The notes under the pieces are model-generated. The model made no database searches. It saw nothing but the letters and a program-made list of their open reading frames with translations, and was not told where the DNA came from. From the NCBI GenBank assembly GCA_949751835.1, contig CATKHK010000096.1:62001-126000 (forward strand): 64,000 nucleotides of DNA. Reading direction: 5' to 3'. Shown in pieces: positions 1 to 64,000 of this stretch. Both the position numbers and the translations under genes were made by a program. Positions within the stretch are counted from its first letter, which is position 1; every line of letters starts with the position of its first letter. Source of the stretch: Blepharisma japonicum. Its lineage: Eukaryota > Ciliophora > Heterotrichea > Heterotrichida > Blepharismidae.

Positions 1-588
1 AAGGTCACAATTTTTAAAATTAGACTGATAAAAATAGCACTGGCCTAATTTTGCATAAGATAAATCACTGTTTTCAAAGCTTGTATTTATAAAAGTACTT
101 CTAGATAAATCAGCATAAGGAGCCCTTATTTTCTCGAAATTTCTATTTTTAAACAGAAATTGAGAAAAATTCAAAATTGTCAATGCATTGCTCGATGCTA
201 TATCTATTTCATTAGTTTCTTTAGAAAATAAAACTATGTTCAATAGTATATTTTGCTGAGTCTCAGATAAAATTTGTTCAAATTCTTTGGTAATATCTAT
301 CATTTTAGATAAGTCAATAAGATTAAAATATGTTGTTTTAATATTTTCTGGATTTTCTCAACAATAAATATCATGTGAAATCTTTTTGGCAAGAAGGCTA
401 GAAATAGTTTTTTCAGAACATTTATGCAAAGATGGAAAAGATTTTTGATTTTTGAAAGAACTAAGCAGGCTTTTTAATGTGCTTTGATGAAAAATTTCAC
501 AGCTACCAAGATTAAAAGATTCTAATCTTCTTTTAGGTATTCTATTTGCATATTTAGCCTGCTTCAATCTAGTTTGAAGTTCTTCCAT
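1..588 (-). CDS. Pentapeptide-repeat/WD40 protein, copy 1 (N-terminal part, runs off the left end)
   Basis: The first 196 codons of a gene that continues beyond position 1. The start is the ATG at 586-588 (MEELQTRLKQAKYANR). One TGA (358-360) is read as tryptophan. The N-terminal half is basic and unrecognised. Around residues 150-195 the protein has pentapeptide-like units such as ADLSRSTF, ENSDLSYAKL and KNCDL, which normally form a right-handed beta helix. The equivalent gene at 12243-14760 shows that WD40 repeats follow. This copy stays in frame where the other has a one-base insertion, so as far as it is visible it looks intact. The substrate or partner is unknown; a scaffold role is inferred from the repeat types only. 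A start 11 codons upstream at a TTG is possible but less likely. Confidence 0.7.
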
Positions 589-638
589 TTTATAATTATG
601 ATAACTTTTTAACCTCAACACCGATAGTCCTATAATAA

Positions 639-780
639 TTACCGTATATTATTATCTATTAGTTTCTTATAAGCATCAGAGTTTTTTTTTCTATTTTTTT
701 AAGCTCCTCTTTCACAATATCACATCCGCCAGCAATTTTTTCTTTTTCTTCAATATTATTGATTATAAACTTTTTTATCA
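639..780 (-). pseudogene. Relic of the 3' end of an ankyrin-type gene (unit 1)
   Basis: Read on the minus strand, this stretch gives NNIEEKEKIAGGCDIVKEEL and, after a one-base shift in a poly-T run, NSDAYKKLIDNNIR followed by TAA. It resembles the last 40 or so residues of the neighbouring giant ankyrin gene (NNNEDKESIASRRGDIEKEL, FSDDYKKLISKNLW). It is not preceded by the rest of such a gene. I infer a decayed remnant of a further ankyrin-gene copy. The remaining sequence between 589 and 1097 is AT-rich and shows no other gene; it must hold the promoter of the WD40 gene. Confidence 0.6.
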
Positions 781-1097
781 CTCACGATGGAAGGTTGATA
801 ATACAATAACACAAATTATAAAAAACTCAGATTAAACAAATTTAAAACTAACATGGCATTAAAATCATATAGTATTAACATTATATATCTCCATCAAAAT
901 ATTTCTTTACAAGAACCATATTTTAATTATGGTTCACTTAATTGTTTTATAATTTTTCGGCAAAAAGTTGCCTCTAAATCTTATTATTGGTTTCTTTCTT
1001 TATGACTAAGAAATTGATGGTTTTAAATTTCAAAAATGATCCCATTTTTATTACTATAATTATATTTTTTGCTATTAGCTCCACTCTATAATGATAA

Positions 1098-4000
1098 CTA
1101 CCATAAATTTTTACTGATTAATTTTTTATAATCATCAGAGAATTTTCCCTCAATTTTCTCAAGCTCTTTTTCTATATCACCACGTCTACTTGCAATACTT
1201 TCTTTATCCTCATTATTATTCTTTATAGAGTCTTTGCGGTTTTCCAATTCAAAGAAATAGTTTATCCAGTCTTTAATAAAATAAAGATTGTCTGTCATGC
1301 TGCTTGCATCTATACTCAACTTCTTTAAGGTTTTAGGAGTGATTTTAGTCGATTCTTGTATTGAATAAAGATAAAAATTTGCAATTAAATACCTTTTTGG
1401 GCCCTCTTTTCATGCTTGACTAATTTTATTTTTAACAGTTTTAATAATTTCTATAATGATGTATGGCTTCTCATACCAATTTGAGATATTTGAAAAGTAT
1501 TTATTGATGCAATTTATTTCAGAGTCAGTTTCTTTTGGAATTTGGTTAGTTTTGAGAGTTAAGTTGCAATAAAAATTCTCAAGAATATAGCCTTTGCCAT
1601 CTGAAAACAGTGGTAAGTGGTAATTTCCCAATAATTCTTGAGACTCTAAACAAAGATCTATGGCAGGCTTAATAGTACTTTGGCTCGAAGATTTAAAATA
1701 AACAGTTATTTTGCCTGAACTTTTAAGTTTGAGAGAAAGAAGAGTAACATCATAAATCTTGGTGCTTTTAAAAGATAAAACTGGAAATTCAGTGGATGAT
1801 GACAGAGCATCCATTAAAAGACCGTCAGAAATGATGTAGTCTCTCTTGAGATGCATTACATTTTCTAATGATGGGTTGTTTGGATATATTGAAGGAAATC
1901 TTGATGGATTAAGCCTTTTGGCAATATCATATATAATAATTCCAAATTTGTTTGGTTTTCTTTTTTCAAGGCTGTAAAATTCCGATAAACTTTCGGGCAT
2001 ATTTGGCCCGACAGCCACTATCTTAAATCCAATAGGATGACCGTTATGCAAGAAAATTATCAAAACCCAAGTATTCTCAAAGATCAATTCATTGATGGTC
2101 ACAAAATTATTTTCTAGTATCAAATCTACTGATATTGTCTCCAAGGTTTTTAGATTGACTACTTTCGCTTCTAAATTGTTGATGTTTTGATATTGGTTTA
2201 TATACTTTAATTTCCTTCCACCTACCAATAAAATTGAATCATCATTTATAGGGATTAGCTTAAAGTTTACCATTGATAATTTTCTTTGTACTCGAATTTC
2301 TTCACAAATTTCAGCAATAGAAGGAATTTTCATATTTTTTGAGGAAGTGAGTTCTATTTTCAACTTATCAGCTAGTGAATATTCGAATTGAGGAGAAAGC
2401 TTATTTTTATTGTAGGTTTTTATGAAAATTTCAAAATCTATATTTAATATTGAATGCGATAGGATGTGGAATTGATTGTAAATGGGACCAATTTGTGATA
2501 TAAGTATTAAATCTGGCAGCTTTGATGGAGATTCTTGTAAAATAATATTTTCTGGGATATTTTTCATCGCTTCTTCTATAAGTAAATCTATAATAGTGTC
2601 TTTTATTAGATTTTGACAATTTTCTAATGGCTTGGCTATTGGAATATAAATGACTAATCTTTTATTTTCAATGCAAACTCTATAGTCGCCATATGTGAAA
2701 ATTAAAGAAACTTCTGTTATACTTTTGCTAAAAAGCTTGGCAAGTTTATGGCTTATTGGATTTTTGATTCATAGTAGCTCAGGCTCAAAACTATCAAAAT
2801 TAAAAGAAATGCCTTCATAAGAAATAATATCAGTTATACTCTTTACTAGCTCATTCAAAGTTATTAAAAGCAGATAAAAAACGGCATCAACATTTTTCTT
2901 GTCTTGTTGGAAAGATTCACTATAATTTGCTTCTTGAAAATCTATATAAATTGGAATTTCCCATGATGGCAATTCTGCCTTTTTCCTTAAAATTTTAAAA
3001 TGGCTATTTAATTCATCTCTAAAATCTGTATATTCTCGAGACCCAAGTATCTGAGATTTAATTGAATATTTAGGCTTATTGAAAATAGGAATAATAAATA
3101 GATCCTGTGATATCTTTAAATTTATGTTGTAAAAATCGTCTAAAAATCCAAACGAAATCACTCGAGGAACTGTGCTTAATAAATTATAAAAATTTACTTC
3201 ACATAAATTTTCAAGCTCAGTTAAGGAATTTTCAAAATTAGGGTAGGGGTTTTGTTTATCATATAAAATTGATCCATCAGCAGCACAATAAAATAAGGCA
3301 CCTATTGAATAAGTTAATTCTTTTTCTGTAGGAAAGGTTGGAAAAACTTTGAATACTTGCTTAATTGAGCTTATAAAATAGCTATTATTATCTCCGTGAA
3401 TATATCCATGTGATATTTTTATGATTTTAATAATTTCTGAACAATTAATAAGTAAAATATCATCTTTTTGGCATGTATTAAGAATTTTTCATGGAGAAAT
3501 ATTTAAAAGGTATTTTTTCTTTAGTTCTTTGATAGGGCATTTTATTGGGCTACCTTTGGAACTATTTCTTTTTGAGCCTAAAATAAAATTTGAATCATTG
3601 TAAAATAAATCTGTCTCATCTTCATAATAATTGCTCTCTAATAAAACTGTATTTTGTAAATCCATACATACAGATTTACTATATATCTGGCCTCCAATCC
3701 ATTCTAAATTCTTCAAAGTACTTACTTTTGTAGCCATGTTTTCATCATCATTATATAATATTTTGGAAAACCTATCAATGATTCCTTCGAAGTTTTGGAA
3801 ATTTCATTCAAAAATAATGTTTAGCTTAGTATCCTCTATAATTTTATTTTTTAAATCCTTTTGATTATCAACAAAAGCAGAAAATTTTGTGAGTTCTTCA
3901 ATTAATTGAACGCTCGTCATCAAAGAAGTCAAAAATGTCACTCTCATTTCCTCAAAAGCACAAGGACAATCTGAAATTTTAGCAAATGGTCTGCTAAGAT

Positions 4001-7000
4001 TATGTTTCAGCATTTTAAATGTAACTAGTAAGAATTCAGATTTTTTGTCAAACTTAATGCCATTTGTGATTAAAATTCTATCAATCCCATGCATTTCAGA
4101 ATTATCGTAACTAGCATCCTCTATTGTAAAAGTGATTACAATTTTTTCCAAATCTTTAATGGTGCCAGAATGCAGATCAAAAATTTTTATTAGGTTTATG
4201 ATTCAGTATACCAACGAACTATCTTCAAATAGCTTTTTTAAAGTTATGATCTCCTGGCTATGCTTTAAAGCTGACAAAGGGGCTATGATTTCATTGATCA
4301 GTGATTCTATATTAAACTCAATCACTGTATCAGGAATTGGCACAAAAAATTCAATTAACTCCATAAATTCCCAAACTAGAGCTTTATATTTAAAATCATT
4401 GTATAAACAACACTTTTGTGGATATATTATCATTTTGCCATCTTTAAATGTGAAAAACAGTTTGCTAGTACTTGGCTCTTGATCCTCAAATTCTGAGGGA
4501 TTTATGTAAACAAGAGATAATTCTGTATCAGAAATGTTTTTATTAAGTTGAGTAACTGATTTTTTATCTTTTTTATGGTATGAGATCAGCTCTTTTATTA
4601 AAGTATTTATTTCAATAAAAAAATTTATAAATGCGCATGATGCACTTTCTGTAAGAACATCATCTTTGCAATTTTCTATTAAACCTGATTCAATGGCTTC
4701 ATATTTATATTCTCCTAAAGGATCCTTAAAATAATCAAGTTGATCATTGTGCAGACCATGAAATTCTGAAAAATCTTTATAATGATATTTAAATTTCGAA
4801 ATTCTTAATGCTCTCATGATTAAAGGGTACACTTTCTTTGGGATACTGTTATAATCCATGGCCACTTTTATAAAAACTTTTTGATGATGTCTATCAATAT
4901 ATGATAAAAATTGTTTGAGGGTTGAATCTAACTGATCTATGCTTATATTATTTTTTTCTATTTCCTTTCTAATAATTTCACTCCCTCTTTTTATATAATT
5001 AATATCATTATAAGCATCGAGCGTATTGTCAAAACTACTATTGCCTTCTTCATTTAACAAAGTCAAACTAAGCTCACTTAGTAGCATATTCGTCTCATTT
5101 CTAAGCTTTATAATTTCCAATGAAAGCTTTAAAGAGATAGGGATGTTAAATCATTTACACACAATTTTTCTTTCATGAACAATTTCAAGATTACGATGAA
5201 ACTCATTTAAAAATATTTTTGTTATGAGATTTCTCTGGTTAAATTCCAAGAGAAGTGGAATTATCTTGTTATCAGGGATATTTTTTCTGAGCTTGCTTAA
5301 AAGATTTTCGATATCTACTACAGAAATTGAATTCGACTGATTTAAAAAAATTAAAGCCCATACATCAAGACCTGAGTAATTGATAGAAAAGACTGATTCA
5401 AAGGTTTCGATTGTAAATGAGCCTGGATAAGTTACTAAAAGAAGTTCTACTGTATATTTAGAAAAAGAGAGAAGAGCAAGCTCTGCTATTTCACTAATTT
5501 GATCAATTCTTAAAGTAGGGTTTTGCTTATCTCTATATAGTTCCTCTAGTTTATTGATAACTCTTTCGTTATTTTTCCCAGATTTTTCGTACTTTTCTTG
5601 TAACAGCAAATTACTTATTCCAAAAATTTCAAGAAGTTCTATAGTAATTTCATCTTTTCCTAACCCAGCTGACAATTTTAGGCATTCATAAGAAGGGATA
5701 AACTTACACGCTTTGAGAATTTTGACACCACGCAGATTATTCAATAATATAGCTCCCTTATACATTTCTTCAACTATTTTTCCATTTTGCTGTTTTTCGT
5801 TTTCAAAATCATTTATTATGCTATGGATATTAATACTGTTGTCCTCTTGGCTTAAGATTTTAATAAGCAGTTCATTGTTACCTATTCAAATTGCACTAAG
5901 TAGCCTCAGCAGCCATCTAGGAATAATTTTTCGATCAAAATTAAAATATTTTCTAAATTCGCTTGGGTATTTATAACTTTTGCCGATCCTAGCACAATCA
6001 TCAGAGTTTTTAACAATTTTATGGTAAATAGAATTAAACTGGTTTAACTTTGCAAGATCTGAAGCAGTAACTAGAAGCTCATACTGTGTCTCATTTTTAA
6101 TAAGCTTTAAAGGTACTTGAATATATATATTACTGCTATAGCAAAGCAAAAGATCAACCAACTTTTCATTTCTTTTTTCTACAGCCCAATGCATTGCTGT
6201 AGGATATGCTGCTACTAGGCTATCGTTCAGTTCATCAATTTCCCACATTTTCAATTTTTCATCATCTCCAGTATTATAATCTTCATATCTAGGTAAAAGC
6301 TCCCAAGCTGGAAAAGAATAAGATATATTTGGATCAATTTCCATATATAGTAATCTTTTTACATCTTCTATATACCCATTTTTAGCACACTCTGATAAAA
6401 TTCCTCCAAATATTGCAGAAGTTATGCCCAAATATCATGAATTATTGTAAATTTGTACAGCTACTGTTAAAAGTTTAAAATGCAGGCATACATAGAGTAT
6501 GTGTAGGATCTTTATTTTGTTTATTGGTGTAGGATCAATATGCTTAATAAGTAAATTTTCCACGATGAAAATTAAAAATTCTTTATGAGTCTTTTTATCT
6601 TTTCTCTTATATTCTGATGACCTCGCCAAAATAATATTTTTTGATATTTCATAAAATGAATTAAAATTTGGAGAAAATCGATAAATAAATCCATTTATTG
6701 CAGCAAGAAGAATGTCTAATGAATTTTCTATAGATTGATTTGGATGTGCTCTTATATAAGATATTACTGTATTATTGCCATAAAAAGAGCCAATTATTAA
6801 GGCATCAAAATTCAGTTCAATATAATTGTATAGTAAATATTTTAAAGTTTTTGAGAGATTTTTCCTGAGACCATCTCTATACTGAATAAGGGTTTTATAG
6901 GGAATTTTTTTTGCCTCTTGTATTTGGGATGGTAAAAAGTTAGGTAATGGCATTCTTAAATACTCAGGTTTGAAAGAGACTCCAAGTATGGCATAAAAAA

Positions 7001-10000
7001 CTGCAGTCTGGTATATGCATTTTTCATCGCTATTTAAAGATTCAACATATTTCTCAATTTGAAGCTTATCCTCTCTAAGGACTGCCTTGGAGTCAACCTT
7101 CATGAATTCTTCAAGAGAGCTAAAAATCATTTGATAATTCCCTGTAAACGCAGCTATATTTAGAGTCATTGGTGAGATCTCTTTTCTTTCCAATGCATTA
7201 GAAATCCTAACTAAATATTTTATGCTGAAAATATTTTTATTCAAAATCAGCATATTAGCAGCCTCTGCATTTTTTTTAAGCGCAGCATCATATAAAATTT
7301 CATCAATTTTTACAGTTCATTTGCTATTTTCTTCTTTATTAGTAATCTGCTCTTTTCTTAATTCAATAAATTTCTTTAAATAACCTATTTGGTCAGCCTT
7401 AATAATATTTCATATAATCGATCTTCAGTAGCTTGAATTTTGGATATTGATTAAAAGATAAGAAAATGCATCCCACCAAAGTCTTTTGCTTGCTATAAAT
7501 AAACAGTTTTGAAGTAAGCTGGAATCAAGCTCGTTAAGATTTAGATGTTTTGCTAGTATTATTGCTGCATCTTCATCATTATTGTGAAGAAGGCATTCTT
7601 TTAGAGGATGCTGCCTATATATTTTTTCTTTTGGAAAATATTTCTTTATCTTTAAATTCCAATTCACCGGAGCATCGAAATAATCATCAGGATGAAAACC
7701 TTTCTCGATCAAAAACTTAATAATTTGTGTATTCATTGTGGCAGAGGCACTAAGCATAACGCCATTATATATTTGGTATTCTAAAAATTTTGGCCGAGAT
7801 CTATCGATTAATCCATTTTCAATGGAATAATTTACTAATATTTCAATAATGGCTTCTCTATTTAATAATTCTTCCCCTTCATATTTTCATATATCAATTT
7901 TAACTGGGTCCCGATCTTTAAATCCAAATAAGGATACTTTATTTATTGCTTTAGCAATTATATTTGAAGGTAAACTAGGCATTTGCTTTAAGAGGAAATT
8001 TACGATCTTAACTTGGGCATATTTGCATGCTTTTAATAATAAATTTGATTTTTCTTCAGCCCAATCAACTCTTGGAGATTGTTTTTCAAAGATTTCTTGA
8101 ATTAAAGGCAAATAAGTTTCATCATTACATAATGAATAAACCAATGAGTGTTTTTTTCAGATACATTTTTCTATTCTCCTCAAAATATTATGTATATTCA
8201 TAAGTTTTTCTTTGTTGAGGTTTTTGATAAGAAAATTATTAAAATTTATGCTTCATCCTAAACACTCTAAACTAAAATACTTTAGCAAAATAATCAAAAG
8301 ATTTTGATCAAAAAGAAATCATTTTTTGTTCTTTTTCAAGATAGGATTTAAATTTGTACTAAGAGGGGATTTGATGACAAGCTCAAGCATCTTTTCTAGG
8401 ATACTCATCAAATTGTGTTTCATTATAAATTCAAGCCAGCTTGCATATATATCTTGATTTTTAAGATATCCACTTGAGTTTAACTTGCTGTAGGAAATTT
8501 CAAAAATGTGAGAAAATAGCTCTCTATTGTCGAGATAAACTGCCAAATTAATAGCGCCACAAAAATCAAAATCAGGGAGATTATGAGCATTAATTCCACA
8601 AATATCATCAATGATTGTTCTGGTCACCTCGCAAAGCTTATCTTTACGATTTCCCTTATTTTTCAACAATTTTCTTTGATATATTTGACTTTGCTGTAAA
8701 AAGGTCAAAATTACCTGAAACGGGAATTCCCCTTCCCACTTGATATTAATTTTAATCAGCTGACCAGCAATTTCTTTGTTTGGATTCGGTGAAAGAATTA
8801 AAGCAGTTATACAATAATTAATGAAGCTTTTATTTTCAAGAAATTCTGATATATTAGAACGTTTAGTAAAATCACAAAATGCTTTATTCTGACTAAAATT
8901 ACAGTTGCTATTAATAATATTTATGCCAAGATCTGTTGCTTTTCTAATTATTTTTTCAAATACTTCATAATTTCCATAATAAATTGAGTATATAAACGAG
9001 CAAGTATAAATCAAAGATTTTTCAAATGAGCTTTTATAAATTATTAGCTCTAAATGATCTAGCAATAAGCCAAAGGCACCTTCTTTTACAAGATAAGCAA
9101 CAATATTTAGTCCTCCTTTACTTCTAATTTTTATTGTATTGCTGAATCAATATTCCATTTTTTCCATAGCCCAAATACAATGTGCGTCAGATTCTTTTAG
9201 TGATGAAATAAAAGCATCAAAAATCAAACCTACTACTTTTTGGTCTGTTGTTTTGATAATACTAAAGAATAAAGACTTTGGGTCAGAATAATCAGATTCA
9301 GACACATTTTCATAGTAAGCAAGGGTTTCTTTTCCTCCTTCTCCAATTTTTTCTGCAGAGTAAAAATGTAATTTTTCTCTGTTAATGGCAGATTTAATAA
9401 TTCCGACGTTATTTGATTTAATTGCGTCTTCTATTATTATTTGTCCCTTGCTTCCAAATGAATTCGCTTTAAATCCTATTTCTAATAAAAAATCAAAGAT
9501 TTCTTCAGAATTTGCTTCAATGGCTGATTCAAGTGGATGTACAGGAAATTTTCAACTTAAATTCCTAAATTTTAAATAATTACCCATTCCATCTCTAAAA
9601 GGGATAAGCTTACAGCTCTTATAAATTTGATTGAAATCCTCATCTTTATAAAAATATGGAGTTAATTTATTCTCTCTGAAAAAATAAGGCAAACCATCTT
9701 TAGGAAACAGATGAACGGACTCATGCAATTTTGTGTAGAAAGCAATAATTGTTTTAGTAAATCTTATATCTTTTAATTTTATTGCAAGTGTAAGGGCACA
9801 TTCTCCTGAAAAATCAACTATTTTTAGCATCAATTTGAGTTTTTCAGCATCATAAATATGGAATAAATCCATAATTTCTAATTTTTCAGAAATTTTAATA
9901 TTTTGGTTTTTTATTAAAAAATGTAAAGGAGTTGATGCTTGATAATCGCAGATAGTGAAAGAATTTTTACACTTTAAAAGAAGATTAATTCTTTGGTAAA

Positions 10001-10721
10001 TATCTCTTAGATTAGAAGACAAAATCTGCATTAAAATGCATCTGCCACTCGCATCAGTAAAATCAAAAGGAACATTAGAAATTTCAATATATTTTTCAAG
10101 TATCTCAATATCAGCATTCAAAGCTATTTCAGCTAATAAACTATGCCTTATTTCTTTCATAATTTCTATATCCTCATCTAAAATATCTAAAAGCCAATTT
10201 CTTGTATCAACTAGCAATTCAATTTTGCCTGTAAGAGCATTGCTCCATACCAAATTTTGAAATTCTTTATAAAACGTTATTCATAATTCTTTTAAGCTAA
10301 CGCCAAATTTATTTTTTATCAAAAAATCATTTTTCCCGGCATATTTCATCATGATTTTTTGGATTTCAATAATATTTGGATATCTGAAACAGGAATGTCA
10401 TATTGTTCGACCACTGTCATCAATAGTTTTAATAATATTTTGATTTCATTGCAAAACACTATCTAAAACATCATAAAGTCCTTTTTCTGCCAAAAAATGG
10501 GCTGGTGTTTTTCCGGAAAGATCTTGCTGAGTAATTAGAGTGGATTCGAATTTAGATAATAAATGAGGTAATAAGGAAGCCCTGTTTGCAATAACTAGAT
10601 GATGAAACAAATTTAGTTGCAAATTGTCTTGAGATCGGAGGTCATCAGCATTCATCAGGCAAAAAGACTGGACTTCTTCATCACTTGCATTTGAGTATAA
10701 TAGATCTAAAGCTTTTTCCAT
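1098..10721 (-). CDS. Giant ankyrin-repeat protein, copy 1
   Basis: One continuous frame of 3,207 codons with TGA as tryptophan, from the ATG at 10719-10721 (an in-frame TAA lies just before it) to the TAG at 1098-1100. Degenerate ankyrin repeats are visible near residues 68-91 (SGKTPAHFLAEKGLYDVLDS), 217-235, 250-265, 295-325 and 390-445. They appear again near 1430-1530 (AMHWAVEKRNEKLVDLLLCY). The second half has no domain I recognise; it is Asn/Ile/Lys/Ser-rich and ends in a short charged segment. There is no signal peptide or clear membrane helix, so it is probably cytosolic. Ankyrin repeats bind other proteins, but no enzyme domain is seen. It diverges from a transporter gene across 154 bp. 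Its tandem twin lies at 15275-24823. Confidence 0.85.
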
Positions 10722-10875
10722 TTATTTATCTAATCAGATCTACTAAACAAATCACCAATAATATTGAAATTAACCGCAAAATATAAATCCATATGATTTT
10801 TATAATGCAACAAATTAAATATATGAATTTTTAGCATTTAAGTTCCATTTACTTCACCAGAATTATACATAATTT
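10722..10875. promoter_or_regulatory. Divergent promoter region, unit 1
   Basis: These 154 bp separate the start of the minus-strand ankyrin gene from the start of the plus-strand transporter relic, so they should carry both promoters. The sequence is very AT-rich and nearly identical to the matching interval at 24824-24978. No defined motif could be recognised. Confidence 0.5.
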
Positions 10876-11456
10876 ATGGGTCACGACGATTTACTTCCCA
10901 AATCTTTTAACTCAAAAGCTGTCTGAAAGCTAGCCATCATCGCAACGATTGATTCCTTCATTTTTGGTTACAATATTGGCGTTTTTAACTCAAATCAAGA
11001 CAATATCGCTGCAACATTAGGCTGAGGGGAAAATAAAGACCTCTATATTTCCACCATGGCAGCTTGTCTTCCATTAGGTGGCTTAGTAGGCTCCTTATAT
11101 GCAGGATCTTTAGCTAATAAAGTAGGATGTCGTAAAGCCCTGATGATTACTGATTTTATAAACATCTGTGGAAGTCTTTTTTTTTCTAATTCCATATACC
11201 GCTCTATTTGGTATTGGAAGACTTGTGACAGGGTACTCTTCTGGATCATTTAGCACTTTATGTCCTTTATATATAGGAGAAATTTCTCTTCCCGAAGTAA
11301 TGGGAACTATGGGCAGTTTGACAGCTTTGATTATAGCTTTAGGTTGTTTGGTAGCATTTATCTTAGCACTTCCCCTTCCTACTGAGAGACTATAACTCAG
11401 ACGCATTCAATTACTGGTGGATGTTTATGTTTGTTTTCCAATCAGTTTTTGCATTA
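10876..11456 (+). pseudogene. Sugar-porter MFS gene, truncated copy
   Basis: It matches the 5' part of the intact transporter at 24979-26430, starting from the same ATG (MGHDDLLPKSFNSK). A T-run near 11176-11186 is one base longer than in the intact copy. A second one-base insertion lies near 11388 (actgagagac against actggagac). Homology stops abruptly at 11456, after roughly 190 of 483 codons, so at most the first five or so membrane helices are represented. The sequence that follows is unrelated and belongs to a relic on the other strand. This is a dead copy left at the edge of the tandem duplication. Confidence 0.85.
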
Positions 11457-12060
11457 TTCCTCTCATATTTATCATTAATCATCGAATTTTTCTCCAAGTC
11501 AGCTAATATGGTATTTAGAAAAATATTTGAGTTTAGCATTTCAATCTTGAGCTTTAATTTTGAAGCTCCAGAAGTAATTTGTGATTGCTTTTGACTCCAA
11601 TAATTATTATTTTTGCTTTTCAGGATCTGTTAAAATAGGCAAATTGTAAACTTTGACAATTTTTTGCATTTCTTTTTTATCCCTTCTAATGAGACTAATA
11701 AATAACTAGCATAGTTGCTTTTTTCTGTTTTTGCACTTTCAGCTTGAGTTAATATAGCCTTTTTGGAGGCTTTTATCATACTTTTTACCTCCTCAAGTTC
11801 ACTGTTTAAAATATTGAAATTGGTATTATAATCAGATTTTGAATTTCGCTGCTTTTACGAGGATTTTTGAGTGTTATTGCTTTATTTAATGCTTCCTTTG
11901 CAGGATTTTCAATTTCTTCTAAGTGATTTATGTTATGCTTGCAATTAGGCAGATCTTCAAAATGGTTTGATCTATGAAATTGACACATTAAGGTATATTT
12001 GGAACCACATTCGCAAACCAAGATTGGGTTTCTAGCACAATTGGAGAAATAAAATTTCAT
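11457..12060 (-). pseudogene. B-box-like/coiled-coil gene relic, cut at the duplication junction
   Basis: The start is the ATG at 12058-12060. The first 60 residues hold a zinc-binding pattern of B-box type (CARNPILVCECG, then LMCQFHRSNH, then CKHNINH). The first frame ends at TAA 11806. One frame over, protein-like sequence continues (DYNTNFNILNSELEEVKSMI, then KASKKAILTQAESAKT) and is itself interrupted by TAA before a helical, Lys/Leu-rich part. At least two disruptions are seen, and the 3' end is replaced by the transporter fragment at 11456. B-box plus coiled-coil modules usually mediate protein contacts. As it stands the gene could make only an 84-residue zinc-finger peptide. Confidence 0.55.
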
Positions 12061-12242
12061 TTTACAATTTTAATAAAAATTTGTGGTATGAATTAATGCA
12101 TTTGAATTCCATTGATTTGGTATTATATTGCCTTAATAAAATGGAGAATTTTATTTTAGCAATTTTTATCCCACTCATATTTAAATAAGCAATGCCTAAT
12201 CTTTAGTGAATTAAACAAAAATTTATATTTTCTCAGCAGAAT

Positions 12243-14760
12243 TTAAAAAATTAAATTACTATAATATTCTCTATATTTTAAATAAAAGTTTTCCAAGGTA
12301 TCAAAATTTTCTTCAGAGTTTAAGATTTCTTTATTTCTGGCACTTAATTTAGAACCAGAAAAATCCGACTCATAATTGCAAACATTATCATTCTTTGATG
12401 ACCACTCCAAAGAGTGACTTAAATCTTTTCCAATGTTTCACAATTTTATATTCCCATCATTTCCATACGTTATCATATGTTTTTCATCGTCTGAAAACAA
12501 AAGAAATTTGATTCGATATGAAAAATTTTTTCTTTCAAAAACAATATTATTAGATCCGATTTCAAGCAGTATTATTTTTCTGTCTATATCACAAATTGCT
12601 ATGTATTTATTATGAGGAGAAAACATTAAAATTTGAATTCCAAGATAATCGAAAAGCGTTTTATTGTAATTGGAGAAGTCCCATATTTCGACAGATTTGC
12701 TATTTCACCATGCAAAGTACAATCCTGAATGCGAAAGGGCTAAATCTTTATAATTCTTCAAAATTGGGACTGCTTTCAAATTTTGACAAGACGATATTTG
12801 CCATAAAAAAGCCAAACTTATAGGCCTATGCATAGAAATTAAATATTTTCCACACGGTGAAAGTGCAATATCAGATATGTGATCCTTACAGCTTCATTTT
12901 TGAATGCATTCATTTAAATCTGTATCTCAAATTTCGATTTTTAAATTTATATTAAATGCGAAATATTTACCAGAAGATGAGATTTTTATATCTCTTATAA
13001 GATTTGGATAACTCATGGAATATTTTCTTTTTTTTTGGCTATGTAAGTCTGCTATAACTAATTTACGCTTTTGAAATGACCTATTATATAGGCAAGTAAC
13101 TGTTGATAAATTATTCGAATACATAAATTCTTTATCAAGAAATGATAATATTTTGTTGCTTTGGGTGTCCCATATATTAAATTTTGGATTTTTTCCAAAA
13201 GTAATAATAAATTTGTTATCATCTGTAATTGAAATATTGTATACAGTATTCTGAGAATTACTATTGCTTATTGAGTTGATAATATTTTCAATATCATAGG
13301 TTTTGATATTGGTGTAAAAATTAACAAATAATAAAGAATTAGAAAATTCAGACTTTAAATAATCAAAAAGTGCTGTATTTTGATCATAATTTCAGCAGGC
13401 CAGTTTCCAAATGAGGCTAAATGATTCAACATCCCATAATTTTATACATATTTCTCGGCTGCAAGATGTTACAATGATGGTTCTACCTTTAAAATCCATT
13501 TAATCAATTGAAGTAATATCTGATGAGTGTCCTTGAAAATTTTTAGTTTTATCATTTTTTATATTGAATAAATAAATAACCCCTTTTATATTACCTGCAA
13601 ATACTCAAATCCCACAAGAAGAAAAACAAACTTTATAATCCCCTAGTATATCAAATGTTTTTATATAGCTGAAATCTTCTATTTTGTATATCTCTAATCC
13701 TTTATACCACTCTCCAATTGTAAAATAGTTTCCATAAGGAGAAAACAAAATAGTATCAATCATATATTTATTATCTCCTCAGAAATTCTTTACTATAACT
13801 CTATCCCTAATTCTCCGAATATTTATAAATCTTTCAGTTTGATTCATTAAAAACCTTCCGCAAGGAGAATATGAGATTGCTAAAATTTTATATAATTCAA
13901 AAAATTTCCAAATCAATACTTTTGTTTCAATCTCCCATAACTCAACCTCAAAAAATTTTGTTGCTATTGCGATAAATTTTTCACATGGAGAAAAAACAAA
14001 AGCAGTGCTTCTTGCTCATACAGGGATTTCTACAACCTCTCTATTTGTGCTTATTTCCCATATTTTTGCAGTTGGAAGGCATGCTAAATATTTTCCTGAA
14101 GCTGAAATGGTAAATGATGTAATTTCCAGCCCATTTTGGAATATCGGCAGCTCGCGGAATTTTATATGAGAAAGGTCACAATTCTTAAAATTAGACTGAT
14201 AAAAATAGCACTGGCCTAATTTTGCATAAGATAAATCACTGTTTTCAAAGCTTGTATTTATAAAAGTACTTCTAGATAAATCAGCATAAGGAGCCCTTAT
14301 TTTCTCGAAATTTCTATTTTTAAACAGAAATTGAGAAAAATTCAAAATTGTCAATGCATTGCTCGATGCTATATCTATTTCATTAGTTTCTTTAGAAAAT
14401 AAAACTATGTTCACTAGTATATTCTGCTGAGTCTCAGATAAAATTTGTGCAAATTCTTTGGTAATATCTATCATTTTAGATAAGTCAATTAAGATTAAAA
14501 TATGTTGTTTTAATATTTTCTGGATTTTCTCAACAATAAATATCATGTGAAATCTTTTTGGCAAGAAGGCTAGAAATAATTTTTTTAGAGCATTTATGCG
14601 AAGGCTGAAAAGATTTTTGAAACTTGGAAGATCTAAGCAGGCTTTTTAATGTGCTTTGATGAAAAATTTCGCAACTATCAAGATTAAAAGATTCTAATCT
14701 TCTTTTAGGTATTCTATTTGCATATTTAGCCTGCTTCAATCTAGTTTGAAGTTCTTCCAT
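12243..14760 (-). pseudogene. Pentapeptide-repeat/WD40 protein, copy 2 (frameshift and internal TAA)
   Basis: The start is the ATG at 14758-14760 and the last stop is TAA at 12243-12245. After an unrecognised basic N-terminus come pentapeptide-like units (LSRSTF, NSDLSYAKL, KNCDLSHIKF). About nine WD40-type repeats follow, each with an SPCGKY-like turn and a W-D ending (SASGKYLACLPTAKIWEIS, SPCGKYLISM, SPHNKYIAICD, HMITYGNDGNIKLW). A beta-propeller scaffold is inferred. Against copy 1 there is one extra base at about 14490 that shifts the frame. An in-frame TAA lies at 13500-13502 (ITSID-stop-MDFKG), where a tryptophan TGA would fit. Downstream the frame remains open for some 420 codons, so decay is recent or one of the changes is an assembly error. 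Confidence 0.65.
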
Positions 14761-15274
14761 TTTATAATTATGATTAATTTTTTTAACCTCAACACTGATA
14801 GTCCTAACCGTATATTATTATCTATTAGTTTCTTATAAGCATCAGAGTTTATTTTTCCTATTTTTTAAGCTCCTCTTTCATAATATTACATCTGCCAGCA
14901 ATTTTTCTTTTTCTTCAATATTATTGATTATAAACTCTTTTATCACTCACGATGGAAGGTTGATTATACAATAACACAAATTATAAAAATTCTCAGATTA
15001 AACAAATTTAAAACTAAAATGGCATATAAATTCATATAGTATTAACATTATATAATTCCATCAAAATATTTCTTTACAAGAACTATATTTATTTATGGGC
15101 CACTTAATTATTTTATAATTTTTCGGCAAAAAGTTGCCTGAATCTTATTATTGGTTTCTTTCTTTATGACTAAGAAATTGATGGTTTTAAATTTCAAAAA
15201 TGATCCCATTTTCATTATTATAATTATATTTTTTGCTATTAGCTCAACTCTATAATGATAACTACCATAAATCT
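14761..15274. other. Intergenic stretch with ankyrin 3'-end relic (unit 2)
   Basis: These 514 bp lie between the start of WD40 copy 2 and the stop of ankyrin copy 2. At about 14808-14938 the minus strand holds the same ankyrin-tail relic as at 639-780 (NNIEEKEK, then a shifted frame, then SDAYKKLIDNN). Here it is more decayed and has lost its stop. The remainder is AT-rich and nearly identical to 780-1097. Nothing else is recognisable. Confidence 0.55.
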
Positions 15275-18200
15275 TTAATAATTAATATTTTTATAATCAT
15301 CAGAGAATTTTCCCTCAATTTTCTCAAGCTCTTTTTCTATATCACCACATCTGCTTTCAATACTTTCTTTGTCCTCATTATTATTCTTTATAGAGCCTTT
15401 TCGGTTTTCCAATTCAAAGAAATAATTTATCCAGTTTTTAATATAATAAAGATTGTCTGCCATTCTGCTTATATCTATACTCAACATCTTTAAGGTTTTA
15501 GGAGTGATTTTAATCGATTCTTGTATTGAATAAAGATAAAATTTTACAATTAAATACCTTTTTGGGCCCTCTTTTCATGCTTGACTGATTTTATTTTTAA
15601 CATTTTTAATAATTTCGATAATGATGTATGGCTTCTCATACCAATTTGAGATATTTGAAAAGTATTTATTGATGTAAGTTATTCCAGAGCCAGTTTGTTT
15701 TGAAATTTGATTAGTTTTGAGAGTTAAGTTGCAATAAAAATTCTCAAGAATATAGCCTTTGCCATCTGAAAACAGTGGTAAGTGGTAATTTTCTAATAAT
15801 TCTTGAGATCCCAAACAAAGATCTATGGCAGGCTTAATAGTACTTTGGCTCGAAGATTTAAAATAAACAGTCATTTTGCCTGAACTTTTAAGCTTGAGAG
15901 ATAGAAGAGTAACATCATAAATCTTGGTGCTTTTAAAAGATAAAATTGGAAATTCAGTGGATGATGAGAGAGCATCCATTAAAAGACCTTCAGAAATGAT
16001 GTAGTCTCTCTTGAGATACATTACACTTTCTAATGATGGGCCGTTTGGATATATTGAAGGAAATCTTGATGAATTAAGACTTTTAGCAGTATCATATATA
16101 ATAATTCCAAATTTGTTTGGTTTTCTTTTTTCAAGGCTGTAAAATTCCGATAGACTTTCGGGCATATTTGGCCCGACAGCCACTATCTTAAATCCAATAG
16201 GATGACCCTTATGCAAGAAAATTATCAAAACCCAAGCATTCTCAAAGATCAATTCATTGATGGTCACAAAATTATTTTCTAGTATCAAATCTATTGATAT
16301 TGTCTCCAAGGTTTTTAGATTGACTACTTTCGCTTCTAAATTGTTGATGTTTTGATATTGGTTTATATACTTTAATTTCCTTCCACCTACCAGTAAAATT
16401 GAATCATCATTTAATGGGATTAGCTTAAAGTTTACCATTGCTAATTTTCTTTGTACTCTAATTTCTTCACAAATTTCAGCAATAGAAGGAATTTTCATAT
16501 TTTTTGAGGAAGTGAGTTCTATTTTCAACTTATCAGCTATTGAATATTCAATTTGAGCAGAAAGCTTATCTTCATTGTAGGTTTTTATTAAAATTTCAAA
16601 ATCTATATTCAATATCGAATGCGATAGGATGTAGAATTGATTGTAAATACGATCAATTTGTGATAGAAGTATTAAGCCTGGCAATTTTGATGGAGATTCT
16701 TGCAAAATTATATTTTCTGGGATATTTTTCATAGCTTCTTCTATAAGTAAATCTATAATAGTGTCTTTTATTAGATTTTGACAATTTTCTATGGGCTTGG
16801 CTATTGGAATATAAATGACTAATCTTTTATTTTCAATGCAAACTCTATAGTCGCCATATGCGAAAATTAAAGAAACTTCTGTTATACTTTTGCTAAAAAG
16901 CTTGGCAAGTTTATGGCCTATTGGATTTTTGATTCATAGTAGCTCAGGCTCAAAACTATCAAAATTAAAAGAAATGCCTTCATAAGAAATAATATCAGTT
17001 ATACTATTTACTAACTCATTCAAAGCTGTAAAAAGCAAATAAAAAACTGCATCAGCATTTTTCTTATCTTGCTGAAAAGATTCACTATAATTTGCTTCTT
17101 GAAAATCTATATAAACTGGAATTTCCCATGATGGCAATTCTGCCTTTTTCCTTAAAATTTTAAAATGGCTATTTCACCCATCTATAAAATCTTTATATTC
17201 TCGAGACCCAAGTATCTGCGATTTAATTGAATATTTAGGCTTATTGAAAATAGGAATAATAAATAGATCTTGTGATAACTTTAAATTTATGCTGGATAAA
17301 TCATCTAAAAATCCAAACGAAATCACTCGAGGAACTGTGCTTAATAAATTAGAAAAATTTACTTCACATAAATTTTCAAGCTCAGTCAAGGAATTATCAA
17401 AATTAGGGTAAGGGTTTTGCTTATCATATAAAATTGATCCATCAGCAGCACAATAAAATAAGGCACCTATTGAATAAGCTAATTCTTTTTCTGTAGGAAA
17501 GGTTGGAAAAACTTTGAATACTTGCTTAATTGAGCTTATAAAATAGCTGTTATTATCTCCGTGAATATATCCAGTATGCGATATTTCTATGATTTTAATA
17601 ATTTCTGAACAATTAATAAATAAAATATCATCTTTTTGGCAAATATTAAGAATTTTTCGTGGAGAAATATTTAAAAGGTATTTTTTCTTTAGTTCTTTGA
17701 ATGGGCATTTTATTGGGCTACCTTTGGGACTATTTCTTTTTGAGCCTAAAATAAAGTTTGAATAATTGTAAAATAAATCTGTCTCGACTTCATAATAGCT
17801 GTTCTCTAATAAAAATTCATTTTGTAAATCCATACTATATATCTGGCCTCCAATCCATTCTAAATTCTTCAAAGTACTTACTTTTATAGCCATGTTTTCA
17901 TCATCATTATATAATATTTTGGAAAACCTATCAATGATTCCTTCGAAGTTTTGGAAATTTCATTCTAAAATAATGTTTAGCTTAGTATCCTCTATAATTT
18001 TATTTTTTAAATCCTTTTGATTATCAACAAAAGCAGAAAATTTTATGAGTTCTTCAATTAATTGAGCGCTTGTCATCAAAGAAGTCAAAAATATCACTTT
18101 CATTTCCTCAAAACCACAAGAGTGATCTGAAATTTTAGCTGATGGTCTGCTAAGATTATGTTTTAGCATTTTAAATGTAACTAGTAAGTACTCAGATTTT

Positions 18201-21200
18201 TTGTCAAACTTGATGCCATTTGTGATTAAAATTCTATCAATCCCATGCATTTCAGAATTATCGTAATTAGCATCCTCTATTGTAAAAGTGATTAAAATTT
18301 TTTCCATATCTTTAATGGTGCCAGAATGCAGATTAATAATTTTCATTATATTTTTGATTCAGTATACCAACGAACTATCTTTAAATAGCTTTCTTAAAAT
18401 TATGATCTCCTGGCTATGCATAGAAGCTGACAAAGGCGCTATGATTTCATTGATCAGTAATTCTATATTAAACTCAATCATTTTATCAGAAATTGGCAAA
18501 AGAAATTCAATTAACTCAATAAATTCGCTAGCTAGAACTTTATATTTAAAATCATTGTATAAACAGCACTTTTGTGGATATATTATCATTTTGCCATCTT
18601 TAAATGTGAAAAACAGCTTTCTAGTACTTGGCTCTTGATCTTCAAATTCTGAGGGGTCTATGTAAATAAGAGATAATTCGATATCAGAAATGTTTTTATA
18701 AAGTTGAGTAACTGATTTTTCATGTTTTTTATGGTATGAGATCAACTTTTTTATTAAGGTATTTATTTCAATAAAAAAATTTATAAATACTCATGATGCA
18801 CTTTCTGAAAGAGCATCATCTTTGAAATTTTCTATTAAACCTGATTCAATGGCTTCATATTTATATCCTCCTAAAGGATCCTTAAAATAATCAAGCTGAT
18901 CATTGTTTAAGCCATGAAATTCTGAAAACTCTTTATAATGATATTTAAATTTCGAAATTCTTAATGCTCTCATGATTAAAGGGTAAACTTTCTTTGGGAT
19001 ACTGTTATAATCCATGACCACTTTTATAAAAACTTCTTGATGATGTCTACCAATATATGATAAAAATTGTTTGAGGGTTGAATCTAACTGATCTATGTTT
19101 ATATTATTTTTTTCTATTTCCTTTCTAATGATTTCACTCCCTCGTTTTATATAATAAATATCATTATAAACATCGAGTGTATTGTCAAAACTACTTTTGC
19201 CTTCTTCATTTAGCAAAGTCAAACTAAGCTCGCTTAGTAGCGTATTTGTCTCATTTCTAAGCTTTATAATTTCCAATGAAAGCTGTAAAGAGATAGGGAT
19301 GTTAAATCATTTACAAACAATTTTTCTTTCATGAACATTTTCAAAATTACGATGAAACTCAGTTAAAAATATTTTTGTTATGAGCTTTCTTTGGTTAAAT
19401 TCCAAGAGAAGTGGAATTATCTTGTTATCAGGGATATTTTTTCTGAGCTTGCTTAAAAGATTTTCGATATCTACTACAGAAATTGAATTCGACTGATTTA
19501 AAAAAATTAAAGCCCATACATCAAGACCTGAGTAATTGATAGAAAAGACTGATTCAAAGGTTTCGATTGTAAATGAGCCTGGATAAGTTACTAAAAGAAG
19601 TTCTACTGTATATTTAGAAAAAGAGAGAAGAGCAAGCTCTGCAATTTCACTAATTTGATCAATTTTTAAAGTAGGGTTTTGCTTATCTCTATATAGCTCC
19701 TTCAGTTTATTGATAACTTTTTCGTTATTTTTCTCAGATTTCTCGTACTTTTCTTGAAGCAACAAATTACTTATTCCAAAAATTTCAAGAAGTTCTATAG
19801 TAATTTTATCTTTTCCTAGCCCAGCTGACAATTTTAGGCATTCATAAGAAGGGATAAACTTACACGCTTTGAGAATTTTGACACCACGCAGATTATTCAA
19901 TAATATAGATCCCTTATACATTTCTTCAACTATTTTTCCATTTTGCTGTTTTTCGTTTTCAAAATCATTTATTATGCTATGGATATTAATACTGTTGTCC
20001 TCTTTGCTTAAGATTTTAATAAGCAGTTCATTATTACCTATTCAAATTGCACTAAGTAGCCTCAGCAGCCATCTAGGAATAATTTTTAGATCAAAATTAA
20101 AATATTTTCTAAATTCGCTTGGGTATTTATAACTTTTGCCGATCCTAACACAATCATCAGAGTTTTTAACAATTTTATGGTATATAGAATTAAACTGGTT
20201 TAACCTCGCAAGATCTGAAGCAGTAACTAGAAGCTCATACTGTGTCTCATTTTTAATAAGCTTTAAAGGTACTTGAATATATATATTACTGCCATAGCAA
20301 AGCAAAAGATCAACCAACTTTTCATTTCTTTTTTCTACAGCCCAATGCATTGCTGTAGGATATACTGCCACTAGACTATCGTTCGGTTGATCAATTTCCC
20401 ACATTTTCAATTTTTCATCATCTCCAGTATTATAATCTTCATATCTAGGTAAAAGTTCCCAAGCTGGAAAAGAGCAAGATATATTTGGATCAATTTCCAT
20501 ATATAGTAATCTTTTTACATCTTCTATATACCCATTTTTAGCACACTCTGATAAAATTCCTCCAAATATTGCAGAAGTTACCCCTAAATATCATGAATTA
20601 TTGTAAATTTGTACAGCTAGTGTTAAAAGTTTAAAATGCAAGCATACATAGAGTATGTGAAGGATCTTTATTTTGTTTATTGGTGTAGGATCAATATGCT
20701 TAATAAGTAAATGCTCCACGATGAAAATTAAAAATTCTTTATGAGTCTTTTTATCTTTTCTCTTATAGTTTGATGACCTCGCCAAAACAATATTTAATGA
20801 TGTTTCATAAAATGAATTAAAATTTGGAGAAAATCGATAAATAAATCCATTTATTGCAGCAAGAAGAATATCTAATGAATTTTCTATAGATTGATTTGGA
20901 TGCGCTTTTATATAAGATATTACTGTTTTATTGCCATAAAAAGAGCCAATTATCAAGGCATCAAAATTTAGTTCAATATAATTGTATAGTAAATATTTTA
21001 AAGTTTTTGAGAGATTTTTCCTGAGACCTTCTCTATACTGGATGAGGGTTTTATAGGGAATTTTTTTTGCCTCTTGCATTTGGGATGGCAAAAAATTAGG
21101 TAATGGTATTCTTAAATACTCAGGTTTGAAAGAGACTCCAAGTATGGCATAAAAAACTGCAGTTTGGTATATGCATTTTTCATCGCTATTTAAAGATTCA

Positions 21201-24200
21201 ACATATTTCTCAATTTGAAGCTTATCCTCTCTAAGAACTGCTTTGGAGTCAACCTTCATGAATTTTTCAAGAGAGCTAAAAATCATTTGATAATTCCCTG
21301 TAAACGCAGCTATATTTAGAGTCATTGGTGAGATCTCTTTTCTTTCCAATGCATTAAAAATTCAAACTAAACATTTTATGCTGAAAATATTTTTATTCAA
21401 AATCAGCATATTAGCAACCTCTGCATTTTTTTCAATCACAGCATCATATAAAATTTCATCAATTTTTACAGTTCATTTGCTGTTCTCTTCTTTGTTAGTA
21501 ATCTGATCTTTTCTTAATTCAATAAATTTCTTTAAATAACCTATTTTGTTAGCCTTATAAATATTTCATATAATCAATCTTCAGTATTTTGAATTTTGGA
21601 TATTGACTAAAAGATAAGAAAATGCATCCCACCAAAGTCTTTTGCTTGCTATAAATAAACATTTTTGAAGTAAGCTGGAATCAAAGTCGTTAAGATTTAG
21701 ATGCTTTACTAGTGTTATTGCTGCATCTTCATAATTATTGCGAAGAAGGCATACTTTTAAAGGATGCTGCCTATATTTATTTTTTTTTGGAAAATATTTC
21801 TTTAAATTCCAATTCACTATCAAAAACTGAATAATATGTGCATTCATTGTGACAGAGGCACTAAGCATAGCGCCATTATATATTTTATATTCTAAAAAAT
21901 TCGGCCAAGATCTATCGATTAATCCATTTTCAATGGAATAATTTACTAATATTTTAATAATGGCTTCTCTATTTAATAATTCTTCCCCTTCAAATTTTCA
22001 TATATCAATTTTAACTGGGCGCCGATCTTTAAATCCAAACAAGGAAACTTTATTTATTGCTTTAGCAAGAATATTTGAAGGTAAGCTAGGCATTTGTTTT
22101 AAGAGGAAATTTACGATCTTAACTTGGGCATATTTGCATGCTTTTAATAATGGATTTGATTTTTCTTTTGCCCAATCAATTCTTGGGGATTGTTTTTCAA
22201 AGATTTCTTGAATTAAAGGCAAATAAGTTTCATCATTACATAATGAATAAACAAATGAGAGATCTTTTCGGGGGTATTTTCTTATTCTCCTCAAAATATT
22301 ATGTATATTATTAACTTTTTCTTTGTAGAGGTATTTGATAAGAAAATCATTAAAATCTATGCTTCATCATAAACAGTCTAAATTAAAATACTTCAGCAAA
22401 ATAATCAAAAGATTTTCATCAAAAAGAAATTTTTTTATGTTCTTTTTCAAGATAGGATATAAATTTATACTAAGAGGGGATTTGATGACAAGCTCAAGCA
22501 TCTTTTCTAGGATATTCATCAAATTATGTTTCATTATAAATTCAAGCCAGCTTGCATATATATCTTGATTTTTAAGATATCCACTTGAGTTTAACTTGCT
22601 GTAGGAAATTTCAAAAATGTGAGAAAATAGCTCTTTATTGTCGAGATAAACTGCCAAATTAATAGCGCCACAAAAATCAAAATCAGGGAGATTATGAGCA
22701 TTAATTCCGCAAATATCATCAATGATTGTTCTGATCATCTCGCAAAGCTTATCTTTACGATTTCCCTTATTTTTCAACAATTTTCTTTGATATATTTGAC
22801 TTTGCTGTAAAAAGGTCAAAATTACCTGAAACGGGAATTCTCCTTCCCACTTGATATTAATTTTAATCAGCTGACCAGCAATTTCTTTGTTTGGATTCGG
22901 TGAAAGAATTAAAGCAGCTATACAATAATTAATGAAGCTTTTATTTTCAAGAAATTCTGATATATTAGAACATTTAGTAAATTCACAAAATGCTTTATTC
23001 TGACTAAAATTACAGTTGCTATTCATAATATTTATGCCAAGATCTATTGCTTTTCTAATTATTTTTTCAAATACTTCATAATTTCCATAATAAATTGAGT
23101 ATATAAATGACCAAGTATAAACCAATGAGTTTTTAAATGAGTCTTTATAAATTATTAGCTCTAACCGATCTAGCAATAAGCCAAAGGCACCTTCTTTTAC
23201 AAGATAAGCAACAATATTTAGTCCTCCTTTACTTTTAATATTTATTGTATTGCTGAATCAATATTCCATTTTTTCCATAGCCCAAATACAATGTGCGTCA
23301 GATTCTTTTAGTGATGAAATAAAAGCATCAAAAATCAAATCTACTAATTTTTGGTCTGTTGTTTTGGAAATACTAAAGAATAAAGACTTTGGGTCAGAAT
23401 AATCAGATTCAGAGTCATTATCATAGTAAGCAAGGGTTTCTTTTCCTCCTTCTCCAATTTTTTCCGCAGAGTAAAAATGTAATTTTTCTCTGTTAATGGC
23501 AGATTTAATAATTCCGACGTTATTTGATTTAATTGCGTCTTCTAATATGATTTGTCCTTTGCTTCCAAATGAATTTGCTTTAAATCCTTTTTCTAATAAA
23601 AAATCAAAGATTTCTTCTGAATTTGCTTCAATGGCTGATTCAAGTGGATGTTTTCAACTTAAATTCCGAAATTTTGAATAATTATCCATTCCCTTTCTAA
23701 AAGGGAAAAGCTTACAGCCCTTATAAATTTGATTGAAATCCTCATCTTTATAAAAATATGGAGTTAATTTATTCTCTCTGAAAAAATAAGGCAAGCCATC
23801 TTTAGGAAGCACATGAGCGGATTCATATAATTTTGTGTAGAAAGCAATAATTGTTTTAGTAAATCTTAAATCTTTTAATTTTATTGCAAGTGTGAGGGCA
23901 CATTCTCCTGAAAAATCAACTATTTTTAACATCAATTTGAGCTTTTCAGCATCATAAATATGGAATAAATCCATAATTTCTAATTTTTCAGAAATTTCAA
24001 TATTTTGGTTTTTTATTAAGAAATGGAAAGGAGTTGATGCTTGATAATCGCAGATAGTGGAAGATTTTTTGGACTTTAAGAGAATATTAATTCTTTGGTA
24101 AATATCTCTTAGATTAGAAGACAAAATCTGCATTAAAATGCATCTACCACTCGGATCAGTAAAATCTAAAGGAACATTAGAAATTTCAATATATTTTTCA

Positions 24201-24823
24201 AGTATCTCAATATCAGCATTCAAAGCTATTTCAGCTAATAAACTATGCCTTATTTCTTTCATAATTTCTATATCCTCATCTAAAATATCTAAAAACCAAT
24301 TTCTTGTATCGACTAGCAATTCAATTTTGCCGGTAAGAGCATTGCTCCATACCAAATTTTGAAATTCGTTATAAAATGTTTTTCATAATTCTTTTAAGCT
24401 AACACCAAATTTATTTTTTATCAAAAAATCATTTTTTCCAGCATATTTCATCATGATTTTTTGGATTTCTATAATATTTGGATATCTGAAACAGGAATGC
24501 CATATTGTTCGACCACTGTCATCAGTAGTGTTAGTAATATTTTTATTTCATTGCAAAACACTGTCTAAAACATCATAAAGTCCTTTTTCTGCCAAAAAAT
24601 GGGCTGGTGTTTTTCCGGAAAGATCTTGCTGAGTAATCAGAGCGGAATCGAATTTAGATAATAAATAAGGCAATAAGGAAGCCCTATTTGCAATAACTAG
24701 ATGATGAAACAAGTTTAGTCGCAAATTGTCTTGAGATCGGAGGTCATCAGCATTCATCAAGCAAAAAGACTGAACTTCTTCATCACTTGCACTTGAGTAT
24801 AATAGATCTAAAGCTTTTTCCAT
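15275..24823 (-). CDS. Giant ankyrin-repeat protein, copy 2
   Basis: A continuous frame of 3,182 codons from the ATG at 24821-24823 to TAA at 15275-15277, again only with TGA as tryptophan. By eye well over nine in ten residues match copy 1, with the same ankyrin units near the N-terminus and around residue 1500. Against copy 1 it lacks three residues near 23653, about fifteen near 21780-21830 and four near 17833. It has one extra residue near 17573. Its C-terminus is four residues shorter and ends KNINY instead of KKLISKNLW. All internal indels keep the frame, which suggests selection on the protein. It shares a 155-bp divergent promoter with the intact transporter. The function is not recognisable beyond protein binding. 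Confidence 0.85.
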
Positions 24824-24978
24824 TTATTTATCTAATTAGATCTATAAAACAAATCATCAATAATATTGAAATTAACCGCAAAATATAAATCCATATGATT
24901 TTTATAATACAGCAAATTAAATATATGAATTTTTAGCATTTAAGTTTCCATTTACTTCACCAGAATTATACATAATTT
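24824..24978. promoter_or_regulatory. Divergent promoter region, unit 2
   Basis: 155 bp between the start codons of ankyrin copy 2 (minus) and the intact sugar porter (plus). It is AT-rich and almost the same as 10722-10875, so the two ankyrin genes probably share expression signals. No motif is assigned. Confidence 0.5.
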
Positions 24979-26430
24979 ATGGGTCACGACGATTTACTTC
25001 CCAAATCTTTTAACTCAAAAGCTGTCTGAAAGCTAACCATCACCGCCACGATTGGCTCCTTCATTTTTGGTTACAATATTGGCGTTTTTAACTCAAATCA
25101 AGACAATATCGCAGCAACATTAGATTGAGGGGACAATAAAGACCTCTACATTTCCACCATGGCAGCTTGTCTTCCATTAGGTGGCTTAGTAGGCTCCTTA
25201 TATGCAGGATCTTTAGCTAATAAAGTAGGATGTCGTAAAGCCCTGATGATTACTGATTTCATAAACGTCTGTGGAAGCCTTTTGTTTCTAATTCCATATA
25301 CAGCTTCATTTGGTATTGGAAGACTTGTAACAGGGTACTCTTCTGGGTCTTTTAGCACTTTATGTCCTTTATATATAGGAGAAATTTCTCCTCCTGAAGT
25401 AATGGGAACTATGGGCAGTTTGACAGCTTTGGTTATAGCTTTAGGTTGTTTGGTAGCATTTATCTTAGCACTTCCCCTTCCTACTGGAGACTATAACTCA
25501 GACGCATTCAATTACTGGTGGATGTTTATGTTTGTTTTCCAATCAGTTTTTGCATTAATTCAGCTATTTATATTATGGAAGGTGTATAGGTTAGATACAC
25601 CTATACGGTATTTACATAAAGATATAGAAGAAAAAGCGTTAGAAAGTTTGAAACAAGTTTATCCAGAAGAAGAGGCTAATAAAACTTTAGAAAAACTGAA
25701 ATTCAGCAGAAATGATAGAAACGTGTTAAGTGAAATGGATAGTGTAGAGACACCAGAAAATAATCAGGAGTTAAAAAATAACGAAGATTACACATATTCT
25801 GAGTTGATTTGTTGTGTAAAGCCTATAAGAAAGAGGATTAGGCTTGGGATTGCTATAAGCTTTTTTCAAGTTGCTGGAGGAATAGATGCGCTTTTTTCAT
25901 ATACCGCTAGAATATTTAGAGAACTTGGAGGAGGGGTGTTTGAGTCTAGAATTTACACAATGGTATTTGGAGCAGCTAATCTTGCGTCTGTTTTTCTTGT
26001 TGTTTACATTATAGAAAAACTTAATAGAAGAACCCTTTTAATCTTTGGCAATGCTGGAATGGGCATTGCTATGGCCTTTCTAGGCATTTTTGCCGTAATT
26101 CTTACAGACGTAGGACCAATCCCTCCTTTGTTTTTTATGTTTTTATATGTCTTTGCGTTCAGCAATGGTATTGGTACAGTTACTTACGTTTATTGTGGGG
26201 AGATTTTAAATTCTCGAGCTATGAGCATTTGTATGGCGGTCAATTGGTTTATGATAGCTTTTGTTATCTTTACTTTTCCCCATATGATTGCATTAATGAC
26301 TATAGGGGTTTCTTTTTGGGTATATGCAGTCGTATGTGGTATTGGGATTTTATATTTCCTTATAGAATTTGTAGAGACAAAAGGGCTGGATGCGGAGCAG
26401 ATAAAAGCGGCATTTGATAAGTACAAATAA
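24979..26430 (+). CDS. Sugar porter family MFS transporter
   Basis: 483 codons from the ATG at 24979 to TAA. Two TGA codons in the first 70 positions are read as tryptophan. It is a 12-helix major facilitator of the sugar-porter (SLC2/GLUT-like) type. Helix 1 carries SFIFGYNIGVFNSNQD. The loop between helices 2 and 3 has NKVGCRK (residues 81-87). GRLVTGYSSG (114-123) and PLYIGEISPPE (130-140) match the family GR and PxYxxEisP signatures. The cytosolic loop after helix 6 is long and charged. The C-terminal ETKG (about 467-470) is the family PETKG element. It probably moves a hexose or polyol across a membrane; the substrate cannot be told. A broken copy lies at 10876-11456. Confidence 0.9.
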
Positions 26431-26697
26431 ATATTAAATATATTTCTTACTTTAATCTAGCTTTCATTATGCTGCTTTATTTTGAATATTTTCTCAGATT
26501 AACTTTTATTTTAATGAAGAAACTTGTTTAGATCTTCAAAAAAATAGTTATAGGAATGATTTAAAGGTATTTTCAATATTTTTTTCATTTTTCAATAAAA
26601 ATCCCTTCTTTCTATAAATCCATATACTGGACTTCAGGAGAAATATTTATTTTTATATTTTATAGACACACAAATTAATTACGACTGGATAAGTTTA

Positions 26698-27951
26698 TTA
26701 TTGAGGTGGGTCTTGAGGTGGCTGATCTTGAGGTGGCTGATCTTGAGGTGGTTGATCTTGAGGAGGCTGGTCTTGTGGTGGCTGGTTCTGAGCAGGTTGA
26801 TCTTGGGCAGGCTGATTTTGAGCCTGTGGTTGTGGTGCCACATGCTGTACAGGTTGAGGAATTTGCTGGAATGCCGGCATCTGTGGCATCGGTTGATAGT
26901 TATCAAACAAAAGATTGGCCGCCATGGTCTCATTCTTATCACAGCTCAAATATGCTTCTAAAGCATCCCTAGGATGATAGCCCAGCTCAGCCAAGTTTTT
27001 CACTTGTTGCTCTTCTTCAGGTGTCAGCTGAATTTGGTGTCTTGGGGCATGTGGTTGTCTTCCAGGCTGTGGCTGCTGGCCTGGAACTTGAGCTTGAGGA
27101 GCATGGCTCTGGGACCCTGTGCTGGCTCCTGGTGGAGGTCTTGGAAGCCCTGCAATCAAGCTTGGGTCTATATGTGGCCTTGCAGATTCAGGCAGTGGAT
27201 CTTGGATAAGTCTCATAAAGTCTTCTTGATGAGCCATGATCATTTGGAAAAGCTGAGGGTTTCCTTGCTGTAATTGTCCTAGTAACGGCCCTAACATCTG
27301 AGGGTTTTGTTGAAGCAAAGACCTTAGTTGGAGGAACATAGGATTCTGTAAGAGGAAACTAAGAGCATTTTCGCCAGTCTGCTGAGGGGAAGCGCCTGGT
27401 CTTGCTTGTTCTGCGTGCTGTTCTTGCTGTTCCGGAATTCCATTCATTAAATAGTCAATAGCGCGGTCTGGGTTGTTATAAGCTGCTCGCATGGCGACTA
27501 TTACTTGATCTCGGGGGAAACCCATGTCGACGATACCTTTAATGGTCCCTTCAAGCTCTTCACCAGAGACCAAAGCGCCAGCACTTTGGGAGAAGAAGGA
27601 AGCTGGCTGACTAGGTTGACTGGGTTGGCTTGGCTGACTTGGAGGCTGAATTGGCTCTGAAGGTGGTTGCTGAGCTCTTTGAGGAGGAACTACAGGTTGG
27701 GCAGGCTCAGGAGCCTTCGCTTGAGGTTTTGGCTTAGTAATCATGATCACTAGGGTTGCGCCTTCTACAATATTATATTCTGATAGTTGCTTAGCATCCT
27801 CAAGAATTTTTCCAGCCAAGATCAATTTCTGGAGATCAGGGTCGTGACCTTGGAGTGCCTGAATTTTCTGCTTGAGAGATAGCACTGTTTCACTTGGATC
27901 GGCTTCAACCTCTAGCTTATCTCCGCGAAGGTTCTTGATAAAGACTTTCAT
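26698..27951 (-). CDS. RAD23: RAD23-like UBL-UBA repair/proteasome shuttle protein
   Basis: 417 codons, with the start chosen at MKVFIKNLRGDKLEVEADPS because the ubiquitin-like domain begins exactly there; 22 upstream codons are open but not family-like. Domain order is that of RAD23. The UBL is at 1-76. A Pro/Gln/Ser linker follows, then UBA1 at about 120-165 (IVDMGFPRDQVIVAMRAAYN). The XPC-binding segment is at about 190-250 (FLLQNPMFLQLRSLLQQNPQ), and UBA2 is at about 310-350 (LAELGYHPRDALEAYLSC). In other eukaryotes RAD23 stabilises the XPC damage sensor and carries ubiquitylated proteins to the proteasome. Unlike the usual protein, which ends soon after UBA2, this one has about 60 more Pro/Gln residues. 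It lies next to DNA-PKcs on the same strand, with 438 bp between. Confidence 0.95.
   Translation of the reverse strand: MKVFIKNLRGDKLEVEADPSETVLSLKQKIQALQGHDPDLQKLILAGKILEDAKQLSEYNIVEGATLVIMITKPKPQAKAPEPAQPVVPPQRAQQPPSEPIQPPSQPSQPSQPSQPASFFSQSAGALVSGEELEGTIKGIVDMGFPRDQVIVAMRAAYNNPDRAIDYLMNGIPEQQEQHAEQARPGASPQQTGENALSFLLQNPMFLQLRSLLQQNPQMLGPLLGQLQQGNPQLFQMIMAHQEDFMRLIQDPLPESARPHIDPSLIAGLPRPPPGASTGSQSHAPQAQVPGQQPQPGRQPHAPRHQIQLTPEEEQQVKNLAELGYHPRDALEAYLSCDKNETMAANLLFDNYQPMPQMPAFQQIPQPVQHVAPQPQAQNQPAQDQPAQNQPPQDQPPQDQPPQDQPPQDQPPQDPPQ
26703..26830. repeat. 15-bp tandem repeat encoding a QDQPP tail
   Basis: Imperfect direct repeats of about 15 bp (aggtggctgatcttg on the plus strand) form the 3' end of RAD23 and encode QDQPP/QNQPA units on the minus strand. 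The last units are nearly identical and the earlier ones diverged, the pattern of slippage growth. The long open frames on the opposite strand across this stretch are shadows of the repeat. Confidence 0.85.
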
Positions 27952-28389
27952 TTTATTGATTCTATTAGGACAGATTGACACATTTTTGATAAGAAGAAGG
28001 ATGGAACCCCAAAGCAAATTTACATAAATAGCCTATAAAAACTTTTTAGCTTAAATAGTTTTTCTTTGTTTTGTAATTCTATTGATTAAAAATTTCGATT
28101 AAAATGCACGTATTCAGAAATAGATAGTTGCATATTCAAAATAATTTTTAACAATTATAATAAAATTCTTAAAGAAACATAAAAGCCTATTTTCATAATG
28201 AAATATACTAATTATAATAATTTATATAGAAATTCAATATTTTTTTCTTTTTTTATGTTTCTATATAAATATTAATTAAATAATAGTTAATTAAATTAAA
28301 TTATATATATAAAAAGTAAAGAAAAGTGATTTTACCTATTAGAGCACATGTTTCTTAGAGAATAGTATTTACCTATAAAAGTTAGAGAC
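27952..28389. promoter_or_regulatory. Intergenic: RAD23 upstream region and DNA-PKcs 3' region
   Basis: 438 bp between the DNA-PKcs stop and the RAD23 start, both on the minus strand. It is extremely AT-rich from about 28080 to 28320. It must carry the RAD23 promoter and the DNA-PKcs polyadenylation site. No motif or extra gene is seen. Confidence 0.4.
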
Positions 28390-31300
28390 TTAAATGTGAG
28401 GCAACCAGCCAATCCAAGCACGTCCAAGTATATTAGGATCAGTTGCATGCTCTATCAATATATCTACTTGCTGATCAACTCCTAATCCACTTTCCGCACA
28501 TGACCTTCTTAAGCTATCTTCAGGTCCCATAATTACATCAACTAATTTCTTTGCATAATTCGTCTTTGCATGCTTTGTTGTGATGAACTCCTCATACATC
28601 ACATGAGCAGAGTTATACCCAGATAATTTTTTCTTTACAATTTCCAGCTTTTTTCTGGGAAACCAAGCCGCTTCTTCTTCCTGGCTTAAAATTGTGCTTC
28701 CTGAGGCTTGCATTTGGCTTGCCATCATTTCTTTAGTTTTTGCAGCCTTTACCCAGTCTAAAAGTGGCTCTTTTATAAACACTTCACAACAGTCCAATAT
28801 TAAATTTTTGTGTTTTCTGAGGCTTTTAAGGACATATATCATAGCATGCCTAAGTTCTCCTTGTAAGCCTTCTGGGCTTAAAACAGCAATAAGCTGCCTT
28901 GTTAATCTAAAAGGAACAAGTTCAGGAATCCCTAAAGAGACCCCATTCCCAAATGCGATACCAAAATCAATAGCCAATAATCCTCCATCAGACCTATCAA
29001 GCAAAAAGTTCTCTAAATGTCGATCTCCGATCCCTAAAATATATCCGCAAATACTAATTGCAGCTAAGGAGTGTATAAACTGCTTTCTTACATATACAAA
29101 GCTCTCTGGGGTCGTGCTTAAGCCTAATAGCACTTGACGTATTAAATCCCACGGCACTAAGCTTTCTTGGATTTTGAAGTTTTTAACGATTTCATCTGAG
29201 CTTGACCCAAGCAAAATTAAGTGCTTGTCTACAATTCCAGTGCCTTGTATATTAGAAGACAATGAGCTGATCCAAGAAAGTCTATTTTTATTAGCGTCTG
29301 AGGAGTCTAAGTCATTGATTCTATAATGTCTCGCAAGTTCTTTATTTATCCATTTTTTCAGTGGGTCTGTATTAGGCACCCATTCTACGATACCCAGTCT
29401 TTTGTTCATAGGGACCACGTTAAAGGTTTTTAATGTAATTCCAAGTCTTGCGCAGTCAGGATCATTTTTAAATATTTGGTTCATTAATGAAAATAGCTGC
29501 TCAATCCTCTGGTCAAGCCTTAAATCTTCTCCACCTTTTACTAAGGCTAAATATTCTTTTTCGTCTGACCCATGCATTCCTAGTCTTTTTGGTCTTCTGA
29601 GAGAATTTAGAATAAGCAAGTTTTGGTTAAATGAAACAATGCTGACTTCACCTCCTTTATAAGGCTCGTGAAGACCTGTATGCTGGCCTGGGATATAAAT
29701 AGGATGACCTTTGTGTTCTGTTATATCATAGTCAGCGAGCCATTCAGAGAAAGCATTAAGTTTTTCGTTACCATGGCTAAGCTGCCTTTGAGTTTCTAGA
29801 ATTTTTTTGTGGGAAGCCCCAATTACGACGTTAAATTGGTCGAAGTTCATTTGAGAAATTTTGGTGCCGGATTTTCCGAAATATTTGATGAAGACATTTC
29901 TTCAGTCATTGGCGAATTTTCGGTTATAGGCACCAAGAGATCTGCCAAGTAATGGATGCTCTTCGTCAAAGACGGATTCAAACATTTGGCTAGATAAATA
30001 TTCAATGTAAGCTCGGTTAGGGTCAGTGTCTTCTAAGGCTTCTTTTATGTTATCATAGAAGTATTTATAACGATGTTCAGGGTGGGAAAGACATTCTAAG
30101 GCAGCTATGAAGGCATCTAAGTGGTTATAATTTTGATATGCTGCTTCTAGTAACAAATATGTTGCATTTTTCTTAACCGTCCTATTTTTTTCAAATTGGC
30201 TTGCACAATCAGCAGATGTAAAACACTTAAAAGGATAAAACACCGTCTGTGGATACTGCTGTACTAACTTATGTACCGCCTCTGCAAGTGCGCTTGATTC
30301 TTCCTTATCTAAAATTGCCAAAATCTGTGAAATCCACCTAATCAGCATCCATGCAGGCACCTGTGCAATCAAATTGCTAAAAGTTTCCATCAAATTCCTA
30401 TACTTCAGCAGTTCCAAAAGTCTTGGAAACAAGTCATGAGCCCTTGAACTTCCAAGTGCCATTGCTTCTAGCACCGCAACTACTATATTTCTAGCCAGCA
30501 TTTCAGGTTGTATCCCCATCCTATTAAAGCAGACTCCCAAAATATTCTTTTTTTCATCATTTTCATGCTCAAAATCGCGCAATAGCATGTCACAAAATTG
30601 GGCGAATTTCATTTTATTTTTTATAGTATTTTGTGATTGGGATAAGAAATCGTAGGCGGATTTTGCAGAAACCGGAAGGGTTGCAGCGATTTCTGGTGAT
30701 CCTTTTTCGAGGAGAATACGAGTTTGGATACGATAAAGCTGGCCTTTAAGGAAAGAAAAGGAGGCTTGCTGAGCTTGGTCAATTTGTTGGGCGTCAGCAG
30801 TGTTTATGAGTTTTTTGAATTCTTCAGAGATGAAAGGGACGTCCATTGCAAAGGCAGATTTTTCAAGCTGCTTAGCTTTAAGGCGGAGGACTGGGGAAAA
30901 TAAAGAAAGGTCAGTGACTCTCTTGTTTTCACGTTTTCTCATGCCTTCTCTGAGGTAGCGCTCAGCGATATCAAACCAGCCGAGTCTTAAAGGACATTCA
31001 GCAGTATCTGCGTATAGAACTGATTTAAACTCTTTCAGCTCCTGATTTTCTATTTGCTGCTTAGTTTTAATTTTATCAAAAAACAGCACTCTAGAGTACA
31101 AAATATCATCCCACACATTTAATTCATCATAATAAACTGACGGCTTCCTTTCTTTCCATCCCATAAACGTCGCTTGTATCCTCTCCACATACTCATCGGC
31201 GGTTTCTTCTTTTTTCTCCCCAAAAATCTGTACAAATTCAAAGCACTCATAGATTTTCTGGACTTTTTGTATCAATTTATGCTTCGCAGAGCTAGAAAGT

Positions 31301-34300
31301 GCATTTAAGCCTTGCCAGCTTTCTACAAATCTAGAGAATTCTTCATCAAGATAATACCTTGTCCTATCAGCGTCATCTTGTGTGATGCTAAGAACTGCCA
31401 TTTCATAAGCATAAGCATTATAAAGAGAAGCTGGAGGGGCATTATTCATTAAGTCAGTAAGTTCTCCGAAATCGTCTAGTCTTAATAGAGACCTTATTTT
31501 TAGGGTTGATACATCGCCTGGGACGTTGTTTTTAAGTTCTTCCCATTTCCCTAAAAGGGCTAAGGAGTCTAGATATTCTTTTTTGACCTCTTCTAATAAG
31601 TCGGCGTCAAGTCCTCCATCGTGGGCTAAAATATTCGCGAAGTCTCGAGCTGCAGGGTTTATTTCTCCTCTGATTTTCAAGCCTAAAGTGTCTCTGAACA
31701 GTGCTGATAGCTGAGAACCTTCTTGCTGAGTTATTTGTAGCCATATTCCTCTGACTGCGTCTAAATCTCCCATAGACTCATAAACCTTTGTAAGGGCAAT
31801 TCATAGTCTTCTTGTCTGCTGGGAAATTGCTGGTTTTTCTGTTCCACTAATCGCTTGAATCACTTTTCTTCTTTTTGGCTGAACTGGCTCTTCATTCCTT
31901 AATATGCATTCCTGCAGCAGCATTATAGCGCTTTGATAGCAAAACCCTTTGATCCCACTATTAGAAATGCTTTGCGAATTTAATTCCTGGACAAGTTCTC
32001 CATTAACTGACACTATATCTCTTAACGTCCTGTGGACACAAGAAATTACTGATGGCTCAAACTTTTCGCTGGATTCTAGAACCCTGCCAAGGCCCCTAAC
32101 AATTCGATGTTTTGAATCATTGCTGATTCCTTCATTACAAAGTCCTGCACATAGAGCCGTCCATACATGCCCAGAGACCTCAGAGTCTAGCCTTGATAAA
32201 GTCACTAATGGTAAAATCAAGTCTTTTGCTGTAATTTGTATATCGGGGAAATCGCCTGTCCTGTATTTTCTCATTGTGTTTACTACCCTTGCTCTTTGCT
32301 CTTTACTACGCTGCTCAATTCTTTCCATTTGCTTTTTCCTGATCGAAACCCTCAATTCTTCTTGACTGGCTTGTGAACCATCTATAAAGTGCCTGATTCT
32401 TCTAGGAACAGCCCTTGGAACTGCGAAATTTGTACTTTGGCTTGACTGAGTCTGCAATTTTTGGGAAAATTTCCTTTCTTCTTCATATTGAAAATAACTA
32501 GGAGAAAATATCGGAGTCATAGGAAAAGAAGCTTGGCTTTCAGACCTGATATCAGCATCCTCAAAATCAATATTCGCTAATGGTTGGTCAAATAGCACTT
32601 TATCATAATCTGTGCTTAGCTCGCTTAGTTTAAGGGCTAAATGAGAAGATGCTAGCAGCCATAACTCTTCATAGCTTGGGCTATAAAGATCCCATAAGCA
32701 CTGTGTGACTCTGACTGATAAATCTAGACCAAGCCTTTCTTGCTGATTCCAAAATTCCACTATATAATCAGAAAGCTCTGGAGAAAGCTCCCCAAGCGCT
32801 CGAACTAAAATTTCTTTAGCTTTTAAGCGAATCCTCCCAGCATCTTCTAGATTTGGAGCTTCATCATATGCTTTTCTCATTAGTGTATATAATCCTTTGC
32901 GGATATCAAAATTAGGAGAAGCTGAATATGCGCTTAGCAAAGGGACAAACCCAGTCACAGCCTTTTTTACGCTTGGGTTGAAATGGAGGTCAATAAGGCA
33001 GGACAAAAGTTGAAGCAAGGCAAGTCTATGGGAATCTTCGTTGTCGTTAGAAATTTTGGCACGATCTCTATATAAATATTCTGCAAGGTCAGGGAGGTTC
33101 ATAAAGTCTGGAGAAGTTTTTATATGTTCGGCATATTTTCAGACACATTTTAGCAGCTGGGCTCTAGAATTTCCTGATAAAGTCCCGAAAAATTCGCTAA
33201 GTTTTCTTGCGAGATTTTTTTGGTTTAGAATTTGTGGATAGGCAATTGTAACTTTTTCTAATATAGCGACCATGAGTCCTATATCTTTGGCTTCTTTTTT
33301 AGCTAAGACAGCTAACAGCTCATTTTCAAGCTCCCCTGCATTTCCATTTGCAAGCTTTTTCCCAATCACTTCAGAAGCAGCCAGAATAATCTGCTTTCTA
33401 TTAAATTCTAAACATTTAATTAAGCCTTCTATAATCATGAATTCTTTGTTTTCAAGCCCATCTAAAACCCCAACCTTTTCGCCTACAGCATACCCATATA
33501 TCAAGATCCCTGCCATTTTCCACGCAATAACCCTTTTTTCTTCATCAGGCTGAGGATCTTTGTTCATTTGTTTTTTTATCATTCCATCTATATATTTATG
33601 CTCCAAGGTTACTTGTGCTTTTCATTTTTTTATAAGGTTATAAATGATATCTAAATTTGACTCTAAAACAGATTTGGAGGTATCTGCAGCTACACGAATT
33701 AAATAATTTACAAATTTTGTAGCTGATCTTTCTTTGCCAACAGGGATTAGTTTTTCCCATTCGTATAGAAGTAAGCAAGCGATATCTCTTAAGAAATAGT
33801 GAAAACCTGTGCCGCCGTTGTTAGGGAGAGTCATTGTATTGCAGATAGGCTCAAACCACTGGTCAGCCCATTTTTCAAAAGTCTTGGGTCTGTTGAGAAT
33901 GACTTTTATCAAGAACAGTTTGACTGATAAAGAGTTATTGGGGTTGCAGAGGTCGCCATGGAGGCATTGCATTCATTGGGGCATGTCGTTTCCTCAGGTT
34001 TCACTGAAGAGCTGTTCCATCTTTTCAATGACTTCTAGGAGCGGCTTCATAATAGGTAAAGAGTTGATTTCGTCGAGCTCTAAGTCGACTTCAGGCTCAA
34101 TTTCTGGGATTTCGATGATTTTTTTCTTAGGTGGCTTTAAATAACTGATATCTTGAGATTGAGAAAATAAAGAAGAAGTAATATATCCTGCTGCTATGCT
34201 AGTCGTTTCTTTCTTTTCTAGTTCTTTTTTATTAGTTTTATCTTGAATTTTGGTCCTAAAATCAGTCTGAGGCGTAAACCCATAATTCTCTTTTTCTTCT

Positions 34301-37300
34301 ACAACTGCATTCCAAACTTGATCTTTAAAAAGAAAATTAAAGAAAATCTTTTCTTGGCTTTGTGTTTTTCTTATAGTTGTCATTAAACATGCATAACAAG
34401 CTGAGCTGAACTCTCTTAGCGCTTGATTTCCATTATCAAAATTCCCTAGCAGCTCAAACCTCTCAGGTTTTTCTTTTCTATATTTTCCACAGAAATTAAT
34501 TAGCTGCTTAGTCAGCTCATTTCCTTGTGATGCAGCCCCAAAAAGTGCCTTGTGAGTGTTATCTTTCAACCTCTGGGATGGCAGCCTTGCATAAGTTTTT
34601 TCAAAAAACAGCAAAACAAAGCGTTTTTCCATCAGTTTAAAAAAATAATCCAAAGCATCATGGGCATCCCCTGGCTTTTCATTTAATTTTCCTAATAACT
34701 GATGTGTATGGGCAATTACAAGATTTTCAAGCATTTCTTCATCACAAATATCCATCATTGGCAGAAGTATCCTTCTAGCCAGTCCCCATCTTAAATTATG
34801 CTTGATATTTCTATCAATATTTGGATTAAAAAAATGCGTTAAAAAGTCTCTAAAACTGTCTTGAAAAGTCCCTAAAGGCTCTTTCGTGATTTGGTCATCA
34901 ATAAAAGTATTCAAAACATGGGTAAGTTCAGCTTCATATCCTGACTCTTCTTCTCTAATAAGAGAAAATATTAATGTTACTGCATCAATATGATGGGTTG
35001 CCTTAATCAGCTCGAAAAATCCTTTTATTAAAGATTCAAACTCATAAGTCTCTTTTCCTGGGCGCAAGTTTTGAGTCCCTGTCAAAAAGTGCTGTGACTG
35101 GACTTCCATTAGCAAAGGCTTTATTTCATTCCAATAGTTAGGAATCACCATTCTATAATCCCACATCATAGCAATTAAATTAATTGCTTCCCTTTTAATA
35201 GATGCTGCTCTATCTGCGCTTAATAAATTCTTTATTATCACCTGTATATGTTGCAAAAACTGAGGCATTTTTTTCACAATTTCTATTCCCTCCCCAAAAA
35301 TTCCTAAACTTTTACAAAAATCAAGAAAAACACAGTAAACTTTTACAATGATTTGGCAGTGCTCAATGCTTGGGATTACAGAAATCATGCCCATTAAAGG
35401 CATAGCACACTCTACAAACTCATTAATAAAGTCTTTTAGAGGTAAAATTTTGGAGTCTTTGACGGCATAGGCTCCTTTTTGGAGAATCGGGATAAGAATA
35501 GGGAATAGTAAATCAGCGCGGACTGAGAGGCATTTAAAGGTAAGTTTTAAGGCAGGGATTCAATGAGAAGAAATATAGTCAAGAAGAAGCTCGCTGCAAT
35601 TTTGGAAGACTTTTTGGGTAGTTAAAAGAATGCTAAAATCGTCATCTGATAGCTTGGTTTCTTTGAAAAAGTTAAATAATGCTTTTCCTTTGCGTAGCTG
35701 AGATTGGGTGTCTTGTGAAAGGGATTCTACCATGACTGGAAAAATAGTTTGCTGGATTGCTTTGTATACAGCTTGACCTCTATTTCCAAGAAGTTTTATA
35801 ATGAGTGAAAAGCCATATAATGATACTTTTAACAGTCTTTCTGATGTATAAATGCTGAAATTGTTCCAGATTTCTATTATTTGTTGAGCTGTCACAGCAT
35901 TAATATTCAATATTTCCATAGCTGACTCCCTTAATTGTTCATATAATTTGCTGATTTCAGGAGTCTCCACCTGTGGAAAAATCCCAAGCTGATTCGGACT
36001 GACTATAATTTTTATTAAAAATTCTGAATTTATGCCAGCATTTGGATAAAGTTTGCAATAATCCATAGTAGCTTTTAAGGAATACAGCTTTTTCACGATA
36101 TTTTCTTCAGCACATTCTCCTAATGCAAAATCAGTAAGACTTTGCTCAATAAGTCTTGGATTGTGCTCTATTAAGCCTTCTTTCGAAAGCCAAGTTATAC
36201 AGTCAATAATCCCTTCATATTCTTCATAATTGTCTCTATTCCCAATATCCAGCTGATTTTGTCTACTTCAGGCTACTTTGTCAATCCCTATAACTTCTGC
36301 TAATCTTCACCAAATTTTTTTAGAATTTTCTCTGCAGGCTCTTTCTGGTCGTAAACATTGTTCCCAAATCCATTTAAGAAAACTAGTAATTTCTAAAGAA
36401 TGGGCTCTTTTTGGATTGGTTTTTAGCAGAATATTGATTTTTAAAGCACAGATATTGAGGAATTCATATATAATTCCTTCACATAAATTGATAATTTCTA
36501 GTGATTCTTTGTCATAATGAGAAAGACGGATAGTTATCATGACTACGTGCCCAATTTCTAATAAAAATCTGTCTACAAGTTCGTCATTATTCCCCATGTG
36601 GGGCAGGATATTTCCGATACAAAGAACAGCGCCAAGCCTTTTGGTGGAGTCTGGATGGTTAGAATAAGTCTCAATTCTTCTTAAAATTGACTTGAAATAG
36701 GCTACAGGGGATGCTGGCTGAGAAATCACAGAGCTTGCGAACTCTCCCATACAGCTCCCTGCAAGATTTCTTAAAGCAGCATTATTAGGGTTAGATACAG
36801 CTTGCATTAAGGCATCTAGAAGGGCCATGGTCTCAGGATGTTCATATCCTCTAGATTTTGCAAACCATCTGACAAGTTGTCTGCTTAGTGGCTCAAAAAC
36901 TTGTCGACTTACAGCTTCTACATCAGTAGCCAGATTATAAATAACAGGGAATAATTTTTCATAAACTTTAGCAAAAGGGTTGGACTCTTTAGACCTTGCT
37001 CCTATTTGTGAGTTTTTTCCAAGCATATAAATGATTATAGAATGCAATAACTCACAAGCTGCGACTCTTGTTTTTCGATCTGTAGCATTTTCTGCTAAAT
37101 GCAGAATTCTAGGCAGTGCTGGGTCCAAAAACACCTCAAGCTTCATCTGATGTAAAGGGATCGCAAATTTAACCCTAGGCTCTGCGTCCCAAGCTATATG
37201 AATGTCCTCTACTTTTTTAGGGACAATATAATGAGAAAACCCACCTAAAGACCCTAATAGTTTTACTACCCTAAAAGCGACTGTTTTTCGCTTTTTCCGA

Positions 37301-39546
37301 ATCAAAGCTTCTTCTGTATCCCCCCCTTGAATTTCTTGGCTGATTTTATCAACTGTTAAGTAGCTTGATAGGCATGGTAAAATTTCAGGTAAAAATGGCT
37401 CTAAAGCACTCATTGGAATTTTTTTAGTTCAGTCATTTAAAGCAGAAATCGTACTATGGGCTAATGGCAAATGGGCTAAGCCTAATGATAAAGCTTGGAC
37501 TATAACAGGGACTCATATAGGCAAATTGTTTTCTTCTGGGGAGTAAATTAAACTTACAGGACAAGCTAAGCAGACCTCAAGGCAGCTGCCTAGTAAAGCG
37601 TCATGAAAGCCTTGCATTCTTTTAATTAAGCTTTTAATTGTTTCTGAAATAATCCTTCTATCATGTGGCAAAGTGTCTAAGAAGTCTGTTTTACTGCACA
37701 CAGTCATTATAACAGTTAAAAAACTATATAGAGATGGCAATAAAGGTAATTCAGATGATTTTTTATTGAGTAAGTCTACATAAGGCATGACCCACCCTGT
37801 CAGTCTTGGAGCCATAACTTTAAAAAAATGTTTAGCAAAGTCGCTTGCCTGATAAAAAAACTGCTGCTCCTCAGGACTATTTGCTACAATTTCAGTATCT
37901 ACCAAATTTCCTTTAATTGAGTATTGTAAATCCAACGTCTGCAGAATATTTAAAAAAAACTGTCCAATCTCATCAACAATATGTTGGATCAATATTTCTG
38001 TCAAACATTCTTGGCTTAAAATTCCAGCCCACAGCTGACTTGCTAGCTTAATCCTTTCTTCTGGGTTCTCAATTTCTTCAGGAATCGTCAATAACTCATT
38101 CATCGCCCTGGTCACAAAAATTTTAATCCAAGGCCCAAACTGTCCTCCTTGTAGATATAAAGACGAAAAAAGCTGGGCAATAGACTGATATAGCAAAAAC
38201 CTATATTTTTTTATTAAAGTCATATTTCGCTTAAAAATCTCTAAAGTTACCTTGGAAAAATGCATCAAAATATGCTCGGGGATTATAGTAAGTGATCTTG
38301 CTATGTCAGCATAGGATAGTAAAAAGGAGGCTAAGGATTTTTGTTTGAGCATAACAGCTTTAAAGGTTTCTTCTTCTATTTCTTCTTGGGAAAACAAATA
38401 ATTTTCGCTGAGCTCTACAAGTTTGTCTAAAAGGTCTTTTAAATAGTCTTCACCTCGGAATTTTACTATAGCTTGAGAAAAAACTCCAAGAGCTCTTAAG
38501 GTATTAGGGTAACCTTGGGTGCCTTGAGGGGTTTCTACTTGCTTTCTTAAAATTTTTAATATATATTCAAAAGTGTGCATGTGAGCTTGGGCTTCTCTCG
38601 ACAAAGTGTCAGCTAAAACCATCAAGGATTGTTCGCAGCAGTCCTGGGCTAGATATTTTATAGTGTAAGCTCCTGTTTTAGCTAAATCATTCAGCGTATT
38701 AAACAGTTGTATCGCATTTTCTGTTATAAGCTGTGCAAAAACATTCGAGTTCATTGCAATTATTTTCATTGCTGCCTTGGGTATCATATATCTTGACTCA
38801 ATTGGCTGCATTAAAGCTTTTGCATACCCAAAAAGCTCAGTTAGAATTTCTTGTGGGTAATTAAAGCTTTTTAGTCCATATGCCAAGCCTTTCATCATTC
38901 CCGCTAATGCGCGTTCTTCAGTCTTTTGGCCTTTATTGATTTCTGTTCTTATTCTTATGTGGATAAGCTGCTGGATTTCAGGTATACGGTGCTGTAGCTC
39001 TCCTTCGAAATGCGAAACTAAAAGGCCAAGCATGTTATAAATTGCACCTCTGAGGGTGGATCCCATGGTTTTTTCTTCTGTTTTTAGCTTGTTGTCAAGC
39101 AAAATTGTGATCATACCTTCAGGATCGAGAATATCTTTAAGCTTGGTGGCTACAAAAGTCTCGAGGAGCTTAATTAGAGGCCTGAGGGCAGCTTCTTTGA
39201 CCATGCTTGACTTGGTGGATTTTGCCATCAATTGGATGCAGACTTCTTTGATTTCGGGGATATATTCATTAATTGTATTTGACCGAGTCTTTATATAGTC
39301 TGAGACTAAATCAAGAGAGTTACTCATGGTTTTTCATATCAGTCTGTCAGGCTCTTCACGATGGGTTTTGATGAAGTTTAATAGAGAAATATCGGAATTC
39401 AATAGTTTGGAAGAACAAAAAGCTACTTGAGCTGAGGTGAGATTTGGATTTAAAACCAAACTGCGAAGTTCTCCAAGGATGCTGTCAGCATCTGTAAAAG
39501 ATAAGGCATGTAATGCTCTGAGCAACTCTTCAACGCGCCTTTCCAT
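28390..39546 (-). CDS. PRKDC: DNA-dependent protein kinase catalytic subunit (DNA-PKcs)
   Basis: One frame of 3,718 codons from the ATG at 39544-39546 to TAA at 28390-28392, with several TGA tryptophans and no visible intron. About 2,500 residues of helical HEAT-type repeats come first. YRTGDFPDIQI (about 2428-2438) matches the DNA-PKcs-specific YRHGDLPDIQI element. The FAT region is at about 2590-3200. The PI3K-like kinase has LVKGGEDLR (Lys about 3337), catalytic loop GDRHLEN (3507-3513) and DFG (3527-3529). The FATC end, DPNILGRAWIGWLPHI, mirrors human NILGRTWEGWEPWM, which separates it from ATM, ATR and TOR. It binds Ku at DNA ends in end joining; ciliates use this pathway to rejoin DNA after programmed excision. 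The human protein is 4,128 residues. It shares a 93-bp divergent promoter with the RibD-like gene. Confidence 0.96.
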
Positions 39547-39639
39547 TTTATAAATTAATTGATAGAAAATATTTCAGCTACCAAGAGATATAAAGGATTA
39601 AAAACTCAGAAAAATACAAAAGGTGAACAATGATAATAA
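39547..39639. promoter_or_regulatory. Compact divergent promoter, DNA-PKcs/RibD-like gene
   Basis: Only 93 bp separate the start codons of two genes pointing away from each other, so both promoters must fit here or overlap the coding ends. No consensus element is assigned. Confidence 0.5.
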
Positions 39640-40161
39640 ATGAATAAAGTAATTTTGTATGTTGCCGCATCTTTGGATGGATTTATCGCAGATATTAATG
39701 GAAAAGTGGATTGGCTATGGATGCCAAATGACCCTGATGATATTTTAGGATATCGAAAGTTAAAGAGCAGGATTGGGACAATTGTCATGGGGAGTAGAAG
39801 CTATCAGCAAACACTTACGTTTGGGCCGTGGGAGTGGCCTGACAAGCACACTTATGTATTTACTTCTCAGCCTTTTAGGACAGACCTAACGTGTGTGGAA
39901 TTCATATCTCAGTCACCTCAAGAGTTCATTGAAAATTTCAGAAGATTAGGAAAAAGCAAAGATATTTGGCTTCTAGGAGGAGCTGCTCTGGCTGCTTCTT
40001 TTTCACAAGTGAAGCTAATTGATGAAATTATTTTAACAAGTGTCCCAATTACCCTCGGAAATGGAATTTTATTAAATTTGCCTTGGCATGATTTTATACT
40101 GCAGAGTGAAATTCAATGTATGGAAGGGCTTATTCAAAAAACGTACTTTCTTAAACAATAA
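39640..40161 (+). CDS. RibD C-terminal/dihydrofolate-reductase-family protein
   Basis: 173 codons from ATG to TAA, complete. The N-terminus MNKVILYVAASLDGFIAD is the start strand and helix of the RibD C-terminal (DHFR-like) fold seen in small bacterial YyaP/YwjB-type proteins. GTIVMGSRSYQQ and YVFTSQP follow in family order. IWLLGGAALAASF is the Gly-rich nucleotide-binding turn, and IDEIILTSVPITLGNG is the usual C-terminal strand. It is probably an NAD(P)H-dependent reductase; the substrate is unknown, and it is not a true DHFR or the fused RibD. All six tryptophans are TGG, although neighbours also use TGA. With so few codons this is only weak support for a bacterial origin. Confidence 0.88.
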   Translation: MNKVILYVAASLDGFIADINGKVDWLWMPNDPDDILGYRKLKSRIGTIVMGSRSYQQTLTFGPWEWPDKHTYVFTSQPFRTDLTCVEFISQSPQEFIENFRRLGKSKDIWLLGGAALAASFSQVKLIDEIILTSVPITLGNGILLNLPWHDFILQSEIQCMEGLIQKTYFLKQ

Positions 40162-40385
40162 AACACTTATCATTGCTCCTAAGCAGTCATCAAATCAAAA
40201 TTACATTAATTTTTATTGCTTAAATATGCTTAAATCTCAAACTCTTTGCAATAAAAATATTTTTAAATGCTATTTAGCCTTGAAAATAATTTATTCAGTT
40301 TTTTATAATTTCTTGTTAGAAAGCTCTCATAAATTAAATTTGTAAATTTACTAATTAAAAATAAACAGAATTCTTCAAAAATAAT

Positions 40386-42002
40386 CTATTTTCCATTTTT
40401 ATTCCTAGAAAGCACCTCTTCAACTACATCTGCGTTAGTCTCAAAATAACACAGCTGAGAAGAAATGAAATTCTTATGTGTCATTCCTCCTAAAATTAGT
40501 AGTTTCGATCCATATGAAGCCATACAGTGGCCCCATCTACCTTCTGGCTCACTTCCTTTGATATCAACTCTTTCCCATTTGAGGTTTTCCACATTAAACA
40601 TATGTAAATCATTTAGTTCTGAACCTCCTTGGCCATATAAATCGTCATTCCTGCCTCCAAAAATGTAAAGCCTATAATTTGCTGTGCAGGCAGAATGGGA
40701 ATATCTTGGGGGAGGAGTGTTTTCAGATTTAATTTCTATTCAGTTAAAGCTATCATTTACTATATGAAGGCAGTGAAATCAGTTGCAAGGCTTATACTCG
40801 AAGTTTAGGCCTCCAAATAAGTAGAAGCCTACGTTTGAGATATGAAAAGGGTTTTTAGCTTGGATTTCAAATAAATTGCTTCGATAGTCTAAAAGCTGCT
40901 CATTGGAAAAAATTCCTGTCAAAGTTGCATGTGATCGAAAGCCAGGATCATCAAAGACATTTATTTCTGGAATAGACCATTCTTTAGATTTAGAGTCATA
41001 TATGTATAAACAATTTGTTGTGTGGCTTCTTTGGTTCATCCCTCCATAGACCACCATAAATCGGCCTACTTTGCTTGCAGCATGATTTCTTAAGGCTTGA
41101 GGCAATTGGCCTGAGCCTGTAAAGATTTGCCATTTTTGGTCTTTTAGAGAAAGAATATTAAGCTTAGCTGTGCACCTTCTTGTCCCGTCATGCGTATGAG
41201 ACGCATATCCTCCAAAAACTACCAATTTGTTCTTAAAAGCTACCATAGAATGCCCCGCCCTCCCTTGAGGACAATACTGGGTACTCAAAATATTCCATTT
41301 CCAGCTAATCAAGTCTAGCTCTCTCACATCAGGATGTAAAATCCTGCTTTCTCCTGCATATATATACATCTTTTCTGCTAGAATTACAACTTGACATCCT
41401 TCTCGGCTGTTGGGCATAGATCCTGCTGTACATTTTGTATCAAAAATTGCAATGCTGGGCTTAGAAAAGTCTTTTATTAGCGGGCTTTCTTCTTTAGGCG
41501 GCTCTTTTTTAGCTAAATTCCTATTGAAGTATGGGATGTGTGAAATCTCTGTGGATATAAATTCAGTTAAGAAAGGAACCAAAAATTTTTTGGAGGGTTT
41601 TATTGAGTCCTTGCTTTTGATTGTGGAGTTTTTTCTTATTTTTATAAGGCTAATGGGAGAATTTACCATTTTTGCATGCCTCACAGTTGAATTTTTTCAG
41701 TTTAATTGTTTCATTCTTATCCAGTTATTTTGATTGTTTGTATTTTCAAATACATTTGTGGGTGATTTATATACAAAATTGTCAAGAGAAAAGTCTTTTA
41801 ATACTTGAGAGTCACTTAAATTGGCTTTTCTTCTATGTGTCATGCTCCCTTTTATATCGATTTTTTTTGTAATTTCGATTCTACTGCTGACAACAACTTG
41901 AGATTCCAGACTTGGGCTATAGCGAATAATTTTGAAGGGAGCGATGATCTTCTTTTGGGGCTTTTGGCTAAGATTTTTCAAAGATTCATGTCTGGAGTGC
42001 AT
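40386..42002 (-). CDS. Kelch-repeat protein
   Basis: 538 codons from the ATG at 42000-42002 to TAG at 40386-40388, with two TGA tryptophans. The first 190 residues are basic, Ser/Lys-rich and likely disordered. From about residue 200 to the end run roughly five to six kelch repeats (VVILAEKMYIYAGES, GRAGHSMVAFKNKLVVFGGY, RNHAASKVGRFMVVYGGM, RYSHSACTANYRLYIFGGR, RWGHCMASYGSKLLILGG), each with the diagnostic GG pair and following aromatic or hydrophobic residues. This predicts a beta-propeller for protein or actin binding. No BTB, F-box or kinase domain is seen. It converges with the RibD-like gene over 224 bp that hold nothing recognisable. Confidence 0.9.
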
Positions 42003-42699
42003 ATTTTATTTTTCTTTTAAATGTTTATGTTATAAATTCTTTTATAATTGTTTGAGTAATTTAAAGTGATTTCTTTATGGTAGTTTATTAAATTTTTTAA
42101 TCACAATTATAATTTCATAAATTTTCGAACATAATTCCAGGTTTATAAAAATATTAATTTTATAAAGACAATAAATAAATCTAACTAATGCAAAGTTGAG
42201 AATTTAATTAATACTTAGTTAAAAGGCTTTCAGGTTATTGTGTATTTAAATTTATGAAACAAAATGACAAAATTCGCTCAAATTTTGATATCGTATAAAA
42301 GAATGCTATCCTTAGCAAATTCATTTAATATTTATAATAATCATCATCTTATTTTGATTAATAGAAAATAATTTATAAATTATTATCAAAAAAATATTTA
42401 TCTCAAACATATATACATTATATACTTCTTCTGACAACATTATAATAGACTTTCTACACAAGTTCTTTTTAACAAATTTTACTTTTGAGGCTTATATTTC
42501 CTTTAGATCGATTAAAATAAAAATTATTCCAAAGCAAGATTATAATTATTATCAAATTTATAGCCAATCTTGGCCTCGTTTTGATAAATATTTAAATATA
42601 ATCGCTTTTCAATATATATTCTTCTTTTAAACTCATAAAGGAGAATTTTTAAATAGTATTTTATATTCTTTCTATAATTTTTTTTAAATAGGGTTTACA
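42003..42699. promoter_or_regulatory. Upstream region of surface-protein gene 1 (also upstream of the kelch gene)
   Basis: About 700 bp of very AT-rich sequence between divergent starts. From 42026 onward it is nearly identical to 51504-52182, in front of surface-protein gene 2, including the block aaactcataaaggagaattt and the stretch just before the ATG (agggtttacaATG). Conservation of the whole interval reflects recent duplication; the promoter must lie inside it. No coding frame is evident. Confidence 0.5.
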
Positions 42700-45600
42700 A
42701 TGAAAAGCCTTATAAGCTTATTTGTCCTCATTGTAATTGCAAACTGCATAAAATTTGGAACTTATGATCCATATCTTGATCCTGGCAGAATATTCTGAGC
42801 AAAAGACACTTGATTTAACAACCCTATAGAACTCAGCCAAACTAATGCTGGCTCGTCAGTCACCTTGACAATTCATTTTAGACCTTTTACATCAGTGATG
42901 TCAGGGACTGTCCAAATCATTTTCCCGAGATCCTTTTCAACAGAAACAAATAAAATGGCTACTCTTCCTAATACTTATAATTTACAGGCTGGGAAAGACA
43001 TTACTGCTAACTATAATACAATCCTTCCTAACTCTGAAGGAATTTATGGGCCAATTGGAATTATCACTAGGCACAGCGCTGGTGGGCAAATTGTAGACGC
43101 GAATTTCAATTTTGGGTTCATTGCTGTAACCAGCTCAGCTCTTAATGCTAATCTTTATGTCTCTAGAACGAGTAGCAGCACTGTAACAAAAATAAATACC
43201 GATAACGCCCTTAAATTCTCATTCCAATTGACTTTTAGCCTTTGGGCTCATGATATCATTGAGATTGTTCCAGATTCCTATTGGACTCCAAAATCTGTTA
43301 TTGCCTGTAAATCAGTGGGAAGCCCAAACCTTCTTTTTAACTCAAATAATGCTAATTCTTTGCCTTGTGCACTCGGAGTCAAAAGCTCACAAGCTGGAGT
43401 TGCAGTTGGGGCTGATAACTCCAATAATTACTGAGATAGTGTTTATATTTATGGGATTGCTAAAGAGGTTTATGTGTCATCTGGATCTAGTTCAAATTCT
43501 TATACCGTCGAGCTTGATGTTAACACTTTTGTGTCGCCTAAATTTGTTACAAGCTCAAGCAGCTGGACTATTAATATTTGAAGATGGGGAACCAATAACT
43601 TGCTTGCTAAATATACCACGACTACAGGACCTGGATCAACAGCAGGGTCAGCTACTTTTATCAGCTGGAAAAATCAGAATAATCCGTCTATTAATGTGAT
43701 GCAGAATCAAGCTATATTTACTAAAGTTACAGTTGGAACTGATAGTCCACTTCCTGCTGGGAGTTCTTTGACTGTTACTTTTAGTGGTGTTGATATATAT
43801 AATACAGTTTGATGGTCAGATTTAGATGGCTCCACTGAAAAAGCTGATAAACTATGTCATGTTACTCCAGCTATTGATGGAGCAAGCTGCAAAGCAACCT
43901 CTGAGACCACTGCAACTATAGCATTTGAAAAAGAGCAGGCTAAAGGATCAGTATCGTTCGTGGTATTAAGCAAATTTATTGGACCAGCTTCATATGTTTC
44001 TAAAATTACTACTTATTATAGCTCGCCTCAAAATGTTGTAGATGAAAGTGAAGCCAATCCTGGTGAATTCATGGTTATCCCAAGTTCGTCACCTAATTAT
44101 AAGATTCCTGATGTGGCATTGCATGCTCTTCCTGCTTCAACTACGACATATCCTCAACTTGATTCTGGAAGGGGTTATACTCCATATCCCCTGTATAACT
44201 CCAATACTCTGAATCAAGGAGGAGTAAAAGGTCAATATATCTTTTTACGTGCTACTCCAGGAAGCACAAATTCATGGGGTGGAGCTTCTGGTGTTGCAGC
44301 TAGTTTAACATTTTACTTCAACTGAGCATCTTCATTAGGGTTTGATACTTTTAACTCTGTCTATATAAGCAGCGGGAGTACACTTAGTGACTATATTAAT
44401 TCTGCTACAAGTTTAGGATCATCAACAGCAGAAGATCGCACCTTAGCAGCAGCAAGACCTGCAACTTCTCCTAAATTAACTAGCAGCAATCAAATTTCTG
44501 TATCCTTCGACGCCTCTTCAAGTTCTCCATCTGTTGCGTATGGAAGCTACTATATTTTAAGATTTTCTGAGTCAAGCTTGCCATTCATATCATCCAACAA
44601 AGCAACCTTTTATGAAATCTGGGCAATAGCAACCTATACAGTATCAACAGTCTCTACAATTGAAATCGGCAGCTCAGTTATATCAGTGCTTCCTCAGAAA
44701 ACTTCTTCAAAGCTTTATACATTGTTAGTTTGCAATGACCAGCTTGATGGAATTCCTATGGTGAACTACTTTGAGCCAATAAACACAGACTTTGACTTTA
44801 CTGGCCAGTTATACGCAATTGATATTGAAATTGATTCAGGATATGACTATATTAAAGGATTTATGGGTACTGGCATCATGGAATATGATAATGCAGGGAT
44901 TTTGACCATTAACAACAAATTTTTATCTTCTGCTTCTACTGCTACTGCTAGCTTTATAACTTCTGGGGCAAAACTAACTATCACACTTAAAAATTTTGGA
45001 GCTATATCTGTGAATACGCCAACAAAGGTGACTACTTATCTACCAAGTGCAATTGCTACGCTAGGGATAACGCATTTTTCAGTATGAACAAATTTTTATA
45101 TCGTCAAGCCATCTGATCCTTCAGTCAAACAAATCCTTTATCAATCTTCGTATGTCTCTTGGGACATTCAAAAAACTCTTAAACCTTTTGACTCTTCTTC
45201 AACAGGAGCAAAAACCTCAGATTCCTCAGACTGGTATATTGGAGATTCAAAAGGTGTTACAATATCCAACAAGCTTAAAAGCAGTACCTCAGCAACTGCA
45301 ATACTGTCTAACTATATCATTGGGATCGGGCTATCACCAGGCTTTACTTTTTATTCAGTTCCTTCCTATTCTGTAGTAGTCAATACAGCAGCTGCTGCAA
45401 CTTCTCCTGCCTCTACGACATATTATTTAAGCTCTTCAGGTGATTATGGTGCAGGTGGGTTTATTATGGCTTATGGATCATCATGGGGCACTGCAACGCC
45501 CACATCTGATGGAATTAATTATAATCTAGCAGTTGCCAATCTTCAAAGTCCGAACCACTCTACCTCAAGTACTTGGAATGTATGGATCGCAGCTGCTACA

Positions 45601-48600
45601 CCAGGATTAGATTGTAAATATTCCAATTCTTATTCTAAGTCTATCACTATTCAAGAAAAATCTTTGAACAGCCCTAAATGCTATGCTGATACAAATACAA
45701 TTATGGGGGCTAGTGCAGACTCAGTTAATCTGTCAATAACTTTTGAGTTCTCTATTAATATTAAGGTACCTGCAGGAGGTTCCCTTGAATTTTTATTAGA
45801 CAGCAGCTGATCATGATCGTCATCAGACTACTCCTCGCCCTCAATATCAGCATCTTATTCAATTTTTGGAAATACTTTGACAGCTAGCCTATATTCTGGA
45901 CTTTCAATTGGAACATATACTATTGTGGTAAAAGGAGTTCAACCTCCGTGGAATAGGGGATCTTATTCCATTTGAACAAGTTGCTTTTATTCATTATCAA
46001 CTAAAACTAAGTCAGGCGATAATATTGAGTCAGGTAGTTCATGATCCCCAATAGAAATTACCTCTTCTGCTTCTGTAATACCTGGAAATTCTTATTTAAC
46101 AATCAATTCATATCCAAGCTCTCCATATGCAGTAGTTGATATCTTGCTAGATTTTTATTTCGATAAAAAAGTCCCTGCTGGTAGCTATATTGAAATTTCA
46201 ACTCCTAATGATCTACCCTGGTCTTATTCTGAATTATCAAGTTCCATTAAAGACTACTGCTGAGCTAACATTATATATAGCAGCTGCGCTATTACTGATA
46301 GTTCTACAATTATTATGTACTTAGCTGAATCTATAATTTCAGGAACCAAAATCAATATTTATCTGGAAAATGCAATAAAATTTGAAGACCCAAGTAAAAC
46401 AGGTGATTTTTTAATTTCTGCTTATTGGGGGCCTGATTCAATTCAAATTATAGATGGATCATCAGGTATAGGCAAAAATTCAGTCAAGTTTTTAGAATAT
46501 GATACGTACCCGATAGATTTTTATGGCTCTTATGATATTACAACTGCTGGAGAATTCTCATCTTATACTCTTTTTTTTGGCATGTGGCATTGAGTTGGAG
46601 TTGTTTATGAAGATTATTTTTACATTCAATTTCCAAGAGATTTTGACCCTTATATCGGAGATGCTAAGCAATCCAATCCTAATGATCCAAATAGCTGATT
46701 TCTTGAATGCAGCTCAAAAACGCTTGGCAATCCCATAATTTGCACTGTAGATCATTGGTTTGTCATTGTGAAAAGCTTAAAGAGCACATACACATATAAT
46801 ATATATATAGATTTAACTATTAGAGGCGTAAGAAATCCAGGCCCTTTTGAAGTTGGCTATTTTAAAGTATGGCACTATGGCCCTGCTGGCAATCTTAGAG
46901 GTTTGACTTATGGACCTCTTAAATCAAAAATCCCTACTTCGCCTGCAAACAACATGAATCTTAAGCCTATTTCTATTGCAGACAGTACCTTAGCAGCTTC
47001 AACCGATTATAATTTTGATTTCTACCTAGCAATGAATACAGCTTCCAGTTTTAGTACTGCCAATTCCTTCAACATTACGTTCCCTCAGCAGTTTGTTGGC
47101 ATATTATACACAGCTTGCAAATTAATGGCATTTGACGAAACATCAGCCACAGCGCTGACTGAAGCAACTTGGGCAAGCAATTGCACTTGTAAAGTATTAG
47201 GAAATATGATAAGCCTAAGTCCAACAAGTACAACTCCTATAGTCAAAACAACAGATAGGATTCGTATTTCACTAACTAATGTCACCAACCCCTCTTCTGG
47301 CTTGACAAGAAATACAGGCTGGGATATCACTGGCTTATCCTTCGGCCCTTCATACATGTACTGGTCTAACAAGTTTGAAATAATTGTAGTTGACTGAACC
47401 ACTAATATCATTACTGGAAGGACTTATGGAAATCTCAACTCAGGGTATGTAGGATACGGCCAGTACATTAAGACTCCTAACTCTACGGATGATACGAATA
47501 ATACGAATAATACGAATCCTACTGATCCTACTACTGACTCTGATCCTTGATGATGAGTCCGCATTTGAGGAAATTATAATTCCAAAGTCATCAAGCTTTT
47601 TCCTGGTCAACAAAGTTGAAATTATTATATCGTGCTCACCTCTGGATCATCTAATTTTGGCTTGAGATCGCAAAAATTAATCCTCACGCCAAAAGTGACC
47701 TCTATTAACCAAAATATAGTAGATGGAATAAAACTCACTTCAGTTTATCACCAATGAACTGCGTTTCAGTTAGATGAAGAAATAGCGTTCAGGATTTCAG
47801 TAGCGACTGGAACTCCCAGTGGCACGTGCTATATAGAATGAATTTTAACTGAGTATTGCCATGATGGAGTCTATTCAAACATCTATAATGCTTCTCAGGT
47901 CGTTACTGTTGAAATTGGTACTCAAACTGAAAAAATTTGAATTACTGTTGACCCTATTCCCACCATTTATGTGGGCTACACTAGTATTCCAATTGGTGTA
48001 AGGCTTGGATATGCTCCAGCATCTGATTTGACTGTTACTCCAATACTTGGTGCCACAGTTTCAGGGATTTTTATGAATCCAACCAGCCTTACATTTGGAA
48101 GAGACACCCAAATTCTTTTCTTTGAGCTAAAAGTTCTTAACAGCTATGACCTAACCCAGAAGCCTGTACTTAGTTTCTATCTGGCTGGAACTGATGTAAA
48201 CTCTTTCATTATACCTTTTTCTCAATCCCTAACTGTCGGATCTATTCCGTCTATATCATCGACAAATTTAGTTCTTGTACCTAGCGGAATTTCAGGTACT
48301 TCAATTACAATGAATGTAAAATATAGCCAAAACGCTATCATCTATTGAGGACTTACATGCGAAGGCGCTCCTATGCTTAACTTTACTAATCTCCAAAAAC
48401 AAACCCAAAATCTTGTATCTCCAAACTCTGACACGCTAAGTCTTTTAGATCAGCTTGCAGCTGATCGTCAAGATACTGAGACCCATATTGACTATGCTAA
48501 AGATACTGATATTGCTTCTTTCTTCAGAAGAATTCACAGGAACCACTGCCAAAACCTATGGGCTGATGCATCCATCAATAGAGCTAATTATGGCTCAATA

Positions 48601-49479
48601 TCAATTACTTTAAATTGGCTTATGGATAGCACTTCATATCAGTTTTACGCATACGCTGACAATAAAATTGGCACCCCATCATTTGCATCTATTGCATTTA
48701 AAACATCAGCTACCAATTTCGCTTATTCTACATCAGTTACTTTTCCAGGAGCACTTCCAACAAGCACAGATGATATCGTTAGAAAATGCTTGGCGAAGAA
48801 TATGGGAGTTAACCCTGATTGATTGATTTCTACAGGCCGAACAGAGCCATCATCATCATCTTCAGGATCTTTAAGACTACTAGAGAACTCAGAAACGATT
48901 TCATATTCAAGGTTCAATTACATAGTCGTTTATGATAGAAGCAATCTAAAATATTCACCACTCTTTATTCTCAATAATCTTGACCAAAATGGAGCAACTA
49001 GTGATCTGACTGCATTGATTGGTGTTCCCCCAGCAGCATATGGAGTTCCTACTCCTCTATCACCTGGCACAATACCGAGTTGGACATATGCCCCATCTTT
49101 AAGTTCAAAATCTTCATCAAATGCCATATTTAGTGCAGCCTCATCACAATCAGGCCTTGCATGCGTATCTTGTCGCGATTACGCTTCAGACAATATTACT
49201 TATGCTTGGCAAGTTGTTGATAGGCTAGATTGTGAGTCTAATATTGCATATGGAGTATGCGTCAATACTACAGCAGCAACAACTTTTCAACTAATAGTTA
49301 ATGGCCTTACCCAAGATACAACGTACTTTTGTTACTTCACAGTTTGCAATAGCCACCCAATTAATCCCAATTGTACTGACTACACTGCAACTGCTCCTAT
49401 GGCAAGCATAGATATTAAGACTGATGATGAAGCAGTTTTGATTGGTCTTTTATCTGCTTTCTTCTTAATCTTTAGCTAA
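42700..49479 (+). CDS. Giant secreted/surface protein 1
   Basis: 2,259 codons from the ATG at 42700 to TAA, a single frame with several dozen TGA tryptophans. MKSLISLFVLIVIANC is a signal peptide. The last residues (DDEAVLIGLLSAFFLIFS) are a short hydrophobic tail with no basic end, as for a GPI anchor. Between them lie about 2,200 Ser/Thr/Asn/Tyr-rich, beta-type residues with few cysteines. An Asn/Thr/Asp-rich linker is at about 1595-1616, followed by three consecutive TGA codons. A conserved WWSDLDG motif starts at residue 371. No catalytic domain is recognised. A surface coat or cell-contact role is inferred from size, secretion signals and tandem family members. The paralogues start at 52183 and 62378. 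Confidence 0.88.
47487..47530. repeat. Short tandem repeat (aatacg units) in surface gene 1
   Basis: Repeated gatacg/aatacg hexamers encode DDTNNTNNTNPTD in the linker of surface protein 1. The paralogue at 52183 has only a shorter, non-repetitive version here, so the repeat expanded in this copy or shrank in the other. Confidence 0.7.
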
Positions 49480-50434
49480 AAAATTAATTCAAACTTTTCC
49501 CAGTATGATTATTAATATATAGTAAAAATAAAAATAAAGATTTTGCAATTGATATTGTGAATAACTAATAATTATACTCTTTTAACCTAAAGGATTGCTT
49601 GCTTTAAAATTCAACGTTTTGTTTTGGAGATAATAAAGTTTTTACTATTTTAATAGTTCAAGTTTTATGTGCAAATATATTTCATATAAATAAATTAAAT
49701 ATTTCCTATGTGGACATATGACCCTTATTGGTGTCAGAAAAACAGCAAATCTTCATAGAAAAGTTCCAAAAAATGGTAATCATTCTAGAGAAGTCAATTT
49801 ATAAAAGCTATAATAAGATATACAATGATTAGTTAGTTTTTAAAGATCGACTGAAACTGGGAAAAGCTCAAGGCAGGAACAATTCTTGAGAGAATATATG
49901 AGTTAAATGAAGAAAAGATCTATCGTGAGCAAGCATAAATGTGAAATGTGTAAGAGTGGTAAATCACTAATACATCAGAAATTTATTTCCTGGATAAAAA
50001 ATCGAAGGAATAATAATTTTGAATATATAGGTCAGTTATTTATTAAGTCTTCTTAGAAAACTATAATTTTAGCATCAATTCGTAAAAATTACTCGGTATT
50101 GTCATTATTGCTAATAGGATGTGTTTCTAAAAATGCAGCATCTGCTGTATATAAACTTTGATTTTATTTTTGGAATTTTTGAGTTAAAATTATTGCACTA
50201 TCAGCACTAAACTCCAAGATGATTTGAATAGTAGAATCTATAATTAGGGTACTCCTGAATAAAGTGAAGCATACTTTTTAGTACTAATTTTGCGTCATTA
50301 AAATAATAAAACAATTTAAAAATAAAATAAGTACAACTAAAAAGAGTACAAGCAATATTGAAAAAGGGTTCTAAAACCGTCATATATCAACCTTAGAATA
50401 GAACATAGTTAAAAAAATGCTCATAAAAATAAAT
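49480..50434. other. 3' region of surface gene 1 with decayed small-ORF sequence
   Basis: 955 bp that align with 58888-59695 but with several indels. It holds the polyadenylation region, a block of about 85 bp at 49711-49795 absent from the other unit, and a damaged version of the 49-codon frame found whole at 59173-59322 (its first 48 bases are missing here). It also holds the small inverted-repeat insertion at 50249-50349. No intact gene is seen. Confidence 0.45.
50249..50349. mobile_element. Possible 101-bp non-coding insertion with short inverted ends
   Basis: The segment begins GTACTC and ends GAGTAC. A second inverted pair lies inside it (tactttttagtac near the left, gtacaactaaaaagagtac at the right end). 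The corresponding place in the other unit (about 59605-59620) lacks it. Too short to code for anything; it could be a MITE-like element, an excision-type internal sequence or an ordinary indel with chance symmetry. No clear target-site duplication is visible. Confidence 0.3.
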
Positions 50435-50461
50435 AATAATTAGCAAAAAACTTAGCATTTA

Positions 50462-50976
50462 TTGACGAAAAAACTTACGACGTCTGATGATGAATCTTGC
50501 AACGAAAAATGCACATGTGACGCTCAGCTCGGAAACAATAAATGCGACTCAGAATGTGACACTTGCGGATGTAATTATGACCATGGTAACTGTTATCATT
50601 TTTCTTTTAAAGATGCAATGATCATTGGGTTTGCAATAGGTGGAGCAATACTTTTAGTAGTTTGCTGCATTCTTATATTCAAATTTTACAAATTATTTTC
50701 CAAAAGAAATTCTAGAATAATATCAAAGCAATATTTGCCTTGGAATTGAGCTTAAAGGAAAATTCCATTTGCACAATCTGCTTCGATTCCTTTGATGATA
50801 ATCAGCCTATTCGAAAAACAGTTTGTGGTCATATATTTCATGTAACATCTTTTGATTCATGAATCAATCATTCAAAAGAGTTAAGATGTTCAAATTGTAA
50901 TAAAAAATTTAAATTTTATGCTGTAGGGCATAAGATCCCAAGAGTACGTGAAATTCAGAATATCTCAGCCATTTAA
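50462..50976 (+). pseudogene. 3' fragment of an LNR-like/transmembrane/RING-H2 protein
   Basis: No start codon is present; an in-frame TAG lies just before it. The first part encodes a cysteine-rich module like an LNR (Lin-12/Notch) repeat (NNKCDSECDTCGCNYDHGNC). A single membrane helix follows (IIGFAIGGAILLVVCCILIF), then a basic stop-transfer. One frame over, starting near 50764, comes a RING-H2 finger: CTICFDSF, then CGHIFH, then WINHS and CSNC, ending at TAA 50974. One frameshift near 50742-50760 separates the two parts. The layout is that of a membrane E3 ubiquitin ligase with an outside cysteine module and an inside RING. The missing 5' part and the frameshift make it a relic. Confidence 0.65.
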
Positions 50977-51130
50977 ATCTTCCAAAGTGAAGACTGTTTA
51001 TAAATACTTTAATATTGAAGAAATATTTGCAAGCGGAACTGAAAGCAGCAAAAATTGGAGGCGAATAGCAGATTCAACAATAAATTAGGATAGGGTTAAT
51101 TAAATTTTCTTCTTCTTTATATTCACACCA

Positions 51131-51497
51131 GACACCCAAACTCTTTACTTTGAACTCACTGTAGCTTCAACATATTCCACATTCCAGACACCTAAACTGA
51201 CTTTTACTGTAAGTGGAACCGATAATAATATTTTTATTGCCCCTGCTTCTCAAACTCTTTCAATTTCTTCTGATATTCCTACATCATCAGCCACTTTGAC
51301 TTTATCCCCTAGCACTCTTACTGGTACTTCAGTAATGATTACAGCCAAATTCAGCCAAGACGCGGCTATATATTGGAGACTTACCTGCTATGAGACTCCA
51401 GCACTTACTTATTCTAAGCTTAAGTCACAAACCCAAAGTCCCATATCTCTTAACTCTAATTTGGCAAGCCCTGATCAAAAGCTCGCTTGCTTACTTA
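51131..51497 (+). pseudogene. Fragment of a surface-protein family gene
   Basis: An open stretch without a start, homologous to the C-terminal third of surface protein 1 (the part at about 48100-48470). It reads DTQTLYFELTV, FTVSGTDNNIFIAP, TLTGTSVMITAKFSQDAAIY and WRLTCYETPALTY. The match ends near 51497, right where the second tandem unit begins at 51504. It is clearly more diverged than genes 1 and 2 are from each other, so it comes from another, older family member. It is cut at both ends. Confidence 0.8.
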
Positions 51498-52182
51498 GAT
51501 ATATATGTTATAAATTCTTTTATAATTGTTTAGTAATTTAAAATGTGATTTCTTTATGGTGGTTTATTAAATTTTTTATCAAAATTATAATTTCATAAAT
51601 TTTTGAGCATAATTCTAGGTTTATAAAAATATTAATTTTATAAAGACAATAAATAAATCTAACAAATGGAAAGTTGAGAATTTAATTAATATGTAGTTAA
51701 AAGTCTTTTAGGTTAATGTGTATTTAAATTTATGAAACAAAATACCAAAAAATTCGCTCAAATTTTGATATCATATAAAAGAATGCTATCCTTCGCGAAT
51801 AAATTTAATATTCATAATAATCATCATTCAGCTGTGACTTACTTTGATTATTAATTATTATCAAAAAAATATTTATCTCAAGCATATATACATTATATAC
51901 TTCTTCTGTACACATTATAGTAGACTTTCTAGACAAGTGCTTTTTAACAAATTTTACTTTTGAGGCTTAATTTCTTATATTTTCTTTATATCGATTAAAA
52001 TAAAAATTATTCCAAAGCACGATTATAATTATTAGCAAATTTATAGCTAATCTTGGCCTATTTTTGATAAATATTTAAATATAATAGCTTTTCAGTATAT
52101 ATTCTTCTTTTAAACTCATAAAGGAGAATTTTTTAATAGTTTTGCATATTCCTTCTATAATTTTTTCTAAATAGGGTTTACA

Positions 52183-55100
52183 ATGAAAAGCCTTATAAGC
52201 TTATTTGCCCTTATTGTAATTGCAAATTGCATAAAATTTGGAACTTATGATCCATATCTTGATCCTGGCAGGATATTCTGAGCAAAAGACACTTGATTTA
52301 ACAACCCTATAGAACTCAGCCAAACTAATGCTGGCTCGTCAGTCACCTTGAAAATTCATTTCAGACCATTTACATCAGTGACTTCAGGGACTGTCCAAAT
52401 CATTTTCCCGAGATCCTTTTCAACAGAACCAAATAAAATGGCTACTCTTCCTAATACTTATAATTTGCAGGCTGGGAAAGACATTACTGCTGACTATTAT
52501 ACAATCCTTCCTAACTCTGAAGGAATTTATGGGCCAATTGGAATTATCACTAGGCACAGCGCTGGTGGGCAAATTGTAGACGCGAATTTCAATTTTGGTT
52601 TCATTGCTGTAACCAGCTTAGCGCTTAATGCTAATCTTAATGTCACTAGAACGAGTGTAAGCACTGTAACAAAAATAAATACCGATAACGCCCTTAAATT
52701 CTCATTCCAATTGACTTTTAGCCTTTGGGCTCATGATATCATTGAGATTATTCCAGATTCCAATTGGACTCCAAAATCTGGTATTGCCTGTAAATCAGTG
52801 GGAAACCCAAACCTTCTTTTTAACTCAAATAATGCTAACTCTTTGCCTTGTGCACTTGGAGTCAAGAGCTCACAAGCTGGAGTTGCAGTTGGGGCTGATT
52901 ACTACAATAATTACCGAGATAGTGTTTATATTTATGGGATTGCTAAAGAGGTTTATGTATCATCTGGATCTAGTTCAAATTATTATACCGTTGAGCTTGA
53001 TGTTAACACTTTTGTGTCGCCTAAATTTGCTACAAACTCAAGCAGCTGGACTATCAATATTTGAAGATGGGGAACCAATAACTTGCTTGCTAAATATACC
53101 ACGACTACAGGGCCTGGATCAACACCAGGGTTAGCTACTTTTATCAGCTGGAAAAATCAGAATAATCCGTCTCTTAATGTGACGGTGGATCAAACTATAT
53201 TTACTAAAGTTACAGTTGGCACTGATAGTCCACTTCCTGCTTGGAGTTCTTTGACTGTTACTTTTAGTGGTGTTGATATAGGAAGTACAGTTTGATGGTC
53301 AGATTTAGATGGCTCCACTGAAAAAGCTGATAGACTATGTCATGTTACTCCAGCAATTTATGGGGCAAGCTGCGAAGTATACTCTTCGACGATGGTAACT
53401 ATAAGATTTGAAAAAGAGCAGGCTAAAGGATCAGTATCGTTCGTGGTATTAAGCAAATTTTTTTCAGGATATGCAGCAGTTACCAGTATTACTACTTATT
53501 ATGGCTGAACTAGCAATGCTGTAGATAAAAGTGTAAGTGTGCCTGGTATATTCTCGCCCATCTTACGTTCGCCATCTAATTATAACATTCCTGATGTGGC
53601 CTTGCATGCTCTTCCTGCTTTAACTACGACATATCCTCAACTTTATATTTGAAGAGGTTATACTCCATATCCCCTGCATGACTCCAATACTCTGAATCAA
53701 GGAGGAGTAAAAGGTCAAGATATCTTTATACGTGTTACTCCAGGCAGCACAAATTCATGGGGTGGAGCTTCTGGTGTTGCAGCTAGTTTAACATTTTACT
53801 TCAACTGAGCATCTTCATTAGAGGTTGATACTCTTAACTCCGTCTATATAAGCGGCTGGCCTGCACTTAGTGAATATATTAATTCTGCTGAAAGTTTAGG
53901 TTCATGAACAGCAGGGGATCGCGCCTTAGCAGCAACAAGAGCTGCAACTTCTCTTACATTAGCTAGCCCCAATCAAATTTCTGTATCCTTCGCCGCCATT
54001 TCAAATACTCCATCTGTTGCATATGGAAGCTACTATATTTTAAGATTTTCTGAGTCAAGCTTACCATTCATATCCTCCAACAAAGCAACCTTTTATGAAA
54101 TCTGGGCAATAGCAACCTATAAAGTATCAACAGTATCTACAATTGAAACAGGCAGCTCAGTTATATCAGTGCTTCCTCAGAAAACTTCTTCAAAGCTCTA
54201 TACATTGTTAGTTTGCAATGACCAGCTTGATGGAATTCCTATCGTGAACTACTTTGAGCCAATAAACACAGACTTTGACTTTACTGGCCAGTCATATGCA
54301 ATTGATATTGAAATTGATTCAGGATATGACTATACGAAAGGATTTATGGGTACTGGTATCACGAAATATGATAATGCAGGGATTTTGACCATTAATAACG
54401 AATTTTTATCTTCTGCTTCTAATGCTACTGCTAGCTTTACAACTTCTGGAACAAACCTAACTATTACACTTAAAAATCTTGGAACTATATCTGTGAATAC
54501 ACCAACAAATGTTACTACTTATCTACCAAGTGCGGTTGCTACGCTAGGGATAACGCATTTTTCAGTATGAACATATTTTTATGTCGTCAAGCCATCTGAT
54601 CCTTCAGTCAAACAAATCCTTTATCAATCTTCGTATATCTCTTGGGACATTCAAACAGCTCTTAAACCTTTTGACTCTTCTTCAGAAGGAGCAAAAGCCG
54701 GATATTCCTCAGTCTGGTATATTGGAGATTCAAAAGGTGTTACAATATCCAACAAGCTTAATAGCGGTACTTCAGCAACTGCAATACTATCTAACTATAT
54801 CATTGGGATCGGGTTATCACCAGGCTTTACTTTTTATTCAGTTCCTTCCTATTCTGTAGTAGTCAATACAGCAGCTGCTGCAACTTCTCCTACCTCTACG
54901 ACATATTATTTAAGCTCTTCAGGTGATTATGGTGCAGGTGGGTTTATTATGGCTTATGGATCATCATGGGGCACCGCAACGCCCACATATGATGGAATTA
55001 ATTATAATCTAGCAGTTACCAGTCTTCACAGTCCAAACCACTCTACCTCAAGTACTTGGAATGTATGGATCGCAGCAGCTTCACCAGGATTAGATTGTGA

Positions 55101-58100
55101 ATATTCCAATTCTTATTCTAATTCTATCAAGATTCAAGAAAAATCTTTGAACAGCTCTAAATGCTATGCTGATACAAATACAATTATGGGGGCTAGTGCA
55201 GACTCGGTTAATCTGTCAATAACTTTTGAGTTCTCTATTAATATTAATGTACCTGAAGGAGGTTTCCTTGAATTTTTATTAGACAAAAACTGATCATGAC
55301 CGTCATCAGGCTTCTCGCCCTCAATATCAGCATCTTATTCAATTTTTGAAAATACTTTGACAGCTATCCTATATTCTGGCCTTTCAATTGGAACATATAC
55401 TATTGTAGTAAAAGGAGTCCAACCTCCATATAATAGGGAATCTTTTTCCATTTGAACAGGATGCTTTTATTCATTATCAACTAAAACCAAGTCAGGTGAT
55501 AAAATTGAGTCAGGTAGTTCAGGATCCTTAATAGAAATTACCTCTTCTGCTTCTATAATACCTGGAAATTCTTATTTAACAATTAATTCATATCCAAGCT
55601 CCCCACATGCAATAGTTGATATCTTGCTAGATTTTTATTTCGATAAAAATGTCACTGCTGGCAGCTATATTGAAATTTCAACTCCTAATGATCTACCCTG
55701 GTCTTATCCTGAATTATCAAGTTCCATTAAAGACTACTGCTGAGCTAACATTATATATAGCAGCTGCGCTATTACTGATAGTTCTACAATCATAATTTAC
55801 TTAGCTGAATCTATAATTTCAAGAACCAAAATCAATATTTATCTGGAGAATGCAATGAAATTTAAAGACCCAAGAAAAACAGGTGATTTTTTAATTTCTG
55901 CTTATTGGGGGCCTGATTCAATTCAAATTATAGATGGTTCATCAGGTATAGGCAAAAATTCAGTCAAGTTTTTAGATTATGATACGAATTCGATAGACTT
56001 TTATGGCTCTTATGATATTACAACTGCTGGAGAACTTTCATCTTATACTCTTTTTTTCGGCATTAGTTACTGAATTGGAGTTGATTTTGGAGATTATTTT
56101 TACATTCAATTTCCAAGAGATTTTGACCCTTATATCGGAGATGCTAAACAATCCAATCATGATGATCCAAATAGCTGATTTCTTGAATGCAGCTCAAAAA
56201 CGCTGGGAAATCCCATAACTTGCACTGTAGATCATTGGTTTGTCATTGTGCAAAGTTTATACTCTATAGGTACACATAATTTATACATAGATTTAACTAT
56301 TAGAGGCGTAAGAAATCCAGGCCCCTTTGAAGTTGGCTATTTTAAAATATGGCACTATGGCAATGCTGATAATCTTAAAGGTTTTACTTATGGACCTCTT
56401 AAATCAGAAATCCCTACTTCGCCTGCAAACAATATGAATCTTAAGCCTATTTCTATTGCAAACAGTAATTTAGCCGCTTCAACTGATTATAATTTTGATT
56501 TCTACCTACCAATGAATACAACTGCCAGTTTTAGTCCTGCCAATTCCTTCAACATTACGTTCCCTCAGCAGTTTGATGGCATATTATACACAGCTTGCAA
56601 ACTAATGGCATTTGATGAAACATCAGCTACAGCTCTGACTGAAGCAACTTGGGCAAGCACTTGCACTTGTAAAGTAGTAGGAAATATGATAAGCCTAAGT
56701 CCAACAGATACCACTCCTATAGTCAAAACAACAGACAGGATTCGTATTTCACTGACTAACGTTATCAACCTTTATTCTGGCTTGGCAAGAAATACAGGCT
56801 GGGATATCACTGGCTTATCATTCGGCCCTTCATACATATACTGGTCTAACAAGTTTGAAATAATTGTAGTTGACTGAACCACTAATATAGTTACTGGAAG
56901 GACTTATGGAAATCTCAACTCAGGATATGTAGGATACGGCCAGTACATTAAGAATCCTAACTCTACGGATGATGCGAATCCTATTATTAACTATGATCCT
57001 TGATCAGTCCATATTTGAGGAACTTTTGATTTCCAAGCCATCGAGCTTTTTCCTGGTCAACAAAGTAGAGATATTTATATCATGCTCACCTCTGGATCAT
57101 CTAATTTTGGCTTGAGATCGCAAAAATTAATCCTCACGCCAAAAGTGAACTCTAATAACCAAAATATAATCGATGGAATAAAACTCACTTCAGTTTATCA
57201 CCAATGAACTGCGTTTCAATTAGATGAAGAAATAGTGTTCAGAATTTCAGTAGCAACTGGAACTCCCAGCGGCATGTGCTATATAGAATGAAATTTAACT
57301 GAATATTGCCATGATGGAGTCTATTCAAACATCTATAATGCTTCTCATGTCGTTATTGTTAAAATTGGTACTCAAACTGAAAAAATTTCAATTACTGTTG
57401 ACACTGTTCCCACCATTTATGTGGGCTACACTAGTATTCCAATTGCTGTAAAGCTTGATAATGCTCCAGCATCTGATTTGACTGTTACTCCAATACTTGA
57501 TGACACAGTTTCAGGAATTTTTGTGAATCCAACCAGCCTTACATTTGGAAGAGACACCCAAATTCTTTACTTTGAGCTAAAAGTTCTTAACAGCTATGAC
57601 CTAACCCAGAAGCCTGTACTTAGTTTCTATCTGGCTGGAACTGATGTAAACTCTTTCATTATACCTTTTTCTCAATCCCTATCTATCGAATCTTTACCGT
57701 CTATATCATCGACAAGTTTAGTTCTTATACCTAGCAGAATTACAGGTACTTCAATTACAATGAATGTAAAATATAGCCAAAACGCTGTCATCTATTGAGG
57801 ACTTACATGCGAAGGCGTTCCTATGCTTAACTTTACTAAGCTCCAAAAACAAACCCAAAATCTTGTATCTCCAAACTCTGACACGCTAAGTCTTTTAAAT
57901 CAACTTGCAGCTGATCGTCAAGATACTGAGACCCATATTGACTATGCTAAAGATACTGATATTACTTCTTTCTTCAGAAGAATTCACAGGAATCACTGCC
58001 AAAGCTTATGGACTGATGCAGTTATCAATAGAGATAAGAGTGGCAAAACAACAATTTATTTAGATTGGCTTATGGATAGCACTTCATATCAGTTTTACGC

Positions 58101-58887
58101 ATACGCTGACAATAAAATTGGCACCCCATCATTTGCATCTTATGCATTTAAAACTTCAGCAATCAGTTTGGCTTATTCTACATCAGTTACTTTTCCAGGA
58201 GTATCTTCAGCAAGCAAAATTGATAGCGTTAGAAAATGCTTGGCGAAGAATATGGGAGTTAACCCTGATTGATTGATTTCTAAAGTCCCAATAATACTGT
58301 CACCTTCAGAATCTTTAATGTTCAATTACATAGTCGTTTATGATAGAAGCAAACTCAAATATTCACCACTCTTTATTCTCAATAATCTTGACCAAAATGG
58401 AGCAACTAGTGATCTGACTGCATTGATTGGTGTTGCCCCAGCAGCATATGGAGTTCCGACTCCTCTATCACCTGGCACACCACCAATTTGGGTAAATGCC
58501 CCATCTTTAAGTTCAAAATCTTCATCAATTGCCATATTTAGTGCAGTCTCATCACAATTAGGACTTGCATGTGTATCTTGTCGCGACTACACTTCAGACA
58601 AGATTACTTATGCCTGGCAAGTTGTTGATAGTCTAGATTGTGAGTCTAACATTGCATATGGAGTATGCGTCAATACTACATCAGAGACAACTTTTCAACT
58701 AATAGTTGATGGTCTTACCCAAGATACAAGGTACTTTTGTTACTTCACAGCTTGCAATAGCCACCCAATTAATCCCAATTGTACTGACTACACTGCAACT
58801 GCTCCTATGGCAAGCATAGATATTAAGACTGATGATGAAGCAGTTTTGATTGGTCTTTTATCTGCTTTCTTCTTAATCTTTAGCTAA
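52183..58887 (+). CDS. Giant secreted/surface protein 2
   Basis: 2,234 codons from the ATG at 52183 to TAA, one frame with TGA as tryptophan. The signal peptide (MKSLISLFALIVIANC) and hydrophobic tail are the same as in protein 1. The two proteins align along their whole length. Differences cluster at about residues 385-610, where many codons changed yet the frame stayed open, and in the shorter Asn/Asp linker. It also lacks the Ser-rich insert that protein 1 has near residue 2047. The uneven divergence suggests diversifying change or gene conversion in some regions. The function is unknown; a surface or cell-contact protein is inferred from the secretion signals. Confidence 0.88.
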
Positions 58888-59695
58888 AAAATTAATTCAA
58901 ACTTTTCCCAGTATGATTATTAATATATAGTAAAAATAAAAATAAAAATTTTGCAATTGATATTGTGAATAACTAATAATTATACTCTTTTAACCTAAAT
59001 GATTGCTTGCTTTAAAATTCAACGTTTTGTTTTGGAGATAATAAAGTTTTTACTATTTTAATAGTTCAAGTTTTATGTGCAAACATATTTCATATAAATA
59101 AATTAAATATATTTCTTATATTTATAAAAGCTATAATAAGATATAAAATGATTAGTTAGATCAAGAGTTATAATGCCAAATAAGGAGATGAAGCTAGATG
59201 TGAGAGCTTTTAAAGATCGACTGGAACTGGAAAAAAGCAAGGCAGAAATAATTCTTGAGGGAATATATGAGCAAATGAAGAAAAGATCTATCGTGAGCAA
59301 GTATAAATGCGAAATGTGTTAGAGTGGTAAATCATTAAACCATCAGAAATTTATTTTCTGGATAAAAAGTCGAAGGAATAATAATTTTGAATATATAGTC
59401 AGTTATTTATTAAGTCTTCTTAGAAACTTATAATTTTAGCATCAATTCGTAAAAATTACTCGGTATTGTCATTATTGCTAATAGGAAGTGTTTCTAAAAA
59501 TGCGGCATCTGCTGTATATAATCTTTGATCTTATTTTTGGAATTTTTAAGTTAAAATTATTGCGCTATCAGCACTAAACTCCAAGATAATTTGAACAGTA
59601 GAATCTACAAACTATATTGAAAAAAGGGTTCTAAAACCGTCATATATCAACCTGAGAATAGAGCATAGTTAAAAAAAATGCTCATAAAAATAAAT
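58888..59695. other. 3' region of surface gene 2
   Basis: 808 bp matching the 3' region of gene 1. The first 220 bp after the stop are nearly identical in both units. Apart from the short frame at 59173-59322, nothing coding is supported. Confidence 0.4.
59173..59322 (+). CDS. Short hypothetical frame, possibly a gene remnant
   Basis: 49 codons from ATG to TAG, giving a charged, helix-forming peptide (MPNKEMKLDVRAFKDRLELE) that ends SKYKCEMC. Beyond the TAG the same frame looks vaguely protein-like but has further stops. The matching place in the other unit has lost the start. I do not recognise it; it may be the 5' remnant of a larger gene rather than a working one. Confidence 0.25.
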   Translation: MPNKEMKLDVRAFKDRLELEKSKAEIILEGIYEQMKKRSIVSKYKCEMC

Positions 59696-59931
59696 GACTC
59701 GTTCTTCCTCGCCTGGAACTTCCAGTGATATGAATTTTATATTTTAGAGTATTATAGAAAACTAATAATATAAATCCTTAATAGAACCATCAAATAATTA
59801 AATACTAAAAATGAGCACCGTTAGCAGGAATTGTGATTAGCATAAAGGTTCCCAACAATCAATAGACTCAGAAAACCGCCAATTTAATTGAAAAGAGCAT
59901 CACATTGAGCTCCTTCCGACTGAGCGTCTAA

Positions 59932-60243
59932 AGCTCAGCAAGAAATGATGCTTTGTTCATCTCAAACTCCCACTTTTTCCTTTCCTCTAATTTCAACTCA
60001 TTCCGTCCTCATCTTCAATATCTCCTTATAAATGAATTTTGCATCGAAATGCTAAAAAATAGCTGAATGCTGACTAAGAATTGGGCTATTAGTCAACGTC
60101 AATTGCTATCAGTAGAAACTATGATGAATTTGCTGAAAATTGTATATGATGGAAAGCTTGCTATTTCAACTCCAGCTGATTGGCTAGTTCTTAATTTGGC
60201 AAATCTTCTGTTTTGCGAATCTTCCAAAATAATGGCTGGCTAA
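59932..60243 (+). pseudogene. Unrecognised open fragment with in-frame TGA
   Basis: 103 open codons between two TAA stops. The only ATGs that could begin it are well inside, for example 60049 (MLKNSWMLTKNWAISQRQLL). It uses TGA once as tryptophan and ends NLLFCESSKIMAG. A second frame just upstream (RLKLSKKWCFVHLKLP) also looks protein-like, as if one gene had been shifted. No family is recognised, so I list it as a probable broken gene. Confidence 0.25.
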
Positions 60244-61545
60244 TTTTTAAATATAATGGCTCATTCCTAATTAGATACAACTATTATGTTTCCATCATAA
60301 CTAAAATTATATTATTAAGAAATTGTTTCATCTGATTGATAGAATTAAAAAAACCCTCAAGCAGTTTTTACATATAAAAAAATAAAGGAAAATTGTTTCT
60401 ATCTAGATTTTATTTAAGATAGGCCATGTGCCATTAGTATAACTTTAAACAGAAGGATATTAACTTGAATTTAACAAAATATAAAAATAATTTATAGAAC
60501 ATCAGTAAGAAGATTAAAATATTGAAATTTACTTTATTAATAAAAATGAAATATAATTATCAATTAAAAGTTTATGGAAATTCTTACTAGCAAAATTTTT
60601 GTTTTCTTTGACATCTTTTGTTATTTTACCTCATATACCAGAGTAAGTTATCACCATATCTCTGAATTCAATAAAAGAATGTGAGAAAAATCTAATATAT
60701 TTTTACTGGGGAGCGTAAAAGCTTGAAAAATTTTAAAGAGTATTGCATTTTTATGCTTCCAGATCAATCAGATTTTAGAATGGAAAATACATAATTCTGC
60801 ACTAATCAAGAGCCTTTACTGATAAATATTCAGAAAATTATTTGAAATATCACTCAAGCATTTTTATTTTAAAAAAGCGATTTATATATAGCAAAGTTTG
60901 TATCGGACGTCTGTTTAAGATTTAGCATGAGACAATAATTGGATTTTATACTAGAAGAGAGTTTATGGCTAAATTATTTTGAAATCATATGCTGAAAAAT
61001 TAGATGCTAACTGACAAGACCATAAGATTGCTTATAATTGAGTTCGTCCGTCCAGCCAATTTTCTCAAAGAAAATTAATAAATTGATATTCTGAAAAGCT
61101 TCCTTTTGCTAACTTCAAGATAAGGGAATGCGTACATTTTTTGAAATCTGAAAAAAAAAGCTGATTGAAATTACATCAAAAATAACTTCATCTATAAGGG
61201 TCTTACACTTGACTGCATACTTTACGCTTATGCATTCTTATTGGAATATTTCAAGCTTTGAATGGGACCATAAATCATTTCAGATTAAATAGTTAAAAAT
61301 ATCAGCTATTTTTTTCAAAAGTATTAGCAAATATTTCTTTTAATAAAAACAAGATAGATGCTTTGCGTCATCTTATAATCTATTCTGGGCAGGCATCTTC
61401 TTTTTTTTCTTTGCTTTTCATGAAACTTTTATCCTTTAGTCGATCGATGATATTTTTGATAAATAAATTAAGATTTATTTTTTCTTTTACTCTTGTTCTT
61501 CTAAAATTTTTTTTGCCGCATCCTCATTGAGTCACTTTCCTAATT

Positions 61546-61854
61546 TTAGTTTTTAACTGAATCACAATTCGCACAATACTCATCTGAAATCGGCCAATTA
61601 AAAACTCCACCAGTTCATGTTGTTTTAAATTCGCGACAAAAATCAAGCATCCAATTCATCTTCGAAAACTGCAACTTCAAATAGTTCGCCATGAAGAACT
61701 CCAAATGAATCTTCATGTCTACTACACAATCTCCAATACAAGATCCAGCCATTAATGCACCATCTATTCGATCCTCCGAAATAGGCCACAGTAGCAGGAC
61801 GCATCTCCACAGTTCCCACAGAGTCTCCATCACCTTCAGCACTTTCAATTTCAC
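61546..61854 (-). other. Ambiguous overlapping open frames, minus strand
   Basis: Two minus-strand frames are open over the same DNA. One reads PISEDRIDGALMAGSCIGDC, then WTGGVFNWPISDEYCANCDS, and stops at 61546. The other reads PKRKKEPSEIESAEGDGDSV, then GELFEVAVFEDELDA. Either has natural-looking composition, so the coding frame cannot be chosen. A shifted, decayed gene would explain both. No family is recognised. Confidence 0.2.
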
Positions 61855-61874
61855 TTGGTTCTTTCTTTCTTTTT

Positions 61875-61889
61875 GGCGCGAAAAGCGCC
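61875..61889. other. GC-rich perfect hairpin
   Basis: GGCGC, a five-base loop gaaaa, then GCGCC: a perfect 5-bp all-GC stem in otherwise AT-rich sequence. The purpose is unknown; it may be an end of an old element or a structured RNA remnant. Confidence 0.5.
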
Positions 61890-62233
61890 TTCTAGTAAAA
61901 ATTAAAAGTTTAATTTTTGTATTAATATACGTTAAGAAATATTTATTTCAAAAATTTTACCGCTCTAGTTTAGAAGATGAAGGAAGAAAAACGTCAAAGA
62001 TTATTAAAGGAAACTATTCAACACATAAAAACAGTTAAAACTAGCTTAATAAACTCGCCAGAAAAAATATACCAAAATTAGGCCTTTGGCATCGCTAAAT
62101 ATTTTATCAAATATAATCCAAAGTTATTTTGCTAGACAAGTGCTTTAACAATCACTTAAATATAAATAAATATTAGGGCAAATGCAGTAAATGAAGAAAA
62201 TTTCAATAAAATAAAGATTCCTGTAAGATCAAT

Positions 62234-62372
62234 ATCAGAGGTGAGACAAACAGAAGCCACCTGCGCTAGCGCTCGGATCTGCAGGAGCCATCAGATATGC
62301 CTTGAGGTGTTCTTCTGTGCATGCTTCCTCCAAGATGATGAAAATTGTCCCATACTCTCTACATAATTCCTA
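62234..62372 (-). pseudogene. Coding-like fragment with a Cys/His C-terminal motif
   Basis: On the minus strand about 45 open codons read LCREYGTIFIILEEAC, then MAPADPSASAGGFCLSHL. A TAG precedes them and a TGA follows. The DNA is more GC-rich than its surroundings and codon-like. The LCRE...GGFCLSHL layout recalls bacterial proteins that begin CPLCxxE and carry GFCLPH, but the match is short. It overlaps no other gene and ends just before the third surface gene. Confidence 0.3.
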
Positions 62373-62377
62373 ATAAT

Positions 62378-64000
62378 ATGGAACAAATAAGGTACACTAC
62401 GAAGAATCTTATAAGCTTTATCATCCTTTTTCAGCTTGTTACTTGTCTAAAATTTGGATCATACGATTCCTTTTTCGATCCAGGGAGAATTGTTTGGCCT
62501 AAGGAGAAATGATACAACAATCCAATTGAACTTAGTCAAACTAACGCTGGATCAAGCTCAGTTACTATTACTTTCAACTTTAGACCTTCCACTACTTTAA
62601 ATTCAGCATTAGTCCAGATTATTTTCCCATCCTCTTTCTCAGCTGAATCTAATAAAATAGTTGCAGCTAGTTATACAGAAACTACTCTTAATCTTCAAGC
62701 TAATACAGATTCCTCTGTTTATTATGTTACTTCAAGCCTCCCAACATCCGTAGGTGCTTATGGACCATTTGGAATTCTCACTAGACATAGCGCAACCGGG
62801 CAAATTGTAGACGTAAACTACATTTTTGGTTGTATCGCAACTACAGCCCTAGTGACTTCTTCTGCTGGACTTACTGTAACCAGAGCAGGAACTGTTACTA
62901 CGATTAACACTGACAATGTCCTGAAATTCTCTTTTACTCTTTCTCAAAGCCTTTGGGCTCATGATATCATTGAAATTGTTCCAGACTCTGCTTGGACTCC
63001 AAAGAGCAGAATTTCATGCAAGTCAACTTCTACTCAAAATTTGCTTATTGGGCCTGATTCTACTTACACTGCATTTTTACCTTGCGCTCTTGCAACAAAA
63101 AGCAGCTCTACTAATGGAATTTCAAGCTCAACTACTGCCAATTTAGCCAACAGTGTATACATTTATGGAATTTCTCAAGATGTTTATTTAGCTTCTGGGG
63201 CATCCACTACATATACAGCTCAACTTGAGATTTCATCATTTACAGCACCTGGATATGCTACTAGCACAAGCTTTTGGACAATTAATATTTGAAGATTTGG
63301 CACAAATAGCTTAATAGCACAATATACAACATCTAGTGGTGTAGGAACTACTTCAGGAGCACCTAGTGCTTCCAGTTGGGTTAGATTGAATACCATTTTA
63401 GCATCAGATATAATGCAAGGAATGACATTATTTACCAAAGTTACAGTTACTACAGCTAATCCTTTAGTTGCAGGGAGTACTTTATCCGTAATTTTTAGTA
63501 GCCAAGTTAATATTAGAGATACTATTTGATGGTCAGATATAGACACTACTACAAATGCTGCTTCTGGGTTATGTCATGTTTCTCCATACATTGAAGGAGC
63601 ATATTGCTCAGTTCTTGATGCTACAAGTGTAATGATAACATTCAAAAATGCTCAAGCTAAGGGATCAGTATCATTTGTGATTTTAAGCTATTTTTCTGGG
63701 TCTAATCCACAAATTACTGGTGTTAAAACAAATTGGGGTAGCTCATCAGGTGCAGTAGTAGATCAATCCTCAAGTCTTGCATTTGCATTTACAGTTAAAA
63801 GTTCATCTTCAACTAACTATTATCTGTTTTCTGACTTGGGTCTTCATGCTCTTAACCAAGGATCTACAACATATCCACAATTATTATCTTCAAATGCTCC
63901 TGCTCCATATATCTTAACTGGATTTAATGGTCAAAATCAAGGAGGAGTGCTAGGCTCAGACCTCTTCTTCCGTGTTAAATCAGCCTCAGGAAATACATGG
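62378..64000 (+). CDS. Giant secreted/surface protein 3 (5' part, runs off the right end)
   Basis: 541 codons from the ATG at 62378 (an in-frame TAA lies just upstream) to the window edge, with TGA as tryptophan. The signal segment is LISFIILFQLVTCLKFG, preceded by about ten polar residues that proteins 1 and 2 lack. It aligns along its length with them. Shared blocks are SQTNAGSS, the block around YGPFGILTRHSA, LWAHDIIEIVPDSAWTPKS, IWRFGTNSL, WWSDID (again TGA TGG) and AKGSVSFVILS. It is clearly diverged, so this is an older paralogue outside the recent duplication. Its upstream region does not resemble those of genes 1 and 2. Confidence 0.88.

Follow-up and report, generated by a model that had tools for sequence, protein, structure and literature searches.

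Introduction

What is known of ciliate surface antigens comes mainly from Paramecium, Tetrahymena and parasites of fish, all of which belong to one part of the ciliate tree. Immobilization antigens are further characterised by mutual exclusion, with a single antigen being expressed at any time, and by the immobilization of cells by antibodies. The surface antigens (SAg) of Paramecium are described as high-molecular, GPI-anchored proteins encoded by a multigene family with recent species-specific duplications, and their N- and C-terminal areas are better conserved than the centre (PMC9788069). The Ser antigens of Tetrahymena are described as GPI-linked products of one-subtype tandem arrays located on several scaffolds, are defined by repetitive Cys blocks of 6, 8 or 10 Cys each, and can be searched for by the rule of 6 Cys within 120 residues (PMC4136848). 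In Blepharisma, a pair-formation (adhesion) factor is described as acting at cilia and at the cell surface (PMC9866912), and RNA-seq has been reported for gamone-treated cells and for conjugation from 0 to 38 h (PMC9942806); for Blepharisma stoltei the same source gives UGA as a Trp codon, a somatic genome of 41 Mb and CCCTAACA telomeres (PMC9942806).

In the current work, a stretch of 64,000 nucleotides of Blepharisma japonicum (G000:C96:62001-126000, here named the window) was analysed together with the genome from which it derives (45.2 Mb in 224 contigs). An earlier note on this DNA had pointed to a tandem family of giant secreted surface proteins. The family exists and is spread over the genome, and a 17-nt upstream element, newly recognised here, is found only at this giant family of putative coat proteins in this genome.

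Results

Genetic code of the window

Translation with TGA as Trp yields long and uninterrupted frames in the window, of up to 3,735 codons. Translation table 6 and the standard code were both rejected, as each of them interrupts the family genes that are kept open when TGA is read as Trp. The triple CCCTAACA repeat is present genome-wide 77 times in forward and 91 times in reverse orientation (0 and 0 for the reversed control), and the places listed are situated at low coordinates for the forward strand or at the very end of contig C4; the ends of contigs C96 and C162 that were fetched are without this repeat.

A tandem array of giant genes

The features of the locus are collected in Table 1.

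Table 1. Features of the giant-gene locus; positions are those of the window, or of contig C96 where so indicated.
Feature	Position	Strand	Description
Gene A	42700..49479	+	2,259 aa; single open frame 42688-49479, ATG 42700; 25 TGA as Trp
Signal-peptide-like start of A (MKSLISLFVLIVIANC)	42700..42747	+	Hydropathy only
A residues 376-625, A versus B nonsynonymous hot spot	43825..44574	+	Rate scan and alignment
FN3-like domain near C-terminus, A residues 2068-2240	48901..49419	+	Pfam fn3 in other members
GPI-signal-like hydrophobic C-terminal tail of A (KTDDEAVLIGLLSAFFLIFS)	49408..49476	+	Hydropathy and inspection
LNR-like and hydrophobic segment, then RING-like segment in another frame	50456..50975	+	Outside the family
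C-terminal family relic	51104..51541	+	51131-51487 versus A residues 1802-1920, 46% identity
5' flank of B	51495..52182	+	Without the upstream element; 89% identical to 42017-42699 (5' of A)
Gene B	52183..58887	+	2,234 aa; open frame 52171-58887, ATG 52183; 22 TGA
Gene C, 5' part	62378..64000	+	Diverged paralogue; open frame from 62270 to window end
Half-length copy	C96:138179-141661		Open, 1,161 codons
Half-length copy	C96:150494-153995		Frame change
Half-length copy split by inversion	C96:141976-142885 and 143311-145890
Inverted family piece	C96:133599-134940

Genes A, B and C and the relic all have the same orientation, and the proteins encoded by B and C are 86% and 48% identical to that of A, respectively. 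The A and B proteins can be aligned over their full lengths with 4 gaps, both frames being open; the gaps are whole codons by construction of a protein alignment, in which compensating frameshifts would not show. The same-orientation array announced by the earlier note, with two intact genes, a diverged third and a relic, is therefore present as described, except that "near-identical" is too strong a term for A and B, considering that they differ at 492 aligned nucleotides and share 86% of their residues. The 3' flanks of A and B (49480-50243 versus 58888-59610) are 86% alike and their 5' flanks are also alike (Table 1), so that the tandem unit of A and B includes flanks on both sides. Gene C continues beyond the window as a full-length copy ending at G000:C96:131145; its codon aligned to the family ATG is ACG (62399), and the nearest in-frame upstream ATG is found at 62378. 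Within the segment at 50456..50975, the LNR-like part matches Pfam Notch with an E-value of 0.0088, which falls under the cut-off, and the RING-like part is assigned by inspection only.

Genome-wide census of the family

The genome-wide count proposed by the earlier note was performed by two full-length searches which, combined, give at least 24 full-length family genes; both searches scored the best candidates only and their counts are therefore lower bounds. The first returned 22 match rows, corresponding to 19 full-length genes, C21:449020 (two rows) and one half-length copy, and the second (with L024 as query) returned 22 rows and added C37:107550, C49:29550, C37:40997 and C116:73861. When the C-terminal 500 residues of A served as query, 45 of 50 candidates matched, 28 of them with a coverage of at least 92%; 27 of these 28 are free of TAA/TAG, and the 28 are distributed over 15 contigs (six on C37, five on C21, three on C96, two each on C144 and C116, and one on each of ten others). 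The 19-row alignment used in the following sections does not contain L013 (half-length), L029/L030 (a split match) or the four genes retrieved with L024.

In a tree of the 19 members the paralogues group largely by contig, which is a mark of local duplication, the exceptions being that C37 and C144 genes are intermixed and that the C162 gene falls among those of C96. Half-length copies comprising residues 1 to ~1150 are located 3' of C on C96, and the 3' end is identical in position for all four half-length or inverted copies downstream of C. Pattern matches to the family numbered 104 among viral contigs and 123 among prokaryote genomes, with none confirmed in either collection, and among the matches listed from the open-licence PMC literature no article describes the family in its title or at the start of its abstract.

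Protein architecture

Family members are about 2,160-2,280 residues in length and contain 23-33% Ser/Thr. As judged by hydropathy and inspection, for which no control set was used, all 19 aligned members have a short, hydrophobic, signal-like N-terminus, which in many paralogues is MKSLISFIALIGLASC or a close variant thereof, and a hydrophobic C-terminus that is not followed by a cytosolic tail. A Ser/Gly-rich stretch often precedes this hydrophobic tail, which therefore resembles a GPI signal; the tails of L024 (atypical) and A (with DDE ahead of the hydrophobic stretch) are not textbook examples. A gene for the GPI transamidase subunit Gaa1 was recovered from the genome (E 3.7e-13, with one TAA within the match; prokaryote controls were silent). 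The secreted, GPI-tailed nature proposed by the earlier note is probable for the family. Internal stretches of 19 residues reach a mean hydropathy of up to 1.80 in some members, which may accordingly contain an internal membrane segment.

Profile self-comparison (hhalign) reveals related segments at A residues ~30-200, 310-450, 1000-1120, 1147-1250, 1260-1390 and 1425-1540, with repeat probabilities of up to 92 and a lower one for the first segment. Over the region corresponding to A residues 2068-2240, Pfam fn3 matches eight of the 19 members at E<=1 (best E 6e-4; A itself has no match), and when full-length members are searched fn3 is found in one of 19 (E 0.016). For A and B, Pfam yields no family at E<=1, in agreement with the earlier statement that these proteins have no recognised fold, which is to be amended by the internal repeats and by the weak FN3 similarity near the C-terminus. 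Six Pfam families match any of the 19 members at E<=0.1, each of them in one member (best E 0.0096), and Paramecium_SA is absent among these six. The first 577 residues of C match BslA (E 0.039) and the relic matches Lep_receptor_Ig (E 0.12), both under the cut-off. In searches against PDB chains, A retrieved none at E<=10, the 19-member profile gave E-values of 0.075 or worse, and the C-terminal domain matched FN3/Ig-like proteins at 0.047 or worse. The weak BslA and antibody light-chain matches were set aside as generic beta-sandwich noise. No known secreted-granule or structural family, a match to which would have spoken against the reading of the earlier note, was thus matched in the Pfam, PDB, viral and prokaryote collections searched. 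AlphaFold, run on window-only alignments of 3 rows, produced two unusable models (mean pLDDT 41 and 30), and the fold of the repeats was therefore derived from weak profile matches, which suggest beta-sandwiches. The commonest residue occupies 0.57-0.68 of rows at the ends of the proteins as compared to 0.38-0.48 in the least conserved middle stretches, the lowest of all being A residues 451-600, which lie inside the A/B hot spot.

An upstream element confined to the family

Comparison of the 100 nt 5' of the ATG in the 19 members uncovered an element with the sequence CGCAWAAANAAAAWTCG followed by WWAAAATTTT. Exact copies of its 17-nt form number 12 in the genome (45 Mb), as compared to 0 for the reversed control, and every one of these copies is located 81-84 nt 5' of a family start: nine precede aligned family genes at this distance, and three lie 81-82 nt 5' of further family starts, one of which is a frameshifted relic and two of which are known only over their first ~350 residues. 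When up to 2 mismatches are allowed in the 27-nt form, 12 matches are obtained, all of them at family genes, and the element is therefore confined to the family at that stringency in this genome. With 3 mismatches, seven more are found (control 3), of which one belongs to the family and six, whose surroundings were not fetched, are at no recognised family gene. The element is regarded as a putative promoter element of the family.

Within 250 nt 5' of the ATG, the best match has 9 mismatches in each of A, B and C, which is no better than in their shuffles; in a shorter upstream stretch of C the best match has 11, and the three half-length copies have 8-10. The copies from which the earlier note drew its picture of the family are thus members of a real family, but atypical ones, being without the element that marks the members biased to TGG. 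The window shows the element-less side of the family, and A, B and C are probably low-expressed.

Choice of Trp codons

Codon choice was analysed for Trp only. TGA makes up 12 of 340 Trp codons in the ten genes bearing the element with at most 4 mismatches (a cut-off set in hindsight, as the mismatch numbers were seen to jump from 4 to 7), 108 of 343 in eight element-less genes, and 0 of 33 in L016, the element of which is diverged. Over 24 genes, for which the TGA counts of the five added ones cover matched stretches only, the median is 1 TGA with the element (n=11) versus 8 without it (n=13, including L016; one-sided P 0.0006), and over the 19 genes the two-sided P is 0.004, both statistics being computed on related genes that are not independent. 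Exceptions to the rule are L016 (diverged element, 0 TGA), L020 (no element, 4), C21:449020 (no element, 2) and C37:40997 (3 mismatches and yet 7 TGA). The contrast has the same direction in each of the sister sets L014/L017, L011/A+B and L019/L018, and at 11 of the 34 Trp columns common with L011 that gene has TGG where A has TGA; the same number applies to B. GC3 does not cleanly divide the element-bearing from the element-less set.

The non-family genes of the window use TGA for 13 of 52 Trp codons (TRRAP-like), 20 of 41 and 20 of 42 (ankyrin), 5 of 12 (WD40), 3 of 10 (Kelch), 2 of 7 (sugar transporter), 0 of 6 (RibD-like) and 0 of 1 (Rad23-like). The RibD-like gene has few TGA though it is without the element, and a low TGA content is hence not exclusive to element-bearing genes. 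Six canonical tubulin genes contain 0 TGA among 22 Trp codons, and in the tubulin domain searched the eight best-scoring sequences are free of TGA, as compared to 1-3 TGA in 19 of the remaining 25. Considering that canonical tubulins avoid TGA, the TGG bias of element-bearing genes is read as a sign of high expression, and the short upstream element apparently tags those family copies that are in strong use.

Evolution of the copies

Diversification, which the earlier note mentioned for arrays of ciliate surface proteins, is supported by two signs, namely the rate and distribution of changes between A and B, and a mosaic synonymous divergence among other pairs. A and B have a dN/dS of 0.81 at a dS of 0.09; the next closest 21 pairs have a dN/dS of 0.19-0.37, with a dS that in many is near or above 1. 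Introduction of 492 random substitutions into A would be expected to create 14.3 TAA/TAG codons, and 0 separate A from B (P ~5e-7), indicating that both frames have been kept open beyond chance. Nonsynonymous changes between A and B cluster (54.6 within 100 codons versus a permuted mean of 28, with 0 of 2000 permutations as high), and synonymous changes show no clustering. The pN/pS is 1.67 in residues 376-625 (Fisher P 0.018) and 2.40 in residues 1951-2050 (P 0.048), both P values being uncorrected for regions chosen after the scan; the cluster at 376-625 exceeds circular shifts at P<0.02 in two of nine pairs (A/B and L025/L028) and is not clear in the other seven. Gene conversion as the origin of the A/B hot spot was unsupported, the synonymous changes being unclustered and the break test giving P 0.60.

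Synonymous divergence is mosaic in seven of nine pairs at P<=0.01 (uncorrected), and in five of these it was reached by 0 of 300 permutations; these pairs include L011/L012, made up of an element-bearing gene and the element-less C. The break test detected no synonymous break in A/B or L018/L019. As the breakpoints differ between pairs, segmental gene conversion is suggested, by which paralogues would exchange segments; regional mutation bias may also lie behind the mosaic. In all three sister comparisons (L017 versus L014, the A+B stem versus L011, and L018 versus L019) the element-less branch is the longer one.

Discussion

The reading that we favour, and to which we give somewhat better than even chances, is that of a GPI-anchored giant surface-coat family working in the manner of immobilization antigens, in which element-bearing copies are strongly expressed, A, B and C are weak, and A and B evolve fast. 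Its members would be exported by the N-terminal signal and stay attached to the outer membrane through a GPI anchor situated behind the FN3-like domain, with a rod of beta-sandwich-like repeats projecting from the cell, so that they would jointly form or decorate a cell coat comparable to the immobilization antigens of Paramecium and Tetrahymena. The strongly expressed set would be the genes with the element 81-84 nt 5' of the ATG; A, B and C would have lost or never had it and would be weakly expressed, A and B evolving fast, with a maximum in residues 376-625 and with their frames still held open, and segments would be swapped between paralogues by gene conversion. A role in mating or self-recognition, as named by the earlier note, would be one by analogy only; of the roles named there, that of a coat antigen is preferred.

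For the copies of the window themselves, it is quite conceivable, if short of an even chance, that A, B and C are promoter-less duplicates drifting to pseudogenes, their fast evolution reflecting relaxed constraint without antigenic meaning. Such decay would agree with their missing element and a TGA use like that of ordinary genes, with TGA standing in A and in B at 11 of 34 Trp columns that have TGG in L011, with the relic between A and B, the ACG in place of the ancestral ATG of C, the half-length, inverted and frameshifted copies 3' of C on the contig, and the longer element-less branch in three of three sister pairs; it is at odds with the 0 stops between A and B where 14.3 are expected, and with nonsynonymous changes that are clustered when synonymous ones are not. 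This explanation concerns the window copies only and can be reconciled with the family as a whole serving as a coat. The window copies could also represent a stage-specific set. We regard as unlikely a further proposal that the element-less genes (A, B and C) and the half-length copies constitute a diversifying reserve, fed by segmental gene conversion into the element-marked, expressed coat genes, which would resemble antigen variation outside the Cys-rich immobilization antigens.

Two other explanations concern the function of the family. Instead of an antigen-like coat, the giant, repeat-containing and Ser/Thr-rich proteins could build a structural matrix that is secreted, such as mucus, a cyst wall or a pellicle glue, and Blepharisma forms cysts; we consider this rather unlikely, in view of the hydrophobic C-terminus of 19 out of 19 members, which points to membrane anchoring, and of the lack of any Pfam family for A and B at E<=1 and of any PDB chain for A at E<=10. 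Conjugation adhesion machinery, sticking gamone-activated cells together at the cilia or surface and perhaps species-specific, would be consistent with an adhesion-type architecture of internal repeats, weak FN3 similarity and a probable GPI anchor, but appears improbable: a family of 24 or more members, spread over several independent arrays, is seemingly larger than a mating factor needs, and the Trp-codon bias of many members suggests a steady high expression.

If the preferred coat reading is true, the presence of a different giant coat family in a heterotrich would point to repeated origins of large variable coats among free-living cells, which have no immune system to evade. A handle is offered by the 17-nt element, from which the active members should be predictable, and the choice between TGA and TGG as a mark of expression where TGA encodes Trp represents a second testable point.

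Compared with the described systems, the family would have the cell type and surface site in common with the Blepharisma pair-formation factor, for which the passages of PMC9866912 that deal with it give no molecular identity. The likeness to FN3/Ig-like adhesion proteins (e.g. Dscam and titin domains) is weak and limited to the C-terminal domains, which by inspection differ from FN3 proteins in having a long insert between strand-like parts, and in which fn3 is recognised at E<=1 in eight of 19 members only. The family differs from Paramecium SAg in its Cys content, which at 1.1-1.6% across the 19 members is too low for Cys blocks over the whole protein, and in that A and B have no Paramecium_SA domain; a genome-wide search for PF01508 gave no match, its controls being silent too. 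Unlike the Tetrahymena Ser antigens, its proteins have ~25-35 Cys in >2,100 residues, and although the densest 120 residues hold 6-7 Cys in 10 of 19 members, blocks of 6 per 120 cannot run along the proteins at such a content, which is why the family was not assigned to the immobilization antigens. With the Ser antigens it has tandem arrays at several loci in common and would also share a GPI link, and with Paramecium SAg it has in common the organization as a multigene family of giant, putatively GPI-anchored proteins whose ends surpass the least conserved middle stretches in conservation.

Family copies and neighbouring features

In gene C, a diverged member of the family of giant, probable surface proteins, the codon aligned to the family start ATG reads ACG, and an upstream ATG retains a signal-like start. 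Located 3' of this gene are four partial N-terminal family copies of half length or less (L013 and L031-L033), all of which share a common end point; one copy is split by an inversion, while another lacks a GPI-like tail but still forms an open frame of 1,161 codons. Interspersed with the half-length copies is a pair of related open frames which align over 1,370 nt at 81% nucleotide identity, and neither of which was matched by gene A. The segment between genes A and B encompasses an LNR-like repeat, a hydrophobic segment and a RING-like segment (the latter called by inspection), spread over two frames.

Features of the window and its contig (C96, CATKHK010000096.1)
Feature	Position	Strand	Codons
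Ankyrin-repeat gene, two tandem copies	window 1098-10721; 15275-24823	-	3,182-3,207
LNR-like to RING-like segment	window 50456-50975		
Gene C, upstream ATG	window 62378		
Gene C, ACG	window 62399		
Partial family copies	C96:131000-155535		
Related open frames	C96:132007-133329; 135816-137186	-	441; 457

TGA and TAG codons

The window opens with 24 kb of AT-rich sequence (GC 26-31%); the ankyrin-repeat copies lie there, and approximately half of their tryptophan codons are TGA. A single in-frame TAG, with no other stop and no TGA, was found in 10 of the 124 kinesin matches in the host genome, a pattern that read-through 15-nt introns might produce. Among the tubulin loci of this genome (L042-L047 and others), the eight top-scoring contain no TGA within the searched domain, whereas 19 of the remaining 25 contain one to three. 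A scarcity of TGA may be a signature of high expression.
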